From Granulicella mallensis (GTDB lineage Bacteria > Acidobacteriota > Terriglobia > Terriglobales > Acidobacteriaceae), in assembly GCF_014203225.1 (NCBI RefSeq), contig NZ_JACHIO010000009.1, forward strand, positions 1-64,000: a stretch of 64,000 nt of DNA, read 5' to 3'. Position 1 is the first letter of the stretch; each line of letters starts with the position of its first letter. The notes beneath the pieces were generated by a model, which did not search any database, was not told where the DNA came from, and worked only from the letters and a program-made list of their open reading frames with translations. Position numbers and translations under genes: made by a program. Positions 1 to 64,000 of the stretch are shown in pieces.

Positions 1-130
1 GACTTCCACATGCCTCCACGACATCCAGACACCCCCCACAAATCTGTAAAGGATGTCTGGAGACAATGTGTAAAGGATGTCATGAGTCCGTACAGTTTCA
101 ACCCTGCCACTAAAGGGTGCTCCGCAGGGT

Positions 131-326
131 TCTTTCCGCTCTGCCGAAGGCTGGAGCGCAGGCGCAGCCGTAGCGACTGAATTGCTTTCTTCTATGCCAG
201 CAAAGCTGTATAGGAAGCACCACGGTTGTACCCCGGGGCTGAACCAGCTTGTTTCGCCACGACCAAAGAAAGCAATTCAGTCGTTGCGGCTGCGCCTTCA
301 CTCCTGCCTTCGGCAGAGTGGAAAGA
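131..326. repeat. Long inverted repeat, about 60-base arms
   Basis: The arm at 131-191 is nearly the reverse complement of 267-326. Shared blocks include CTCTGCCGAAGG and GACTGAATTGCTTTCT. The 75-base loop is not obviously related to other elements in the window. It resembles the other palindromic elements in size and 3'-intergenic position. Its function is unknown. Confidence 0.8.
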
Positions 327-346
327 GGCTTTGACGCGCCTTTTCC

Positions 347-366
347 GGCACGGCTGAAGCCGTGCC
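347..366. repeat. Short REP-like palindrome
   Basis: GGCACGGCTGAAGCCGTGCC is a palindrome around a short TGAA-like centre. Almost the same sequence, with TTCA in the centre, occurs at 23224-23243. This makes it a dispersed REP-like unit. Confidence 0.7.
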
Positions 367-380
367 CTTCCGATTCGTGG

Positions 381-431
381 GTCATCAAACTGCTTGCATA
401 ACTCACTTCACACCGACAACCGTTTGATGAC
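381..431 (-). terminator. Possible terminator hairpin after the permease gene
   Basis: GTCATCAAAC (381-390) pairs with GTTTGATGAC (422-431), giving a 10-bp stem about 10 bases past the permease stop on the minus strand. The loop is long (31 bases) and there is no clear T-tract, so termination is only a guess. Confidence 0.35.
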
Positions 432-441
432 GCGCCCAAGA

Positions 442-1407
442 CTATCTCCGCATCCTCGGGTCCGCGACAGCATAAGCCGCATCGGTGAGCAGGTTGACCA
501 GGACATAGGTCAAGCCGACGGCAAGAATGCATCCTTGCACCAGCGCGTAATCGCGATTGGAGATCGCCGAGAGCGTCAGGCGACCCAGGCCGGGCCAGCC
601 GAAGATCGTCTCTGTGACGATGGCCCCTGCCAGCAGCGAGCCGAACTGCAGTCCAACCACCGTCAGCACAGGGTTTAGCGCATTGCGCAGAGCATGCCGA
701 TAGACCACTGTCCGCTCCGAAAGCCCCTTGGCCCGCGCCGTGCGGATGTAGTCCTGGCCAAGCTCTTCGAGCATCGATGTCCGCACCATACGGGTCAGAA
801 TCGCAGCCATGCCCAGTCCCAAGGTGATGGCCGGCAGGATCAGGTGCCGCAGAAAGTCGCTCGTGCCGTTCCCGGCGCCGGAGACCGGCAGCCATCCCAA
901 TCCGATGGAGAAGACGATGATGAGAATCGGACCCAGCGCAAAGTTGGGGAACGACAGACCGACAAGGCTAAGAAGGCCCAGAGAGCGGTCGGGCCAACGA
1001 TCGCGGCGTCTGGCCGAGATCACCCCTGCAGGAATGGCCAGGCCGATCCCAATCAGCATCGCCGCTAAAGTAAGAGCGAGCGTATACGGATAGCGCTGCA
1101 ACACCAGATGCAAGACCGAATCGTGCAGGCGCAGCGACTGCCCGAGGTCGGCATGCACGATTCCTCTCCAGTAATGCGCATACTGCACGCCCAGGGGAGC
1201 GTCGAGGCCGTAGGCATGGCGCAGGCCCGCGATATCCGTCGCCGTCGCTCCTTCCCCAAGCATCTGCACGATAGGATCGCCCGGAACGATGTGGATCAGC
1301 AGGAAGACCACGGTGACGACCAGCCAGAGCACAGGGATGGTCAGAAGAAAACGCCGGACAATATCCCGCGCCGTCTGGTGAAGTTGTGATCTTTGGGGTG
1401 CGCTCAA
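442..1407 (-). CDS. ABC transporter permease, DppB/OppB family
   Basis: The 321-residue protein is an inner-membrane permease of the dipeptide/oligopeptide/nickel importer family. It has an N-terminal membrane helix, further hydrophobic segments, and the cytoplasmic loop that contacts the ATPase (DYIRTARAKGLSERTVVYRH region, about residues 218-237). Length and the ending in DPRMRR fit the family. Its ATG overlaps the stop of the upstream CorC gene by four bases (ATGA), so translation is probably coupled. No DppC permease, binding protein or ATPase lies next to it, and 441 non-coding bases follow. Either the partners are elsewhere or this is a leftover of a larger operon. Substrate unknown. 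Confidence 0.9.
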   Translation of the reverse strand: MSAPQRSQLHQTARDIVRRFLLTIPVLWLVVTVVFLLIHIVPGDPIVQMLGEGATATDIAGLRHAYGLDAPLGVQYAHYWRGIVHADLGQSLRLHDSVLHLVLQRYPYTLALTLAAMLIGIGLAIPAGVISARRRDRWPDRSLGLLSLVGLSFPNFALGPILIIVFSIGLGWLPVSGAGNGTSDFLRHLILPAITLGLGMAAILTRMVRTSMLEELGQDYIRTARAKGLSERTVVYRHALRNALNPVLTVVGLQFGSLLAGAIVTETIFGWPGLGRLTLSAISNRDYALVQGCILAVGLTYVLVNLLTDAAYAVADPRMRR

Positions 1408-2831
1408 CGGGCGTCTCCGGCTGCAACGCCGCGAGGCAGCTTGTCTGTCTTCGAATCGTCTACGCGCTCTTCAATGCGAACGCGCGCAATGCGCTGGCCC
1501 TTCATCTCCGCGATGAAAAAGCGCCGGCACTCATAGTCCACGAACTCTCCCACCTCGGGAATATGCCCAAGTTGTGCCAGCAGGAAACCTGCAAGGGTCT
1601 CCACGCCGGACTCTCGTGGGAACTTCCAGCGGAGCTGTGTCACCAGATCGCGCAGGGATGCGCTGCCATCGATCATCAGGCCGCCATCGGCTGTGGGCAG
1701 GGGGAGGTTCTTGCCGATATCGAACTCGTCATGCACCTCACCGACGATCTGCTCCAGCGCATCCTCCGCCGTTACCAGGCCAAGCGTGCTGCCAAACTCG
1801 TCGACCACGATCGCAATCTGGCGGCGACGCTCCTGGAACTCCTGCAGCAGCTCCACTGCCAGCTTCGTCTCCGGCACGACCAGCACATCGCGCATGACTT
1901 GGCGTAGCGTAATGTTCGAGGAACCATGACTGCCCAGCCCCTGCGCGACGCTGCGAAAGTGCATCAGGCGCGAGATGTCTTTCGAGAAGACGACCCCGAT
2001 GATGTGCTCGCGTCCGCGCTCAGGATCGTAGACCGGAACGCGCGAGTGCTGCTCCTCGACGATATGGGCGCTGGCCTGCTCCAGAGGCATATTGGCGGGC
2101 AACGAAAAGATCTTGCCACGCGGCGTCATGATCTCGCTGGTCACAACATGGTTGAGCTCAATCGCGCGATGGATGATCTCCTCCTGGAAGGCCGGCAAAA
2201 GGCCCATGCGGCGTGTTGCCGTGGCCATGAGCTTCAGCTCCTCCGGGGAGTGCGCTGCCGACTCTCCGCGCAGGGGCGCACGAAAGACCCGCAGCACCAA
2301 GGCGGCAGAGATATTCATCACCTGGATCGCTGGGCGCGTCATGCGGATAAAGACATCGACCGGCCCGGCCACCGCCAAGGCGATGCGCTCCGCACGCTGC
2401 AGGGCGAGCGACTTCGGCACCAGCTCCCCGAGCAGTACCTCGAAGTAGGTGATGATCGCAAAGGCCACCACGACCGCAATCGTGTGCGCGTAGAGCACCA
2501 GGTGGGTATGCCCTCCGGGCAGCCACGTAAGGTGCGCCAGGCCGTGCATCAGAGCCTCGGCGATCGCAGGCTCACCGATACCGCCTAGAGCCAGGCTGGC
2601 CAGCGTGACTCCAAACTGAACGGCAGGCAGGAAGTCGTCGATATTGTTCTTGAGTTGGAGCGCGGTGCGTGCGCCAGGCCGGTTGAGCGCGATGAGCTGC
2701 TCGATACGGGTCTCGCGAACGCTGACCAGCGCAAACTCTGCGGCCACGAAGAAGCTATTCGCCAAAATGAAGAAGGCGATCAAACTTCCGTGTACAAGCA
2801 TCCACTCCAGCATTTCGCCTGAGTTTAGCAC
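1404..2831 (-). CDS. CNNM/CorC family membrane protein (DUF21, CBS pair, CorC_HlyC)
   Basis: The 475-residue protein has the three parts of this family. An N-terminal DUF21 membrane domain with about four helices (roughly 1-200) is followed by a CBS pair (about 215-345, including EIMTPRGKIFSLP and VVDEFGSTLGLVTAEDALE). A C-terminal CorC_HlyC domain (about 375-455) ends it. Relatives were called hemolysins, but the family is now linked mainly to magnesium/cobalt transport or efflux. The transport role is inferred from the family. MLEWM, seven residues in, is an alternative start. The 3' end overlaps the permease gene by four bases. Confidence 0.9.
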   Translation of the reverse strand: MLNSGEMLEWMLVHGSLIAFFILANSFFVAAEFALVSVRETRIEQLIALNRPGARTALQLKNNIDDFLPAVQFGVTLASLALGGIGEPAIAEALMHGLAHLTWLPGGHTHLVLYAHTIAVVVAFAIITYFEVLLGELVPKSLALQRAERIALAVAGPVDVFIRMTRPAIQVMNISAALVLRVFRAPLRGESAAHSPEELKLMATATRRMGLLPAFQEEIIHRAIELNHVVTSEIMTPRGKIFSLPANMPLEQASAHIVEEQHSRVPVYDPERGREHIIGVVFSKDISRLMHFRSVAQGLGSHGSSNITLRQVMRDVLVVPETKLAVELLQEFQERRRQIAIVVDEFGSTLGLVTAEDALEQIVGEVHDEFDIGKNLPLPTADGGLMIDGSASLRDLVTQLRWKFPRESGVETLAGFLLAQLGHIPEVGEFVDYECRRFFIAEMKGQRIARVRIEERVDDSKTDKLPRGVAAGDAR

Positions 2832-2877
2832 TGGAGGGATGGCTTTGCCGCAAAGAGAACGAAAGCAACAGCACAGA

Positions 2878-2905
2878 GAAGGCCTGCGGGTATCCGCAGG
2901 CCTTC
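2878..2905 (-). terminator. Hairpin between trxA and the CorC gene
   Basis: GAAGGCCTGCGG (2878-2889) pairs perfectly with CCGCAGGCCTTC (2894-2905) around a 4-base loop. The 12-bp GC-rich stem lies 25 bases after the trxA stop. The T-tract after it on the minus strand is weak (TTCTCTGT), so read-through into the CorC gene is possible. Confidence 0.6.
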
Positions 2906-2930
2906 ATCATTCAAAACTGTCGCTTACAAC

Positions 2931-3287
2931 TTACGCGCGAACCTGTGCTGTCTCCTGGACGAGCACACGCTTCAACGACTGGTCGATGGTGTCCTTGGGA
3001 ACAAAGCCCACGATCTGCTCAGCGACCTTGCCGCCCTTGAAGATCAGGAGCGCCGGGATGCCGCGGATGCCGTAGCGGCCGGGCGTCATGTTGTTACGGT
3101 CAACGTCCATCTTCATGACCTTGAGCTGGCCTTTGTACTCTTCGGCAACGGCGTCGACTACGGGAGCCAAAGCGCGACAGGGACCACACCACGCGGCCCA
3201 GAAGTCCACCAGGACCGGGGTCTCGGATTGCAACACCACCTTCTCAAAGTCGGCGTCGTTTACTTCTGTAACAAACTGACCTGCCAT
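2931..3287 (-). CDS. trxA: Thioredoxin
   Basis: This is a 118-residue cytoplasmic thioredoxin with the active-site sequence WCGPC at residues 33-37 and the cis-proline segment RGIPALLIF near residue 77. Length is typical of TrxA. It has no signal peptide, so it should act as a general dithiol reductant for cytoplasmic proteins. The start is supported by AAGGAGAG a few bases upstream of ATG. It lies 102 bases downstream of thrB on the same strand and may have its own promoter. Confidence 0.95.
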   Translation of the reverse strand: MAGQFVTEVNDADFEKVVLQSETPVLVDFWAAWCGPCRALAPVVDAVAEEYKGQLKVMKMDVDRNNMTPGRYGIRGIPALLIFKGGKVAEQIVGFVPKDTIDQSLKRVLVQETAQVRA

Positions 3288-3389
3288 ATGACTCTCTCCT
3301 TCGCCCCCTTAATTCGGTGGCTTTACATGCACACCCATCATAGATGCGCAGCGGTGGAAAACGATGCAATCGACCCCGGAATGGGGACT

Positions 3390-4313
3390 CTAAAGAGTGT
3401 CCAGCAATGTTTTTTTGACGCCCCCGGCGATTCGGAGCGAAAGCAGCTCAACTTCAGGCGCAAGCAGCTGACGCAACCGCGTCTCAGCCTCGAGAAAGGT
3501 CGTCCCTTCCGCCAGAAACAGCAACACCGAGGGCCCGGCTCCACTCAACGCTACCCCTGCGATCTCCGGCTCTTCGGCCAGCGGAAGCAACTGCTTGAGC
3601 AGCGGACAGGCTTCCATCCGGTACGGCTGGTGCATCCGGTCCTGCATGGCAGTACGGAGCAGACCTAACCGGCCCTGGGCAAATGCTGCAACTAATAAGG
3701 AAGCGCGCTGCACGTTGAAGATCGTGTCAGCCTTTGCATAGCTTTCCGGCAACAGCGCACGGGCCTGCTTCGTTGCCAGGCTAGTGGCCTGAACCGCCAG
3801 GACCAGCTCCCAGCCAGGATCTCCGGCAAACGTGGCTACCTCTACGGTATTGCCCTGCTGCGTCGAAACCGTAAAGCCGCCGTACCAACAGGCTGCGACG
3901 TTGTCCGGGTGGCCTTCCAGGCGGCTTGCCTCAGAGACAATCCCCGCATCGCCAAGCTCAAGGCCGCCGAAGTGGTCAGCCAGTGCAACCCCAGCCAGCA
4001 GCGCGGCAGCACTCGAACCACAGCCCATCCCCAACGGAATTTCGTTGTGCAGCGTAAGCCGCAACGGAACGATTCGCCGTCCGGCATCACTCAAGACACT
4101 GCGATAGGTATCGAGAATGAGATTGCGATCCAACGTCCCGCAAAGCTCGGCATCGCGGCCCGTGGCATGAATCTCAAAACTGGATGCGGCATGCGCTTCC
4201 ACGGAGAGATGCATCGACATCGCCAGCCCCGCGGCATCGAAACCCGGGCCCAGATTTGCTGAGGTCGCTGGCAGTACCAGGCGCACGCCACCTACGGTTG
4301 TCGCAGCACTCAT
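3390..4313 (-). CDS. thrB: Homoserine kinase
   Basis: The 307-residue GHMP-family kinase makes O-phospho-homoserine from homoserine and ATP, the step before threonine synthase. The N-terminal PATSANLGPGFD motif (about 15-26) and the GHMP phosphate-binding loop IPLGMGCGSSAAALLAG (about 91-107) are intact. SGAGPSVLLF near the C-terminus is the third family motif. Its ATG overlaps the thrC stop by four bases, so thrC-thrB is a translationally coupled pair. Confidence 0.95.
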   Translation of the reverse strand: MSAATTVGGVRLVLPATSANLGPGFDAAGLAMSMHLSVEAHAASSFEIHATGRDAELCGTLDRNLILDTYRSVLSDAGRRIVPLRLTLHNEIPLGMGCGSSAAALLAGVALADHFGGLELGDAGIVSEASRLEGHPDNVAACWYGGFTVSTQQGNTVEVATFAGDPGWELVLAVQATSLATKQARALLPESYAKADTIFNVQRASLLVAAFAQGRLGLLRTAMQDRMHQPYRMEACPLLKQLLPLAEEPEIAGVALSGAGPSVLLFLAEGTTFLEAETRLRQLLAPEVELLSLRIAGGVKKTLLDTL

Positions 4314-5713
4314 GCGGTCTGGCCCGCCGTAGCAGCAATCGCATCCAACGCCCGCAGAACGTCATCCACATTCGCGTCCAGCACCAGCGGAGCCTTTTGA
4401 AAGGCTTTGTGCTGATTGAGCTCGCCGGGAGTCGCCGCCGCAAGCTCCGCCTCGTTGAACAACTGGCCGCGATGGTACTGGATGGTGTACTCAGGATCCT
4501 TCAGGGTATGGCCGGTCAGCAGCAACACCGCCGTCTCTTCCCTGCCGACATGGCCTGCCGCCACCAGCTTCTTCAAGCCCGCCAGCGTTACCGCCGACGC
4601 CGGCTCACAGCCAATGCCCTCGGCGCCAATCTCGGCTTTGGCCAGCGCAATCTCACGCTCATTGACCTGTTCGCACCATCCGCCGTTGGCTTTGAGGATA
4701 CGCACTGTCTTCCGCCAGGAAGCCGGATTACCAATTTGAATCGCCGAGGCCCGCGTTTCCGCGACTACGGGTTCCAGACTCTCGCCACCGTTCGCCTGCA
4801 TCGCACGATAGAGCGGATTCGCGCCCTCGGCCTGGATGACACTGATCTTCGGCACACGCGAGATGAACCCAAGATGCTTCATCTCCGCGAAGCCCTTGCC
4901 CAGCGCGGCACAGTTCGCCAGATTGCCTCCGGGAACGATGACATGATGCGGCACCTGCCAATCGGTCTGCTCCAGCATCTCGAACGCGGGCGTCTTCTGG
5001 CCTTCGAGCCTGTAAGGATTCACCGAGTTCAACAAATAAATAGGAGCACGCCGCACGAGCTCCGTCAGCACGCGCACGCAGCCATCAAAGTCCGTGCGCA
5101 ACTGGACGGTCATCGAGCCGTAGTCCATCGACTGCGAGAGCTTGCCCCAGGCGATCTTGCCTTCGGGAATCAGCACCATGCTGCGCAGACCGGCACGGGC
5201 AGCATAGGCGGCCATCGCCGCCGAGGTATTGCCGGTCGAGGCGCAGGCCACCCACTCGAAGCCACGCGAGACCGCTACCGACAGCGCCGCGGTCATCCCA
5301 GTGTCCTTGAACGACCCTGTAGGGTTCATGCCCTGGTGCTTGGCCAGCAGCCAATTCATCCCCAACGCGGCAGCAGACTTCGGCAGCTCGTAGAGCGGCG
5401 TATTGCCCTCGCGAAGCGTGATGGCCTGATCGTCGGCAACAATCGGCAGCAGGTCACGAAAACGCCAGACACCGCTCTGGTCCACAGCTAAAGTCGAGGT
5501 TCTACGCTCCTGCCACAGATGTCTCAAAGCAAAAGGGTTAGGGCGATTAACCGGTACATCCTTAGCCGTAGTGCCCGAAGCACTTTCACTCCAGGGATAC
5601 TCAACTTCATACAGATCGCCGCAGTCCGGGCAACGGAAGTCGCTACGAGCCGCTTCACCAGCTATTCTCTGGGCGCAGCCCGTGCATCGAAGCATGTGTG
5701 ATTGCATACTCAT
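4310..5713 (-). CDS. thrC: Threonine synthase
   Basis: The 467-residue PLP enzyme converts O-phospho-homoserine to threonine. The PLP lysine lies in GSFKDTGM, and ASTGNTSAAMAAYAARAG forms the phosphate-binding region. The N-terminus carries a zinc-ribbon-like set of cysteines (C10, C13, C28, C31; CTGC and CPDCG), common in this subgroup. It is first in a thrC-thrB pair. The start is in-frame ATG at 5713, with other ATGs at 5707 and 5695. Only 26 bases separate this start from the divergent modA start, so the two promoters must overlap coding sequence. Confidence 0.95.
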   Translation of the reverse strand: MSMQSHMLRCTGCAQRIAGEAARSDFRCPDCGDLYEVEYPWSESASGTTAKDVPVNRPNPFALRHLWQERRTSTLAVDQSGVWRFRDLLPIVADDQAITLREGNTPLYELPKSAAALGMNWLLAKHQGMNPTGSFKDTGMTAALSVAVSRGFEWVACASTGNTSAAMAAYAARAGLRSMVLIPEGKIAWGKLSQSMDYGSMTVQLRTDFDGCVRVLTELVRRAPIYLLNSVNPYRLEGQKTPAFEMLEQTDWQVPHHVIVPGGNLANCAALGKGFAEMKHLGFISRVPKISVIQAEGANPLYRAMQANGGESLEPVVAETRASAIQIGNPASWRKTVRILKANGGWCEQVNEREIALAKAEIGAEGIGCEPASAVTLAGLKKLVAAGHVGREETAVLLLTGHTLKDPEYTIQYHRGQLFNEAELAAATPGELNQHKAFQKAPLVLDANVDDVLRALDAIAATAGQTA

Positions 5714-5739
5714 GTGTTTCCATAGATTATCGCAGAGGT

Positions 5740-6528
5740 ATGAATTTGAGACTCATGAGACGTTCTGTTCCCCTCCGTGCACTCCTCACCCTTGCGTTGC
5801 TTGTCGTCTTGAGCGCGATTGCCCAGGGGCAGACCAAAGAACTCCATATCGCCGCCGCAGCCGACCTGCAACCGGTCATGCCAACCCTCGCTCAGGCCTA
5901 TGAACACGCCACCGGGATCAAGATCGTCGCGTCCTTCGGTTCGACAGCGACGCTGACCCAGCAGTTGATGAACGGCGATCCCCAGGACGTCTTTCTCGCG
6001 GCGGACTTCACCCACCCGGAACAACTGGTCGCCGCAAACCTCACGGTGGAACACAGCCCGGTCCCGTATGCCAGCGGAGTCCTCGTGCTGTGGGCACGCA
6101 AAGACTCTCCGGCCCAGCCGCTTACCCTCGACGTTCTGGCCGAGCCTCGCGTGCAGAAGATTGCCGTCGCTAACGATCAACATGCTCCCTATGGCGTTGC
6201 CGCAACCAAGGCGCTAGCAGCCCTGCATCTCACCGACAAGGTCGCCGGCAAGCTCGTAGTCGCAGAGAACATCGCGCAGACGGCGCAGTTCGCCGAGTCC
6301 GGCAACGCACAGGTGGGGCTGATCTCACTGACCATCGCCAGTTCGCCGCACTTTCGCGAGATTGGCAGCTATATCCGTTTCCCGCGCGTCTACCCCGCCA
6401 TCCGGCAATGCGGCGTAACGTTGAAGTCCTCAAAGAACCAGAGCGAGGCGCAGGATTTTCTGCGCTGGCTGACGAGCAACGACGTCCAGGCGAAGCTGCA
6501 GACGATGGGGCTCGATCCCGCAAGCTAG
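5740..6528 (+). CDS. modA: Molybdate ABC transporter, substrate-binding protein
   Basis: This is a periplasmic binding protein of the ModA family, first gene of modABC. After a signal peptide (RRSVPLRALLTLALL, then a small-residue cleavage region near AQGQ) comes KELHIAAAADLQPVMP. FGSTATLTQQLMNGDPQDVFL is the ligand-binding region of the family. The reading frame is open from 5698 (inside thrC), but starts at 5740 or 5755 give a normal signal peptide. I use 5740. Neither has a strong ribosome binding site. It is transcribed away from thrC. Confidence 0.9.
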   Translation: MNLRLMRRSVPLRALLTLALLVVLSAIAQGQTKELHIAAAADLQPVMPTLAQAYEHATGIKIVASFGSTATLTQQLMNGDPQDVFLAADFTHPEQLVAANLTVEHSPVPYASGVLVLWARKDSPAQPLTLDVLAEPRVQKIAVANDQHAPYGVAATKALAALHLTDKVAGKLVVAENIAQTAQFAESGNAQVGLISLTIASSPHFREIGSYIRFPRVYPAIRQCGVTLKSSKNQSEAQDFLRWLTSNDVQAKLQTMGLDPAS

Positions 6529-6540
6529 ACTGAACTCACC

Positions 6541-7212
6541 ATGGACTTCCCCGCGCTTGGCCTCACGCTACGTTTGGCCTGCCTCACGACGTTGCTGCTC
6601 CTGTTGCTCGCCATGCCGCTGGCTGCGTGGATCGCCAGTGGCCAGAGTGCAGGCCGCCGTGTGGCGCAAGCCGCAGTAGCTCTGCCGCTGATTCTGCCCC
6701 CCACCGTGCTCGGCTTTTACATGCTGATGGGCCTGGGGCCAGCAACTGCGTTGGGACGCACGATCATTCGCTGCTTTGGACACCCCCTCGCCTTTACCTT
6801 CCCCGGAATCGTCCTTGGCTCCATGGTGTACAGCCTGCCCTTTGCGGTGCAGCCATTGGTGACAGGCTTTGCCAGCGTCGATCGCTCGCTACTGGAGACA
6901 GCCAGCGTGCTCGGGGCTGGTCCGTGGACGATCTTTCGACGGATCGTTCTGCCGCTATCGCGCACCTCTTTCCTGACGGCGGCGGTCCTTACCTTTGCCC
7001 ATACCGTGGGCGAGTTTGGGGTGGTCCTCATGATCGGCGGCGACATCCCCGGCGTTACGCGCACGCTTTCCATCTCGATCTTCGACCAGGTACAGGAACT
7101 CAACTACGCCGCCGCCAACCGGACGGCACTCTGGCTGGTGGTCCTTTCGTTCGCCGCGCTCCTGATCGTCTATACGCGCGGCCACCGCAGCCAGGGCGCG
7201 GAGCTGGGCTGA
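6541..7212 (+). CDS. modB: Molybdate ABC transporter permease
   Basis: The 223-residue inner-membrane permease has about five helices. It carries the ModB signature PLILPPTVLGFYML (about 48-61) and the ATPase-contact loop near ETASVLGAGPWTIFRRIVLP. GEFGVVLMIGGDIPG is also typical of ModB/CysTW-type permeases. It starts 12 bases after modA and ends one base before modC, so the three genes form an operon. Confidence 0.93.
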   Translation: MDFPALGLTLRLACLTTLLLLLLAMPLAAWIASGQSAGRRVAQAAVALPLILPPTVLGFYMLMGLGPATALGRTIIRCFGHPLAFTFPGIVLGSMVYSLPFAVQPLVTGFASVDRSLLETASVLGAGPWTIFRRIVLPLSRTSFLTAAVLTFAHTVGEFGVVLMIGGDIPGVTRTLSISIFDQVQELNYAAANRTALWLVVLSFAALLIVYTRGHRSQGAELG

Positions 7213-7213
7213 G

Positions 7214-7948
7214 ATGGCCACCCTGCAGAGAGCCCCGCACCATCGGCTTGCCGTACACCGGCAACTCGGGCCTCTGCGCTTCGACGTAAACCTTGAGTTC
7301 TCAGCGCCCTGGACGCTCATCTTCGGGCCCTCCGGCAGCGGTAAAAGCTCCCTGCTGCGTGCAATCTGCGGGCTGTCAGGACACGCCGGAACAGAGTTTG
7401 CGAGATCTAATGCGGAAGGCCAATGGAGCGTGCTTTCGTCCAGCGTGGCGACGCACCTTCGCTCGCTAAGCTACGCCCCGCAAAGCCCGACGCTCTTCCC
7501 GCATCTCACCGTACGCGAGAACGTGGCCTTCCCCTCCCAATCCCATGCAAAAGCTCCAAACCATACGCTGCTGGTGGAACAGGCCCTGGAGCTCTTCGAA
7601 GTAACCGGCCATGCCGATCGGCTGCCGAGCAAGCTGTCCGGGGGAGAACGCCAGCGCGTCAATCTGGCGCGTGCCTTTGCTGTTCCGGAAGCGAAACTGA
7701 TGCTTCTCGACGAGCCCTTCTCCGGTGTCGATCGAGCCATGCGCGATGCCTTACTTCCGCGCATGCAGGCCTGGCTGCAACAGCATCAGATTCCTGTGAT
7801 TTCAGTAAGCCATGACGTGGATGAGGCTCTGCTCCTCCGGGCGGAGGTTGTTGTGCTCGCCCAGGGATCGGTCGTGAACCAAGGACCAGCCTCTGAGGTT
7901 TTGAACGAGGAGTGGGCACGCATGTTGAAGATTCTTGGCTCGGTATAA
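7214..7948 (+). CDS. modC: Molybdate ABC transporter ATP-binding protein (short form)
   Basis: The 244-residue ATPase has a Walker A motif GPSGSGKSS (about 38-46), the signature LSGGERQRV and a Walker B LMLLDEPF followed by an H-loop (VSHDVDEA). It is about 100 residues shorter than E. coli ModC because the C-terminal molybdate-binding (TOBE/MOP) domain is absent. Regulation through that domain is therefore not expected. It begins one base after modB. Confidence 0.92.
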   Translation: MATLQRAPHHRLAVHRQLGPLRFDVNLEFSAPWTLIFGPSGSGKSSLLRAICGLSGHAGTEFARSNAEGQWSVLSSSVATHLRSLSYAPQSPTLFPHLTVRENVAFPSQSHAKAPNHTLLVEQALELFEVTGHADRLPSKLSGGERQRVNLARAFAVPEAKLMLLDEPFSGVDRAMRDALLPRMQAWLQQHQIPVISVSHDVDEALLLRAEVVVLAQGSVVNQGPASEVLNEEWARMLKILGSV

Positions 7949-7970
7949 CGAATTACCCTTGCTGCTACGT

Positions 7971-8072
7971 GTTTTTCGTCGTCATCCTGAAGCGTAGCTG
8001 AAGGAACCCCGCATTCTTGCCGCCACCAATTCGGGGGTCCTTCGCCTACGGCTCAGGATGACGACGAAAAAC
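7971..8072. repeat. Palindromic repeat, family R2 (copy 1)
   Basis: The arms 7971-8010 and 8034-8072 are imperfect reverse complements. Each contains the core CGTCGTCATCCTGAAGCG or its relative CGTCGTCATCCTGAGCCG. The element fills the gap between the convergent modC and murB genes. It starts 22 bases after the modC stop and ends seven bases before the murB stop. A single-arm copy lies at 59189-59227. It could work as a bidirectional terminator. Confidence 0.8.
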
Positions 8073-8078
8073 AAACCA

Positions 8079-9119
8079 CTACCCCAACACCACCGGCTCC
8101 CGCTCCAACCGAATCCCGAACCGGGCCTCTACCCCCGCCACAATCTCTTCTTCCAAATGCTCGACATCCGCAAACGTCGCGCCTCCACGATTGGTCAGCG
8201 CCAGCGTGTGGCGCGTAGAGATTCCTGCCGGGCCTGCGCCATATCCCTTGACGAATCCCGCACGCTCCAGCAACCAGGCTGCAGGCAGCTTCACGCAGCC
8301 CTCTCCCGCAGGCCAGTGCGGCACGTCGCCCTCTACAGCTTTGGCGACCTCCGGAAGCAAAGACGCAGCGACCACCGGGTTCTTGAAGAACGACCCCGCA
8401 CTGCGGCAGTCCGGGTCTCCTTCGACGATCAGCATGCCCTTTGCCCGGCGAATCTTACGCACAGCGGCAGCGACCTCTACCAACGACGGTGCGGGATGTG
8501 CATCGGCGAAATACTTCTGGAGATCGGCATAACGCAGCGTCGGCGCGCCCCCCGGCCGAAGCTGAAACTGCACGCGCGTAACGATATACCGCTTGCGAGC
8601 GTCCGTATTGAACAGGCTCGCGCGATAGCGGAACCGGCACTCCTGCTTCGAAAGATCGACGAAGGCCTGCGCCTGCCGGTCGAAGGCCCGCACCGACACA
8701 ATCGTCTCCGAGACCTCCTGCCCGTAGGCCCCGACGTTCTGCACCGGAGTCCCCCCAACGCTGCCCGGAATCCCGGCAAGGCACTCGATACCGGCACATC
8801 CCGCGGCGACGGCCTGAGCAACAAATCCGTCCCAGGGCTCGCCCGCGCCGACCTCAAATCCTCCATCGGCCAGAGCTTCAATGCCTATGATCTTCATCTG
8901 GAGCACGAGACCGGCAAAGCCTTCATCCCGAACCAGCAGGTTGCTTCCGCCTCCGAGCAGAAAGAGTTCTACCCCTTGCGCTTCAGCCCAGGCAACGGCA
9001 GCCGCAACCTCCTGCTCCGTCGTAGCTTCGGCGAAATATCGTGCGGGGCCACCAATTCGAAACGTGGTAAACGGGGCTAGAGGAACGTCTTCACGGAGGT
9101 GCAGGCTTGCAGAGGTCAC
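8079..9119 (-). CDS. murB: UDP-N-acetylenolpyruvoylglucosamine reductase
   Basis: The 346-residue cytoplasmic flavoenzyme reduces UDP-GlcNAc-enolpyruvate to UDP-MurNAc in peptidoglycan synthesis. The FAD-binding segment LLGGGSNLLV (about 54-63), the PGSVGGTPVQNVGAYGQEV segment and the catalytic-serine segment RSAGSFFKNP are present. The length and the FRYR segment fit the type I (E. coli-like) form. It stands alone, convergent with modC, with no other mur genes nearby. Confidence 0.95.
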   Translation of the reverse strand: MTSASLHLREDVPLAPFTTFRIGGPARYFAEATTEQEVAAAVAWAEAQGVELFLLGGGSNLLVRDEGFAGLVLQMKIIGIEALADGGFEVGAGEPWDGFVAQAVAAGCAGIECLAGIPGSVGGTPVQNVGAYGQEVSETIVSVRAFDRQAQAFVDLSKQECRFRYRASLFNTDARKRYIVTRVQFQLRPGGAPTLRYADLQKYFADAHPAPSLVEVAAAVRKIRRAKGMLIVEGDPDCRSAGSFFKNPVVAASLLPEVAKAVEGDVPHWPAGEGCVKLPAAWLLERAGFVKGYGAGPAGISTRHTLALTNRGGATFADVEHLEEEIVAGVEARFGIRLEREPVVLG

Positions 9120-9229
9120 GGTTTCGAGAATACCCCCTTAAAACCTCAAACCGCAGGTGCCTTTTTTGATGCGACCAACGCCGGAGCCGTACAATCAAAT
9201 ATGGAACGTAAGGTCCCAGGAGGAAGTAA

Positions 9230-9655
9230 ATGTATCCAGAGTTGATGGTAATTCCGATGCGCGAAGAGTTGACGAAGGCCGGTGTGCAGGAAGCACGCTC
9301 CAGCGCGGACGTCGATGCCGCTGTTGCACAGCCCGGAACCACGATGCTCGTCGTCAATTCCATCTGCGGCTGCGCCGCGGGCAAGATGCGCCCAGGCGTA
9401 CGTCTCGCGCTGCAGCACACCACCAAGCCCGACCATGCCGTCACAGTCTTCGCCGGCCAGGACCGCGAAGCCACCGATCGCGCCCGCAGCTACTTCCAGG
9501 GACATCCGCCGACATCGCCCGCCATCGCCATCCTGCGCGACGGGCAGCTCGTCTACCTGATGCAGCGCTCCGCGATCGAAAGCTCGACCGCTCCGGCGAT
9601 CGCCCAGGAACTGACCCGCGCCTTCGAGACCTACTGCTCGAAAGCAACGGCTTAA
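9230..9655 (+). CDS. Bacilliredoxin (BrxA/BrxB, YphP/YqiW family)
   Basis: The 141-residue protein has the family motif NSICGCAAGKMRPG with the CGC active site at residues 46-48. Relatives in Firmicutes remove bacillithiol from thiolated proteins. In acidobacteria the low-molecular-weight thiol partner is not known to me, so the family role may differ. AGGAGG lies seven bases upstream of ATG. It is a single gene between murB (divergent) and proC. Confidence 0.9.
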   Translation: MYPELMVIPMREELTKAGVQEARSSADVDAAVAQPGTTMLVVNSICGCAAGKMRPGVRLALQHTTKPDHAVTVFAGQDREATDRARSYFQGHPPTSPAIAILRDGQLVYLMQRSAIESSTAPAIAQELTRAFETYCSKATA

Positions 9656-9670
9656 AAGCAGGAAGCACAT

Positions 9671-9864
9671 TCAGGGCCAACGGCCCGCCTCATACCAGCC
9701 TGGGGTGAAGCCCCAGGTCAGAACATAGTTGCAAGGTCGAGGGCTGAAAGCCCGATTCATCGGTGTCGCCACGGATGAATCGGGCTTTCAGCCCTCGAAT
9801 GTCATGAGGCCTATGTACCTGGGGCTTCACCCCAGGCTGGTATGAGACGGGCCGTTGGCCCTGA
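9671..9864. repeat. Very long imperfect palindrome
   Basis: From TCAGGGCCAACGGCCC at 9671 to GGGCCGTTGGCCCTGA ending at 9864 the sequence folds back on itself, with arms of about 95 bases around a short centre near 9768. Nested units include CTGGGGTGAAGCCCCAG and CGAGGGCTGAAAGCCCG. It begins 16 bases after the bacilliredoxin stop and ends before proC. It looks like several REP-like hairpins arranged symmetrically. Confidence 0.85.
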
Positions 9865-9945
9865 AATTGTCACTTGGTTCGTTTTGGGACTCAGCTACAA
9901 ATTGCTAGCTATGTCCTGCTTCCTGCATTTGATAGCCTTGCAAGC

Positions 9946-10770
9946 ATGACTTCTACGAACGCAGAGCTTCGCGTCGCCGTTCTCGGCACCGGCAAGATGG
10001 GCGGCATTCTGCTGCAAGGCTTTCTGAAGGCCGGGTTTCTCAAACCCGAGCAGATCTTCGCGACCGTTGCGCACGAAGCGCGGGCACAAGCTCTTTCCAG
10101 CCAGCTTGGCATCACCGTCACAACCGACAATCTTGAGGCCGCGCAAAAGGCCGACGTCATCCTGCTCGGCGTAAAGCCCTTTCAGATCGCAGACGTAGTC
10201 CACCAGATCAAGCCCGCGCTCACCTCCGGTAAATTACTCGTGTCTTTCGCAGCTTCGGTCAAGACCCGCGCCATTGAAGACGCTGCAGGTGCAGAGATCG
10301 CAGTAGTGCGCGCCATGCCCAATACACCGTCGATGGTTGGCGCGGGCATTGCCGCTCTCTGCCGGGGCAGGTTCGTGAGGGACGAACAACTGCACATCGC
10401 CGAGCAGATCTTCGCGACCGTCGGGCGCACCGTCGTCGTCGATGAAAAACACATGGACGCCGTAACCGGACTCTCCGGCTCCGGCCCGGCCTTCCTGTAC
10501 ATCATCATCGAGGCCCTCGCCGAAGCGGGCGTCAACGTCGGCCTGCCCCGCGACATCGCAACCCAGTTGGCCGCACAGACCACCTACGGCGCAGCCAAGA
10601 TGGTGCTCGAGACCGGCTCCCATCCCGCGCTGCTCAAAGATGAGGTCACCACCCCTGCCGGTTGCACCGTCGACGGCATCCTCGAACTGGAAGAGGGTGG
10701 CCTGCGCGTAACACTTATCAAGGCCGTTAAACGCGCAACGCAACGAGCTCGTGAGCTCGCGAACAGCTAA
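9946..10770 (+). CDS. proC: Pyrroline-5-carboxylate reductase
   Basis: ProC carries out the last step of proline synthesis. The N-terminal Rossmann motif VAVLGTGKMGG, the AMPNTPSMVGAGI segment and the C-terminal signature LLKDEVTTPAGCTVDGILELE region are all present. The frame is open from 9874, but the ATG at 9946 places the NADPH-binding strand about eight residues from the N-terminus and gives 274 residues, the usual length. It is 18 bases upstream of the heme A synthase gene and may be co-transcribed with it. Confidence 0.95.
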   Translation: MTSTNAELRVAVLGTGKMGGILLQGFLKAGFLKPEQIFATVAHEARAQALSSQLGITVTTDNLEAAQKADVILLGVKPFQIADVVHQIKPALTSGKLLVSFAASVKTRAIEDAAGAEIAVVRAMPNTPSMVGAGIAALCRGRFVRDEQLHIAEQIFATVGRTVVVDEKHMDAVTGLSGSGPAFLYIIIEALAEAGVNVGLPRDIATQLAAQTTYGAAKMVLETGSHPALLKDEVTTPAGCTVDGILELEEGGLRVTLIKAVKRATQRARELANS

Positions 10771-10788
10771 GCGCACTATCATCAAAGC

Positions 10789-11703
10789 ATGAGCGGAATC
10801 GTACGTGCGTTGCGCAACGGGCGCGGCCTCACAGCCTATGCGTGGTGTGTGCTGGCCTTCATGGTCCTCGTCGTCCTGGAGGGCGCCATCGTGCGTGCCA
10901 CAGGCTCCGGCGCTGGCTGTGGCAATCACTGGCCGCTGTGCAACGGTGACTTCTTTCCTCACCATCCACGCCTGGCAACCGTCATCGAGTACACACATCG
11001 GTCGATGACCGGCTTCTGCTCTACGATGGTTGCGATCTTGATCGCCTGGGTCTTCTTCGCTCGCCTCAAGGGCGATCGTGCGCGCAGGGCAGCGGTCTGG
11101 GTTGGAGTTTTGCTGTTGACCGAAGCCCTGCTGGGCGCGGTGCTGGTGAAAGGCGGCTATGTCGAGACCAACGCCTCGAATGCCCGCGTCTTCATGCAGT
11201 GCATCCACTTCACCAATACGATGCTACTGATCGCCGCGCTGACCCTCACGGTCTGGTGGCTGCGTCCACGGTCTGGCTTCGAATCCAGACTCGCACCGGA
11301 GGCCGGAAGCCTGGCGTGGCTCTCTATCGTGGCTACTCTGGTGGTAGGCGCAACGGGCTCAGTGGCCGCACTTGCCGACACGCTCTTTCCTTCTCCCTCC
11401 TTCCTCGCGGGTCTGGCAGACGACTTTGCCGCAGCCGCGCCGCTGATGGTACGCATGCGCTGGCTGCATCCTGCGGCTGCCTTGATCGGCGTTGTCTGCG
11501 TTACTTGGCTCTACCTGCGGGTTCGCTCGAAGGCCGCACGCTGGGTGATGGCATTGCTTGTACTGCAACTCGTGCTTGGCCTGGGGGATGTACTGCTTCT
11601 CGCGCCGACATGGATGCAGGTATTGCACCTGCTTGGCGCGGATCTTTATTGGATCGCGTTGATCGCGTTGGGTGCGGATGTCATCGCACCACAACGAAGT
11701 TAA
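10789..11703 (+). CDS. ctaA: Heme A synthase, COX15/CtaA family
   Basis: The 304-residue membrane protein has about eight helices and converts heme O to heme A for aa3-type oxidases. Four conserved histidines appear in the expected places: H70 (IEYTHRSM), then QCIHFTN, MRWLHPAA and LQVLHLLGADL. Cysteines 44 and 51 in the first external loop (GAGCGNHWPLC) match the disulfide pair of Bacillus CtaA in spacing. No oxidase or CtaB gene is adjacent. Confidence 0.92.
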   Translation: MSGIVRALRNGRGLTAYAWCVLAFMVLVVLEGAIVRATGSGAGCGNHWPLCNGDFFPHHPRLATVIEYTHRSMTGFCSTMVAILIAWVFFARLKGDRARRAAVWVGVLLLTEALLGAVLVKGGYVETNASNARVFMQCIHFTNTMLLIAALTLTVWWLRPRSGFESRLAPEAGSLAWLSIVATLVVGATGSVAALADTLFPSPSFLAGLADDFAAAAPLMVRMRWLHPAAALIGVVCVTWLYLRVRSKAARWVMALLVLQLVLGLGDVLLLAPTWMQVLHLLGADLYWIALIALGADVIAPQRS

Positions 11704-11720
11704 AGCGGCTGCGACGCTTA

Positions 11721-11919
11721 GCTTTTGCCTTTCTTGTTTGTCATTCCGAGCGCAGCGAGCGAATCTGCTTCCTCCCGTTCTTTGGTCGTATCACCCAAAA
11801 GCCGGTGGCCAGGACCGACGTCGCTTGATAGGGCTAGCCACTGTGGTGGCGCAGGCGAAAAACGGGAGGAAGCAGATTCGCTCGCTGCGCTCGGAATGAC
11901 AAACAAGAAAAGCAAAGGC
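11721..11919. repeat. Palindromic repeat, family R1 (copy 1)
   Basis: Arms of 59 bases (11721-11779 and 11861-11919) are almost perfect reverse complements. Each arm holds GTCATTCCGAGCGCAGCGAG, then a CTTCCTCCCGTT block, and on the outside a TTTTGC/CTTTGC-type tract. The element begins 17 bases after the ctaA stop and ends before the stop of the convergent aminotransferase gene. Related copies lie at 45070-45294, 62938-62994 and 63843-64000. Confidence 0.9.
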
Positions 11920-11957
11920 AAGAGCAAAGATACTGCCACAGTTCTACTCAAACCCGC

Positions 11958-13328
11958 TCAAACACACTTCTCATCGGCCAGCGAAAGATGCTTGTCCAAC
12001 GTATCGATACCCCGATCAAGCTCCTCTTTGGTAACAATCAGCGGCGGCGCAATCACAAAGTGGCTCACCCACGCCTGGATCGCAACGCCGTCGGCAAACA
12101 TCTTGCCCGCAATCTGATCGACGAGTAGCGGCACACCCGAGACCTTATCGGTATAGGTATTGAACGGCTCCTTCGTCTCACGGTTCTTAACAAGATCCAC
12201 CGCCCAGAACAATCCCTTGCCCCGCACCTCACCAACGCTGCGATGCTTCTCCTTCAAAGCGCGCAACTTCGATTCAACATAGGGCGCCAACTCCGCAGCA
12301 CGGTCGACGAGGTTCAACCGCTGCATCTCGTGGATCGTGGCGACCGCGGGAGCAAGCGTCATCGGATGAGCCTCGTAAGTATGCCCATGCGCAAAGTAGT
12401 GGTCGAGGAAAAAGTCGCCGATCTTCTCCGAGGTCGCACACAATCCCAACGGCACATAGGCAGAGGTAATGCCCTTCGCCGTGACCAGAATGTCCGGCGT
12501 CACTCCCCAGTGCTCGACGGCAAACCACTTGCCTGTGCGGCCCCAGCCCGTCATTACTTCGTCGGCGATCATCAGCACGCCGTTCTCATCGCAGATCTTC
12601 CGCAGCTTCGGGAAGTATTCGTCCGGTGGAACGAGGACGCCGTTCGTTCCGACGATAGGCTCCAGCAACACCGCGGCCACATCCGACTCATTGCGAATCA
12701 TGTGCTCGATGTAATCGGCGCACGCGACACCGCACTGCGGATACGTATGCTTCATCGGGCAACGATAGCAGTTGACCTCAGGGCCAAAGACGACGCCCGG
12801 CCCCTTGCCGCCCGGCTCCATCGCCCAGCGGCGTGGATCGCCGGTCGCTGCGATGCTGCCTGACGTCGAGCCATGATAGGAGCGGTAGCGCGCAATGATC
12901 TTCGACTTGCCCGTATACATGCGTGCAATCTTGAACGCGGCCTCATTGGCTTCCGTGCCCGAGGTCGTGAAGAAGAACTTATTGATCCCCTCGGGCAAGA
13001 CCTCGAGCAACAGCTTTGAAAGCTCGGCGCGCGTTGCGGTCGCATAACCCGGCATGGCGTAGGGCAGTTCACGCGCCTGCTGCGCAATGGACTCCACCAC
13101 AACCGGATTTTTGTGGCCGAGATTGACGCACATCAACTGCGATGAGAAGTCGAGGTAGCGCTTGCCTGCGCCGTCGATGATGTAGCAGTCCTCGGCGTCG
13201 GCGATGTGCACGGGGTTCCAGCTCTTCTGGAAGCGCCAGGTGCCATAGTTCAGGCGGCGGGTAAGATCGACGATCTCTTCAGAGGTCATGCCGTGCATGT
13301 TTTGCGGAAGCGTATCGGTAGGGCTCAT
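11958..13328 (-). CDS. Class III aminotransferase, probable beta-alanine/omega-amino acid transaminase
   Basis: The 456-residue PLP enzyme of fold type I has TTSGTEANEAAFK (about 121-133), D256 in MIADEV and the PLP lysine K285 in VTAKGITSAYVPLG. A cysteine cluster (C187, C190, C199, C203) lies in an insertion seen in taurine/omega-amino acid transaminases. It is the last gene of the pyrimidine cluster, 15 bases after the permease gene. There it would move the amino group of beta-alanine to a keto acid, giving malonate semialdehyde. That substrate is inferred from context. Confidence 0.88.
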   Translation of the reverse strand: MSPTDTLPQNMHGMTSEEIVDLTRRLNYGTWRFQKSWNPVHIADAEDCYIIDGAGKRYLDFSSQLMCVNLGHKNPVVVESIAQQARELPYAMPGYATATRAELSKLLLEVLPEGINKFFFTTSGTEANEAAFKIARMYTGKSKIIARYRSYHGSTSGSIAATGDPRRWAMEPGGKGPGVVFGPEVNCYRCPMKHTYPQCGVACADYIEHMIRNESDVAAVLLEPIVGTNGVLVPPDEYFPKLRKICDENGVLMIADEVMTGWGRTGKWFAVEHWGVTPDILVTAKGITSAYVPLGLCATSEKIGDFFLDHYFAHGHTYEAHPMTLAPAVATIHEMQRLNLVDRAAELAPYVESKLRALKEKHRSVGEVRGKGLFWAVDLVKNRETKEPFNTYTDKVSGVPLLVDQIAGKMFADGVAIQAWVSHFVIAPPLIVTKEELDRGIDTLDKHLSLADEKCV

Positions 13329-13343
13329 ACATTGCCTTTCGTG

Positions 13344-14798
13344 TCAGTGAGTAGCGAGCGACAGACGCCGGGCATGTCCCAGCATCAGCAGATAATAAAG
13401 CGCGCCGGACAGGAAAAACCCGACGAACCAGGCGTAGTCGTAGAGAAACGCGATCTGAGGAACGAACCGCCCGATCAGCGCCACCGTTACCCCTAAGATA
13501 AGCGCAATCAGGGCGACAGGATTGAAACCATTCTTGTACTCGTAGATTCCCCCGCGACGATAGAGCGAGTACGTATCAAGCTGCTTGTGGCGCACAAGAA
13601 AGTAATCGACGACCATGATGCCTGCAACCGGGCCAAGCAATCCCGAATAACCCACTAGCCAGCCGAACACATAGCTGCCGAACGTCGCCATCAGCTTCCA
13701 GGGCATCATCGCGAGCCCAAGAAATCCTGTAATCAGTCCGCCGGTCCGAAAGCTGATCAGCCGGGGAGCGAGGTTCGAGAAGTCATTCGACGGTCCAACC
13801 ACGTTTGCCCCAATGTTCACATTCATCGTTGCAATCAACAGCCCAACCAGGCCGAGCAGCGCGATCCACGGTTGGTGGAACTTGCCCAGGAGCGTCACCG
13901 GATTCCATATCGGCTCGCCAAACACGACCGTCGAGGCTGAGGTCACAGCGATCCCTACAAACGAGTACAGGGTCATCGCCACCGGCAGCCCGAAGGCTTG
14001 CCCTGCAATCTGTGAGTCCTGGCTCTTCGCATACCGTGTAAAGTCCGGGATATTCAGCGACACCGTGGCCCAGTACCCGACCATCGCCGTAAGCGAGGGA
14101 AAGAAGAAGTGCCAGAATCCCGCATGTGTCGCAAACTTACTGGGAGCCGCCAGCATCGGCCCAAAGCCGCCCGCGCGATGCAGCATGTATCCCAGCAGCG
14201 CCAATGACAAGATCAGCATCAAGGGTGCGGAGAAACTCTGCAGGAACCGGATCGACTCTACCCCCCTCCATACCACCAGCATGTTGAGCGCCCAGAACCC
14301 TAGAAAACACACCCACGTCACGCTCGGCATGTGCTCGGCTCGCGGCCATAGCACGACAACCATCGCCGCAATCGCCTGCCCGCCGATCCACGATTGAATT
14401 CCAAACCAGCCACACGCGACGATCGCCCGCAGCATCGCCGGAATATTCGCCCCTACCGGCCCGAACGAGGCTCGCACAAAGACTGGGAACGGAATGCCGT
14501 ACTTCGCTCCCGCATGGGCATTCAGCAGCATGGGGATGAGGACAATCAGGTTGCCCAGCAGGATCGTACCCACCGCCTGCTTCCAGTTCATCCCCCCGGC
14601 GATCAATGACGCCGCCAGCATGTAGGTGGTCACCTCCATCGACATCGAGAACCACAGGGCGATGTAGTTGTAGGTGCTCCAGGTACGCTGCGAGGGCTCG
14701 GTGGGCGCAAGGTCTGCGTTGTACAGGCGTGGGTCAGGAGCGAACTCCGCCCCCATCTGATCGCTGTCCAATACGGCCCTCGTAACGGTTGGAATCAA
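13344..14798 (-). CDS. NCS1 family nucleobase:cation symporter
   Basis: The 484-residue membrane protein has about 12 helices and belongs to the cytosine/uracil/hydantoin/allantoin permease family. The N-terminal segment with TWSTYNYIALWFSMSMEV and GIPFPVFVRASFGPVGANIP is characteristic. Its ATG overlaps the dihydropyrimidinase stop by four bases, so it most likely imports uracil, thymine or a hydantoin for the pathway encoded around it. Specificity cannot be read from sequence alone. Confidence 0.92.
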   Translation of the reverse strand: MIPTVTRAVLDSDQMGAEFAPDPRLYNADLAPTEPSQRTWSTYNYIALWFSMSMEVTTYMLAASLIAGGMNWKQAVGTILLGNLIVLIPMLLNAHAGAKYGIPFPVFVRASFGPVGANIPAMLRAIVACGWFGIQSWIGGQAIAAMVVVLWPRAEHMPSVTWVCFLGFWALNMLVVWRGVESIRFLQSFSAPLMLILSLALLGYMLHRAGGFGPMLAAPSKFATHAGFWHFFFPSLTAMVGYWATVSLNIPDFTRYAKSQDSQIAGQAFGLPVAMTLYSFVGIAVTSASTVVFGEPIWNPVTLLGKFHQPWIALLGLVGLLIATMNVNIGANVVGPSNDFSNLAPRLISFRTGGLITGFLGLAMMPWKLMATFGSYVFGWLVGYSGLLGPVAGIMVVDYFLVRHKQLDTYSLYRRGGIYEYKNGFNPVALIALILGVTVALIGRFVPQIAFLYDYAWFVGFFLSGALYYLLMLGHARRLSLATH

Positions 14799-16210
14799 GC
14801 AAACCCTCCGGCATTCGCCTCGCGCCGCACAAATCGTCCCCGTCCGGTCGCGCCCAGAAACTTCCCTGGCTGTGCGGTATTGTCGACCACCAGTTCTCCA
14901 CGGGAGAATACCTTTGCGGCGTTGCCCTGCACCTTCCAGCCTTCAAACATGGAGTAGTCGGTCGCCATACACTGTGTCGCCGCTGAGATGGTGTACTCCG
15001 CCTTCGGGTCCCAGAGCAGGATGTCAGCGTCCAGCCCCGGCGCGATGGTGCCCTTCTGCTTGCCCATGCCAAAGATACGAGCCGGTGCCGTGCAGCAGAG
15101 CTCGACGAACTTCTCCTGCGTGATGCGTCCGGCATTCACGCCGAAGTGCCATAAGATCTGCAGACGGTTCTCGATACCCGGACCGCCGTTTGGAATCTTC
15201 GTGAAATTACCGCGGCCGAGTTCCTTCTGATCGGCAAATCGGAAGGGACAGTGGTCCGTTGAAACGACCGAGAGCGATCCCTCCACAAGCGCCTTCCACA
15301 GCGGAGCCTGATGCCGTTTTTCACGAAGCGGCGGTGTAAAAACGAACTTCGCCTCTTCCCAACTCTTGCCGGGCATCTGGTCTTCAAGGGAGAGCACCAG
15401 ATACTGCGTGCAGGTCTCGGCCAGCGCCTTCGCGCCGCGTGCCTGCATGAACTTCAACTCGTCCAGCGCATACTCGTTCGACAGATGCACGATGTAGACC
15501 GCCGCTCCGGCCATATCGGCAAGAGCGATAGCCCGATGCGTTGCTTCTGCCTCCGCTTTAGGCGAACGCGAGAGCGCGTGATAGTGCGGAGCCGTCTTCC
15601 CTTCCGCAATCATCTGAGCCACAACAATATCGATCGCGCTGCCGTTCTCCGCGTGGATGCAGCATAGAGCGTTCAAAGCGGCGGCCTTCTGCATGACCTT
15701 GAACATCAGGCCGTCGTCGATCATCAACACACCGGGATAGGCCATGAACAGCTTGAAGCTCGAGATACCGGCAGCCAGCATCTCCTCCATCTCGCGCAGG
15801 CCTTGCGAACCATCCCCAGGCCCCAGGTCGGTCACAGCCATATGCAGCGAGAAGTCGACACACGCCTTGTTGTCGGACTTCTTAAGCCAGGTGGCCAGCG
15901 CCTCCTTCATGGTGTGGCCCTGCGACTGCAGAGCGAAGTCGATCACCGTCGTCGTGCCCCCGACTGCGGCAGCCTGCGTTCCCGTGGTGTAATCATCGGC
16001 CGAGGTCGTTCCGCCAAACGGCATATCAAGATGAGTATGTACGTCAATACCGCCCGGCATCACCAGGAGGCCCGTCGCATCGACGACAGTATGGCCTGCC
16101 GTATCCAGTCCCGGCCCCACCTTCGCGATCTTCTCGCCTTCAATCAACACATCGAGCAACTGCGAACGATCCGAACCTACAACTGTTCCGTTCTGAATCA
16201 GCGTTCCCAT
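14795..16210 (-). CDS. hydA: Dihydropyrimidinase / D-hydantoinase
   Basis: The cyclic amidohydrolase opens dihydrouracil to N-carbamoyl-beta-alanine. Metal ligands H58 and H60 (GGIDVHTHLD), the carbamylated lysine K153 (SSFKLFMAYPG), H186 (CIHAENG) and H242 (YIVHLSNE) are present, and STDHCPF supplies the late aspartate. The frame stays open to 16480 inside preA, but homology begins at the ATG at 16210, which has GGAGG nine bases upstream. This gives 471 residues. It is 58 bases after preA and overlaps the NCS1 gene by four bases. Confidence 0.95.
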   Translation of the reverse strand: MGTLIQNGTVVGSDRSQLLDVLIEGEKIAKVGPGLDTAGHTVVDATGLLVMPGGIDVHTHLDMPFGGTTSADDYTTGTQAAAVGGTTTVIDFALQSQGHTMKEALATWLKKSDNKACVDFSLHMAVTDLGPGDGSQGLREMEEMLAAGISSFKLFMAYPGVLMIDDGLMFKVMQKAAALNALCCIHAENGSAIDIVVAQMIAEGKTAPHYHALSRSPKAEAEATHRAIALADMAGAAVYIVHLSNEYALDELKFMQARGAKALAETCTQYLVLSLEDQMPGKSWEEAKFVFTPPLREKRHQAPLWKALVEGSLSVVSTDHCPFRFADQKELGRGNFTKIPNGGPGIENRLQILWHFGVNAGRITQEKFVELCCTAPARIFGMGKQKGTIAPGLDADILLWDPKAEYTISAATQCMATDYSMFEGWKVQGNAAKVFSRGELVVDNTAQPGKFLGATGRGRFVRREANAGGFA

Positions 16211-16268
16211 GTCCCTCATCCTCCAACTCGCAACTCGAAACTCGTATCTCGAGCCTGAAAGCCGCTTT

Positions 16269-17684
16269 CTACAGATTCGGATTCCCCGCATCCCCTGCGT
16301 TCTGCGGCACAATTCCCGCAGCCACACGCTCTTCCCAGGTCTGCGGTGGCAGACCGGTATCGATCCGCTCCATCGTGATGCACTCCGGTACCGGACAGAC
16401 CAATGAGCATAGATTACAGCCCACGCACTCCACTTCGTCGACACGTGGAATGCGCGAGAGCGGCGTACGATACGGCCCATCTACTCCCGCCCCATCGATA
16501 TCGAGTTTCGGAATCGGCGTCGTGCTGATACGTCCACGACTCTCGGCAGCGACCATATCCGGCGTGCGGGTATGATCCGGCGCAGGCAGCGTGCGGTCGA
16601 GATGGATGCACTGATGCGCGCCATCCCAGCAGGCCGTATAGCAGAGGTCGCAGCCAATGCATTTGGACTCATGAATGTGCGCTACAACCTTGTAATTCAG
16701 GTTGAGGTGCTTCCACTCGCGAACCTTGGGCAGTGAGAGCCCACGGAAGTCATCAAGCGTCTCATAGCCTTTGCGGCGCATCCATGCCTGCAGGCCATCA
16801 GCCATGTCTTCGACGATGCGATAGCCATAGTGCATCGCAGCCGTACAGACCTGTACCGTGCCCGAACCCAGCAGAATGAACTCCGCTGCATCCTGCCAGG
16901 TGCCGATGCCCCCGATGCCCGACATCGGCAGTGCGGCATCAGGGTCCGACATCACCTGCTGCACCATATTCAGCGCGATGGGCTTCACGGCGGGACCGCA
17001 GTAGCCGCCATGCGAGCTCTTGCCGTCGACCATCGGCCGTGGCTCCAGCGTATCCAGATCGATGCTTGTAATCGAATTAATGGTGTTGATCGCCGAAAGT
17101 GCGTCCGCGCCGCCGCGCTTAGCCGCTCGCGCCGGAATGCGGATGTCGCTAATGTTCGGCGTCAGCTTGACGATAACCGGCGTACGAGCCTTCTCCTTCA
17201 CCCAGCCGGTGATCTGCTCGCAGTACTCCGGTACCTGCCCGACAGCCGAGCCCATGCCGCGCTCACTCATGCCGTGGGGGCAGCCGAAGTTCAACTCCAG
17301 CCCATCGGCACCGGCATCTTCAGCGCGCTGCACGATGTCATGCCACGTCTCGCGTTTGCTCTCGACCATCAACGACGCAATTACTACGTGCTTCGGATAG
17401 CGACGCTTTACCTCGGCGATCTCACGCAGGTTCACCTCGATGGGCCGGTCTGAGATGAGCTCAATGTTATTGAAGCCCATCATCTTCTGGCCGTTCCAGT
17501 CGATCGACGAGTAGCGCGAGCTCACATTCGTGATCGGCTCGCCGATGGTCTTCCACACCGCTCCTCCCCAGCCTGCATCGAAGGCGCGCATGATCTGCTC
17601 GCCGCAGTTGGTCGGCGGCGCAGACGCCAGCCAGAAGGGATTGAGGCACTTAATTCCTGCGAATGTCGTCTCAAGCGTTGGCAT
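16269..17684 (-). CDS. preA: Dihydropyrimidine dehydrogenase, catalytic subunit
   Basis: The 471-residue protein has an FMN-binding dihydroorotate dehydrogenase-like barrel (about 1-320). A C-terminal domain carries two [4Fe-4S] motifs, CIGCDLCYTAC and CVGCNLCSLVCP. With PreT it reduces uracil or thymine to the dihydro form. The loop that carries the catalytic cysteine in mammalian enzymes (GLACGQ) reads GSAVGQ here; as far as I recall, E. coli PreA also lacks that cysteine. The start codon lies 14 bases inside the end of preT. Confidence 0.94.
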   Translation of the reverse strand: MPTLETTFAGIKCLNPFWLASAPPTNCGEQIMRAFDAGWGGAVWKTIGEPITNVSSRYSSIDWNGQKMMGFNNIELISDRPIEVNLREIAEVKRRYPKHVVIASLMVESKRETWHDIVQRAEDAGADGLELNFGCPHGMSERGMGSAVGQVPEYCEQITGWVKEKARTPVIVKLTPNISDIRIPARAAKRGGADALSAINTINSITSIDLDTLEPRPMVDGKSSHGGYCGPAVKPIALNMVQQVMSDPDAALPMSGIGGIGTWQDAAEFILLGSGTVQVCTAAMHYGYRIVEDMADGLQAWMRRKGYETLDDFRGLSLPKVREWKHLNLNYKVVAHIHESKCIGCDLCYTACWDGAHQCIHLDRTLPAPDHTRTPDMVAAESRGRISTTPIPKLDIDGAGVDGPYRTPLSRIPRVDEVECVGCNLCSLVCPVPECITMERIDTGLPPQTWEERVAAGIVPQNAGDAGNPNL

Positions 17685-19026
17685 CTTGGCCCTCTAACCA
17701 CGCAGCGATTCCAATGCCTGCGCGCTTGCCGTCAGCGACGGCGTCCACCACCTCGCGACCGCCGTTCGTGCAGTCGCCCCCTGCGAAGTACTTCGGGCTC
17801 GATGTCTGCCCGGTAGCGCGATCGATCAGGATGCGGCCACGCTCGAGCTTTACCGTCGATGCCTTCCCCTCCGCAACCAGAAATTCCGTGTGAGTCGCCT
17901 GCCCAATGGCCAGCACGATCAGGTCAACCGGCAGCGAGAACTCTTCACCAGCCTTTGGAACCAGCGATCCATCTGAAGTCGTTTCCAGCTTCACCAGTTC
18001 CAGCGCCTCTACCTTGTCCGTGCCTTTCAGACCAATGGGCATCACATGCCACAGGAACTTCACGCCCTCCTGCTTTGCGTGCTCATACTCAAACGCAAAG
18101 GCCGACATCTGTTCCGGCCCACGGCGATAGACCATGTGGACCTCGCGAGCTCCAAGCCGCACGGCGGCATTGGCAGCATCGATGGCCGTGTTGCCCGCGC
18201 CAATGACCGCAACCCGCTGCGGCGCGGACGTAATCTCTCCGCTCTTATATCCGGCGATATAGTCGAGCGCGTTGGTCACGCCCGCAGTCTCTTCTCCAGC
18301 TATACCGAGTCTGTGGATCGCACCCAGGCCCAGCCCCAGGAACACGGCGTTGTGCGATGCCTCAAGCGCTGCAAGCTGCGCAGCATCGACGGTCGTATTG
18401 AAGCGGAACTCAACACCAAGCTGCGAGAGCAGATCGATCTCACGCAGACTCTCGGCAAGCGGCAGCTTGTACTCGGCAATGCCATAGGTGTTCAGGCCAC
18501 CCGGCAGAGGCCGAGCGTCGAAGATCTCTGCGCGAATCCCCCGGCGACGTAGCTCGGCAGCACAAGCCAGCGAAGCCGGGCCCCCACCAATCAGCGCAAC
18601 CGACTTGCCGGTGTCTTTTCCGGGAGAAAACGGCAGCGGAGCCCCGCTCTCGTGCAGAACGTCCATCGCGAAGCGCTGCAATCTGCCGATTTCGATTGGC
18701 TGCTTGTTGTAGCGGTGCATCACACAAGCGCCTTCGCAGAGCACCTCTACCGGACAGGCTCGCGAGCAGCTCGCGCCAAGGATATTCGCATCGAGGATGG
18801 TCTTTGCGGAACCTTCAAGATTGTCACTGGCAATCTTCTTGATAAACCGTGGCACATCGATATGCGTAGGACAGGCCGCCGTACAGGGCGCGTCGAAGCA
18901 ATAGAGACATCGGTGGGCTTCCGTCACCGCAGCCGTCTTGTCGAAGGCCGGATGCAGGTCCGGAAACCGCGACGCGATCTCCGCCGAGCCGGGTGACTGC
19001 GAATAGAAGTTGGTCTGCTCGCTCAT
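17671..19026 (-). CDS. preT: Dihydropyrimidine dehydrogenase, NAD(P)H/FAD subunit
   Basis: This GltD-like subunit passes electrons from NAD(P)H through FAD to PreA. The N-terminus has two cysteine-rich Fe-S regions (CLYCFDAPCTAACP and CSRACPVEVLCEGACV). An FAD-binding GGGPASLACAAELRRRG and an NAD(P)-binding GAGNTAIDAANAA follow. The frame extends to a TTG at 19068, but ATG at 19026 has an AGGAGAGG upstream and removes only unconserved residues. It overlaps preA by 14 bases. Confidence 0.93.
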   Translation of the reverse strand: MSEQTNFYSQSPGSAEIASRFPDLHPAFDKTAAVTEAHRCLYCFDAPCTAACPTHIDVPRFIKKIASDNLEGSAKTILDANILGASCSRACPVEVLCEGACVMHRYNKQPIEIGRLQRFAMDVLHESGAPLPFSPGKDTGKSVALIGGGPASLACAAELRRRGIRAEIFDARPLPGGLNTYGIAEYKLPLAESLREIDLLSQLGVEFRFNTTVDAAQLAALEASHNAVFLGLGLGAIHRLGIAGEETAGVTNALDYIAGYKSGEITSAPQRVAVIGAGNTAIDAANAAVRLGAREVHMVYRRGPEQMSAFAFEYEHAKQEGVKFLWHVMPIGLKGTDKVEALELVKLETTSDGSLVPKAGEEFSLPVDLIVLAIGQATHTEFLVAEGKASTVKLERGRILIDRATGQTSSPKYFAGGDCTNGGREVVDAVADGKRAGIGIAAWLEGQDANA

Positions 19027-19215
19027 CGTGTCGATTGCCTCTCCTATCTCCGCGGTGTGACTCGCCAAAATAAAATGCTACGCCACCGCAGCCTTCTTCT
19101 GGCGTCGCGTGCCGGACAGATACAAACCTTTTCAGAAGTCACGATTATGCATCATTCTGACGCGAAAGCGTGAATCCAGGGTATCGGCGGGAATACCCTT
19201 CTCCCTTGCCATACG

Positions 19216-20454
19216 CTATCGCCCTAAGATCCATCCACAGGTCTTTTCGGCAAGCGAGTGAAACGCCGTCACAGCCTGTTCAATATGCTCACGCTTCGTA
19301 TCCTCAGCCCGGTTATGGCTAAGCCCATTCAGCGACTGCACGAACATCATCACCGTAGGAATGCCAACGCGCGCCACCTCAGCCGCGTCGTGCAGCGGAC
19401 CCGATGGGAGCCGCTTTGAAACGCCGACAGTCTCGACGATCGCCTGATCGCAGAAAGCGATCAACTCCGGATGAAATGGAATCGGCTCGATCGACCAGAT
19501 CTTCGCCCACTCCACCGTGCAGCCTTCTTCCTTCGCAAAACGCTCGCTGGCGTCTCTCGCCTCGCGCAGCATTCCAGCCAGTACCCCGGCATCAAGATCG
19601 CGCATATCGAGCGTCGTCTCGCAGCGTCCCACAACTGCCGTCACGATGCCTGGGAAGGTCTTCACACTACCCATCGTCGCAACGGCCTGAGGATGCTTGC
19701 GCGCGATAGGTCGAATTTCAAGGGCAAGCTTGGCCGCGGCTGCCAGCGCGTCGCGACGGACCTCCATGGGCGTCGAGCCGGAGTGCGCCTCCTGGCCGCG
19801 AAATGTAATCGCCCACCGCTCCACGCCTTTCGTTCCCTGTACTACACCCAGCGATTTGCCGAGCCTCTCCAGAATCGGCCCCTGCTCGATATGCAGTTCG
19901 AGATACGCCGCGAGGTCCTTTTGCTCGACACTCGCATCCCCAATCTTCTCGACGGCAACGCCACACTGCTGGAGCGCGGCCTCCAGCGTCAGGCCCTCAC
20001 GATCTGTGCGTACCCGATCGGCTTCGATACTGTGCGTCCCTGCAAAGGCAGAGGAGCCAAACAGGCTGCGCCCAAAGCGTGCGCCTTCTTCATCGGCCCA
20101 GTCGACCAGCTTGATCGTGCAGGGCGGCTTGCCGTTGTACTGCTTAGAAAAGCTCGTTAGGACTTCGAGACCAGCGAGGACACCGAGACAGCCATCGAGC
20201 CAGCCGCCATTCGGCACAGAATCCAGATGGCTGCCAAGAACCAGCGCCTTCTCGGATTCGCCCTTCAAGGTGACCCAGTGGCTCCCCGCAGCATCGTAGT
20301 GATGCTCTACCGGCAAAGCAGCGAGCTTCTGTTCAAACCACTCGCGGGCTTTTAGCCATACCGGCGACCACGCCACGCGCTGGGCTCCGTTCTCGTCGGC
20401 GGTCAGAGCACGAAGCTCGTCCAGATGAGCCAGCACTGCCTTGGGATCGATCAT
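19216..20454 (-). CDS. M20 family N-carbamoyl amidohydrolase (beta-ureidopropionase-like)
   Basis: The 412-residue zinc hydrolase belongs to the hydantoinase/carbamoylase group. Metal-ligand motifs LGSHLDSVPNGGWLDG (about 82-97), DEEGARFG and HIEQGPIL are intact. In this neighbourhood it probably cleaves N-carbamoyl-beta-alanine to beta-alanine, CO2 and ammonia. Allantoate or N-carbamoyl-amino acid hydrolysis is the alternative. It is transcribed first in the cluster, with 189 bases before preT, and is divergent from the GH3 gene. Confidence 0.88.
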   Translation of the reverse strand: MIDPKAVLAHLDELRALTADENGAQRVAWSPVWLKAREWFEQKLAALPVEHHYDAAGSHWVTLKGESEKALVLGSHLDSVPNGGWLDGCLGVLAGLEVLTSFSKQYNGKPPCTIKLVDWADEEGARFGRSLFGSSAFAGTHSIEADRVRTDREGLTLEAALQQCGVAVEKIGDASVEQKDLAAYLELHIEQGPILERLGKSLGVVQGTKGVERWAITFRGQEAHSGSTPMEVRRDALAAAAKLALEIRPIARKHPQAVATMGSVKTFPGIVTAVVGRCETTLDMRDLDAGVLAGMLREARDASERFAKEEGCTVEWAKIWSIEPIPFHPELIAFCDQAIVETVGVSKRLPSGPLHDAAEVARVGIPTVMMFVQSLNGLSHNRAEDTKREHIEQAVTAFHSLAEKTCGWILGR

Positions 20455-20617
20455 GCCAACACCTCAAGATGAAACGTTAGCACCTGGGCTTGTTTTAATG
20501 CTCGGTAGAGAGGAGCTGAAGCGCTCATCCGTTCAGGTTACCGAGCCGAAGAGAGCGGACTGTTGCAATCATGGCAACAATCGATAGACTTACTGCTGCC
20601 AAGGAGAACGTTCCCGA
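20455..20617. promoter_or_regulatory. Divergent promoter region, amidohydrolase and GH3 genes
   Basis: This 163-base gap must hold promoters for both directions. An inverted repeat TGTTGC (20561-20566) and GCAACA (20574-20579) lies 40-55 bases before the GH3 start and could be an operator. AAGGAG at 20601-20606 is the GH3 ribosome binding site. No copy of the TGTATACGTATACA operator is present. Confidence 0.4.
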
Positions 20618-23185
20618 ATGAGATTCCTGCTTCCCCTCGCCATACTCCGGTCTGCCGCACGCCATACCCCACAATTGTTGCTCGGCAGCCTCTTCGTTGC
20701 GGCAACCTGCATGAACGGGCCTCTGGCCTCTGCGCAGCAGACATCTACGGCGGCCCAGGAACAGCAGATCGATCAGATGCTGGCGAAGCTTACCCTAGAA
20801 GAAAAGATCGACCTCATCGGCGGCGTCAGCAGTTGGTATACCCACGCGGAGCCTTCCATCGGTCTGGCCCCCATCCGCATGTCCGACGGTCCCGCAGGCC
20901 TGCGTTCCGGCATTCCGGCCATCGCCTACCCCGCTCCCATCGCCCTTGCAGCTTCCTGGGACCCGTCCCTTGCGGAACGCATGGGAGCTTCACTCGGCCG
21001 CGATGCCCGCGCACGCGGCGTGGATATCCTCCTGGGACCAGGAGTCAACATCGCCCGCGCGCCCATGGGCGGCCGAAACTTCGAGTACATGGGCGAAGAC
21101 CCCTGGCTGGCCTCGCGGACGGCCGTGGGCTACATCCGTGGCGTGCAGTCGCAGGGCGTCGGCGCGACGGTAAAGCATTTCATGCTCAACAACCAGGAGT
21201 TCAACCGGCACAACGCAAGCTCCGACGCAGATGAGCGGACCAAGCGCGAGATCTATCTGCCCGCCTTTGAAGCCGCCGTAAAAGAAGCACACGTCGCCAC
21301 CATCATGGACTCTTACAACCTCGTCGACGGGGTGCACTCAACGCAAAACGGGTGGATGAACGTCGAACTCGCCAAGAAAGAGTGGGGCTTCGATGGAATC
21401 ATCATGTCCGACTGGGTCTCTGTCTATGACGGTGTCGAGGCGGCAAAGAATGGCCTCGACCTGGAGATGCCGTTTGCGCATTTCATGACGCGAGACACGT
21501 TGCTACCCGCCGTCCATAACGGCTCGCTCTCGGAAAAGCTCATCGACGACAAGGTTCGCCGCATTCTTCGCCTCTCTCTGCGCTTCGGAACATCCGGCAG
21601 ACAGGAGGACGATTCGACCTCACTCTTCTCGGAAGACAGCGACAAGACGGCACTCGATATTGCCAAAGAGAGCATCGTTCTGCTCAAGAACGACGGCGCG
21701 GTTCTCCCGCTGAATGTCGAGAAGACCTGCACTCTCGCGATCATCGGCCCCAACGCCTCTCCTGCCGTCATGGGCGGGGGCGGAAGCGCCATCGTCGCAA
21801 CACATAAGTCTGTCAGCATTCTCGAAGGCGTCGCCGATTACGTCTCTGCCCATGCTGCCGCGACTCCTGGCTGCACGCATCGGGTTCTTTACGATGACGG
21901 CTTCCCTGCCGGCTACGACGTCTTGTCTCAGAACCCCTTTGAGGGTGGGCTGAAGCAGCAGGTCTTCTCCACAAACAACTGGACCGGAGCTGCTACGGAG
22001 TCGGTTCGCGATCACCTCTCCGAAGATCGCATCGTTGCGCCGAAGAACGGATCGATCCGCTGGTCGGGCCGGTTTACGGCGCCGAAGGCGGGCAATTACT
22101 TCGTCATCGTGCATGAGGGCCGCGCCCCGGACCATCACACAGTCTTTGTCGATGGCGAGCCGCTTCCAACAAAAAGCACCGACCTGCACGGAGAGCTTTA
22201 CTATCAGCCTCTGCCCCATCCCCTGAAGCAGGGACAAAGCATCGACCTGCGTATGGACTACCTCCCAGGCAACACCGAGGTGTCTCCGGGATTTGGGATC
22301 TTGCAGGAAGACGACATTCTTTCGGCACGGGCTCGCTCAATCGCGAAGCACGCCGATGCGGTTCTCTTTACCGCCGGCTTCGATAAGAGTACCGAACACG
22401 AAGGAGCGGACCGCACCTTCGAACTGCCGCTGCTGCAGGACATCTTCATCCGCAACCTTGCAGCCCTCAACCCCAGGACAATCGTCACGCTCAATGCAGG
22501 TGGCAACGTCGATATGCGCTCATGGCTCGATCACGTGCCGGCCCTGCTGCACCTCTAATATCCAGGGGAAGAAGGCGGCACGGCTCTTGCGGATGTTCTC
22601 TTTGGAGAACAAAATCCCGAGGGACATCTTCCCGTCAGCTTCGAATATAAGTGGGAAGATAATCCAACGCTGCACAGCTACTACCCGCAGGACACCTCCA
22701 ACACGGATACGCCACACATTCGCTACACCGAGGGCATCTTCCTGGGTTACAGATACTATGAATCCCCGGCTGTGAACACCCAGCACACAACGCCACGTTT
22801 CCCCTTTGGCTTCGGGCTTTCCTACACGACCTTCAACTTCAGCAACCTTGCCCTAAGCCAGCCCTCTCTTAAAGCCGGCGATCCCCTGACCGTGACGCTG
22901 ACCGTTCAAAATACCGGATCGGTAGAAGGCGCGACGGTGGCCCAACTCTACGTAGGAGAACAGTCACCCAAGGTAGCCAGACCCGCCTATGAACTCAAGG
23001 CCTTCCAGAAAGTAACCCTGAAGCCCGGCGAAAGCAAAACCGTCTCACTCACACTGGACAGCCGTTCCTTCGCCTACTGGTCTAACGAGAAAAAGAACTG
23101 GCAAGTAGATTCAGGCCGCTTCACGATCTTCGCGGGCGACTCCTCGGAACATCTCCCACTGAAACAGGAAGTAAATATTCACTAG
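20618..23185 (+). pseudogene. GH3 beta-glucosidase-like gene interrupted by one in-frame stop
   Basis: The first part encodes a signal peptide, a GH3 barrel with nucleophile D265 (GIIMSDWVSVYDG), a PA14-like insertion (about 440-540) and the acid/base region EHEGADR. At 22556-22558 a TAA follows PALLHL, where relatives usually have tryptophan before YPG. The same frame then runs on with YPGEEGGTALADVLFG, RFPFGFGLSYTTF and a fibronectin-III-like domain to 23185, with no other stop or shift. Truncation after residue 646 would remove part of the second catalytic domain. A sequencing error or read-through is possible. Confidence 0.9.
22556..22558 (+). other. In-frame TAA inside the GH3 gene
   Basis: The codons around it read CTG CTG CAC CTC TAA TAT CCA GGG. 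The frame before (from 20618) and after (to 23185) is the same, so this is a nonsense codon and not a frameshift. Reaching TAA from the usual TGG needs two base changes; from a tyrosine codon it needs one. Confidence 0.9.
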
Positions 23186-23439
23186 GCGACGATAGCTACT
23201 TTTGATTAGTCACGCTTCGTTAAGGGCACGGCTTCAGCCGTGCCGAAAATGCCAATGTTGCAATGCGGCTTTAGCCGCTGTTGTAACGCGCTTCAGCGCG
23301 CTACAACCTTTTAGCAGCCACTAAAAGCCCGACCTATCCATGATGCCAGGAATAGGTCGGGCCTTCAGCCCACTACAATTTGGGATCTATCGCCCCTTTA
23401 GGACTCAGCCCTGTGCAGACTCCCTGATCTATCGCTACC
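23186..23439. repeat. Cluster of short REP-like palindromes
   Basis: Several palindromes follow one another: GGCACGGCTTCAGCCGTGCC (23224-23243), GCGGCTTTAGCCGC, GCGCGCTTCAGCGCGC, and a longer pair CCCGACCTAT...ATAGGTCGGG around 23329-23362. The same CCCGACCTAT/ATAGGTCGGG pair occurs in the terminator-like hairpin at 52246-52299. The cluster lies between the convergent GH3 and SGNH genes and may end transcription from both sides. Confidence 0.7.
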
Positions 23440-24132
23440 TTATTTCTTCAGCGCTGACCGAATGAATTGTGCCACCTGCTGGCCCTGAATAGCAGCTCCC
23501 GTGGGATTGAAATGCACATGGTCTTCATACTGATCCGTGTGATGCGTCATCAGTTCATGCTGGTCATCCACGGGGATACCAGACTTAACCATAACCGCTT
23601 GAGCGATATGATTTCTAGCTTCAATGCGAGCGTTGGTAGGCCCCGGAGTATCTTCCGCTTTTACCGGCGTGATATTTGCCCAGATAAACGAAGCCTTGGG
23701 CGCAATCTTATGCAGAGTACGAAGGTAAGCGGGAAAGGCCGCCTTGAACTCTTCCTCTGAATATGTCCAACCATGCATGCCGTTATTGAAGTGCACCACC
23801 TTGAAGGGAACCCCTTCCATCGCGGAGAACTCGACAAGCTCACGAGGAAGACGAGGATCTCCGAGGCTGGTCGACGCGGCAAACAAATAGACATTCGCGA
23901 CATCGGCTAACTGCTTCTTGACCTCTGGATAGTAGTTTCTCGTGATGGAGTCGCCGACCAACAGAACATTGGGGAGCTTGGGATCGACATGCACCGGACG
24001 GACCTCCCAGGTCCACTCCGTCTCTTCCGGCCTGGACGCGCGATCCTGTGCGTGCGCCCAGGCTGGCCCTATCATCGCCACTCCACAGACAAACAAGGCG
24101 AAGATCGACAGCTTGTACAGATTCAACCTCAT
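23440..24132 (-). CDS. Secreted SGNH/GDSL hydrolase
   Basis: The 230-residue protein has an N-terminal signal peptide (IFALFVCGVAMIGPAWAHA). The SGNH blocks follow: the nucleophile serine in LLVGDSIT, asparagine in HFNNGMHGW, and the Asp-His pair in YEDHVHFNPTGA. Such enzymes often remove acetyl groups from plant polysaccharides. A carbohydrate esterase role is inferred from the neighbours. It starts 20 bases after GH95 and is probably in the same transcript. Confidence 0.85.
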   Translation of the reverse strand: MRLNLYKLSIFALFVCGVAMIGPAWAHAQDRASRPEETEWTWEVRPVHVDPKLPNVLLVGDSITRNYYPEVKKQLADVANVYLFAASTSLGDPRLPRELVEFSAMEGVPFKVVHFNNGMHGWTYSEEEFKAAFPAYLRTLHKIAPKASFIWANITPVKAEDTPGPTNARIEARNHIAQAVMVKSGIPVDDQHELMTHHTDQYEDHVHFNPTGAAIQGQQVAQFIRSALKK

Positions 24133-24152
24133 AAAACTCTTCCTTTCAGGGC

Positions 24153-26549
24153 CTACGCACTATGAAACTGCGAGGGGCTAATTTTAACCTCGCGACCAAT
24201 TGGCAGCGTCACCTTCACAACGCCTGTCCCATATCGCACCGAATGGGTTCCCCCATGTCTGCTCTTAAGGGAAGCAGAGACCAGCTTCCCCTCCGTCCAG
24301 GCCACCGAAACTTCAATTCCACCTCGGGCACATAAGCCCTTGATACTTCCCTGCGGCCATGCCGAGGGAAGCGCAGGCAGAAGATGGATCTCGTCCGCCT
24401 GCGACTGGAGTAGCATCTCCGCCACCCCGGCAGCACCCGCGGTATTCCCATCGAGCGAGAAGATATTGCTCTCTGCCCCGGCAACGCCGCCACGCGAATA
24501 AGTCAGCAGCGAGTCTTCCGTAGCCTTCGAGAGAAGACCAACATAGTGCTTGTGCGCCGATTCTCCGTCGAGAAGGCGAGCATAATAGTTGACCAGATTG
24601 GCGCGGGCCCACTCCGAGTCTTCCCAGTTAGGCTGGCTGACGCGGCGCTCAAGGGTAATGCGCGCCGCCTTGGCGAGTTCGGGTGTCGTTACGGGAGAGA
24701 TCTGATGCTCGGGATAAAGCGAGATGAGATGAGAGGTGTGGCGATGCTCCGGGATAGCTTCGTCAAAGTCTTCGAGCCACTCCTGCAGCTGGCCATGCTT
24801 CCCAATCTGGAACGGAGGTAAACGATCCAGCGCGGCCTTCGCACTGGCACGAAACTCCTCATCGATGCCGAGCACGGTGCAGGCTTCGATGCATCCGCTC
24901 AGCAGAGAGTACACAAGCACACGGTCGACGGTTGGCCCCATCGACTCAGCGCAGTGCTTTCCATCGGGAGAGAGAAACCAGTTTTCGGGAGAGACCGAGG
25001 GCCCGGTGACGAGCCACTCCTTCTGAGGATGCTTGACCAGATAAGCCAGAAAGAATTCAGCAGCCTCTTTGTACACCGGATAGAGGCGCTGCTGAAGAAA
25101 TTGCTTATCCCCGGTAAAGCGATAGTGCTCCCACATTTGAAGAGCAAGCCAGACGCCTCCGGTGGGGAACAATCCCCAGCCCAGCCCCCCACCGGGCGCA
25201 GTATAGCCCCAGGGGTTCGTAATGACGTGCGCTACCCAACCAGGCGCACCGTACATGTTGCGTGCGGTAGATCGGCCGGCCACACGCATGCCATCGATGA
25301 AATCGAACAGAGGAGACTGACACTCCGAAAGATTGCAGACCTCAGCCGCCCAGTAATTCTGCTCTGTGTTGATGTCGAGATGAAAGTCATCCGTCCAACC
25401 CATGCTGGAAGCCAGTCCATCGTTCCAGATCCCCTGCAAAGCTAACGGCAAAGGAGAATTAGCACGCGAGCCCGCAATCGTAAGATATCGGCCATATTGA
25501 AAAAAGAGCGACGCAAGCCCCGGGTCGTCTCCACCAGCTTCTACAGCCTTGCGTCTCTCATCGGTAGGTTTCAACTCCGCCGATGGATTGGTACCCAGAT
25601 CGATCGCTACACGACGATAGAGCGACTGGTGATCCGCAACATGAGCGGCGCGAAGCTGCGCAAAAGTTTTGGGACGGAGCACCTGCAACGTCTGCACATT
25701 CCGCGCCGAGGCATCGGCTCCACGAAAGTTTGTAGCGATGACGACGTGCAGAGTAACGGCATCGGCTCCCTTTACCTGCAAAGCCCCGTCATGAGCAGTA
25801 ACCTCGCCCCCCTTGGCAGACAGGCAAACTCGCGTTTCGAAAGCTACTCCCTGCTTCCCGTTACTATGCTGATGTTCAAAAGCATTCCCCTTGAGAACAA
25901 GGGTGTCATTCCCTTCCGTAGTGACCTCGCCGGGAAGTGTCAATTTAGGGAATGAGATAGAGCAGCTAATTGACTTTGGCTGATTGCAGGTGAGATGAGC
26001 AATCAAGGCATTGTCAGGGTTGGAGGCGAAGACCTCACGGTGAAACGCTAGACCGTCGCGCGTGTAGCCGACATAGGCGATCGCTTCATCGAGATTGAGA
26101 GACCGCCGATAGTTTTGTGTGGGGCCGTCTCCAGGAAAAGCCAACTCCAGGGTGGCCATTGGCAGGTGGGTACCAAAGGAGTCAGAATGCCCCAGCAGAT
26201 GCTCCTTGCAGAGCTCCCCACCCTCGGCATACTTTCCTGCGAACATGACTTCGCGGATCTTTTCCAGATTCTCAAGCGCTGTTGGATTGACATTCCTGTC
26301 GCTCGGCGCACCTGACCAGGTTGTCGATTCCGTGAGAGCAAAGCTCTCGACAGAAGTCCCGCCATAGATCATCCCACCGATACGGCCATTGCCTATGGGT
26401 ACAGCTTCCATCCATCGAGTAGCAGGGCGGGAGTACCAGAGTTCTGTTTTGTGAGAGGGGGAGGATTGACCCGCCGCGTGCATGAGCCGTGGAGGATAGA
26501 GTGCGAGAGCGGCGGAGCCGATCACAAAATCTCGTCTTGTTGTCGTCAC
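24153..26549 (-). CDS. GH95 family alpha-L-fucosidase-like protein, Tat signal
   Basis: The protein begins with a twin-arginine signal (TTTRRDFVIGSAALAL), then WYSRPATRWMEAVPIGNGRI, the hallmark start of GH95. The (alpha/alpha)6 core carries DINTEQNYWAAE and the EHRHTSHLISLYPEH region. Family members remove alpha-1,2-L-fucose, or alpha-L-galactose in some cases. The first Asn of the usual N-x-N pair appears as Asp here. The frame is open to a TTG at 26597. GTG at 26549 fits the Tat signal better and gives 798 residues. It follows the GH-D gene by 28 bases. Confidence 0.9.
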   Translation of the reverse strand: MTTTRRDFVIGSAALALYPPRLMHAAGQSSPSHKTELWYSRPATRWMEAVPIGNGRIGGMIYGGTSVESFALTESTTWSGAPSDRNVNPTALENLEKIREVMFAGKYAEGGELCKEHLLGHSDSFGTHLPMATLELAFPGDGPTQNYRRSLNLDEAIAYVGYTRDGLAFHREVFASNPDNALIAHLTCNQPKSISCSISFPKLTLPGEVTTEGNDTLVLKGNAFEHQHSNGKQGVAFETRVCLSAKGGEVTAHDGALQVKGADAVTLHVVIATNFRGADASARNVQTLQVLRPKTFAQLRAAHVADHQSLYRRVAIDLGTNPSAELKPTDERRKAVEAGGDDPGLASLFFQYGRYLTIAGSRANSPLPLALQGIWNDGLASSMGWTDDFHLDINTEQNYWAAEVCNLSECQSPLFDFIDGMRVAGRSTARNMYGAPGWVAHVITNPWGYTAPGGGLGWGLFPTGGVWLALQMWEHYRFTGDKQFLQQRLYPVYKEAAEFFLAYLVKHPQKEWLVTGPSVSPENWFLSPDGKHCAESMGPTVDRVLVYSLLSGCIEACTVLGIDEEFRASAKAALDRLPPFQIGKHGQLQEWLEDFDEAIPEHRHTSHLISLYPEHQISPVTTPELAKAARITLERRVSQPNWEDSEWARANLVNYYARLLDGESAHKHYVGLLSKATEDSLLTYSRGGVAGAESNIFSLDGNTAGAAGVAEMLLQSQADEIHLLPALPSAWPQGSIKGLCARGGIEVSVAWTEGKLVSASLKSRHGGTHSVRYGTGVVKVTLPIGREVKISPSQFHSA

Positions 26550-26577
26550 TGAGAATTCCCTTTTGCTAACGAACAAA

Positions 26578-28737
26578 TTACTTCCAACGCAGTTCAACCA
26601 GCGTCGAGGCCGAAGGCGATAACTTCACACTGAGATCCGCATGAGCGGAATCCCGTTTTGTTCCTGAAGCGACATCGATCACAGTAACAGTCGCTGTCGC
26701 AAGCGACTTATCGATGCGGTCCAAGGGGATCGTGATGGTCTGAGCATGCTTCTCGTCGTAGTTGAAGAACGCAACGTACACACCATGAGCAGAGGCGCGA
26801 ACGAAGGCATCCGTAGCTTTGTCGCCCGTATTGCCTTCAATGGGACGAAACGTCTTCTCCTCGGCACCAACGGCTAACCACGGGCGATTGTTATAGACAG
26901 CCTGCGCCAGTTCGCGCCCCTGAGGATCATCCGCCAGACGGCTGCTATCGAGCACCATGCCGCCGCTGATGATGGCCGAAAGCAGACGGCTCTTGCCTTC
27001 GTCCACATTGCGCGCACCCTGGTCAGCCTTCTCGCCGAGAACTACGTGATCAGGATCGGTAATGTAAAGATTCTTGCTCGTCCACCAGCCATAGGTAAGC
27101 GAGTTGAGCATGTACTCCGTCGATTGATCGCCGCCGCTGATATGCCCCTTGGTGTCACAGGAGAGCCGTCGGGCGTGTCCATAGCCCGAAGGAAAGAGCG
27201 GAGCAATGGAGAGGCTAAGGAACATGTGATTCCCTGTCACATCGACGATCTGCTTCATGCCGAGGTTATAAGCCTGAATGCCTGTCTGGATCGCAGGATC
27301 GAAGTGAACACCTTCGAGCGCACCGTGAGAGAGAAAATCGATCTTGAGATATTGAAAGCCGAGCTTCTGGAACTGTTGCAGATAGTAAGCTGCCCGAGCT
27401 TTCGAACCAGGATGCGATGGGTCGATCGCCAGGCCTCCATCTACCTTCGGAAGCAAAGAGCCATCGGGCGCCTTCAACAGAATGTCGCGGTAGCGATACT
27501 TCATGTTCGTGCCTTCGACATAGGCATCGAGATCGTCAGACCAATAAGCAAACGGAGTCCAGTAGATACCCGGTTCGAAGCGAGTGCCATCCGCGCCGTG
27601 CATCGCCTTGATCGTAGCGACGGCATCCGTCAGCTGTACTGCATCAAGCTTCGACCAGAAGGCATCGAAGTTGATGTAAACCACTTTGTGATTGCCGAAC
27701 CCCAGCGGCACCAGGGTGTCACGGACAAACGCAGCGGAACCAAGGTAACGGCGATCGTCGATCTTGTCGGCATACGAGGCCCAGCTATTCCATCCCATCG
27801 GGGCGCCCTCAGCCCACTTGAGAGGAGCATGGATAGCGGCATTAGCAGCACCGTAAGCTTCCAGCCCATCGCGCCAGTCGGAGAACGATCCGATAAAGAT
27901 GCGCGGTGAAACCACATGTGTGCCATGCACGATGCCATGCGGAACAGTGTCATGTGTATCTGTCCGGACGCCAGTAGGAGACGAGATACCACCATAGATA
28001 TCGAGGTCCGTCAGTTGGCCGTCCGCGGCGTGAGCTTCAATGGCTGTCTTCCAGGTGTCATGAGTAATCGACCCGAGGATCAAGGCCTGGCGGCTCGTAT
28101 TATCGTAGAGCGCTGTCACTTCGTCGCTGGTAACCAGTTGGCTGGGCTTCAGGTCTGCGGCAGAGACGCTGTCGTAACGGAACCACATGTCGTTATCGAA
28201 GGGAACGTGCAGCACACGCAGTGACTTGCTTTCGCCGATCTGCACCGTGTCCGATCCTTTGAGCATGACGGCATCGAAATGCCGTGTGCCGACAGCCCCA
28301 TCCTTCGGATCGAGTTCTGCCTCGATAGCAATCCAGGGCTTGCCGTCGTAGATCCAGATATGCTGCAGAAGCCCCGGCTGACCGGCAGCCGTACTGCGAA
28401 TGGTGTACTCATGCCCCGCTGTAGCGCTCGCAGCATGCGGAGTCCTGTCCAACTCATGTTCCGTATAGGTGGCAGTCGAAAGCTGACGGCCATCTTCGAG
28501 ACGCGCACCGCTCGTTATGCCAAGAAGCTTGTGCCCGTCACGCCACTCGATATCCATCGTGCCCGTCTGGCGGTGATAGTGGATGGTGAGTAACTGATTT
28601 TGGAGCTTTATCTCCTGCTGAGAGATAGCAGGGTTTGCTTGTGCAGCCGCCTGCGAGGTTGTGGAGCTTACAAGTACCGTAATGGCCGTCATTCCAGCTA
28701 CAGCCAACACTCGCCGCAAACTTGCATCGCGTTTCAT
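26578..28737 (-). CDS. Secreted clan GH-D glycoside hydrolase (alpha-galactosidase-like)
   Basis: The 719-residue protein has a signal peptide and an N-terminal beta-sandwich (about 35-290). A GH27/GH36-type barrel begins at APMGWNSWASYADKIDD (about 312), with the likely nucleophile aspartate in YLKIDFLSHG. A C-terminal beta-sandwich ends it. The GH-D placement rests on MGWNSW and KIDF; the exact family and substrate are uncertain. It is first in a GH-D, GH95, SGNH gene set read from the minus strand, 365 bases downstream of receptor 1. Confidence 0.8.
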   Translation of the reverse strand: MKRDASLRRVLAVAGMTAITVLVSSTTSQAAAQANPAISQQEIKLQNQLLTIHYHRQTGTMDIEWRDGHKLLGITSGARLEDGRQLSTATYTEHELDRTPHAASATAGHEYTIRSTAAGQPGLLQHIWIYDGKPWIAIEAELDPKDGAVGTRHFDAVMLKGSDTVQIGESKSLRVLHVPFDNDMWFRYDSVSAADLKPSQLVTSDEVTALYDNTSRQALILGSITHDTWKTAIEAHAADGQLTDLDIYGGISSPTGVRTDTHDTVPHGIVHGTHVVSPRIFIGSFSDWRDGLEAYGAANAAIHAPLKWAEGAPMGWNSWASYADKIDDRRYLGSAAFVRDTLVPLGFGNHKVVYINFDAFWSKLDAVQLTDAVATIKAMHGADGTRFEPGIYWTPFAYWSDDLDAYVEGTNMKYRYRDILLKAPDGSLLPKVDGGLAIDPSHPGSKARAAYYLQQFQKLGFQYLKIDFLSHGALEGVHFDPAIQTGIQAYNLGMKQIVDVTGNHMFLSLSIAPLFPSGYGHARRLSCDTKGHISGGDQSTEYMLNSLTYGWWTSKNLYITDPDHVVLGEKADQGARNVDEGKSRLLSAIISGGMVLDSSRLADDPQGRELAQAVYNNRPWLAVGAEEKTFRPIEGNTGDKATDAFVRASAHGVYVAFFNYDEKHAQTITIPLDRIDKSLATATVTVIDVASGTKRDSAHADLSVKLSPSASTLVELRWK

Positions 28738-28770
28738 GAGATCCCCAATAGTTTGTATAAGAAAAATTGA

Positions 28771-28801
28771 GGAGAGAACGGACTGGACGTCCGTTCTCTC
28801 C
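28771..28801 (-). terminator. Rho-independent terminator candidate, minus strand
   Basis: GGAGAGAACGGAC (28771-28783) pairs perfectly with GTCCGTTCTCTCC (28789-28801) around a 5-base loop. On the minus strand the stem is followed by TCAATTTTTCTT, a usable T-tract. It lies only 34 bases upstream of the GH-D start, so it would act as an attenuator-like stop before that gene. Confidence 0.65.
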
Positions 28802-29005
28802 CCTGGAGGCAGTGCTATTACTACCGCGACCGGATGGTAGAGATGTACACCTTTTACGTTGTAACTACCAGCGTTATAGCTTCCGGGGTTGAACTTAGAG
28901 AATCATCATAAGGGACATGGCTCACGGTATGCACGCTTATGGAATAAGTCCCGGCCACTGTCGGGACACAGGGAATAGAAAGCTCAGGCAGGGCTCTGAG
29001 TGCGA

Positions 29006-29038
29006 CAACCGCACCATCATAAAACGATGGTGCGGTTG
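29006..29038 (-). terminator. Perfect 13-bp hairpin downstream of receptor 1
   Basis: CAACCGCACCATC (29006-29018) pairs with GATGGTGCGGTTG (29026-29038). No T-tract follows on either strand, so it may stabilise the mRNA end or work with the hairpin at 29055-29099. Confidence 0.5.
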
Positions 29039-29054
29039 CCCAGCTTAGTGATCT

Positions 29055-29099
29055 CCATGACTTGCTGAGGTTGCTATGACCTTCCTCGTCAAGTCATGG
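29055..29099 (-). terminator. Hairpin at the receptor 1 stop codon
   Basis: CCATGACTTG (29055-29064) pairs with CAAGTCATGG (29090-29099), directly next to the receptor stop at 29102. The loop is 25 bases with a small inner GAGG/CCTC pairing. No strong T-tract was found. Confidence 0.45.
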
Positions 29100-29101
29100 G
29101 G

Positions 29102-32100
29102 TTAGAAGACATACTTCGCAGAAAGCTGCAGGAATCGAGCATCCGGCGTGTTGGCTTGGAATGACTTAGGCCCGGTGATCTGACCACCATTCGAACTGTT
29201 GTCCGAGGTAGAGGGATTTCCAAGCGTCGGATGATTCAAGAGATTGAAAGCATCCACACGGAACGAAAGGTATTGTTTTCGGAACGTGGCAAAGTCCTTG
29301 AAAAGTGACATATTGACACCATAGTAGCCGGGGCCGTAAACGGTGTTCGATCTGCCACCGAGGAACGACAGTGCTGCCCCTTCGCTCGTGACGGGTGAGG
29401 CAATCGTGCAGGGAACGCCGTTGACCACTGTGCCTGGCGCCGTGTTGAGCGGGCAGATCAAATTACCCGGTAGCGGGTTGGCAAATGCGCAAGGGTTATA
29501 CCAATTCGCTTTGTTCCTGGTCTGGGTGGGGCAAGTGATATTCGGATTGGAACTATTCGGAGATCCGCCAGGAGCAAATGGGTCACGAATCTCTATAGCT
29601 CTTGCGCTACCACCGTTCGCGGTACTGATGTTAGAAGTGCCTACCGTAAACGGCGTACCGGTCTGAGCCGCGAAAGTGAGGCTCGAGGACCATCCCCCAA
29701 CGATCTCATCTTCCCAGCGCGATTTATTCAGGAACGCTTTGCCTCTTCCAAAGGGCAGTTGATAGTTACCGTTCAATGTAAACCGGTGACGAACGTCATA
29801 GGGCGAGTTGGCATATTCCTCGGTGTAGGGGATGAGTGCCATATTGCGATCGCCGACAGCAGATTCAAGACCACCCGCGTCGCTGTCGTCAGTCAAGCTA
29901 TGCGACAAGGTATAGGTTGCCAGGAAGCTGAGCCCATGAGACGCACGCTTTTCCAGTTTGGCCTGCATTGAGTTGTAGTTGCTGATACCGCCATAGTGAA
30001 TGGTACCTGCACCTCCGAAATCGGGAAACGGCTGATACTGTTGCGTGCTGACGCCCGAGGCAAAGAGGCCTCGTATCGTATTGGGGTCGAAATAGAGCGG
30101 AAGATGACGCGAAACATTGCCGACGTAACTCACCGTCGCAACCATATTGGTGGTGATCGACCGCTCGACCGACAGGTTGTAATTCATGGTGTAAGGCGTT
30201 TTGATGAAGGGATCGATGGCATGAAAGCCTGGGGTCGACACGAAGTTCTGCAGCCCATTACCTGTCTTGGCAACCAGTCCCGTCTCCAGGGTGACGCCTT
30301 GGGCGCTAAGGGATGGGCAGTTACCAACAGAGCAAGTAGGGGTAAAGAGATTCGCTGAATTCGACCAGGGGAAATTGGTCCCCAGGTTTGTATTTCCCTC
30401 GCTCTGCAGGCCTCCGTAGAAAATACCGAAGCCGCTGCGAACTACCGTCTTTGCCGTCGGTTGATACGCAAAGCCGATACGAGGCGCAAAGTTGAGTTCT
30501 TGTCCTTTCGCCAAACGCTCATTGTCGTTGTACTGGAGTGCGATATTATCCTGGGCTAACAAGGCCAGGAACGGTGCACCGAGATCTACACCCCGTGACC
30601 GGCTGGGAAGTTCATAAACAGCAGATCCTGTGCCGATGCCGAGGTTGGTGGCATTGATGAAGTTTGCCTGGCTTCCGCTATTTTCTTTGTAAGGCTGATA
30701 GTGGTCATACCTGAGACCAAGATTGAGGGTAAAGTTATGAGCGACCTTCCAGTCATCCTGGAAATAGGCGGAGTCATACCACTGCACATCGTTGATCGCC
30801 GGGGACGTAGAGATATCGGCAGTATTCATCTGGTCGACAAGGAAGTCAGCTGACGAAGCGCCTGTATTTCCTACTCCCACGGCTGCCGTGTAGGTACCGG
30901 TATAGAAGTATTGCCCGGTTGGAGCTGCCGCATAACGGTCGAAGACGCGTATGGACTGGAACGATACGCCAACCTTCAGAGAATGGTTGCCGATAGTTTT
31001 GTTGACGTTGTCCAGAATCTGATAGACGTTCTGGGCTTCATCCTGTGTACCTACGGAGCCCCACTGCTGGATATCTCCATAGGTTCCATTGCTGAAATAA
31101 CCCAGCGGCAGTCCACCTAGACCAGGTCCCGGAAAAGGAACATTCCCCAAGCCCAGCGATGCGGCGAGCGTGCTGCTGTTCGAGTTCGGTTGGTGGTACT
31201 GAGAGTGGATCCAGTTATAACCGAAGCGGAACTCGTTGGTGAGCGTCGGCGCAAAGGCATGGGTCTCGCTCAGGATGAAGTTCTCAGCCAGATTCGTATC
31301 GTTTTCGCCGCCGAAACCGCTACCGTCAAGGATTGGCCCGAGCGGAAGCCCGTTTGTCTTGATTTCGTGCGCATAGCTATAGCGCGCGTAGGCCTGGTCT
31401 CTCTGGCTGATGTTCCAATCGAGTCTCTGGTCCCACTGAATTGTATTGTCCGTCTGGCCCAAATTTACGTTGTAATTGTTGTAGGTCTGTCCCGTAACAC
31501 CAGCATTCGGATTGGGGTACATGTTGAGGATGTTCTGTGCAACCGAGTTGATTTGGGTAGGACAGAAAACATTGTTCAAACCATTGCAGGATAGCGTCTG
31601 CGCACCGCCGGAGTTGGGCTGGTAGAGCTGAACCGCTACGCCCTGCTTTACGAGAGCAGGATTTAGAAACTCACTGAAGTTTCCCTGACGCATCAGGGCT
31701 GTCGGCACGGTGAGAATATTCGGATTGGCGATCGAAATACGATTTGCCTCGATGTCGCCGAAGTAGAAGAAGTGGTTCTTCCAGATTGGGAGACCGAGAG
31801 TCGCTCCAAATTGGTTCTCGTGGTAAGGCGCAACGGACTGGGCATTCCAGGGCTGCGCGTCGAGACTGGTATTGCGAACATACTCCCACACATCGCCGTG
31901 AATCTGGTTCGTACCGGACTTGATGCTGGCACTCAGCACCGCACCAGCCGAGTGACCGAACTCTGCGCTGAAGTTACTCGTCTGCAGACTGAACTCAGCC
32001 AGTGCATCAGGCGGCGGTCGCACCACGTAGCTCGAGCCATTGAGGAAGTCGATCAGATTCGTGTTGTTGTCGACACCATCCAACAGAAAATCGTTCTGCT

Positions 32101-32686
32101 CGGCACTCTGGCCATTGGCCACAAAGTCGCCCGTGCCACTGCCGCGCGTGTTGCCGAAGGGAGGAGCAACGCCTGCAGTCAATTGGGCAATGTAAACCCA
32201 GTTACGGCCGTTCAACGGAGTGTTGTTAATGGTCTCTGAGCTGATGACCTGTCCAACGGCGCTGGTCTGCGTTTCGAGCAACGGAGACTCGGTCGTGACC
32301 GTCACCTGCTGCGTCACCTCACCCGGCTTCAAGGCGAGCGTAACGTTCAGGCGCTGCTGGATGTCCAGGTGCAGGTTCTCACGCACAGTGGTCTGGAAGC
32401 TTGGGGCAGTCGCTGACAGCTTGTAGTTGCCGATCTTCACAGGCGCAAACACGAAGACGCCATCGTTATTGGCCGTGCGCTCAAGAGAAAAGGCGGTATC
32501 CGTGGCGGTGAGAGTGACCTTTGCCCCCGGAATAATTGCACCCTGATCGTCTTGAACGACTCCTGTAATCGCGCCCTGATCCGTCTGAGCCCATGCCGAG
32601 GGCACGACGAACGCGAGCAGGCAAACAGCGAACAATGTGCTGTAGTAGAAGAGCTTATTGCTTCTATCAACTAAATTTCTAAACAT
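29102..32686 (-). CDS. TonB-dependent receptor with carboxypeptidase-regulatory-like domain (receptor 1)
   Basis: This 1194-residue outer-membrane protein has a signal peptide (LFAVCLLAFVVPSAWAQ). A regulatory-like beta-sandwich (about 20-110) contains GAITGVVQDDQGAIIPGAKV, followed by a plug (about 120-230, NDFLLDGVDNNTN) and a beta-barrel ending in LSAKYVF. This is the Oar-like family that acidobacteria use without SusD, probably for oligosaccharide uptake. ATG at 32686 has AAGGAAGG six bases upstream and is preferred over the frame start at 32719. Receptor 2 is a clear relative with the same order of parts. Confidence 0.9.
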   Translation of the reverse strand: MFRNLVDRSNKLFYYSTLFAVCLLAFVVPSAWAQTDQGAITGVVQDDQGAIIPGAKVTLTATDTAFSLERTANNDGVFVFAPVKIGNYKLSATAPSFQTTVRENLHLDIQQRLNVTLALKPGEVTQQVTVTTESPLLETQTSAVGQVISSETINNTPLNGRNWVYIAQLTAGVAPPFGNTRGSGTGDFVANGQSAEQNDFLLDGVDNNTNLIDFLNGSSYVVRPPPDALAEFSLQTSNFSAEFGHSAGAVLSASIKSGTNQIHGDVWEYVRNTSLDAQPWNAQSVAPYHENQFGATLGLPIWKNHFFYFGDIEANRISIANPNILTVPTALMRQGNFSEFLNPALVKQGVAVQLYQPNSGGAQTLSCNGLNNVFCPTQINSVAQNILNMYPNPNAGVTGQTYNNYNVNLGQTDNTIQWDQRLDWNISQRDQAYARYSYAHEIKTNGLPLGPILDGSGFGGENDTNLAENFILSETHAFAPTLTNEFRFGYNWIHSQYHQPNSNSSTLAASLGLGNVPFPGPGLGGLPLGYFSNGTYGDIQQWGSVGTQDEAQNVYQILDNVNKTIGNHSLKVGVSFQSIRVFDRYAAAPTGQYFYTGTYTAAVGVGNTGASSADFLVDQMNTADISTSPAINDVQWYDSAYFQDDWKVAHNFTLNLGLRYDHYQPYKENSGSQANFINATNLGIGTGSAVYELPSRSRGVDLGAPFLALLAQDNIALQYNDNERLAKGQELNFAPRIGFAYQPTAKTVVRSGFGIFYGGLQSEGNTNLGTNFPWSNSANLFTPTCSVGNCPSLSAQGVTLETGLVAKTGNGLQNFVSTPGFHAIDPFIKTPYTMNYNLSVERSITTNMVATVSYVGNVSRHLPLYFDPNTIRGLFASGVSTQQYQPFPDFGGAGTIHYGGISNYNSMQAKLEKRASHGLSFLATYTLSHSLTDDSDAGGLESAVGDRNMALIPYTEEYANSPYDVRHRFTLNGNYQLPFGRGKAFLNKSRWEDEIVGGWSSSLTFAAQTGTPFTVGTSNISTANGGSARAIEIRDPFAPGGSPNSSNPNITCPTQTRNKANWYNPCAFANPLPGNLICPLNTAPGTVVNGVPCTIASPVTSEGAALSFLGGRSNTVYGPGYYGVNMSLFKDFATFRKQYLSFRVDAFNLLNHPTLGNPSTSDNSSNGGQITGPKSFQANTPDARFLQLSAKYVF

Positions 32687-32783
32687 ATTAGGCCTTCCTT
32701 TTGATTCAACACCCCGCAATGGGGATCTTCGCTACCGTTCCGATGCGATGTGCATTTCCGCTTTGATCATTCCCTTGCCACGA

Positions 32784-32797
32784 TGTATACGTATACA
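32784..32797. promoter_or_regulatory. LacI-type operator, site O1a
   Basis: TGTATACGTATACA is a perfect 14-base palindrome, and one more pair (A/T) extends it on each side. It lies 98 bases before the receptor 1 start, and its centre is 22 bases (two helical turns) from site O1b. The same palindrome recurs at 32806, 36907 and, with one mismatch, 43894. Confidence 0.85.
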
Positions 32798-32805
32798 TGA
32801 AATCC

Positions 32806-32819
32806 TGTATACGTATACA
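32806..32819. promoter_or_regulatory. LacI-type operator, site O1b
   Basis: This is a second perfect TGTATACGTATACA. Relative to the predicted receptor 1 start of transcription (about 32827 on the minus strand) it covers roughly +8 to +21. A bound repressor there would block initiation or early elongation. Confidence 0.85.
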
Positions 32820-32833
32820 TGTGCCGCTCAAAA

Positions 32834-32863
32834 CCTATAGTGGAACGAATAGAGCGTTGTCAA
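32834..32863 (-). promoter_or_regulatory. Predicted sigma-70 promoter of receptor 1
   Basis: On the minus strand TTGACA (32858-32863) is followed by an 18-base spacer and TATAGG (32834-32839). The receptor 2 promoter has the same -35, the same spacer length and a near-identical -10. GATAATCGTT at 32882-32891, just upstream, matches in reverse a sequence found before the ROK kinase gene. Confidence 0.7.
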
Positions 32864-32910
32864 CTTATTTTTTACAGATGCGATAATCGTTTCACGGGCG
32901 GCATTTTTAC

Positions 32911-33159
32911 ATGAAGAAGCTCGCAACTGCACTTGGGCTCAAGTTCATATTTCAGCCAGCAATTCAGTCCAGCAAGCAGCAGGCACAGCCTTGTCTTTTT
33001 TGCGATCTTTCACACCGACATGCCAGCCCGCACCTTCCCACCGCAGTCACGACAATTGCCTTCGTCACCGCCAGGGGTCGAGCGCTTGAGATTGCCGAAC
33101 TCGTTTCAGTAGGCACCAATCAAATGCCCAGCAAACAGAACGCGCAGCATGTCCCTTGA
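32911..33159 (+). pseudogene. Decayed fragment of an SSS symporter gene
   Basis: The stretch around 33020-33115 is clearly related to the start of the intact symporter at 37091. HLPTAVTTIAFV and RALEIAELVS correspond to TLPTAVTAIAFV and GALEIVGIVS. A one-base deletion near 33036 shifts the upstream part out of frame, and nothing of the symporter remains after about 33120. An 82-codon open frame spans it, but I see no reason to think it is a functional gene. Its position relative to receptor 1 repeats that of the intact symporter relative to receptor 2. Confidence 0.75.
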
Positions 33160-33190
33160 CGTTGAAGCGTCGGGGAACATGCTGCGCGTT
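33139..33190 (-). terminator. Long hairpin downstream of receptor 2
   Basis: AACGCGCAGCATGT (33139-33152) pairs perfectly with ACATGCTGCGCGTT (33177-33190), with an inner GACG/CGTC pairing in the loop. It lies about 50 bases after the receptor 2 stop. On the minus strand it is followed by a modest T-rich run (CTGTTTGCTG). Confidence 0.6.
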
Positions 33191-33238
33191 GTCAGCAATA
33201 GAGGCCATCAGGATTCAACAGCCTTAGAGCTGATGAAT

Positions 33239-36200
33239 CTAGAAGTAGAAATTTCCCGAGAGTTGTACCGTTCTGCCGCCAAAGTTGAGACCAGTAATTT
33301 GGCCAAAGGTGCTGCTGCCCGGATAATTATTGGGCTCCCCATAGCCCGGAACGTTGAATACGTTGAAGATATCTCCGCGGATCTTGAAGCCCATCCCACG
33401 ATAAAGATTGAATGCCTTGAACAGGGAGAGGTCGGTTTTGTTGAAGCCCGGGCTATAAACCAGCGTTCGTCCTGCCGGCCCATAAGCCGCTTTTCCGCCA
33501 TTGTTCGAGACACTTACCTGCCCGGCTGATACAGGCTGGCCTGGATCGATTGCGACAGGAGGATTGATAAAGGCGCAAGGATTAAACCAGCTCTGCAATG
33601 TTTTTGTCTTCGTTGCGCAGGGCAGCCCAAACCCAAGCACCGGATCAGAAACACCACCGGGCTTGAAGGGATCAGCGATCCTGACGGCGTTTGCTCGCCC
33701 TACCCCGCCTGTTGAGTTGTTGCTGGACTGAATGCTGAGTGGGTTACCAGATTGAACGGAGAATGCGATGTTTGCAGACCATCCGCCGACAAGCGTGTTG
33801 GCAATCCCTTTATGATTCATCCACTGCTTACCGGCGCCAAACGGGAGTTCATACCCGCCTGTCAGGGTAGCCCGATGGCGTACATCCTGATAAGAACTGC
33901 CATAATCGTAGCTAAGTCCAAGCTGGCGCGCATTGCGATAATCAATGCCATTGGAGGCATCGCTCAGCGGCTGGCGAGAATCATCGAGGGAATGAGAGAG
34001 CGTATACGATGCGGCAAACTGGAGCCCCTTCGAGAATCTACGCTCCAGCTTTGTCTGCAGCGAGTTATAGTTCGCATCAGAACCATAGACGATATAACTT
34101 CCATAGTTGAGATCAGGGTAAGGACGGGCTGCCTGCGAATTATCCCCTGGTCCGACTGGCAGCGGCTGATTATTGGGGTCGACCGGTGTCTGCAGATGAT
34201 GCGTTGTCGAACCGACATAACCAACGGTAGCCGTCAGATTAGAACTGAAGGAACGTTGTACGGTTAGATTGTATTGCTGAGAATAAGGTGTCTTTACATC
34301 GTCTGAGCCGTTCAGGTTCGGCGAGGCCGCATCCTGAATGATGCCGGTAGCCAGAACCTTGGACCATCCCGTTTCAAGCGTCTGACCGTTTGTAGGGCAG
34401 TTTCCATAAACGCAGCCCGCGCTATTGAAGTTGCTATTGAACGCAAACGGCGGGTTGACACCAAGATTTAGAGAATAACCGATGCCCTCGAGAGCCCCAT
34501 AGAAGATGCCGTACGCTCCACGAACGACAGTCTTGTCGTTGATGGAATATGCAAATCCAATGCGAGGAGCAAAGTTTTTGTAGTCGGGTTTGACCAGATA
34601 ATGGTTGTCCGTGTACTGCACAACGACGCCATCCTTAGCAAAATTTGCCAACAGGTTGGGCGGCAGCGGATTACTGCGGGTGCTGGTTGGCAGCAAATAG
34701 ACGCCACCGGTGATATTTTCTGCGGGGTTGTAGTTCAGCACAGGAACGTTCGGACGGAAATTACCCATCTGATCGTTCCGCTCTCGCGCCGGCGTCGTGT
34801 ATTCGTAGCGCAGTCCGGCATTGATGGTGAGTTGCGAGGTGGCCTTCCAATCGTCCTGGAAGTAGCCTGCACGCACCCAATAGATATTGTTGGTCGTGGT
34901 GATGTTTGAAAGAGCTGAACTGCTCATCTCGTTCAGCAGCATGTCCGCTGCGCCGTAGCCGGTTGTTCCCTGGTTATTGGGGTCCTGGGTGAACTTTCCA
35001 CTAAAGCTTATTTGGCCAATGCCATTGTTCGGCTGAAGAGTGGCGACGCGGAGACTTTGGATGTTTACACCAAAGTGCAGCGAATGATTGCCAACGATGC
35101 GAGTGACGTTGTCGTTGATCTGCCAAACGTTCTGGTGCTCATTGGAAGGCTCATACCCGGAGGCTCCAAAATTGCTGATGCCATTGTTATTGTTCACATT
35201 GAAGGCAGGTATACCGCCGAGATTAGGTCCTGAAAGCAGTCCGCCAAGCCCAAAGGATTCCGCAAGCCCTGTCTGGTTGTAACCAGCCTGGTAAAAGGCC
35301 GAGTGATTCCAGTTGTAGCCATACCGCAGCTCATTGATAAACTTCTCGCTAAACTCATGGGTTTCGCTGAAAGCGAAGCTGCGGCTTTGGTTGATGACGG
35401 TCGAACCGCCAAAACCGGCCCCATCCAAAACACCAAAGGGCGAAGGCGAGAATTTAGGCTGATTCTCAAAGCTGTATCGAGCGAATGCCTGGTCGTGGCT
35501 GGAGATATTCCAGTCTGTTCTTACATCGAACTGGTTGGTATTGATCGCCTGGTGCCCATTGAAGATGTAATTGTTATACGTTTGCCCCTGAATGCCAAAG
35601 TTCGGTTCAGGAAAGGCTGCAAGCAGTTTTTGGGCAACGGCATCGACTTGTGACGGGCAGATAACATTGACCTGCCCATTGCACGAAAGATAGTTGGTGG
35701 TCCCATTCGTTCCTGGCGCCGGGCCGCCCGCGTTATACAACTGCCGATTGTTATGATTTGTGAGCGAGGCCTGCAGTAGCTCGCTAAAGTTTCCCTGACG
35801 CATCAGGTCGGTAGGCACGGTGTATTGGCCAGAGGAGCTCGTGGTGATTTCGCGCAGGCCCTGATAATCACCGAAGAAGAAGAGCTTGTTCTTCCAGATG
35901 GGCCCGCCGAACGTAGCTCCAAACTGGTTATAGCGCAACTCCGGAGAGACACGGCTGAAGTAGTTATTTCCGGTAATGGTGTTTAGCGCATCGTTCTGGA
36001 AATACTCCCATGCACTGCCATGAAACGAGTTTGTTCCTGATTTGATGCTGGCATTGATCACGGCTCCAGCGGAGTGCCCTAATTCAGCGCTATAGTCGCT
36101 CGTCTGGATCTTGAACTCCTGAAGAGCATCGGGAGGAGGGTTAACGATAAAGCTTGCTCCATTGAGGAAGTCCGTCAGATTCGAGTTGTTGTCCACACCG

Positions 36201-36811
36201 TCAAGAATGAAGTTGTTCTGTTCGGTTCGTTGACCATTGGCCGAGAAATCTCCACTTGCCGCATTTCGCGAACCCTGTTGCCCTTGATTGACGCCGGCGG
36301 TTAATTGCGCCAGGAAAACATAGTTGCGGCTGGCCAGAGGGGTATTGTTGATCGTTTGCGAGTCAAACACGTGCCCGGAAGACCCATCTTCCGTCTGCAT
36401 CAAGGGGATGCTTGAACCCGAAACATCTACAGTCTGTGTCGCAGCTCCAACTCGCAGGGTCACGTTCATACCGAGGCGCTGGCTTACCTGCAGTTCAAAA
36501 TCAGTAATGGATGTTGTTTGAAATCCGGATGCGGCGGCGGTGATCGTATAGTGACCGATCTTCAACGGCGAAAAGACGTACACTCCTCGCTGATCGGTTG
36601 TCGTCTTCAACTCAAGTGCCGTACCAAGATCTTTGATCGTCATACTGGCATTTGGAATTGCCGCTCCCTGTTGATCCGTAACGGTGCCAGTAACCGATCC
36701 CTGGTCGACCTGGGCCCATGCCGAAGGCATGGTGAACGAGAGCAGACAAATAGCTGAAAGTGCGCTGTAAAGGAGGAGCTTCTTGCTTCTATCCAGGAAA
36801 TCTTTAAACAT
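33239..36811 (-). CDS. TonB-dependent receptor with carboxypeptidase-regulatory-like domain (receptor 2)
   Basis: The 1190-residue outer-membrane receptor shares its order of parts and many segments with receptor 1: signal peptide ending PSAWAQ, GSVTGTVTDQQGAAIPNASM, plug with NNFILDGVDNNSNLTDFLNG, and a barrel ending in LSGNFYF. The start at 36811 has AAGGAAGG upstream, as in receptor 1. It is divergent from the SSS symporter, with a LacI-type operator in between. Likely role: uptake of an oligosaccharide released by the nearby hydrolases. The ligand cannot be read from sequence. Confidence 0.9.
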   Translation of the reverse strand: MFKDFLDRSKKLLLYSALSAICLLSFTMPSAWAQVDQGSVTGTVTDQQGAAIPNASMTIKDLGTALELKTTTDQRGVYVFSPLKIGHYTITAAASGFQTTSITDFELQVSQRLGMNVTLRVGAATQTVDVSGSSIPLMQTEDGSSGHVFDSQTINNTPLASRNYVFLAQLTAGVNQGQQGSRNAASGDFSANGQRTEQNNFILDGVDNNSNLTDFLNGASFIVNPPPDALQEFKIQTSDYSAELGHSAGAVINASIKSGTNSFHGSAWEYFQNDALNTITGNNYFSRVSPELRYNQFGATFGGPIWKNKLFFFGDYQGLREITTSSSGQYTVPTDLMRQGNFSELLQASLTNHNNRQLYNAGGPAPGTNGTTNYLSCNGQVNVICPSQVDAVAQKLLAAFPEPNFGIQGQTYNNYIFNGHQAINTNQFDVRTDWNISSHDQAFARYSFENQPKFSPSPFGVLDGAGFGGSTVINQSRSFAFSETHEFSEKFINELRYGYNWNHSAFYQAGYNQTGLAESFGLGGLLSGPNLGGIPAFNVNNNNGISNFGASGYEPSNEHQNVWQINDNVTRIVGNHSLHFGVNIQSLRVATLQPNNGIGQISFSGKFTQDPNNQGTTGYGAADMLLNEMSSSALSNITTTNNIYWVRAGYFQDDWKATSQLTINAGLRYEYTTPARERNDQMGNFRPNVPVLNYNPAENITGGVYLLPTSTRSNPLPPNLLANFAKDGVVVQYTDNHYLVKPDYKNFAPRIGFAYSINDKTVVRGAYGIFYGALEGIGYSLNLGVNPPFAFNSNFNSAGCVYGNCPTNGQTLETGWSKVLATGIIQDAASPNLNGSDDVKTPYSQQYNLTVQRSFSSNLTATVGYVGSTTHHLQTPVDPNNQPLPVGPGDNSQAARPYPDLNYGSYIVYGSDANYNSLQTKLERRFSKGLQFAASYTLSHSLDDSRQPLSDASNGIDYRNARQLGLSYDYGSSYQDVRHRATLTGGYELPFGAGKQWMNHKGIANTLVGGWSANIAFSVQSGNPLSIQSSNNSTGGVGRANAVRIADPFKPGGVSDPVLGFGLPCATKTKTLQSWFNPCAFINPPVAIDPGQPVSAGQVSVSNNGGKAAYGPAGRTLVYSPGFNKTDLSLFKAFNLYRGMGFKIRGDIFNVFNVPGYGEPNNYPGSSTFGQITGLNFGGRTVQLSGNFYF

Positions 36812-36906
36812 ATGTTTAGCCTTCCTTTTGATTCGATCTGCAATCGCAACCTGCTCTGCTGCTCATAAGCAACGTACTTTGCGTAGAGGCCTTACCTGCT
36901 GATTGA

Positions 36907-36920
36907 TGTATACGTATACA
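36907..36920. promoter_or_regulatory. LacI-type operator, site O2
   Basis: This is a perfect TGTATACGTATACA in the gap between receptor 2 and the symporter. It is 96 bases before the receptor 2 start, almost the same distance as O1a from receptor 1. It covers about +9 to +22 of the predicted receptor 2 transcript and could also affect the divergent symporter. Confidence 0.85.
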
Positions 36921-36935
36921 CGGAGAGTGTCAGAA

Positions 36936-36965
36936 TCTATATTGGAATGCATAAGGAATTGTCAA
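36936..36965 (-). promoter_or_regulatory. Predicted sigma-70 promoter of receptor 2
   Basis: On the minus strand TTGACA (36960-36965), an 18-base spacer and TATAGA (36936-36941) form a near-consensus promoter. Flanking bases align with the receptor 1 promoter, consistent with a shared origin. Confidence 0.75.
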
Positions 36966-37090
36966 CTGAATTTTTCAGAGGGGTGACAATTGCTGCACTG
37001 CAGCCTCGCTCTCTGCCGATACCTATGATTGCGCACATACTTAGAGGCACGCCTTAACCATCTCTTCAGCACCAGGTAAGACTTAGACAC

Positions 37091-38689
37091 TTGCAAGCTT
37101 TCCCTCCCAATCCGCTCGACCTCACCGTCATCGGGGTCTACTTCGCCGCGACCATCCTGGTCGGGTGGCTCTTTCGCCGTAAGGCTCATTCCTCTTCCGA
37201 CTTCTTTCATGCGGCCCGCACCTTGCCCACCGCCGTCACGGCGATCGCCTTCGTTGCAGCCAATTGTGGAGCGCTTGAGATTGTCGGGATTGTCTCCGCC
37301 AGTGCAAAATATGGCGCAAAGACGCTTCATTTCTACTGGATCGGCGCCATTCCGGCGATGCTCTTTCTCTCCCTCTGCATGTTGCCCATTTATATGCGGA
37401 GCCGCGCGCTCACCGTACCCGAGTTCCTGAAGCTGCGTTTCAACGGGTCGACACGCACGCTGAATATCGTGTGCTGCGGCGTCATGATGATCCTTGTCTC
37501 CGGCATCAGCCTGTATGCCTTGGCGCAGGTCCTACGCACCTTTCTTGGATGGAGTTTTACAGAGACCACATTATCCGCCGCAGCCATCGTCTTCCTGTAT
37601 GTGTCCCTCGGTGGCCTGACGGCAACGATGTACAACGAGGTCATCCAGTTCGTCCTGATCGTCCTCGGGCTTCTGCCGCTCGTGTTCTTCATCCTGCATG
37701 ATTTCCACGGCATGGCTGGTCTCACAGCGCAACTGGAGCCTGCCATGCGCCATACATGGGTCGGACTACCCGTGGCGAATCCTCACGCCATCCCGATGGA
37801 TGTCATCGGCGTCTCCATGGGACTGGGGTTTGTTCTCAGCTTCGGATACTGGTGCACAGACTTCGTGTTGATCCAACGTGCCCTGGCCGCACGCACTACG
37901 GCCGGAGTACTCAACACTCCCCTCGTGGCGGCCTTCGTAAAGCTCCTGTTCCCTGTCCTGGTCGTCCTTCCCGGCCTGGCGGCGGCGGTTCTCTTCCGCT
38001 CCGTCCCCGGATTCCACTACGACCAGGCGCTGCCGGCTTTGATGATGCGTTACTACCGTCACGGCCTGCTCGGGTTCGGAATTACCGCCATCCTCGCAAG
38101 CCTGATGTCGGGACTGGCAGGAAACATCAACGCCCTGACCACCATCTGGACGCACGATATCTATAGGGCCTCCCTGTCGCCGAATAAAAGTGACAGCCAT
38201 TACGTCCGAGTAGGAAGAATCTCCACTCTGGTTGCGATTCTGCTCAGCATCGCGACGGCCTATCTAGCCTTGTCCTTCAACAACATCATGGACTACCTGC
38301 AGTTGCTCTTTTCCCTGTTCAATGCCCCGTTGCTGGCGACGTTTCTGCTGGGCATGTTCACGATGTGGGCTACCCCCAAGGCTGGCTTCTGGGGGCTCTT
38401 GATTGGGACACTCTCGTCGGTCGTGCACAATTTCGCCTACCGACTGCACTGGATCACGTATGGAAGCGATATGAGCGCCAACTTCTACGGAGCCATTCTT
38501 GCCTTCTCCAGTTGTCTTGTCGTCACTGCCTTGCTGAGTGCGTTTACTCCGGCAAAATCACGCAAGCAACTCGCCGACCTTACCTGCTGGACAGGCACGC
38601 ATCATGGCATTCAAATCCCCAGAACGGCCGTAGTGCTTGCCGGTGTTGCACTCGTCATCTGCATCTTTTTGAGCATTCTTTTTCGATAG
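37091..38689 (+). CDS. Sodium:solute symporter, SSS family
   Basis: The 532-residue inner-membrane protein has about 13-14 helices and belongs to the SLC5-like family. FFHAARTLPTAVTAIAFVAANCGALEIVG near the N-terminus and the LTVPEFLKLRF segment after the third helix are typical. The first possible start is TTG at 37091, because an in-frame stop lies upstream at 37055 and no ATG fits. It is followed after about 70 bases by the GH36 gene on the same strand, so it probably imports a sugar or oligosaccharide product. Confidence 0.9.
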   Translation: MQAFPPNPLDLTVIGVYFAATILVGWLFRRKAHSSSDFFHAARTLPTAVTAIAFVAANCGALEIVGIVSASAKYGAKTLHFYWIGAIPAMLFLSLCMLPIYMRSRALTVPEFLKLRFNGSTRTLNIVCCGVMMILVSGISLYALAQVLRTFLGWSFTETTLSAAAIVFLYVSLGGLTATMYNEVIQFVLIVLGLLPLVFFILHDFHGMAGLTAQLEPAMRHTWVGLPVANPHAIPMDVIGVSMGLGFVLSFGYWCTDFVLIQRALAARTTAGVLNTPLVAAFVKLLFPVLVVLPGLAAAVLFRSVPGFHYDQALPALMMRYYRHGLLGFGITAILASLMSGLAGNINALTTIWTHDIYRASLSPNKSDSHYVRVGRISTLVAILLSIATAYLALSFNNIMDYLQLLFSLFNAPLLATFLLGMFTMWATPKAGFWGLLIGTLSSVVHNFAYRLHWITYGSDMSANFYGAILAFSSCLVVTALLSAFTPAKSRKQLADLTCWTGTHHGIQIPRTAVVLAGVALVICIFLSILFR

Positions 38690-38761
38690 GGTGAAGCCGC
38701 AATGCGGTGCTTGAGTTTGCGGCAGCAAGAGAAATAACCAATTTGTAAGCGGAGCAAAGTG

Positions 38762-41059
38762 ATGCCTGGAGCAGGAAGAACTAGGAAAAATGATTTGAAT
38801 ACCCTTTTGTCCTCCGATAAAAGCAGCGCCAGCGGATTTCATCTTGTGTACAGGATGTTGCTGGCGACGGCGATCTTCATCGCTCCCCTTTGTCTCCGGG
38901 CTCAGGCACAGACATCGTCTATCCACTTCGATAAGCAGACGAAGGTCTTCCGCATCGATGCTGCCGACGTGTCTTATATCTTCGGCGTCAATGAGAACAA
39001 GCAGGTTCAAACGCTGTACTGGGGCAAGCGCCTCAGCGCTGCAGACACCTTTGCTGCCGCCAAGTCCGCCCCAGGGGCTTCGTCCTCCGATCCATCCATA
39101 GACACAACCCGGCAAGAGTTTGTCGCATGGGGTGGAGGACTGTACGTCGAGCCGGATTTGAAGGTCACCTTCCCCGATGGGAACCGCGATCTAGTTCTGC
39201 AATACGTCTCGCATACCATCACCGGCAACCATTTGACGCTGCAGCTCAAGGACATATCGCGCGAGGTTTACGTCGAACTACAGTATGAGATCGACCCGGA
39301 GACCGGTATTCTACGGCGCTCGGCAGAGGTGCAGAATAAGACCTCCCTGCCGTTGACGATCGAGCAGATAGCCTCCGGCACCTGGACACTGCCTCGCGCT
39401 CAGGATTATCGACTGCGCTACCTTACAGGGCGTTGGGCCGGAGAGTGGAACCTTCGTGAGCAGGCAATCCAACCGGGCAAAATCACGTTGGAGAGCCGGC
39501 GCGGATCAACCGGGGCTCAGAATAATCCCTGGTTCGCAATCGACCGCAACAGCTCGAACGATCAGGATCAGGGCGATGTCTGGTTCGGGGCTCTCGGTTG
39601 GAGCGGATCCTGGCAGATCAACATCGAGCAGGATCAGATTCAGCAGGTACGCGTAACCGGCGGCCCTAACAGCTTTGACTTCGGCTATCGCCTGGCCGCG
39701 GGCGAAAGCCTGCAATCGCCGTACTTCTATGCAGGCTACTCACATGACGGCATTGGCGGAGCTTCACGTCTGCTGCACCGGTTTGAACTCGCCAGCATCC
39801 TGCCAGGCGCATCTCACCCCAAGCTGAGACCTGTGCTTTATAACTCCTGGGAAGCTACCGGCTTCCATGTCGATGAAGCAGGCCAGGAAGCCCTTGCAGA
39901 GAAGGCCGCCAGCATCGGGGTGGAACGCTTCGTAGTAGACGATGGCTGGTTTGGGCAGCGAGCCGGCGATCACGCAGGACTGGGCGACTGGTATGTGAAT
40001 CCCGTGAAGTTTCCGCATGGCCTGAAGCCTCTGATCGACAAAGTGCATTCGCTGGGGATGGACTTCGGCCTATGGATTGAGCCGGAGATGGTAAATCCCG
40101 ATTCAGACCTTTACCGCAAGCATCCCGATTGGATACTGAATTTCACTGGTAGACCACGCAGCCAGGGACGGCACCAGTTCGTACTGAATCTAGCCAGACC
40201 CGATGTGCGCGAGTATGTCTTCAACTTCATCGACAAGTTGCTCGAGGAGAATGACATTGCCTTCCTCAAGTGGGATTACAACCGCAACTGGTCTGAGCCA
40301 GGCTGGCCTGCGGTCTCACCCGACGAGCAAAAGAAGGTGTACGTCACCTACACGCAGAACCTCTATTCCATCCTGGGGGAACTGCGCAGGAAACATCCGA
40401 AGGTAGAGATTGAAAGCTGCTCCGGTGGAGGCAGCCGTGTCGATCTCGGCATCATGCGCTACACCGATGAGGTATGGCCCTCCGATAATACGGATGCCTT
40501 CGACCGCCTGAAGATCCAGGACGGCTTCACCTATGCCTACACGCCCGGCGTGATGATGTCCTGGGTAACCGATACGCCGACTCAGATCAATCATCGGATG
40601 CTTTCGCTGGACTACCGCTTTCTTTCTTCGATGCAGGGATCGCTGGGCATTGGAGCGAACCTCAATGACTGGAAGCCGGAAGACTTTGCCACGGCAAAGA
40701 AGATGGTGTCGCGGTACAAACAGATTCGTGAAGTCGTGCAGCGCGGCTCTCTGTATCGCCTGATTTCGCCAGGAGATGGCAGCGAACAGTCGGTCACAGA
40801 AACAGTCTCACAGGACCAGACACAGGCTGTAGCCTTCGCCTTCCTGCATTCGAGCGAAATGCTCTACCCGTTTCCGCGAATCTATCTTCGTGGCCTAAAG
40901 CCCGATGCCCTCTACCGAATTGAAACGCTGGACGGGAAGCTGGCTGGCGATTCACCGGCGGTTGCCAGTGGAGCTTTCTGGATGCAGCAGGGAGTGGATG
41001 TAGACCTGAAGGGTGACTTTCAGGCCGCTGCATTCACCCTGAAGATCGTCTCCCAATAA
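38762..41059 (+). CDS. GH36 alpha-galactosidase
   Basis: The enzyme has an N-terminal signal region (MLLATAIFIAPLCLRAQAQ), although a charged stretch of about 30 residues precedes it. The GH36 core shows LGDWYVNPVKFPHGL, GLWIEPEMVNPDSDLY, nucleophile aspartate in FLKWDYNRNW, ESCSGGGSRVDLGIM and acid/base aspartate in PSDNTDAFDR. It releases alpha-galactose from galactosides or galactomannan-type chains. ATG at 38762 has GGAG seven bases upstream and is preferred to the GTG at 38759. It is probably co-transcribed with the symporter. Confidence 0.95.
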   Translation: MPGAGRTRKNDLNTLLSSDKSSASGFHLVYRMLLATAIFIAPLCLRAQAQTSSIHFDKQTKVFRIDAADVSYIFGVNENKQVQTLYWGKRLSAADTFAAAKSAPGASSSDPSIDTTRQEFVAWGGGLYVEPDLKVTFPDGNRDLVLQYVSHTITGNHLTLQLKDISREVYVELQYEIDPETGILRRSAEVQNKTSLPLTIEQIASGTWTLPRAQDYRLRYLTGRWAGEWNLREQAIQPGKITLESRRGSTGAQNNPWFAIDRNSSNDQDQGDVWFGALGWSGSWQINIEQDQIQQVRVTGGPNSFDFGYRLAAGESLQSPYFYAGYSHDGIGGASRLLHRFELASILPGASHPKLRPVLYNSWEATGFHVDEAGQEALAEKAASIGVERFVVDDGWFGQRAGDHAGLGDWYVNPVKFPHGLKPLIDKVHSLGMDFGLWIEPEMVNPDSDLYRKHPDWILNFTGRPRSQGRHQFVLNLARPDVREYVFNFIDKLLEENDIAFLKWDYNRNWSEPGWPAVSPDEQKKVYVTYTQNLYSILGELRRKHPKVEIESCSGGGSRVDLGIMRYTDEVWPSDNTDAFDRLKIQDGFTYAYTPGVMMSWVTDTPTQINHRMLSLDYRFLSSMQGSLGIGANLNDWKPEDFATAKKMVSRYKQIREVVQRGSLYRLISPGDGSEQSVTETVSQDQTQAVAFAFLHSSEMLYPFPRIYLRGLKPDALYRIETLDGKLAGDSPAVASGAFWMQQGVDVDLKGDFQAAAFTLKIVSQ

Positions 41060-41061
41060 AT

Positions 41062-41099
41062 TGAGCCTCCGCGGCATCGTGAGATACCGCGGAGGCTCA
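41062..41099. terminator. Bidirectional terminator between GH36 and GH27 genes
   Basis: TGAGCCTCCGCGG (41062-41074) pairs perfectly with CCGCGGAGGCTCA (41087-41099), and the inner bases extend the stem. It lies a few bases after the GH36 stop and just before the end of the convergent GH27 gene. Confidence 0.75.
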
Positions 41100-41113
41100 G
41101 ACACTCCCTAGGA

Positions 41114-43654
41114 CTACCGTGTCGTCATAGCGTCTGTAGCGTTGCCTACAACGGCTCCGTTATTGGACGAGAAGACAAGGCTGGTGGCGAAGCGAGCACT
41201 CTCAGAGCAGCGCGCAAAGTCAATGGGAACCGCAACTGCTTTGTGAGCACCCGGAGCGATATCTCCCACCTCAAGGGGAAGACGCGCCAGCACCTTGGGA
41301 TGGCAGGTACCATTGCCACTGGATTGTGTCAGTGAGAGAAGGTTCACCTCCGCCTGTCCAGCCTTGGTCTTGCTCGTATTGGTAAGCGAGAGCTGCCAGA
41401 AGCGAAGTACCGGAAGCCCCAGCTTGGCTGTAACCGCCCCCGAGAGCGTCGCTGTTCCTACGGTTGGAGAGATAGCGATCCGATCGAGGTCCGGCGCAAA
41501 GTTCGTCGGATTACCAAACTGGATCGTGTTGACACCCGCCTGCAAAGTAATCGGAACTACAGTGCTGGTGGGCAGGCTGAAGCTGCTTCCATCAAGGTCA
41601 AGCTCCGTACCCGTTCCTCCATTGACACTGATGAAGTAGGAGCGAGGACCGCTGGTCAGGTAATCGATCTCCATCTGATAGGTCCCAGCCGTCGGAACGC
41701 TCACATTCGTGAACGTTACATTGGCGCCAGCGCCACCCAGATTCCCGGCCTTCGAACCAGCGGAGCAGTTACCGCAGTAAGAGACACTGGCCGCACCACC
41801 GATCGTGGCAACCTCTGCCTCATATCCAGTCCAGTTCGGAGCAGTAGCCGATCCATCTCCGCTGATCACGATACGGTCGAGATCAGGAGGGTAGCTGGTC
41901 GGGTTGCCAAATTGAATGCTGTTCATGCCCGCATTCAGCTGGACGGGCACTGTGGTGCTGGCGGGAATATTGAAGCTTCCGCCACTTACATTCAAAGTTG
42001 CAGGCAGACCGCCATTGACCTGATAGATCAGTGCTCGCGCACCGACCGTCATCGAGTCGATCTCCATCTCATAGGTGCCAGCCCGTTCGACGCTGATGTT
42101 GTTAATCGTCAACGTGTTATTGGGGCCGATCCCTAAGTTGCCGACCTTCAAACCACCGGAGCAATTAGAGCAGGAGGCGACAGAAGCCGATCCGCTCACA
42201 ACGCCGGCCTCTGCCTCATACACCTGAGAGTGAGGAACTGTTGCCCGACCGGTTGGGGATACCTTGAGCAGGCGTACGCCATGCCCAAGCACAACGGCAC
42301 TGAAGCCGCTATTCACCGGGCCCAGATCAATGTGGCTCCACAGGTCACGCACAGCAGAGGCTCCCGTAAAGCCCAGCGTGCTCCAGGGAAGAGTCATGGA
42401 AGTTGGGAAGGCATTCAGATTGAAGAGAGCAACATAGTAGCTGCCATCGGCCTGCTTCGATGCCCAGATGGGATTGAAGCCACCCGCAACCTCCTGCGCA
42501 GGATATCCCGACTGGTCGACAGCAATCACTTCATCATTACTCAGAAGCTGTACGCCCGTGCTGTCCAGGGCAGTTAAATCACCGCCAATAAACATAGGCG
42601 CGTTGCCCATAGCCCAGAGAGAGATCGCAGACTGCTGCTCCGTGGAGCTCAAACCATCCGTGTTGGAATTACCCACCTCAAGAGAGTCGAGATCGTTCCA
42701 GCCAACAGTAGGGCCGGAAGCCTTCTCCCAGCCGACGAGGTCATAAAAGCGCTGCGTCACCATGTTCCAGTTCGTAAGGGTAGAGCAGTTCCCTTCACAC
42801 TCGACATCGCCTTCAATGCGGCGAGCATTCGCATAGGTCTGCCAGGTGCTCAGATAATCCTGATCGAGCGCCCATGAGATGGTGAACCACATCGGATGGC
42901 TGTTCTGTTTAATCGCCGTAGCCCATGCCGCAACATCGTCCCGGTTATCGATAGCGGTATTGTCGTTATAGGATCCTGGTGTGACTGCATCCAGCTTGAT
43001 GAAGTCGATTCCCCACGAAGCAAACAGGTTCACGACGGAGGTAATGTACTCCTGTGCACCGGGCTTGGTGAAGTCGATCTTGTAGTGAAAGGGAGAGGTA
43101 CCCGATCCACCGAAGGCGTTCCCGGCGGTATAAGGAACCGTGAGAATATCCTGGATGTGATACGGCGTGCCCAGGATAGGGTAGTTGGCCTGTACCGCAG
43201 GCTGTTCTACGCCGGGAATCCAGTAGATGCCGGCCTTTTGTCCATTCTGATGGATGTGCGTCACAAGGGCCGTGATGTCTGGAAAGTTTGGGGCAGCGGG
43301 AATAGGTCTGCCATTCGCATCGAAGGTGGACATCCATCCGGAGTCCATATTGATGTAGTTATAGCCATGGGCCTGCAGGCCTGAAGCCAGCAACGCATCC
43401 GACTGGGCTTGAATACTCGCTTGTGTAAGAAAGTTACTGGTGATCGTTTGCTGGCTGAAGCTGCTCCACCCTAAATAGGGTTTTTCCGCAACACCGGCTG
43501 ACTGTGCGAGTGCGGATACAGCAGAGGTAAAAAGCGAAGTAACGACGAGAGCGGCAGTATAGAAGGTACGACGACGACGATGGTTGCGTACGGGAGGCGC
43601 AGTCTGCCTGTCAGGGCCGACTAAGGGACGAGGCTGGGGCAATATCAGAGTCAC
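41114..43654 (-). CDS. GH27-type alpha-galactosidase with two CBM35/CBM6-like modules
   Basis: The secreted enzyme has a GH27 barrel (PYLGWSSFSQQ, YNYINMDSGWM, nucleophile aspartate in FIKLDAV, likely acid/base aspartate in RRIEGDVEC). A beta-sandwich and two tandem carbohydrate-binding modules follow. The modules begin YEAEAG and YEAEVA, and each carries a CxxC before a conserved GNLG (CSNCSGG, CGNCSAG). A C-terminal beta-rich region of about 110 residues is unassigned. The frame is open to a TTG at 43690. GTG at 43654, with GAGAGGA seven bases upstream, is the better start (846 residues). Confidence 0.9.
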   Translation of the reverse strand: MTLILPQPRPLVGPDRQTAPPVRNHRRRRTFYTAALVVTSLFTSAVSALAQSAGVAEKPYLGWSSFSQQTITSNFLTQASIQAQSDALLASGLQAHGYNYINMDSGWMSTFDANGRPIPAAPNFPDITALVTHIHQNGQKAGIYWIPGVEQPAVQANYPILGTPYHIQDILTVPYTAGNAFGGSGTSPFHYKIDFTKPGAQEYITSVVNLFASWGIDFIKLDAVTPGSYNDNTAIDNRDDVAAWATAIKQNSHPMWFTISWALDQDYLSTWQTYANARRIEGDVECEGNCSTLTNWNMVTQRFYDLVGWEKASGPTVGWNDLDSLEVGNSNTDGLSSTEQQSAISLWAMGNAPMFIGGDLTALDSTGVQLLSNDEVIAVDQSGYPAQEVAGGFNPIWASKQADGSYYVALFNLNAFPTSMTLPWSTLGFTGASAVRDLWSHIDLGPVNSGFSAVVLGHGVRLLKVSPTGRATVPHSQVYEAEAGVVSGSASVASCSNCSGGLKVGNLGIGPNNTLTINNISVERAGTYEMEIDSMTVGARALIYQVNGGLPATLNVSGGSFNIPASTTVPVQLNAGMNSIQFGNPTSYPPDLDRIVISGDGSATAPNWTGYEAEVATIGGAASVSYCGNCSAGSKAGNLGGAGANVTFTNVSVPTAGTYQMEIDYLTSGPRSYFISVNGGTGTELDLDGSSFSLPTSTVVPITLQAGVNTIQFGNPTNFAPDLDRIAISPTVGTATLSGAVTAKLGLPVLRFWQLSLTNTSKTKAGQAEVNLLSLTQSSGNGTCHPKVLARLPLEVGDIAPGAHKAVAVPIDFARCSESARFATSLVFSSNNGAVVGNATDAMTTR

Positions 43655-44043
43655 TGTATTTCCTCTCTTGCTATTCGAACCAGCTAGCAAGTAGCCGATT
43701 GAATTTCACTGGCTTACTCAGTGCGGGGCAGACCGAAGAAAGTCACACGAGTTACCGCTCGCAGCTGCGCACCCTGCTGCAGGACATCCATAAAGGCACA
43801 CCTCACCTGAAACGCGGTCACGGTTCATCCGAGCCTCGCGCATTCCCACGCCCGTTTGAATCCATCTCTTCAGGTCAAGAACTAGCGGTACTATGTATAC
43901 GTGTACATAAGGAAATTTGGCAAGTCTGGAACAAATTTATTAACCGGACGTCTATTGAATGGATGCCCACATTTTTATTCCCTTGCTTGTTCTTCCTCTA
44001 ACCCCACACACTGCTTATCACGACGAAGGAGTTGAACCGCACG
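43655..44043. promoter_or_regulatory. Divergent promoter region, GH27 and LacI regulator 1
   Basis: This is a 389-base gap with no believable gene. It holds the O3 operator and AAGGAG (44026-44031), the ribosome binding site of the regulator. For the minus strand, TTGCCA (43918-43923) and TATACA (43894-43899) with an 18-base spacer form a plausible promoter whose -10 lies inside the operator. Confidence 0.6.
43894..43907. promoter_or_regulatory. LacI-type operator, site O3
   Basis: TGTATACGTGTACA differs from the perfect palindrome at one base. It overlaps the predicted -10 element of the GH27 promoter and lies 137 bases before the regulator gene, so it could serve both repression of GH27 and autoregulation. 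Confidence 0.8.
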
Positions 44044-45054
44044 ATGGACATGCGCGAGATTGCCAAATTGGCCGGAGTATCGAGTGCCACCGTATCGCGT
44101 GTCATTAACGGGTCGAGCCTTGTGCGGCCCGAGACCGTCGAGCGCGTTCGCAAGGTCATCGACGAGGTAAAGTTCTTTCCCAACAACAGCGCTACAACGC
44201 TGAAGTACGGCAGAAGCGGCACGTATGGCTTGATCATCCCGGACATCACCAATCCGTTCTTTCCGGAGTTCATCAAGAGCTTCGAAGGAATCGTCGTTGA
44301 AAACGATCAGGAGATGCTGATGGCAACCACCGACTTTCACTCCGGCCGCATGCAGCAATCGATTCGACGCATGCTAATCCGCAAGGTGGATGGTGTGGCC
44401 CTGCTGGCCTCGGAGATAGAAACCGAACCCTTTGAAGACCTCATCCAGAATCGCGTCCCCTTAGTCACCATGGACCGAGGACATATCGGCAATGGGCTAA
44501 GCGATGTCGCCATCAACAACAAAAGCGGTATGGATCAGGCCTTGCGCCACCTGAAAGATCTTCGCCATAAAAAGATCGGTTACATCGGCGGGTTTGCCGG
44601 TCTCACCATCTCGGATCATCGCGTCGAGGCCTTCATGCGCGCGCTGAAGCGGGTCGATATCGTGCCACGGCCGGAGTTCATCAAGGTCGGCAACTACCGC
44701 ATCACCGGCGGCATGACGGCCATGACCGAGTTACTGTCACTCAAAGATCGACCGACCGCAGTGTTGGCTGCGAATGACCTGACGGCCATCGGTGGTATGC
44801 GCGCGGCGATGAAGATGGGATTCTCTATCCCGGGTGACCTGTCGATCATTGGATTCGACGATATCGACATGAGTGATATCGTGCATCCACCGCTCACGAC
44901 GCTTCGGCTCTCGAGACACGAGCTGGCAAAGGTCTTCTTTGACGCCCTCGAACACCTCAAGTCCAATCCCCACGCCCAGGGAGAGCAGCTCAGCGTGAAG
45001 ACAAGCCTGGTAGTACGTGAGTCCACAGGGCCTGCGCCGAAACGTTCGGTGTAA
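44044..45054 (+). CDS. LacI family transcriptional regulator 1
   Basis: The 336-residue protein has an N-terminal helix-turn-helix and hinge (MREIAKLAGVSSATVSRVIN, then VRPETVERVRKVI). A periplasmic-binding-like effector domain follows, with GLIIPDITNPFFPEF and IIGFDDIDMSDIVHPPLTT. ATG at 44044 is preferred to the TTG at 44032, which overlaps the AAGGAG sequence. It sits next to operator O3 and is the best candidate to bind TGTATACGTATACA sites in front of both receptors and GH27. The inducer is probably a galactose- or fucose-type sugar; this is inference. Confidence 0.92.
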   Translation: MDMREIAKLAGVSSATVSRVINGSSLVRPETVERVRKVIDEVKFFPNNSATTLKYGRSGTYGLIIPDITNPFFPEFIKSFEGIVVENDQEMLMATTDFHSGRMQQSIRRMLIRKVDGVALLASEIETEPFEDLIQNRVPLVTMDRGHIGNGLSDVAINNKSGMDQALRHLKDLRHKKIGYIGGFAGLTISDHRVEAFMRALKRVDIVPRPEFIKVGNYRITGGMTAMTELLSLKDRPTAVLAANDLTAIGGMRAAMKMGFSIPGDLSIIGFDDIDMSDIVHPPLTTLRLSRHELAKVFFDALEHLKSNPHAQGEQLSVKTSLVVRESTGPAPKRSV

Positions 45055-45069
45055 GCAGGCCGCTGTTCT

Positions 45070-45294
45070 TTGCTTTTGTCTTTGTTCTTGCCTTTGCTTT
45101 TCTGGTTTGTCATTCCGAGCGTAGCGAGCGAACCTGCTTCCTCCCGTTTTTTGCTCGCACTGCCAAAACATCATGCGTCAGCGCAACATGCTCTCTAGTT
45201 GCTGCCTGTAGCTTTCCAGGCGATACAAGCCAAGAACGGGAGACAACAGGTTCGCTCGCTACACTCGGAATGACAAGCAAAAAAGCAACGGCAA
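45070..45294. repeat. Palindromic repeat, family R1 (copy 2)
   Basis: The left arm 45070-45147 (TTTGCTTTTGTCTTTG tract, GTCATTCCGAGCG core, CTTCCTCCCGTTTTTT) pairs with the right arm 45234-45294. Compared with copy 1 the arms have drifted (GTAGCGAGCG and TACACTCGG), and the loop is unrelated. It begins about 15 bases after the LacI stop. Confidence 0.85.
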
Positions 45295-45303
45295 GAGCCG
45301 AAG

Positions 45304-45321
45304 TGAGCGCTTAAGCGCTCA
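45304..45321. promoter_or_regulatory. Operator candidate TGAGCGCTTAAGCGCTCA
   Basis: A perfect 18-base palindrome sits 128 bases before the SDR start. Its half-site TGAGCGCT recurs in the shorter palindrome at 45395-45404. The pair could be bridged by one regulator. Confidence 0.65.
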
Positions 45322-45384
45322 AATAAAAATACATTCTCCCGAATCAAAGAAAATAAACCAATAAATCCTGCAACCAAATATCCC

Positions 45385-45414
45385 TGGACAATTTTGAGCG
45401 CTCATCCATATACT
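45385..45414 (+). promoter_or_regulatory. Predicted promoter of the SDR-dehydratase-symporter operon with embedded operator
   Basis: TGGACA (45385-45390), an 18-base spacer and TATACT (45409-45414) form a near-consensus promoter 35 bases before the SDR ATG. The palindrome TGAGCGCTCA (45395-45404) lies inside the spacer, where a bound protein would exclude RNA polymerase. The GntR/FCD regulator at 48848 is a candidate ligand-sensing repressor. Confidence 0.65.
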
Positions 45415-45448
45415 GCGATTCAACGAATAGAAGCTTGAAAGTGACCTT

Positions 45449-46216
45449 ATGTCTGGCCAGTTACAAGGAAAATGCATTCTGATCACCGGCGGAGCACAAG
45501 GGATCGGGCTCGAATGCGCCCGCGCCTATGTCCGCGAGGGAGCCCGCGTCGCTATCGCCGACATCGATCGGGAGCAAACTGAAAAAGCAGTCGAGGAACT
45601 CGGGGCCTCCACCCTCGCAGTCGATTGCGACGTAGCAGACGGAGCCTCTGTCACCAGGGCTGTCGCGCAGATCATTGCAGCCTTCGGGGCCATCGATGCC
45701 GTCCATAACAACGCCGGTATCAGCATGCCGTCAAAGCCTCTCCACCTGACAGAGGAAGACGAGTGGGACCGGCTGCTCCGTGTGAACCTGAAGTCCGTCT
45801 TCTGGACAACAAAGCTCTGCCACCCCTATCTAAAAGCCTCACACGGCTCGATCCTGAATACCGCAAGCATGGTGGGAGTCATAGGTCAGTCGAACCATGC
45901 AGCCTATGTGGCGACGAAGGGCGGAATGATCTCGCTAACCAAGGCCATGGCCCTGGACTATGCCGCCGACGGCATAAGAGTCAACGCGGTCTGTCCTGCT
46001 GGGGTCTGGACCCCGATGCTGCGGCAGTGGGCTACAGAGCAGGAAAATCCCGCAGAGATCGAGTCCTACCTGGATCGCATCCATCCGCTTGGTTATTGCC
46101 CTGGAGGCGATGTCATCGCCGACGCCTCCGTCTTTTTACTATCACCCGCGGCGCGCTTCATCACCGGTTGCATCCTGCCCGTGAGCGGCGGCGCTGAACT
46201 TGGATACAAGCTATGA
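45449..46216 (+). CDS. SDR family dehydrogenase, probable sugar or sugar-acid dehydrogenase
   Basis: The 255-residue classical SDR has the NAD(P)-binding glycine motif GGAQGIG (about 14-20), NNAG (about 91-94) and the catalytic Ser with YVATK. It is first in an operon with an L-fuconate dehydratase relative, overlapping it by four bases. This suggests either L-fucose dehydrogenase (to fuconolactone) or 2-keto-3-deoxy-L-fuconate dehydrogenase. Sequence alone does not decide between them. Confidence 0.85.
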   Translation: MSGQLQGKCILITGGAQGIGLECARAYVREGARVAIADIDREQTEKAVEELGASTLAVDCDVADGASVTRAVAQIIAAFGAIDAVHNNAGISMPSKPLHLTEEDEWDRLLRVNLKSVFWTTKLCHPYLKASHGSILNTASMVGVIGQSNHAAYVATKGGMISLTKAMALDYAADGIRVNAVCPAGVWTPMLRQWATEQENPAEIESYLDRIHPLGYCPGGDVIADASVFLLSPAARFITGCILPVSGGAELGYKL

Positions 46217-47433
46217 ACATCACGAAGATTTCAGCAGAAGATCGCCGCTTCAAACTTGAAGCAGGCGCAGGATCAGATGCCGTGCACTCCGATCCGGTCT
46301 ACTCGTTCGCGGTAACCCGCATCGTGCTCGACTCGGGACTGGCAGGCACCGGCCTGGTATTGACGATGGGCCGTGGAAACGACCTGGTCTGTGGAGCGAT
46401 CGAGCTGCTAGGGCAGCAACTGAAAGGCCGCGACATCGAAGAGCTGATGGCCGACTTCGGAGTCACCTTCCGCAAGCTCGCCGACGACGTGCAGCTTCGC
46501 TGGCTCGGGCCGCACAAGGGTGTCGTCCACCTCGCTCTGGCGTCCATTACCAATGCCTGCTTCGACCTCTGGGCCAAGTCGCGTGGAGTGCCGCTATGGA
46601 AGCTTCTTCTTTCCCTCTCCCCCGCCGAGATCGTGCAACTACTCGACCTCAGTTATCTGGAAGATGTACTCGATCCATCGGAAGCGCTCCAGATGCTGGC
46701 GGCCGAACTGCCCTCACGAGCCTCCAGAGAAGATGTTCTCACTACCGGATATCCCGGGTACGACACCAGCGTCGGCTGGTATCAGTACGATGCGGCGCAG
46801 ATTGAAGACAAGGTAAAGCGCAGCCTCGACGAAGGCTTCGGAGCCTTCAAGCTGAAGGTAGGCGGACCGCTCGACCATGACCTGGCACGTGCACAGAGAT
46901 TGCGCAAAGTGGCCGGCGAAAAGGTCACCATCATGTTCGACGCCAATCAGCAGTGGAATCTTCCCCAGGCACTCATTGCGTGCAAAGAACTCGGAGCCTT
47001 CCGCCCTCTCTGGATCGAAGAACCCACGCATCCCGACGATATCTTCGCACACCAGACCCTCGCAAAGGCCATCGCTCCGCTAGCCCTTGCCTTGGGAGAA
47101 CACGTTCCAAACCGGGTGATCTTCAAGAACTATCTACAGTCCGGTTGCGTAGGATTTCTGCAGCCTGATTGCACACGGCTGGGCGGCATCAGCGAGTTCA
47201 TTACCGTGAGCCTGCTGGCAAAGAAGTTCGGCGTGCCGGTCATTCCCCACGTTGGCGATATGGGCCAGATCCACCAGCACCTCGTGCTCTTCAACCGCAT
47301 CGCCATCGGCCATCCTGAGGAGTTCCTGGAGTACATCCCGCACCTGAGCTCTCACTTCGTTCATCCCGTCGACCTGCGCGATGGACGCTACCAGACACCG
47401 CAGGAAGCCGGAAGCAGCACGGACTTACGATGA
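46213..47433 (+). CDS. Enolase superfamily dehydratase, L-fuconate dehydratase-like
   Basis: The 406-residue protein resembles FucD. The K-x-K pair K213/K215 (AFKLKVGG), metal ligands D243 (MFDANQQW), E269 (WIEEPTHPDD) and E296 (LGEHVPN), and the D319/H346 dyad (QPDC, PHVGDMGQ) are all in place with FucD-like spacing. It should remove water from L-fuconate or a related acid sugar to give the 2-keto-3-deoxy acid. Both ends overlap neighbours by four bases, so the operon is tightly coupled. Other acid sugars of the same stereochemistry are possible substrates. Confidence 0.88.
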   Translation: MNITKISAEDRRFKLEAGAGSDAVHSDPVYSFAVTRIVLDSGLAGTGLVLTMGRGNDLVCGAIELLGQQLKGRDIEELMADFGVTFRKLADDVQLRWLGPHKGVVHLALASITNACFDLWAKSRGVPLWKLLLSLSPAEIVQLLDLSYLEDVLDPSEALQMLAAELPSRASREDVLTTGYPGYDTSVGWYQYDAAQIEDKVKRSLDEGFGAFKLKVGGPLDHDLARAQRLRKVAGEKVTIMFDANQQWNLPQALIACKELGAFRPLWIEEPTHPDDIFAHQTLAKAIAPLALALGEHVPNRVIFKNYLQSGCVGFLQPDCTRLGGISEFITVSLLAKKFGVPVIPHVGDMGQIHQHLVLFNRIAIGHPEEFLEYIPHLSSHFVHPVDLRDGRYQTPQEAGSSTDLR

Positions 47434-48428
47434 GCTCGAACACCCTGGGGATCGTACTGTCGCTGCTGGGCGGAGTGCTCGTAGGCAACTGCATGCTTCC
47501 GCTCAAACGTATTCGTACCTGGCCCTGGGAGTGCTCCTGGCTTATCTTCAGCATTGTCTCGCTGGTGATAGTGCCTTGCGGGCTGGCCTGGCTGACGCTG
47601 CCTCACTGGCCTGCGCTCTATCTTTCGCTCAACGCCTCTGAGCTCCTCCCGCCTTTTCTCTTCGGAATAGGCTGGGGAATCGCGCAGGTGCTCTTCGGCC
47701 TCGCCGTCGTTCGCCTTGGCATGGCTTTGGGATTCACGCTGGTCGTGGGACTCGGCACCGTCTTCGGAACGCTGATTCCCTTCTTCGCCCGGCATGAGGC
47801 CAGCCTCGTCAGCAGGAACAGCCTGATGCTTCTTTCCGGCTGCTTCCTGATGATGCTTGGAGTCAGCCTATCCGGATGGGCCGGCCGATTGCGCGAGGCC
47901 CCCGGAGAATCCCAGAAGGAAAAGAACTATGGAGCCGGCCTTCTGATCGCCGTGATCTCCGGCGTACTGTCCTCCATGCTCAACCTGTCCTTCTCCTTCG
48001 GACAGCCTCTTACTCAGGCCGCGCTGAAGCATGGCGCACCGCCAGCGCTAGCCGTTCTCGCCGTGTGGCCGATTGCCCTGGCAGGAGGCCTGCTGCCGAA
48101 CGTGGGATACACGCTCTACCTCCTCGGTCGCAACCGTAGCTGGAACAAGCTGCGCTCCGTCTATCCCGACTTCTTTCTCAGCCTGCTCATGGGGCTGCTC
48201 TGGATCTTCGCCGTCGCAATCTACGGCCTGGCGGCGCACCAGTTAGGCCGCCTTGGAGACTCAGCCGGATGGGCCATCTACCAGATCACGATGGTACTGA
48301 CCGCCTGCACCGCCGGCGTGCTCTCCGGAGAATGGAAGAAAGCCTCGGGGCGCTCGGTCACGGTCTTCTCGCTGGGCATCGCCGCACTGGCCGTGGCGAT
48401 TACCATCACGGCCAGTGCGACACGATAG
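47430..48428 (+). CDS. RhaT-like sugar:proton symporter
   Basis: The 332-residue membrane protein has about ten helices and resembles E. coli RhaT in length and layout (ELLPPFLFGIGWGIAQVLFG, then LGMALGFTLVVGLGTVFGTLIP). RhaT imports L-rhamnose. With an L-fuconate-type dehydratase in the same operon, L-fucose or L-rhamnose is the likely substrate here. It overlaps the dehydratase gene by four bases and is the last gene before a MITE-like element. Confidence 0.85.
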   Translation: MSSNTLGIVLSLLGGVLVGNCMLPLKRIRTWPWECSWLIFSIVSLVIVPCGLAWLTLPHWPALYLSLNASELLPPFLFGIGWGIAQVLFGLAVVRLGMALGFTLVVGLGTVFGTLIPFFARHEASLVSRNSLMLLSGCFLMMLGVSLSGWAGRLREAPGESQKEKNYGAGLLIAVISGVLSSMLNLSFSFGQPLTQAALKHGAPPALAVLAVWPIALAGGLLPNVGYTLYLLGRNRSWNKLRSVYPDFFLSLLMGLLWIFAVAIYGLAAHQLGRLGDSAGWAIYQITMVLTACTAGVLSGEWKKASGRSVTVFSLGIAALAVAITITASATR

Positions 48429-48847
48429 AGGTCTTCCTCACAAGGTGAATCCGCCTCACAGCCCTTCAATCCGCTCTAGAGTGGTGGGTCATTCGTTCGT
48501 TGAAGAACCAGTGTTACCCATAACGCGGAGCGCAAACCCTGACGCTTTAGCGTCGCGGGACGGAGGGTAAGGGAGGCAATCGCCTTTAGGCTACGGAATA
48601 AGGGGCTGGCAAAATGTGGCCTTTAGGCCCGGGCCTTCTTTCGGGTACGAACAAAAGGCCCAGGGCTGAAGCCCAATCCTTGCCTGGCTCTAATCCCGTA
48701 GCCTAAAGGCGATTGCCTCCCTTACCCTCCGTCTTCCTGATGCTGAAGCATCAGGAAACGCGCTTCGCGCTGTATTGAACAGACCACCATTCTTCAACGA
48801 ACGAATCACCGCTCTAGAATGTGGACAGTACATACGAGATCAATTAA
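48429..48847. other. Gap filled by element A
   Basis: Apart from the MITE-like element, about 45 bases remain on the left and 29 on the right. The promoter of the GntR gene must lie inside or at the edge of the element, which I could not resolve. No strong -10/-35 pair was found. Confidence 0.6.
48475..48818. mobile_element. MITE-like element A with terminal inverted repeats
   Basis: The ends 48475-48507 and 48790-48818 are inverted copies that share TTCGTTCGTTGAAGAA and an outer TCTAGAG. The 340-base interior is itself nearly palindromic (GGCAATCGCCTTTAGGCTAC and its reverse, plus TTAGGCC-type hairpins) and has no open frame. Element B at 55014 has the same ends, so this is a non-autonomous repeat family. 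It lies between the symporter gene and the GntR gene. Confidence 0.8.
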
Positions 48848-49519
48848 ATGCCCGCATCCACCGATTCGAAGGCGAAGCCTTCTCTTTTACTAAAACAGAG
48901 CCTGGCAGCACGACTGAAACAAGAGATCATCCGCGGCACGCTCCCCCAGGGGCAACGGATCGTGGAAAAGTTCTGGGCACGCAAGTTTGAGGTCGCCCAG
49001 ACCTCGGTGCGTGAGGCGATCAACCTCCTCATCAACGAAGGTTTTGCCACCAAAAACTCCGGCCGAAGCGCTCGGGTCACCTCCTACTCCGTTCGCGATA
49101 TCGGCCATATTTACGAGGTGAGAGCGGCGCTGGAAGGTCTCGCGGCCCGACTGCTCGCACAGGCAAAGGCCGACCTGAGCCCTCTGCATCAGGCTGTCGC
49201 AGGCATGACCAGGGCAATCCAGCGAAAGAACATCACCGAGTTGCTGGAAGCCGATCTACTCTTTCATCTGCGTCTCTGTGAACTCACAGGCAACGACTTT
49301 CTGGCACAGCAGGCCCGCATGTTGCTGGTACCGCTCTTCGCCTTCGTCTCCATGCGAACCGGAGCTGATCCCCGCCTTGCGGCATCCTGGACCGAAGACG
49401 TTGAACGGCATCGGGCAATCGTTCTTGCCATCGAAGACGGAGAACCCATGCTGGCGGAACTGTCGGTCCGCAATGCCATTCAGCGATTCGGCGCGCGTGC
49501 CAGTGAAATCTGGCAGTGA
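48848..49519 (+). CDS. GntR family regulator with FCD domain
   Basis: The 223-residue FadR-type regulator has a winged helix (about 15-80: SLAARLKQEIIRGTLPQGQR, then VAQTSVREAINLLINEGF). An all-helical FCD effector domain follows, with the metal-ligand-type residues of the family (DLLFHLRLCELTGN, then ERHRAIVLAIEDGE). Such proteins often sense sugar acids. It lies next to the fuconate-type operon and is the likely repressor of that promoter. The ATG is preceded by only a weak ribosome binding site. Confidence 0.88.
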   Translation: MPASTDSKAKPSLLLKQSLAARLKQEIIRGTLPQGQRIVEKFWARKFEVAQTSVREAINLLINEGFATKNSGRSARVTSYSVRDIGHIYEVRAALEGLAARLLAQAKADLSPLHQAVAGMTRAIQRKNITELLEADLLFHLRLCELTGNDFLAQQARMLLVPLFAFVSMRTGADPRLAASWTEDVERHRAIVLAIEDGEPMLAELSVRNAIQRFGARASEIWQ

Positions 49520-49609
49520 CCACGGCTCTAGCTCCTCAGACCAGCCATGCAAAAACTCATCGGGTAACGGCTTGCCGGCACCCAGAGGACCTTCTTGATA
49601 ACAATATCA

Positions 49610-49701
49610 ATGCACTGTCAATTCATCCCGATAGCGATTCGTGGCATTTCATGCCGTCGCGTGCGATTTGAGGCTTGCAGATTGTATGTTTGACAGTGCA
49701 T
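49610..49701. repeat. Separated 12-base inverted repeat
   Basis: ATGCACTGTCAA and its exact reverse complement lie 68 bases apart, in the gap between the GntR and ROK genes. The arrangement suits two regulator sites or a DNA loop. The TTGACA within the right copy could also be a -35 element. Confidence 0.55.
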
Positions 49702-49732
49702 CATGACGGACGCAGGCTAAAAATATTTAATG

Positions 49733-49747
49733 GGAACGATTATCATT
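49733..49747. promoter_or_regulatory. Candidate operator for LacI regulator 2
   Basis: GGAACGATTATCATT resembles GGATCGTTATCATT at 53536-53549 (before GH105) and AACGTTATCA at 53774-53783 (before LacI regulator 2). AACGATTATC also occurs in reverse at 32882-32891. The repeat near genes of related function suggests a shared site; the sample is small. Confidence 0.4.
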
Positions 49748-49880
49748 AAACCAGCCGAATACACGGTCAAGACAACGCTCCGAGAGCGCAACCATTGGAC
49801 AGGGATGGCTGGGATAAAGAATCCATGACCGCCACAATAAGACCGGCGGCACCCTGACTGTTCAACCACACACCGGAGTT

Positions 49881-50915
49881 ATGGAAAGCAGAAAGAATCT
49901 GATGGACGAACTATTTTCGATTGGCGTTGACCTGGGCGGCACAAATCTGAGAATTGCCTCTTATGCAGACGGCACCGATTTTCTCGATACCATCCTTGTC
50001 CCTACACGTCTCGCCGAAGGCCGTGAGCGCGTCGTGCGCGATATGTGCGAGGCGATCAACGCGCTCGCGATCAAAGACTATGGAAACCGGCGGCTGGCCG
50101 GCATTGGAATAGGCACGCCGGGCCCACTCGAGCTGCCGGAAGGCATCCTTCGGAATCCACCGAACCTTCCTGGCTGGGATGGATTCGATCTCCGCCAGGC
50201 CGTCGAGTCGACTCTGGGACGCTCTGTCGAGATCGAGAGCGACGCCAACATCGCAGCCCTCGCGGAGTTTAAATTCGGGGCAGGCCGCGCCCATAAAGTC
50301 AAATCCCTCTGCATGCTCACGCTCGGCACAGGAGTGGGCAATGGCCTCATCCTCAGCAAGCATATCTGGCATGGATCGACGGGCATGGGCGGCGAGGGTG
50401 GCCACATCGTCGTGCAGGATGTGGGCGGCGCGCCGTGCGGCTGCGGCGGCTATGGATGCCTCGAACAATACGCCTCGGCGCCCGCCATCGTACGCATGGC
50501 TGGTGAACTCATGGGTCCGGCCGCACCGTCCACCTCCCAGGAGATCGCACATCTGGCAATGGCAGGCAATCAACAGTGCCTCCAGGTCTTTGAAAGAGTG
50601 GGCCATGCGCTCGCCATCGCGCTCACGGGCCTGATCAACACCCTCAACCTGCCGCTCTATCTCATTGGAGGCGGCGTGTGTGAGGCGTGGGATCTCTTTG
50701 CGCCGGTCATGTTCCGCGAGCTACCCGTGCGCAGCTACGTCTACCGGCTTACCGCACCTGAGGTTTTGCAGCCCGCTCACCTGGAGCGGCACAAAACCTA
50801 TATTCTGGGCGCGCAGCTCGGTCCTTCGGCTGGTCTTCTCGGAGCCTGCCTTCTGCCCTTGCATCAAAAATCAGGTTCGTCTCAGATCGCGGAGGATACT
50901 CTTGTCCATCAATAG
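49881..50915 (+). CDS. ROK family sugar kinase
   Basis: The 344-residue protein has the phosphate-binding IGVDLGGTNLRIA (about 13-25), GIGTPGP, the GTGVGNGLIL loop, and the ROK zinc motif CGCGGYGCLEQYAS. It should phosphorylate glucose or a related hexose in the cytoplasm. ATG at 49881 or the one at 49902 (MDELFSIG) could be the start; neither has a strong ribosome binding site. The sugar porter gene starts inside its last codons, so the two are co-expressed. Confidence 0.9.
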   Translation: MESRKNLMDELFSIGVDLGGTNLRIASYADGTDFLDTILVPTRLAEGRERVVRDMCEAINALAIKDYGNRRLAGIGIGTPGPLELPEGILRNPPNLPGWDGFDLRQAVESTLGRSVEIESDANIAALAEFKFGAGRAHKVKSLCMLTLGTGVGNGLILSKHIWHGSTGMGGEGGHIVVQDVGGAPCGCGGYGCLEQYASAPAIVRMAGELMGPAAPSTSQEIAHLAMAGNQQCLQVFERVGHALAIALTGLINTLNLPLYLIGGGVCEAWDLFAPVMFRELPVRSYVYRLTAPEVLQPAHLERHKTYILGAQLGPSAGLLGACLLPLHQKSGSSQIAEDTLVHQ

Positions 50916-52245
50916 ATACATCGTGCGCAGCACCTTCGTCGGAGCGCTCGGCGGACTGCTGTTCGGGTTCGATACCGCCGTGATTTCAGGAACGACCGCG
51001 GGGCTGACCCACGCCTACTCCCTCTCCCACAATCAACTCGGCATCACCGTGGCTATCGCACTGGTCGGCACAGTGATCGGCGCCGCAACGGCGGGCTCGC
51101 TCGGCCAGCGCTACGGATCGCGCGAGATGCTACGGCTCACGGCGATTCTGTATGTGCTCTCCGCCATTGGATGTGCGTTCGCCCCGAGCTGGATCTTCTT
51201 ACTGGCAGCCCGCTTCCTGGGAGGATTGGGCATCGGCGGCTCCTCCGTACTCGGCCCGGTTTATATCGCGGAGCTGGCTCCTCCAAAGCTGCGCGGCCGG
51301 CTCGTCGGCACGTTCCAGATCAATATCGTCGTCGGCATTCTGCTCGCCTATCTCTCCAACTACCTGATCAGCCTTTTAAACCTGGGTGCACGCGAGTGGC
51401 GCTTCCAGCTTGGGATTGCTTCGGTCCCTGCCGCAATCTTCTTCGCCCTGCTCTTCGGCATCCCTCGGAGCGCGCGCTGGCTCACGACCCAGGACAGGCT
51501 CGACGAAGCTCGCGAGGTCCTCGAGATGATGGGCTCGCCCAACTCCGAAGCCGAACTCGCCGATATTCGCGAGTCCCTGCACATGGAGCTCAACCAGAAA
51601 CAGGCCTCGCTCTTTGAGTCCACCGGCAACAGGCTCCGCTACGGCAAGCCGATCTTTCTGGCCATCGCCATCGGAGCGTTCAACCAGCTCAGCGGAATCA
51701 ACGCGATCCTCTACTACCTGAACGATATCTTTGCCGCGGCAGGCTTCAGCCGTGTCTCCGGCAACATGCAGGCGGTGGCTATCGGTGCGATGAACCTGGT
51801 GGCCACGCTCATCGGCATGACCTTGATCGACCGCGTGGGCCGCAAGATGCTCCTGCTCATCGGCGCGGTTGGCACAGCGATCTGTCTCTCCATCGTGGCA
51901 GTGATCTTTGCCACGAACCAGCATAAGGTCCTGCTGGTCTGGGCTCTCGTCGCCTACATCGCCTTCTTCGCGATCTCGCAGGGAGCGGTGGTCTGGGTCT
52001 ATATCAGCGAGATCTTTCCGACGCGCGTACGCGGCAAGGGACAGAGCCTCGGCTCCGGAACGCACTGGGTTCTGAATGCGGCTCTCTCGTGGATCTTTCC
52101 AGTGATCGCCGCTCGCTCCGGGGCGTATCCCTTTATCTTCTTCGCGGGGATGATGGTGCTTCAATTCATCGTCGTTCTGGTGTTCTTCCCCGAGACCAAA
52201 CAGGTCTCTCTGGAAGAGCTGCAACGCAAGCTGAAGATCGCCTAA
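50902..52245 (+). CDS. MFS sugar porter
   Basis: The transporter is about 447 residues with 12 helices. Sugar porter family signs are GGLLFGFDTAVISG at the N-terminus, IPRSARWL in place of PESPRWL, LIDRVGRKMLLLIG and a C-terminal FFPETKQ. The open frame extends upstream to 50665 inside the kinase gene. The TTG at 50902 has GGAGG six bases upstream and gives a start like other family members. It probably imports the sugar phosphorylated by the ROK kinase. Confidence 0.9.
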   Translation: MSINRYIVRSTFVGALGGLLFGFDTAVISGTTAGLTHAYSLSHNQLGITVAIALVGTVIGAATAGSLGQRYGSREMLRLTAILYVLSAIGCAFAPSWIFLLAARFLGGLGIGGSSVLGPVYIAELAPPKLRGRLVGTFQINIVVGILLAYLSNYLISLLNLGAREWRFQLGIASVPAAIFFALLFGIPRSARWLTTQDRLDEAREVLEMMGSPNSEAELADIRESLHMELNQKQASLFESTGNRLRYGKPIFLAIAIGAFNQLSGINAILYYLNDIFAAAGFSRVSGNMQAVAIGAMNLVATLIGMTLIDRVGRKMLLLIGAVGTAICLSIVAVIFATNQHKVLLVWALVAYIAFFAISQGAVVWVYISEIFPTRVRGKGQSLGSGTHWVLNAALSWIFPVIAARSGAYPFIFFAGMMVLQFIVVLVFFPETKQVSLEELQRKLKIA

Positions 52246-52299
52246 GGGCTAAAGGCCCGACCTATCCAGGTATCACCCTATAGGTCGGGCCTTCAGCCC
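52246..52299. terminator. Bidirectional terminator hairpin
   Basis: The 20-base arms 52246-52265 (GGGCTAAAGGCCCGACCTAT) and 52280-52299 pair with one mismatch. They begin at the sugar porter stop and end just before the convergent GH105 stop. A T-rich run follows on the plus strand. The CCCGACCTAT unit also occurs near 23329-23362. Confidence 0.75.
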
Positions 52300-52308
52300 T
52301 TCATTTCT

Positions 52309-53484
52309 TTACCTTTTATGCTTCGCCGCATGGTGAAGCGCCCACTGGTTCACCTCTGTCCCCGCAAGCAGAAACGCACCGGTACCGAAGACATAACTCG
52401 CACCCGGCGTATAAGCCCCAGGAGCCGCGCCCACCGGCTGAATGCATCCCAACCGCCCATCGGCGTAGATGTGGCCCACCAATCCTGCCCAGCCTTTAGC
52501 CACAACAGGCGCAAACACCTTCTCATCCAGCAGATGGTGATTCAGGCCCCAGGCCATCGAGTAAACAAAGAAGGATGACCCCGACACCTCGGGATAAGGA
52601 TAATCGGCTGCATCCAGCAACCCCGGACGCCACAAGCCATCCTCTCCCTGCAGCTTAGCCACGGAAGCTGCCATCTGCTGCAGCTTGTCGACATAGAACG
52701 CGCGGCGCGGATCGTTTGCGGGCAGACTCTCCAGCACACGCACCAGCCCACCCATCACCCATCCGTTGCCACGCGACCAGAAGACCTTCTTCCCATTCTT
52801 CTCATGCTTGTCGAAGTAACTCTTATCGCGAAAGAAAAGTCGCTCCTGCGGATCCCACAACAGATTCGAGGTCACCAGCCACTCCTGATGCATATACCCG
52901 AGATAGCGCGCATCGTGTGTCGCCGCAGCGAGCCCTGACCACACCGGCGGAGCCATGAACAGGGCGTCGCACCACCACCAGACCGGCTTGGCCGCATCGT
53001 CGGGAGTCTGCATGATCTCGTCGAACTGGCTGTGGAGCGCCTGGATGCGCTGTGGATCGGGTCTCTCCCGATACAACCACAGATAGGACTGCCCAATCGC
53101 CTGATCGTCGGCATGTGTCTTCCGCGGCCCCAGCGTCCACTGATAATGCTCCGCCACCTTTTTGACGGCGTCGCTGTACTGCGGATCATGCAGCGTCTCG
53201 GAGGCGGAGAGCAACCCCACATACAAGGTTGCGAACGTCCAGTCCTGGCTGGGTGAATCCGCAATGCGAGGCGTCTGCCAGTCCGCGACCTTCTTCATCG
53301 CCGCAAGGATCGCGGTAGATTTCATCTCACTGGAGAGATTCGTCGCCAGCGGTCCCGGATCAGCAGGGGCGTCTCCCACCGAAGCCTGCCGCTCATTCGC
53401 CGTCATCTGGGCCTGTTCCGGATGAGTCCCCCCGGCCATAAAAAGGCTCGAACCTGCCAGTGCCGCAACTAAAATCCGCTTCAT
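52309..53484 (-). CDS. Secreted GH105/GH88-type unsaturated glycosyl hydrolase
   Basis: The 391-residue protein has a short signal peptide (ILVAALAGSSLFMAGG). An (alpha/alpha)6 barrel follows with HADDQAIGQSYLWLY, WWWCDALFMAPP, FWSRGNGWVMGG and SGSSFFVYSMAWG, the motifs of YteR/YesR-type unsaturated rhamnogalacturonyl hydrolases. It would act on the unsaturated uronic end left by pectin lyases. It is divergent from LacI regulator 2, with a shared upstream region. Confidence 0.88.
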   Translation of the reverse strand: MKRILVAALAGSSLFMAGGTHPEQAQMTANERQASVGDAPADPGPLATNLSSEMKSTAILAAMKKVADWQTPRIADSPSQDWTFATLYVGLLSASETLHDPQYSDAVKKVAEHYQWTLGPRKTHADDQAIGQSYLWLYRERPDPQRIQALHSQFDEIMQTPDDAAKPVWWWCDALFMAPPVWSGLAAATHDARYLGYMHQEWLVTSNLLWDPQERLFFRDKSYFDKHEKNGKKVFWSRGNGWVMGGLVRVLESLPANDPRRAFYVDKLQQMAASVAKLQGEDGLWRPGLLDAADYPYPEVSGSSFFVYSMAWGLNHHLLDEKVFAPVVAKGWAGLVGHIYADGRLGCIQPVGAAPGAYTPGASYVFGTGAFLLAGTEVNQWALHHAAKHKR

Positions 53485-53958
53485 CTGTCTCCCTCTCCTC
53501 TATCCCAATACAGCCGGAAACAATTCCCCTAACGAGGATCGTTATCATTGCTGATTTAAACTGTTGGCAACCATCATGCACTCAAAAACATAGGCTGGGC
53601 AAGTAAAACTTAGCGCGCACCTTTTCTTCCTGAGAAGTGGCCGGATGAAGCGAAACAATATTTTTGGGATGGTTACCACCACGTATACGATGAGTTCTAG
53701 CGCAGCCTGCGCCAGCCCTCTTCGCCATCCCCGCATCTTCCACTAACGACTAGAGCGAACCTATCCAACGTCTAACGTTATCAAGCTCGCATCCCACTCG
53801 TTCCTGGCACCCCATCGAGATCTGGCAGGAGAAATAAACCCTGTCATTCGCAGGAGATGCGTCAGCTAACTCTCCTCTCCAAACGGAGACCTCCTGCCCT
53901 GACGGAAGGAACGTCATCCTATCCCCCTGCCGTTAACGTCATTTATGCTTGGTGCACT
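53485..53958. promoter_or_regulatory. Divergent control region, GH105 and LacI regulator 2
   Basis: A 474-base gap, open on the plus strand only from 53857. GGATCGTTATCATT (53536-53549) and AACGTTATCA (53774-53783) are candidate sites for the adjacent LacI protein. No gene or strong promoter consensus is visible otherwise. Confidence 0.5.
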
Positions 53959-54999
53959 ATGCGCAAGACGGAACCCCGTATACCAACCATTCGCGAAGTG
54001 GCAAAGCTGGCCCACGTCGGCCTGATGACAGTCTCGCGTGTCATCAATAATCATCCTTCGGTGCGCCCTTCAACCCGCAAGAAGGTGGAAGCAGCCATCG
54101 TGCAACTTGGTTATCGCCAGAACGAGGCCGCCCGCCTACTCAAGGGCCAGCGCGCCAAGATGATCGGTCTCATCGTTCCGGACCTCTCCGATGCCTTCTT
54201 CGCCTCCTGCGCCCACACCGTTCAGCACATCGCACGCGCCCATGGATACATGACGCTCGTCGTCTCCTCCGAACGCGATGCCGATCTCGAGTTCCAGCAA
54301 GCCGAACTCATGGCCAGCAGAAAGGTCTCGGGCCTGCTCATCGTCACCTCCACCCGCCGCGGTGACGATCGTCTGCGTGAACTGCAGAACACCGGCCTTG
54401 CGATCGTAGCCTTCGACCGGCCGCTCCCTGGCTCCGACGCCGACTGCGTTCTGGTTGAAAACCGTACTGGAGCCGAAGAGGCAACGCAGCACCTCATCTC
54501 CCATGGCCACAAGCGCATCGCCTGCGTGGGCTATGACGAAGAGACCTACACCATCCACGAGCGTGTCCTGGGCTACACCCATCACATGAATGCCGCAGGA
54601 TTGAAGCCGAATATCGCGCTCGGCCTGCTGACTCTCGATGGCATACGCGAGTGGCTCGCCGAGGCTCTTGCAGGCAAGAACAAGCCTACGGCGATCTTCT
54701 CCCTGAACCATCGCACTTCTATCTACCTGCTCCAGGCGCTGGCCGAGCAGAAGCTGCGCATCCCCCAGGACATGGCCCTCGTCGGCTTTGACGACTTCGA
54801 TCTTGCATCCATCATCACGCCGCCGCTCACCACCGTTGCGCAGTCCCCCGTCGAACTGGCGCGCCGCTCCATGGGTCTCCTGCTCGAGCGCATCCAGAAG
54901 ACCCATGATGGGATCGAATCCTCTCCCGCCAAGATCCTTCTGCCGGTCAAGCTGATGGTCCGAGCCTCCTGTGGCCCGCACGAAGAGCGTCCTGACTGA
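53959..54999 (+). CDS. LacI family transcriptional regulator 2
   Basis: The 346-residue regulator has its helix-turn-helix in TIREVAKLAHVGLMTVSRVI and a hinge VRPSTRKKVEAAI. An effector domain follows, with GLIVPDLSDAFFASC and LVGFDDFDLASIITPPLTT. The frame begins at 53857, but ATG at 53959 starts ten residues before the DNA-binding helix, as is usual. Position suggests control of GH105 and perhaps the ROK kinase/sugar porter pair. Confidence 0.92.
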   Translation: MRKTEPRIPTIREVAKLAHVGLMTVSRVINNHPSVRPSTRKKVEAAIVQLGYRQNEAARLLKGQRAKMIGLIVPDLSDAFFASCAHTVQHIARAHGYMTLVVSSERDADLEFQQAELMASRKVSGLLIVTSTRRGDDRLRELQNTGLAIVAFDRPLPGSDADCVLVENRTGAEEATQHLISHGHKRIACVGYDEETYTIHERVLGYTHHMNAAGLKPNIALGLLTLDGIREWLAEALAGKNKPTAIFSLNHRTSIYLLQALAEQKLRIPQDMALVGFDDFDLASIITPPLTTVAQSPVELARRSMGLLLERIQKTHDGIESSPAKILLPVKLMVRASCGPHEERPD

Positions 55000-55013
55000 A
55001 ACTCGGCACGATC

Positions 55014-55167
55014 TCTAGTGTGATGAGTCATTCGTTCATCGAAGAATGATGACCTGTTCAGCACAGCGCGAAGCGCCAACCGTGATGCTTTAGCGTCACG
55101 GTTGGTGCTTCGCGCTGTGGGGGTTACCCCTCGTTCTTCAATGAACGAATGATTCATCACTCTAGTG
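55014..55167. mobile_element. MITE-like element B
   Basis: The ends 55014-55046 and 55134-55167 share CATTCGTTC and GAAGAA blocks and an outer CTAG with element A, while the interior is shorter (about 90 bases) with GCGCGAAGCG and CGTGATGC hairpins. It fills the gap between LacI regulator 2 and the convergent exporter gene. The exporter stop codon TAG (55162-55164) lies in the right end of the element. Confidence 0.8.
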
Positions 55168-56385
55168 AATCACCACGGCATCCGACTCTTCACTCACGAT
55201 CAACTCGCGAATCCCCATTCGGCCCACGAGAAGAACAACCAGGGCCACCAGCGCCGTCGAAGAGAGTAGCGACACCACAGAGCTGGCTCCGAGCATACCG
55301 ATGCCCATCGAAATCAACGCCCCTGTCCCCGTCTGCAGACACCCCAGCAACGCAGAGGCCCGTCCGGCATGGCTTGAAAAGGGAGCCAGCGCCAGCGCAG
55401 CCGAGTTCGGATAGGTCAGACCGATGCAGGAAAGAAATGCGAAGAACAGCACCAGCGTCGCCTTCAGCCCCAGCATATGTCCGAGCATTCCAGCAAAGAA
55501 GATGGCTCCGATAGCAACCTGCAGGATCAGCGCGATAAAGAAGATCTGCTGGCTGGTGAACTTCCGCAGCAAAACAACATTCAACTGGTTGCCACCGATG
55601 AAGCCCATCACCAGCACTGCGAAGACAATCCCGAAGGCCTTCGTCCCCAGGTGAAAACCATCCATGAAGATAATGGGCGATCCCGCCACATAGGCAAAGA
55701 GTCCGGCAAAGGAGAAGGCTCCGGCCAGCGTGTAGGTCAGAAATTGCGGCTGCTTCAGAATGTTCCAGAAGCTGCTGATCATCGGCCCAGGACGCAGCGA
55801 GACGGAATGGTCTGGCTGATGCCCTTCCGGCAGCAGCAGAAACGTAACGGTCAGAATGGCAAACGCAATCGCCGCCAATAACACGAAGATCCATCGCCAT
55901 CCCATGCCTGCCAGCAGCAGGCTGCCGATCGTAGGCGCCAGCAGCGGAGAGACGCCAATCATCAGGAACAGCAGCGAGAAGATCTTGGCGCTCTCCTTCA
56001 CCGGAAAGAAGTCCCGCACCATGGCAATCGCACCGACCTGCGCCACGCAGCCACCCAGGGCCTCAAGAAACCGCAGGGCCACAAACATCTTCAGGCTATG
56101 GGCCGTCGCGCACCCGATAGAAGACAGGATGTAAACCGCCAGTCCGACATAAAGCGGCCGCTTTCTTCCAAAGCGATCCAGCAGAGGCCCATAGATCATC
56201 TGCCCCAGCGAGAAGCCCACAAAGTAGGTGGAAAGTGTGAGCGAAATCGCGGGAGTAGTCGTCCTGTACTCGTGCGCAATCGCCGCAAACGCAGGAAGAT
56301 ACATGTCGACCGCAAAAGGGGTCACAACGCAGAGAGCGCCCAGCAAAACAATAATCCAGATACTCTGGCGGTGAAGATGCGCCAA
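55162..56385 (-). CDS. Bcr/CflA family MFS exporter
   Basis: The 407-residue membrane protein has 12 helices. VDMYLPAFAAIAHEYRTT (about 26-43), GPLLDRFGRKRPLYVGL and VRDFFPVKESAKIFSLL are hallmarks of the Bcr/CflA drug-resistance group. Likely role: proton-driven export of antibiotics or metabolites; substrates cannot be predicted. Its stop codon lies inside the terminal repeat of element B, so the last residues may derive from the insertion. Confidence 0.9.
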   Translation of the reverse strand: MAHLHRQSIWIIVLLGALCVVTPFAVDMYLPAFAAIAHEYRTTTPAISLTLSTYFVGFSLGQMIYGPLLDRFGRKRPLYVGLAVYILSSIGCATAHSLKMFVALRFLEALGGCVAQVGAIAMVRDFFPVKESAKIFSLLFLMIGVSPLLAPTIGSLLLAGMGWRWIFVLLAAIAFAILTVTFLLLPEGHQPDHSVSLRPGPMISSFWNILKQPQFLTYTLAGAFSFAGLFAYVAGSPIIFMDGFHLGTKAFGIVFAVLVMGFIGGNQLNVVLLRKFTSQQIFFIALILQVAIGAIFFAGMLGHMLGLKATLVLFFAFLSCIGLTYPNSAALALAPFSSHAGRASALLGCLQTGTGALISMGIGMLGASSVVSLLSSTALVALVVLLVGRMGIRELIVSEESDAVVIH

Positions 56386-56779
56386 GGGACTGTACTCCTC
56401 TATCCGAACGATGAGGTTCCGTGTGGACCTGCGTTGAGTTGTTCAGGGATTGAACGAAAGACGCGGACTCAGCAGGAGTCGGATAGCTCCATCATATCGT
56501 TAGCGGTAACGGGGCAGCAATCGCACATATGCGCACACGAAGTTTGACAAGTAGAGACGCATGCTTTCGTTCTTGTTGTTCTGAGATAGATTGCCCCTGA
56601 ATCGCAAACAGAACCTAAGGCATGTTATCCAATAGCGCGAAGCGCGTTCCCTGACGCTTCAGCGTCAGGGAGACGGAGGGAGCCGTAGCCTTTAGGCTAC
56701 GGAATAAGGCCAGGCAAGAATTGGGCTTTAGCCCCGGGCCTCTTGTTCGCAGTCGACAAAGGCCCGGCCTAAAGGCAAC
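56386..56779. other. Gap between tex and the exporter gene
   Basis: The right half is the REP-like element C. The left half (56386-56630) has the exporter promoter region and no gene. I saw no strong operator or promoter match. Confidence 0.55.
56634..56776. repeat. REP-like element C, related to the interior of element A
   Basis: It contains GCGCGAAGCGCG, CCCTGACGCTTCAGCGTCAGGG, CCGTAGCCTTTAGGCTACGG and AAGGCCCGG-type hairpins. The blocks GCCTTTAGGCTACGGAATAA and GACGGAGGG also occur in element A. It lacks the TCTAGAG terminal repeats. It ends four bases before the tex stop. Confidence 0.75.
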
Positions 56780-59038
56780 TCAGTTCGCGCTTACCCGCCA
56801 CTTCGTAGAAAGCGCCGCCAGCTTATCGTCCATCGAAGCCACCGGCTTCGGCGACGCCGGCCCCTTGGGCTTTGGAGAGGAAGGTGCTTGAAGCGCCTTG
56901 ATCGACAGCGCAATACGCTTCGTCTTCGTGTCCACCGTCAGCACCTTCGCCTTGACGATCTGTCCAGCCTTCAAGACCTCCGACGGGTCCTTGATATAGC
57001 GATTCGAGATCTCGGAGATATGCACCAAACCATCCTGGTGAACGCCGATATCGATAAAGGCCCCGAACTTCGTCACATTCGTAACGACGCCTTCCAACAC
57101 CATGCCCGGCTGAACATCCGACAGCTCGCGCACCGACTCGTTGAACGACGCCGCCACAAACTGATCGCGCGGATCGCGGCCTGGCTTCTTCAGCTCTTCC
57201 AGAATGTCCTGAAGAGTGAACGTACCTGCTGAAAAGTCCGTTGCCTTCACCTTTGCCAGCAACTGAGGGCTGCGGATGAGTTCGGCGACAGGCGTATCGA
57301 GCGAACTGGCAATCTGCGCAACCAGGGGATACGACTCCGGATGCACGGCCGTGCTATCCAGCGGCTCATCGCCATTGCGAATACGGAGAAACCCCGCCGC
57401 CTGCTCAAACGTCTTCGGCCCGATACCCGGCACCTCATGAAGCTGCGTGCGCGAACGAAAGCGCCCATTCGTATCGCGGAAGCTGACGATATTGAGCGCG
57501 ATGCGTTCGCTGACACCTGCGACATAGCGCAACAGCGTCCACGAGGCCGTATTGAGATCGACGCCCACACGGTTCACGCAGCTCTCGATCACCGTCTCCA
57601 GCGACTGCTGCAACTGACGCTGGTCCACGTCATGCTGATACTGCCCCACGCCAATGGACTTGGGGTCGACCTTCACCAGTTCGGAGAGCGGATCCTGCAG
57701 CCGCCGCGCGATGGAGATCGCTCCACGAACGGTAAGGTCCAGATCCGGGAACTCCTGCCGCGCGATATCGGAGGCGGAGTAGATACTCGCCCCGGACTCC
57801 GAGACCGTCACCCGGAAGATGCCGTCGATCTTCTTCTCCTGAAAAAAGTCGCGAACAAAAGCATCGGTCTCACGGGAAGCCGTGCCGTTCCCAATAGCGA
57901 TGGCGCGAACATTATGCTTCGCCACCAGCGCCGCCAGCTTCTGCGTGGCCTCGGTCGTTCTGCCGGTGTGGGGATAGATCACATCATGCGCCAGGAACTT
58001 GCCCGTCTCATCCACAATCGCGATCTTGCACCCGGTACGCAGGCCGGGGTCGATGCCCAGCACTCCGATAGGACCAGCCGGCGCCGCCAGCAGAAGGTGC
58101 TGCAGATTCTCACGGAAGACCTGGATCGCATCCGTATCGGAGCGACGCTTCAACTCCAGTCGAAGCTCACCCTGGATCGACGCATTGAGCAGCCGCTTCC
58201 AGCAATCCTCAATGGCGAGATTGAGCTGGGTTGTCCAGTCCCCTTCCGCACGCAGAATGCTGGAGCGCAGCACCCCCATGATGCGCGGCTCTTCCAGCTC
58301 GATGAGCCAGTACAGGACACTCTCCGCTTCGCCACGTCGCACCGCGAGCATACGGTGCGAGGGAATCGTCTTCACGGGCTCGCGATACTCGTAGTACATC
58401 TTGAACTTTTCCTGCTCGTCCTTCGCATCGAAGCTCTTGCGGCTGACGATCAGGCCCTCTTCGAACATCAGGTGACGCGCCGCCTTGCGAACCGCCGCAT
58501 CTTCGCTGATGAGTTCCGCCACGATGTGGCGCGCGCCTTCGAGCGCGTCCTCCACGGTAGCCACTTCTTTCTCAGGATCGACGAGCGACTGCGCCAATTC
58601 CATCAAGCCCTCAGCCGCAGGCGTCTGCGCCCAGATGTACTGCCCCAGCGGCTCCAATCCCTTCTCACGAGCGATCGTCGCCTTGGTGCGGCGCTTCGGC
58701 CGATAGGGCAGATACAGATCTTCCAGTTCGCTCCGGTCCAATGTCGCGGCAATACGGGCCTTCAGATCGTCGGTAAGCTTTCCCTGCTCCGCGATAGAGG
58801 CAAGAATCGTTTCCCTGCGCGAAACAAGCTCGCGGAAATAAGCGAGCTTCTCCTCCGTGTCCCGAATCTGGACCTCGTCGAGGTTGCCTGTCGCTTCCTT
58901 GCGGTAGCGGGCGATAAAGGGGACAGTCGAGCCTTCGTCCAACAGCGACATGACGGCGAGAACGCCGTGCAGAGGCAGGTTGAGAGTTTGCGCGATGTGA
59001 AGGAGAATCTGGGGGTCAAGCGATGTGAGGGCAGCCAT
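56780..59038 (-). CDS. tex: Tex family RNA-binding S1 protein
   Basis: The 752-residue protein has the Tex arrangement: an N-terminal helical region with STVPFIARYRKEATGNLDEV, a YqgF-like RNase H fold (GVLGIDPGLRTGCKIAIVD near 330), helix-hairpin-helix motifs (HEVPGIGPKTFEQAAGFLRI), and a C-terminal S1 domain (VLEGVVTNVTKFGAFIDIGV). Tex is linked to transcription and stress survival. ATG at 59038 is preferred to the GTG at 59044. Confidence 0.95.
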   Translation of the reverse strand: MAALTSLDPQILLHIAQTLNLPLHGVLAVMSLLDEGSTVPFIARYRKEATGNLDEVQIRDTEEKLAYFRELVSRRETILASIAEQGKLTDDLKARIAATLDRSELEDLYLPYRPKRRTKATIAREKGLEPLGQYIWAQTPAAEGLMELAQSLVDPEKEVATVEDALEGARHIVAELISEDAAVRKAARHLMFEEGLIVSRKSFDAKDEQEKFKMYYEYREPVKTIPSHRMLAVRRGEAESVLYWLIELEEPRIMGVLRSSILRAEGDWTTQLNLAIEDCWKRLLNASIQGELRLELKRRSDTDAIQVFRENLQHLLLAAPAGPIGVLGIDPGLRTGCKIAIVDETGKFLAHDVIYPHTGRTTEATQKLAALVAKHNVRAIAIGNGTASRETDAFVRDFFQEKKIDGIFRVTVSESGASIYSASDIARQEFPDLDLTVRGAISIARRLQDPLSELVKVDPKSIGVGQYQHDVDQRQLQQSLETVIESCVNRVGVDLNTASWTLLRYVAGVSERIALNIVSFRDTNGRFRSRTQLHEVPGIGPKTFEQAAGFLRIRNGDEPLDSTAVHPESYPLVAQIASSLDTPVAELIRSPQLLAKVKATDFSAGTFTLQDILEELKKPGRDPRDQFVAASFNESVRELSDVQPGMVLEGVVTNVTKFGAFIDIGVHQDGLVHISEISNRYIKDPSEVLKAGQIVKAKVLTVDTKTKRIALSIKALQAPSSPKPKGPASPKPVASMDDKLAALSTKWRVSAN

Positions 59039-59188
59039 GTTCACCCCTATGGTATCGAGTCGGAGCGAGGAAAACCCGGCCTATCCGTCAAAGCCAATGC
59101 CTGCACAACATACCAGCAGCCGCATCGATGGCTGTTGCCTGTTTTATGCCTTTGCATGTTTCGTCGTTGTGTGTTTTTGCCGTTGTTT

Positions 59189-59227
59189 GTTTTTCGTCGT
59201 CATCCTGAAGCGTAGCTGAAGGACCCC
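59189..59227. repeat. Repeat family R2 (copy 2, single arm)
   Basis: GTTTTTCGTCGTCATCCTGA followed by AGCGTAGCTGAAGGA matches the left arm of the palindrome at 7971-8072 almost exactly. The right arm is missing; the region before rarA shows no complement. A T/G-rich tract of TTTTTGC type precedes it. Confidence 0.75.
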
Positions 59228-59269
59228 CGCATTTTGCGCCACCTCAGCAGCAGAGGAACCACCACGCAG

Positions 59270-60613
59270 CTACTTCGCCCGCTTCGCTTCCCGTATCCGA
59301 GCAATCTCATCCATCCGCTGCGAGAGCAGCTTCTCACGCCCCTCCTGTGTGGGCTGATAGTACCGGCGATTAGCCAGCGACGGCGGCAGACACTCCATAT
59401 CAGCGACACGCCCCTCAACATCGTGCGCGTACTGATAGTCCTTGCCATAATCCAGCTCTTTCATCAGCTTCGTCGGAGCATTCCGCAGGTGCAACGGCAC
59501 CGGCTCCGCAGGACGCGACTCAATATCCGAACGCACCGCCCCAAACGCCGTATAGACCGCGTTCGACTTAGGCGCCAGCGCCAGATACACCACCGCCTGC
59601 GCCAGTGCGAGCTCCCCCTCGGGAGACCCCAGAAAGTGCATCGCATCGCGCGCCGAGAGGCACAGGTTCAACGCTTCAGGAGCAGCCAGGCCAATATCCT
59701 CAACGGCCATGCGAACCACGCGCCGCGCGACGTACATCGGATCTTCGCCCGCAAATAGCATCCGCCCCAGCCAGTAAAGCGCCGCATCCGCATCCGAGTT
59801 GCGCACGCTCTTATGCAGCGCCGAGATAATGTCGTAGTGCTGCTCGCCCTTCTTGTCATACAACAGCACACGCTGCTGCAGAGCCTCCGCCGCAAGCGCC
59901 CTGGTCAACAGTTTTTCGCCGCGACCCTCCGCCAGCTTCGCCCCAACTTCGAGCGCATTGAGAGCGTTGCGAGCATCGCCGCTCGAGTAAGACGCAATCG
60001 CCTCCAGCGCCCCTTCTTCAACCTCAAGCTGCAACGCGCCCAGACCCCGCTCTCCGTCCTGCAAGGCCCGCTGCAACAGCGCCACCACCTCATCCTGCCC
60101 CAGGGCGCGCAGCGTATAAACGCGGCAGCGTGACAGCAGCGCTGCATTGATCTCGAACGAAGGGTTCTCCGTCGTCGCTCCGATGAGGCGAATCGTTCCG
60201 CGTTCGACATAGGGCAGGAACGCGTCCTGCTGCGCCTTGTTGAAGCGATGAATCTCGTCCACAAACAGGATGGTGCGCGAGCCGAACTCCGCAGCCTTCT
60301 CAGCCTCGACCATCACCTGCTTGATCTCTTTGATGCCCGAGAGCACCGCTGAAAACTCGATGAAGCTGGCCTGCGTCTCCCTCGCAATAATCTTCGCCAG
60401 CGTCGTCTTGCCGACACCCGGAGGCCCCCAGAACAGCAGCGAAGCCGAGTCGTCGCGCTCAATCTGCAACCGCAGCGGCATGCCCGGTCCCAGCAGATGC
60501 TGTTGACCGAAAAACTCATCCAGCGAGCGCGGACGCATGCGCTCAGCCAGCGGTGCGGTCTTCACCACTCGCTGGGCACTTCGTTCCGGTAATCCTGTAT
60601 CGAAGAGGCTCAT
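59270..60613 (-). CDS. rarA: Replication-associated recombination protein A, AAA ATPase
   Basis: The 447-residue RarA/MgsA protein has Walker A GPPGVGKTT (near 57), Walker B ILFVDEIH, the arginine finger in LLSRCRVYTL and the C-terminal MgsA domain (DVEGRVADMECLPPSL). It acts at stalled replication forks. The start ATG at 60613 overlaps the TGA of the TrmH gene by one base, so the two genes are coupled. Confidence 0.95.
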   Translation of the reverse strand: MSLFDTGLPERSAQRVVKTAPLAERMRPRSLDEFFGQQHLLGPGMPLRLQIERDDSASLLFWGPPGVGKTTLAKIIARETQASFIEFSAVLSGIKEIKQVMVEAEKAAEFGSRTILFVDEIHRFNKAQQDAFLPYVERGTIRLIGATTENPSFEINAALLSRCRVYTLRALGQDEVVALLQRALQDGERGLGALQLEVEEGALEAIASYSSGDARNALNALEVGAKLAEGRGEKLLTRALAAEALQQRVLLYDKKGEQHYDIISALHKSVRNSDADAALYWLGRMLFAGEDPMYVARRVVRMAVEDIGLAAPEALNLCLSARDAMHFLGSPEGELALAQAVVYLALAPKSNAVYTAFGAVRSDIESRPAEPVPLHLRNAPTKLMKELDYGKDYQYAHDVEGRVADMECLPPSLANRRYYQPTQEGREKLLSQRMDEIARIREAKRAK

Positions 60614-61443
60614 CACAATCCCTTGCTTAGATGGATGCGCCCGGAGGCCTCATGGAGGTTCTGCCGGAACGATTCATACATCAGCGTCGATCCGGCGATC
60701 GCCGCATTCAACGACTCAACGGAGCAAGGAATATGCACCTGCTCATCCGCCAATTCCAGCGCGGCCGCCGACAATCCAGCCCCTTCATTGCCGATCATGA
60801 GCGCACAGGGCGCCAGAAGCCTCGCCTGCATCACGGGCGTCGCTCCGGACGAACGAGCCACAGCAGCATAAAGCCGAACGCCCTCTGCCCCAAGCGCAGC
60901 TTTGATCTCACTCAAAGGTCCACGCACGACGGGCATGCGAAACACCGACCCAGCAGAAGCGCGCATAGCCTTGGGGTTCCATTGATTGACTGTCCCCGGC
61001 GTCACATACACCCGGCTAACAGAAAAGGCCTCAGCGGAACGAATCAAAGTACCAAAGTTACCGGGGTCCTGAATATCTTCCAGCACGAGGCACACCTCAG
61101 ATTTTTTTGGCGCCTCCAGAGACAGAGGCTGCGTAATCCTGAAGGTCGCCGCGATTCCCTGCGGCGAAGCGGTATCCACCGCGCTCTCGAAGACATCCTT
61201 GCTCAACACGGCCCAGCTCTCGGCCTGCAACCCCTTCAGCGATGGGCGATCCAGCGCGCCTTCGCTTCCCTCGCGAACATACACCGTGTCGAAGACGACC
61301 CCCGACCGCAGCGCCTCGCCGATGAGGTTCTCCCCTTCAACTCCGAGGAGCTCGCCAGGCAAAGAAGACTTTCCGCTGCACGCCGCGCGCAGAGCTTTTA
61401 CGCGGGCATTCGTACGGCTTGTAATGGGTGGCGGCAAGGTCAT
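60613..61443 (-). CDS. TrmH/SpoU family RNA 2'-O-methyltransferase
   Basis: The 276-residue SPOUT-fold enzyme has an N-terminal substrate-binding domain (about 1-110) and the three knot motifs: EDIQDPGNFGTLIRSAEAF, LMIGNEGAGLS and VESLNAAIAGSTLMYE. It methylates a ribose in tRNA or rRNA; the target is not clear from sequence. It is divergent from the Sua5/TsaC gene, with starts 98 bases apart. Confidence 0.92.
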   Translation of the reverse strand: MTLPPPITSRTNARVKALRAACSGKSSLPGELLGVEGENLIGEALRSGVVFDTVYVREGSEGALDRPSLKGLQAESWAVLSKDVFESAVDTASPQGIAATFRITQPLSLEAPKKSEVCLVLEDIQDPGNFGTLIRSAEAFSVSRVYVTPGTVNQWNPKAMRASAGSVFRMPVVRGPLSEIKAALGAEGVRLYAAVARSSGATPVMQARLLAPCALMIGNEGAGLSAAALELADEQVHIPCSVESLNAAIAGSTLMYESFRQNLHEASGRIHLSKGL

Positions 61444-61541
61444 CGCGATTCCAAGTGTATCCTTGGTTCATCTTCACGTGCCGTCGTGCTATAAGCGAAG
61501 ACAGGGCAAAGACGCTCTCCACGGAAAACAAGGGACCCATC

Positions 61542-62186
61542 GTGACGGCTGAAATTCTCCGCATCCATCCTGACGAACCGGAATCCGCACACATCGACCG
61601 CGTCGTGCAGCACCTTAACAGCGGCGAAGTCGTTGCGCTGCCCACCGACACCTTCTATGGCCTCGCCGTCGATCCCGTAAATCTTCGCGCCGTCGACCGC
61701 ATCTACGACCTCAAGTCGCGCGCCCGGCACAAACCACTGTCGCTGCTGATCGCCGACGTCGCACAGGCCTACGAACTGGCTCGCGGCATCGACACTGCGT
61801 TCGACCGCCTCGCCGAGCGCTTCTGGCCCGGCCCCCTCACCATCATCGTGAAGGCTGGCAGCAAGCTGCCGTTGCGCGTGACAGCCAACACCGGCAACGT
61901 CGCGCTACGCGTTCCGGAGGCCCCCATCTGCCGCGCGGTCGTGGCCAAGCTGGGGCTTCCCATCACGGCGACCTCCGCCAACCTGCGCGGCCTGCCGGAG
62001 TGCTCCTATGCCGGTTGCGTGCGCGACCAGTTCGGTGACAAGATCCCGCTGATCGTCGACGGAGGTCCCACCGCCCGTTCGATGGCCACCACCATCGTCG
62101 ACCTGAGCGGCGGCGGAAACTCCTGGATGATCCTCCGTGAGGGCGCCATCCCGACCCACGAGATTGCGCTCGCCTTGCAACAATGA
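61542..62186 (+). CDS. Threonylcarbamoyl-AMP synthase, Sua5/YrdC/TsaC family
   Basis: The 214-residue protein makes threonylcarbamoyl-AMP for the t6A modification of tRNA. LPTDTFYGLAVD (about 32-43), KSRARHKPLSLLI, FWPGPLTIIVKA and ITATSANLRG are family motifs. The frame starts at 61428 inside the TrmH gene region, but GTG at 61542 with AGGGA seven bases upstream gives the usual TsaC length. No C-terminal Sua5 extension is present. Confidence 0.92.
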   Translation: MTAEILRIHPDEPESAHIDRVVQHLNSGEVVALPTDTFYGLAVDPVNLRAVDRIYDLKSRARHKPLSLLIADVAQAYELARGIDTAFDRLAERFWPGPLTIIVKAGSKLPLRVTANTGNVALRVPEAPICRAVVAKLGLPITATSANLRGLPECSYAGCVRDQFGDKIPLIVDGGPTARSMATTIVDLSGGGNSWMILREGAIPTHEIALALQQ

Positions 62187-62242
62187 GGACCCCGTCCATT
62201 GGCTTCTGAAGCCGTCTCGCGGCATACTAGAACTTCCCTACC

Positions 62243-62911
62243 ATGACGAACGCGAACAGTCCCGAGACGAAGAGCCCCGCCGGTCGGAGATTCCTGCGCT
62301 GGCTTCTCTTGATCCTGCTGCTGGTGGCTGTCGCCTGGTTCGGCTGGGTCTATCGTGAGATCAGGTTCACCGCTGACATAGACAACGCGCAGACCGCCGA
62401 TGCGATCGCCGTATTCGGCGCCGCGGAGTATGCCGGACGCCCCTCCCCCGTGCTCCACGCACGCCTGGACAAAGCCGTGGCGCTGTATCAGCGCGGCATC
62501 GCCCCCGTGGTTGTCACGCTGGGCGGAGGAGGCGACAAGGACTCCGGCAACACCGAGGGCGGCGTAGGACGCGACTACCTGCTCGCCAACGGCGTGCCCT
62601 ATGACAAGATCATCGCCGAGACGGAATCCTTCGATACCGAGCAACAGGTAGAGAAGCTTGCCCTGATCGCAGAACGAGAGCACTTTCGCCACATCGTCGT
62701 CGTAAGCGACGGAACGCACCTGTTTCGCATCGCGCTGCTCTGCCGCCGCGCGGGATTGCAGGTCTACACCTCGCCCCGTGCCCCACTCGGACACATCGAC
62801 GAACTGGACGAGGCCCAACGCATCATGCACGAGATGCTCAGCTACACGGCCCTGCGGTTCGGCCTGCACGCCAGCTGGATGCATCGCTGGCTGAACGGCA
62901 GAGCGGACTAG
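62243..62911 (+). CDS. YdcF/SanA-like DUF218 membrane-anchored protein
   Basis: The 222-residue protein has one N-terminal membrane helix (FLRWLLLILLLVAVAWFGWV, about 17-36). A DUF218 domain follows, with VTLGGGGDKDSGNTEG, ETESFDTEQQVEKL and VVSDGTHLFRIAL. Relatives are tied to envelope integrity and vancomycin exclusion (SanA) or bind S-adenosylmethionine (YdcF); the true role is unclear. It is 56 bases after the TsaC gene. Confidence 0.85.
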   Translation: MTNANSPETKSPAGRRFLRWLLLILLLVAVAWFGWVYREIRFTADIDNAQTADAIAVFGAAEYAGRPSPVLHARLDKAVALYQRGIAPVVVTLGGGGDKDSGNTEGGVGRDYLLANGVPYDKIIAETESFDTEQQVEKLALIAEREHFRHIVVVSDGTHLFRIALLCRRAGLQVYTSPRAPLGHIDELDEAQRIMHEMLSYTALRFGLHASWMHRWLNGRAD

Positions 62912-62937
62912 CCTCCCGAGTCCTGAGCGAGTTTGCC

Positions 62938-62994
62938 TTCTCTTTTGCTTTTGTCTTTCTTGTTGTCATTCCCGCAGGGAATCTGCTTCCCGTT
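62938..62994. repeat. Repeat family R1 (copy 3, diverged single arm)
   Basis: TTCTCTTTTGCTTTTGTC followed by TTTCTTGTTGTCATTCCCGC and AATCTGCTTCCCGTTG corresponds to one arm of family R1, but the core reads CCCGCAGGG instead of CCGAGCGCAGCGAG. It lies between the convergent YdcF-like and hydroxylase genes. Confidence 0.6.
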
Positions 62995-63026
62995 GCCCCA
63001 GCAACCCCGGCGATCTCTTCCGCGCT

Positions 63027-63749
63027 CTAATTCTCCCTCTGCAACGTCCCAAAGACCCGATCCCAGATGGTCGTATAAAAACCAAAGTTATACCGAAGAT
63101 CGGCATGATGCCGTGCATGAAAGGAGCTGGTTCCTACCTGCTGTATCAGAGGGTTCCGCATCCACTTTGCAGGAAAAGGTTCCACGCCGGCATGTCCCAA
63201 AGTCCCCCAAAGAATATTCAGGCTCAGATAAACCAGGATCGCCACAGCCGATAGGTGAAAAAGCAAAAGCGCGGAGAGAAGCAATGCGCCAAATCCGATC
63301 ACTTCAAACGGATTCAATACAAACAGGCTGATCGGATTCATCGACTCATGCGTGTGGTGCGTCTTATGAACGATCTTGAAGATCCCCGGATGATGAACGA
63401 TACGATGAGTCACATACATCCCCGCATCCATATAGAACAACAGCAGCACGACATCGAACACCATTCTGGGCCACGACGGAAAGGTGATATGAATCCATCC
63501 GGCCTTCCATAGAAACCACCCGGCGATAGATACGCCCGCATTCAACAGAACACAGCCGATTGCAAGATAGATATCATGCGCGATGAGCGGCTGTGGCGCA
63601 GCAAAGACCGTTCGCTTGCGGAAACAGTAGCCAAGCAGCCAGCAACCCGTGATACTCGCGATGGCAATCCCCAAATTACTCACGACGCTAAAGAGCACCC
63701 ATGACGCCGGACTTTGGAGATAAAACCAGTCATACAGAGTCTTCACCAT
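63027..63749 (-). CDS. Sterol desaturase / fatty acid hydroxylase family membrane protein
   Basis: The 240-residue membrane protein has the histidine clusters of the di-iron hydroxylase family: YVTHRIVHHPG, VHKTHHTHESMNP and FHARHHADLRYNFG. Four or more helices surround them. Substrates in this family range from sterols to fatty acids, carotenoids and hopanoid-like lipids; none can be chosen here. The start ATG at 63749 is plain, with few supporting signals. Confidence 0.88.
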   Translation of the reverse strand: MVKTLYDWFYLQSPASWVLFSVVSNLGIAIASITGCWLLGYCFRKRTVFAAPQPLIAHDIYLAIGCVLLNAGVSIAGWFLWKAGWIHITFPSWPRMVFDVVLLLFYMDAGMYVTHRIVHHPGIFKIVHKTHHTHESMNPISLFVLNPFEVIGFGALLLSALLLFHLSAVAILVYLSLNILWGTLGHAGVEPFPAKWMRNPLIQQVGTSSFHARHHADLRYNFGFYTTIWDRVFGTLQREN

Positions 63750-63842
63750 AGGCTCATCCTACGGAATCGACCCTACTGCCTGCAAAGCTTAAACGCCGCA
63801 CCTGGACACTTAGAATCCTCCCCGAATCGTGCAGAGAGGCAG

Positions 63843-63932
63843 TTGCTTTTGCTTTTGCTGTTGCTGTTGCTGTTGCTGTTGCCTTTGCCTTTGCCTTTGC
63901 TTTTGCTTTTGCTTTTGCTTTTGCTTTTGCTT
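63843..63932. repeat. Tandem hexanucleotide tract, 15 units
   Basis: Fifteen consecutive six-base units follow the pattern 2x TTGCTT, 4x TTGCTG, 3x TTGCCT, 6x TTGCTT, then TTCTGG. Open frames across it read as Lys-Ala repeats and are not real proteins. It joins directly to an R1 repeat core. Confidence 0.95.
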
Positions 63933-64000
63933 TTCTGGTTGTCATTCCGAGCGCAGCGAGGAACCTGCTGTCTCCCGCTTTTTGTCAGTACGACCACAAG
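63933..64000. repeat. Repeat family R1 (copy 4, cut by the window end)
   Basis: GTCATTCCGAGCGCAGCGAG, then GAACCTGCTGTCTCCCGCTT, matches the arm of copies 1 and 2. The second arm, if present, is beyond 64000. Confidence 0.75.

What the first reader, a model, noticed from the sequence alone, without database searches (positions are those of the whole stretch)
29102..38689. Tandem duplication of a receptor/symporter module, with one symporter copy decayed
Receptor 1 and receptor 2 are relatives with the same strand and matching promoters. A fragment with LPTAV and ALEI segments of the symporter sits upstream of receptor 1, in the same divergent orientation as the intact symporter has to receptor 2. 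A one-base deletion and the loss of everything after the first 60 or so codons mark it as a remnant. This explains the layout in one event.
Basis: partly seen in the sequence, partly recalled or inferred. Interest (0 to 1): 0.75.

Follow-up and report, generated by a model that had tools for sequence, protein, structure and literature searches.

The report
Second receptor inserted, leaving symporter scar
In a soil bacterium's sugar-uptake gene cluster, a second and only distantly related outer-membrane receptor gene sits between the original receptor and its sugar transporter, and a decaying scrap of transporter gene marks the join; it shows how such clusters can gain receptors, and is not a plain tandem duplication.

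Summary
In detail: a decayed 5' piece of the symporter gene (core 33026-33097) lies upstream of receptor 1, continuing a duplicated promoter/operator/leader segment. The interpretation does not hold as written. The receptors are 44-47% identical, while receptor 1 is 71-75% identical to receptors of nine other genomes; a tree test rejects rec1+rec2 as one clade (p 8e-72). Two of those nine, Granulicella sp. dw_53 and unnamed G371, have receptor 1 directly beside an intact symporter and no receptor 2. Receptor 2 was found only in the window genome, G003 and Granulicella sp. S156, between receptor 1 and the symporter. Leader and signal peptide of rec1 and rec2 fall together, apart from dw_53 (100/100), while the bodies do not: the genes are mosaics. 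Edaphobacter RYN_7 carries a third receptor type behind a dw_53-like signal peptide. Best explanation: a second receptor was added by recombination anchored in the constant 5'/symporter region, and the remnant is its scar. Tandem duplication followed by replacement of one receptor body is the main rival. S156 lacks the scar and receptor 1's promoter. The exact operator TGTATACGTATACA occurs three times in the 6.5 Mb genome, all here. Readable evolution of a known kind of locus.

The parts
29102..32686 (-). receptor 1 (rec1), TonB-dependent receptor; most likely the original receptor of this locus
   Evidence: PF25183 E 3.6e-219, PF13620; orthologue at the same place in dw_53 (72.5%) and G371 (71%)
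32561..32686 (-). signal-peptide part of rec1 (first about 42 codons), rec2-like; the mosaic changes over here
   Evidence: informative sites 12:5 for rec2 here, 53:382 in the rest, Fisher 1.1e-7; DNA tree of leader + signal peptide
32784..32819 (.). two copies of the operator TGTATACGTATACA (32784-32797, 32806-32819) before rec1
   Evidence: two exact copies before one receptor only in the window genome and G003 among the 19 sources scanned
32834..32863 (-). rec1 promoter-like site, TTGACA-18-TATAGG
   Evidence: same arrangement before 9 of 10 receptor genes examined, missing at S156 rec1; the consensus scan, which demands T at the last place of the second hexamer, does not list it
33026..33129 (+). 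symporter remnant: core 33026-33097 (codons 42-66), weaker homology to about 33129 (codon about 75)
   Evidence: 60/73 identical, E 1e-15; G003 holds a longer version with other indels
33139..33190 (-). strong hairpin (17-pair stem) behind rec2, possible terminator but with a weak T run
   Evidence: stretch 33110-33238 folds at z -7.2, 0 of 200 shuffles as stable; same in G003, absent in S156; arm sequence not found elsewhere in the genome at 0 or 1 mismatch; not listed as a terminator by the scan
33239..36811 (-). receptor 2 (rec2), the added receptor
   Evidence: orthologues found only in G003 (98%) and S156 (94%); best other listed match 51% in the 398-genome search
36936..36965 (-). rec2 promoter-like site, TTGACA-18-TATAGA
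   Evidence: not listed by the scan
36907..36920 (.). operator TGTATACGTATACA of rec2/symporter
37091..38689 (+). intact sodium:solute symporter; best match among solved structures 2xq2, listed as sodium/glucose cotransporter (the Vibrio galactose transporter, recalled)
   Evidence: PF00474 E 3.1e-46; TIGR00813 above its cut-off; 2xq2 E 1.9e-42
38759..41059 (+). GH36-type glycosidase
   Evidence: PF02065, PF16875, PF16874
41114..43690 (-). GH27-type glycosidase with CBM35
   Evidence: PF16499, PF17801, PF16990
43894..43907 (.). operator with one mismatch (TGTATACGTGTACA) between the GH27 and LacI genes
   Evidence: the same variant before lacI in S156, dw_53 and RYN_7
44032..45054 (+). LacI-family regulator, likely owner of the operators
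   Evidence: PF00356 + PF13377; found beside a symporter relative in the fetched stretches of S156, dw_53, RYN_7, G371, G284, G079, G061 and G333, not in those of G114 and G162
24153..28737 (-). GH95 gene (24153-26597) and unclassified glycosidase-like gene (26578-28737) downstream of rec1
   Evidence: syntenic in dw_53 and G371

Best explanation
This is a carbohydrate-uptake locus, probably under a LacI-type repressor, in which a second receptor has been added. Shown: two relatives have the order GH95 - glycosidase-like gene - receptor 1 - shared promoter/operator - intact symporter - GH36, with no receptor 2. In the window genome, G003 and Granulicella sp. S156 receptor 2, with a distantly related body, lies between receptor 1 and the symporter. 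In the window genome and G003 it is flanked by two copies of the segment [signal peptide - leader - operator/promoter - 5' end of the symporter gene]; the left copy keeps rec1's promoter and operators but ends in a symporter stub that is drifting. S156 has no stub, no rec1 operator and no rec1 promoter. Inferred: the one-receptor order is ancestral, and receptor 2 entered in the common ancestor of the three genomes as part of an allele [receptor 2 - promoter - symporter] from a relative with another receptor body. Recombination was anchored by homology in the promoter/symporter part and joined without homology at about symporter codon 75, so the stub was probably never a complete second gene; S156 most simply lost it later. 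Inferred function: both receptors serve one inner-membrane symporter and are switched together by the LacI repressor, which widens or tunes the range of galactoside-, arabinoside- or fucoside-bearing sugars taken up; in S156 the two receptors would be read as one transcript.
For: Remnant and duplicated promoter. One-receptor state with an intact symporter in dw_53 and G371. Two-receptor state in G003 and S156. The receptors are not sisters. Mosaic: in a DNA tree of 8 rows, leader + signal peptide of the three rec1 and three rec2 genes fall on one side of a 100/100 branch, dw_53's rec1 and RYN_7's unrelated receptor on the other, while the bodies put rec1 with dw_53. Receptor bodies at this slot are exchangeable: RYN_7's body is 50% identical to G284's and 26-29% to rec1/rec2, yet its signal peptide matches dw_53's rec1 best (score 49; window rec2 29; best of the rest 25, among 96 long ORFs of the fetched loci plus six named rows). 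rec2 is about as old as its neighbours in the window-S156 pair (dS 1.01 against 1.01-1.29 for six other genes, near saturation). No genome among 398 shows two close symporter copies (11 of 398 with a match at E 1e-150, one each). Exact operator 3 times in the genome, all here.
Against: No genome with a receptor-2-only allele, the presumed donor, was found among 398 family genomes (only the best two candidates per genome were scored). The left junction cannot be read: the DNA between the stub and rec2's stop was seen only in the window genome and G003. The same layout follows from a tandem duplication of the module plus later replacement of one receptor body. Whether the duplication came before or after the S156 split is unresolved; if after, S156's arrangement needs another account. 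In the RYN_7 comparison window rec1, both S156 receptors and G371 rec1 do not stand out (not in the 14 best, lowest score shown 23). The mosaic test is weaker for S156 (11:8 against 68:344, p 9e-5; 8:7 against 86:351, p 0.005). The tree of the promoter + symporter-start segment leaves the three genomes unresolved against dw_53 + RYN_7 and G371 + G284. That the LacI protein binds these operators, and what the substrate is, are inferences.
Confidence: 0.6

Rival explanations
1. Tandem duplication of the whole module (receptor 1 - promoter - symporter), then replacement of one receptor body by a distant receptor through recombination in the signal-peptide region, and decay of one symporter copy.
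For: Duplicated promoter and symporter 5' end; body exchange behind a kept signal peptide is what RYN_7 shows; leader and signal peptide of rec1 and rec2 fall together.
Against: Needs at least two events plus loss of most of a 1.6 kb gene; no genome with two close symporters among 398; nothing recognisable of the symporter beyond about codon 75 is left in the window genome or G003.
Confidence: 0.3
2. Plain tandem duplication of a receptor/symporter module, with the two receptors diverging in place.
For: Same strand, matching promoters, symporter remnant.
Against: rec1+rec2 rejected as a clade (delta lnL 206.8, p 8e-72); rec1 71-75% identical to receptors in nine other genomes, two of them with one receptor at this place; rec2 evolves slowly (dN 0.031 between the window genome and S156), so fast divergence in place is not indicated.
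Confidence: 0.03
3. The symporter fragment is a kept functional element (small protein, small RNA or promoter part) and not debris.
For: An 82-codon frame spans it in the window; the neighbouring promoter and operators are well conserved in G003.
Against: Frames and indels differ in G003; the symporter part is 112/130 identical between the window genome and G003, the flanking intergenic part 291/312; no Rfam match at the gathering threshold in 28600-44100; S156 lacks it.
Confidence: 0.05

Closest known systems
CUT loci (carbohydrate utilization loci with a TonB-dependent receptor), e.g. sux of Xanthomonas campestris (PMC1790865, passages read)
   Same: TonB-dependent receptor, inner-membrane sugar transporter, degrading enzyme and a LacI/GalR-type regulator in one locus
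   Different: Here the transporter is a sodium symporter and not a major-facilitator protein, there are two receptors, and substrate and regulation are untested
Module displacement in Vibrio cholerae type VI effector-immunity arrays, proposed there to be akin to homology-facilitated illegitimate recombination (PMC5361080, passages read)
   Same: Incoming module anchored on a conserved upstream part, old genes left behind, serial exchange at one slot
   Different: Here an outer-membrane receptor is added and the old receptor stays intact; what is left behind is the 5' stub of the divergent symporter
Paralogue-rich Acidobacteria genomes, e.g. Candidatus Solibacter usitatus (PMC3174227, passages read)
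   Same: Many divergent paralogues, attributed there to ancient horizontal transfer and duplication
   Different: Here one gain can be bracketed by before and after states, and a scar is readable

Membership tests
Tandem duplication of a receptor/symporter module | the two receptors are each other's closest relatives | tested here: not met
   AU test p 8e-72; 46% against 71-75% to receptors of nine other genomes
Tandem duplication of a receptor/symporter module | direct repeat of promoter and symporter sequence | tested here: met
   only the 5' end of the symporter is repeated
CUT locus | TonB-dependent receptor with inner-membrane transporter, glycosidases and regulator in one locus | tested here: met
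   Pfam hits and conserved synteny
CUT locus | receptor transports the carbohydrate and is induced by it | not testable with these tools
   needs growth and uptake assays
Oar-like TonB-dependent receptors (name recalled) | CarboxypepD_reg domain plus outer-membrane barrel PF25183 | tested here: met
   both receptors above the cut-offs for PF13620 and PF25183; the Plug domain PF07715 stays below its cut-off in both
Sodium:solute symporter (SSS/SLC5) | PF00474 / TIGR00813 over the whole core | tested here: met
   best solved match 2xq2
Homology-facilitated illegitimate recombination | one end joined by homology, other end by a junction without long homology | tested here: inconclusive
   constant segment on the right and abrupt stub end at about codon 75; donor not found

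The most novel reading that the evidence does not exclude
The stretch promoter - operator - leader - signal peptide, together with the divergent symporter gene, works as a fixed docking sequence through which bacteria of this family exchange or stack outer-membrane receptor bodies of different classes. At least three classes (rec1, rec2, RYN_7/G284 type) have occupied the slot, with breakpoints inside the signal peptide, so that every new receptor comes at once under the same LacI repressor and feeds the same symporter.
Probability: 0.35. Interest if true: 0.6.

Novelty: new variant of a known kind. Interest (0 to 1): 0.42.

Why it matters
Genomes of this family can carry very many TonB-dependent receptors (over 200 matched stretches in this one), and how their numbers and specificities change is hard to read from old, saturated paralogues. 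Here a gain can be bracketed, its scar is readable, before and after states exist in named and unnamed relatives, and the mosaic changes over in the signal peptide. This gives a concrete, testable route by which a nutrient locus gains a new outer-membrane specificity while keeping its regulation and inner-membrane transporter.

Tried and rejected
Plain tandem duplication: rejected by tree and synteny. Late transfer of rec2 into one species only: not supported, because its dS between the window genome and S156 (1.01) lies with its neighbours (1.01-1.29). Fast divergence of rec2 in place: not indicated, dN 0.031. Odd base composition of rec2 as a sign of foreign origin: GC3 0.589 against 0.60-0.72 for seven other genes of the locus and 0.60-0.69 for four paralogues; weak, not used. 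Shared leader as a property of all receptors of the family: not supported, since the upstream stretches of the four nearest paralogues do not show it on inspection (their start codons were guessed). Hairpin behind rec2 as a repeated element: its arm is found elsewhere only with 2 mismatches, two places, fewer than the control pattern. RNA families at the gathering threshold over 28600-44100: none. Consensus promoter and terminator scan: 9 promoter-like sites against 7.3 in shuffles and 13 terminator-like against 10.1; it lists neither the two receptor promoters nor the rec2 hairpin, so these rest on conservation and folding. Operator beyond the close relatives: no site with up to 2 mismatches in the stretches of G079, G114, G333 and G162. 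Whether the duplication precedes the S156 split: unresolved (AU p 0.27 and 0.13; open forks).

Papers: searches (3 papers; 30 papers; 0; 1; 7); passages of three papers read, the rest seen as listings only. I make no claim that receptor-body exchange is unpublished.

Limits: the family searches examined 398 genomes and scored only the best two or three candidates per genome; one search examined 150. The receptor tree used 55 rows, and its tool warned that rec2's long branch meets far paralogues; the AU test used 20 of the 55 rows, chosen by hand without those, and was run after the first tree had been seen. The leader/signal-peptide tree used 8 of the 10 receptors with known starts here (G371 and G284 left out) and is rooted by assumption. 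The cut at 34 or 42 residues was set after seeing the alignment. The 96 ORFs are those in the loci fetched by then and include some genes more than once.
Full report
What is there. The window lies in a 6.47 Mb genome of 52 contigs. The locus holds, left to right: a GDSL esterase-like gene, a GH95 gene, an unclassified glycosidase-like gene, receptor 1, receptor 2 (all on the - strand), a sodium:solute symporter (+), a GH36 gene (+), a GH27 gene with CBM35 (-) and a LacI-type regulator (+).

The observation. Between receptor 1 and receptor 2 lies a piece of DNA that matches the start of the intact symporter gene, in the same divergent orientation: 60 of 73 positions, E 1e-15, codons 42-66. Promoter, operator and leader of the two receptors also match. 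In G003 the remnant is longer, about codons 34-74 by blastn, and its indels differ from those of the window; the frames do not agree. It is decaying DNA.

The receptors. Receptor 1 and receptor 2 share 44-47% of residues. Receptor 1 has closer paralogues elsewhere in the genome (67% and 65%) and, beyond G003 (99%) and S156 (78%), nine genomes with a 71-75% relative (100 of 398 genomes have some match at E 1e-290). Receptor 2 has orthologues only in G003 (98%) and S156 (94%); the best other listed match in 398 genomes is 51%. In a 55-row tree receptor 1 sits in a 12-row clade with dw_53 and G371 (support 99), far from receptor 2; the tool warned there that rec2's long branch meets far paralogues. 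In a 20-row set without those, forcing the six rec1/rec2 rows together costs 206.8 log-likelihood units, p 8e-72. So the receptors are not a local duplicate pair.

The before and after states. The window genome and G003 have rec1 - remnant - rec2 - symporter. S156 has rec1 - rec2 - symporter with 119 bases between rec1's start and rec2's stop, no remnant and no rec1 promoter or operator. Edaphobacter RYN_7 (metagenome-assembled) and G284 have a third kind of receptor beside the symporter (26-29% to rec1 and rec2; 50% to each other).

The mosaic. In the first 42 residues window receptor 1 shares with receptor 2, against dw_53, 12 informative sites to 5; in the rest it is 53 to 382 (Fisher 1.1e-7; with G371 as reference 9:4 against 69:363, p 4.1e-5). 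For S156 the same test is weaker (11:8 against 68:344, p 9e-5, and 8:7 against 86:351, p 0.005). A DNA tree of leader plus signal peptide with 8 rows puts the six rec1/rec2 rows on one side of a 100/100 branch and dw_53's rec1 with RYN_7's unrelated receptor on the other (rooted by assumption, G371 and G284 not in it). RYN_7's signal peptide scores 49 against dw_53's, 29 against window rec2, and at most 25 against the others among 96 long ORFs and six named rows; window rec1, both S156 receptors and G371's are not among the 14 best. G284's signal peptide does not show this likeness on inspection. So the 5' end follows the locus and the body does not.

The regulation. The exact sequence TGTATACGTATACA occurs three times in the whole genome: twice before rec1 (22 bases apart, about two helical turns) and once before rec2; a one-mismatch copy precedes lacI. 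A TTGACA-18-TATA promoter-like site lies just upstream of the operator at 9 of 10 receptor genes examined in seven genomes; the exception is S156 rec1. Its last two bases vary (GA, GG, TG, AT), and the consensus scan, which asks for a closer match, lists neither window site. That the LacI protein binds the operator is inferred from position and conservation; more distant symporter loci (G079, G114, G333, G162) show no such site with up to 2 mismatches. G002, which has no receptor in this slot and carries a symporter gene reduced to residues 1-69 joined to 252-287, still keeps the exact operator between the glycosidase-like gene and the symporter piece.

Timing. rec2's dS between the window genome and S156 (1.01) lies with that of its neighbours (1.01-1.29 in six genes, close to saturation), so rec2 was most likely present in their common ancestor. 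The duplicated segment seems younger than the split from dw_53: the remnant and its intergenic part are closer to the rec2/symporter segments of the three genomes (66-72% and 59-66%) than to dw_53's (60-64% and 52%), and the leader/signal-peptide tree splits 100/100. The tree of the longer segment itself leaves this unresolved: only the two species pairs (100/100) and dw_53 + RYN_7 (97/96) are firm. Whether the duplication is older than the S156 split is also unresolved (AU p 0.27 and 0.13).

Mechanism. The simplest account is the addition of a receptor-2 allele by recombination anchored in the constant promoter/symporter part with a non-homologous join near symporter codon 75, as has been proposed for effector module displacement in Vibrio cholerae (PMC5361080, passages read). 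The rival is duplication of the module first and replacement of one receptor body later; body replacement behind a kept signal peptide is what RYN_7 shows. I put these at 0.6 and 0.3. In gene content the locus is like a CUT locus (PMC1790865, passages read): two receptors feeding one sugar symporter of the vSGLT kind, with glycosidases of families GH36, GH27 and GH95, which points to galactosides, perhaps arabinopyranosides (NCBIfam beta-L-arabinopyranosidase below its cut-off) and fucosides. Substrate and the roles of the two receptors are unknown and need experiments.

Verdict. Observation confirmed; interpretation only partly right. It is a clear and readable case of receptor gain in a known kind of locus.

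Noticed in passing
26578-28737: Glycosidase-like protein without any Pfam or NCBIfam match, only weak likeness to GH36/GH27 structures (best E 5.5e-5), but present at 63-98% identity in 8 of 18 relatives' or paralogue stretches examined: possibly an unclassified clan D family.
   Followed up: partly
L097:10237-11166 (G002): Symporter gene reduced by an internal deletion (residues 1-69 joined to 252-287), beside lacI, with no receptor in the slot and the glycosidase-like gene facing the operator.
   Followed up: partly
L097:16690-16703 (G002): Exact operator TGTATACGTATACA before a different receptor gene next to the GDSL gene, without the usual leader on inspection: a receptor perhaps recruited to the same regulon at another place.
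   Followed up: partly
32784-32819: rec1 has two operators 22 bases apart in the window genome and G003, while the other receptor promoters examined have one exact or near-exact copy.
   Followed up: partly
28769-28803: Terminator-like hairpin with T run (- strand) between rec1 and the glycosidase-like gene; the gap is 365 bases here, about 720 in S156, about 80 in dw_53.
   Followed up: no
L105 (G000:C9:237301-238988): Receptor gene of the same subfamily in separate pieces, one with an internal TAG.
   Followed up: no
G000 whole genome: Over 200 matched stretches to receptor 2 or 1 at E 0.001 in one genome (222 and 233; 150 of 169 and 150 of 189 candidates scored).
   Followed up: no
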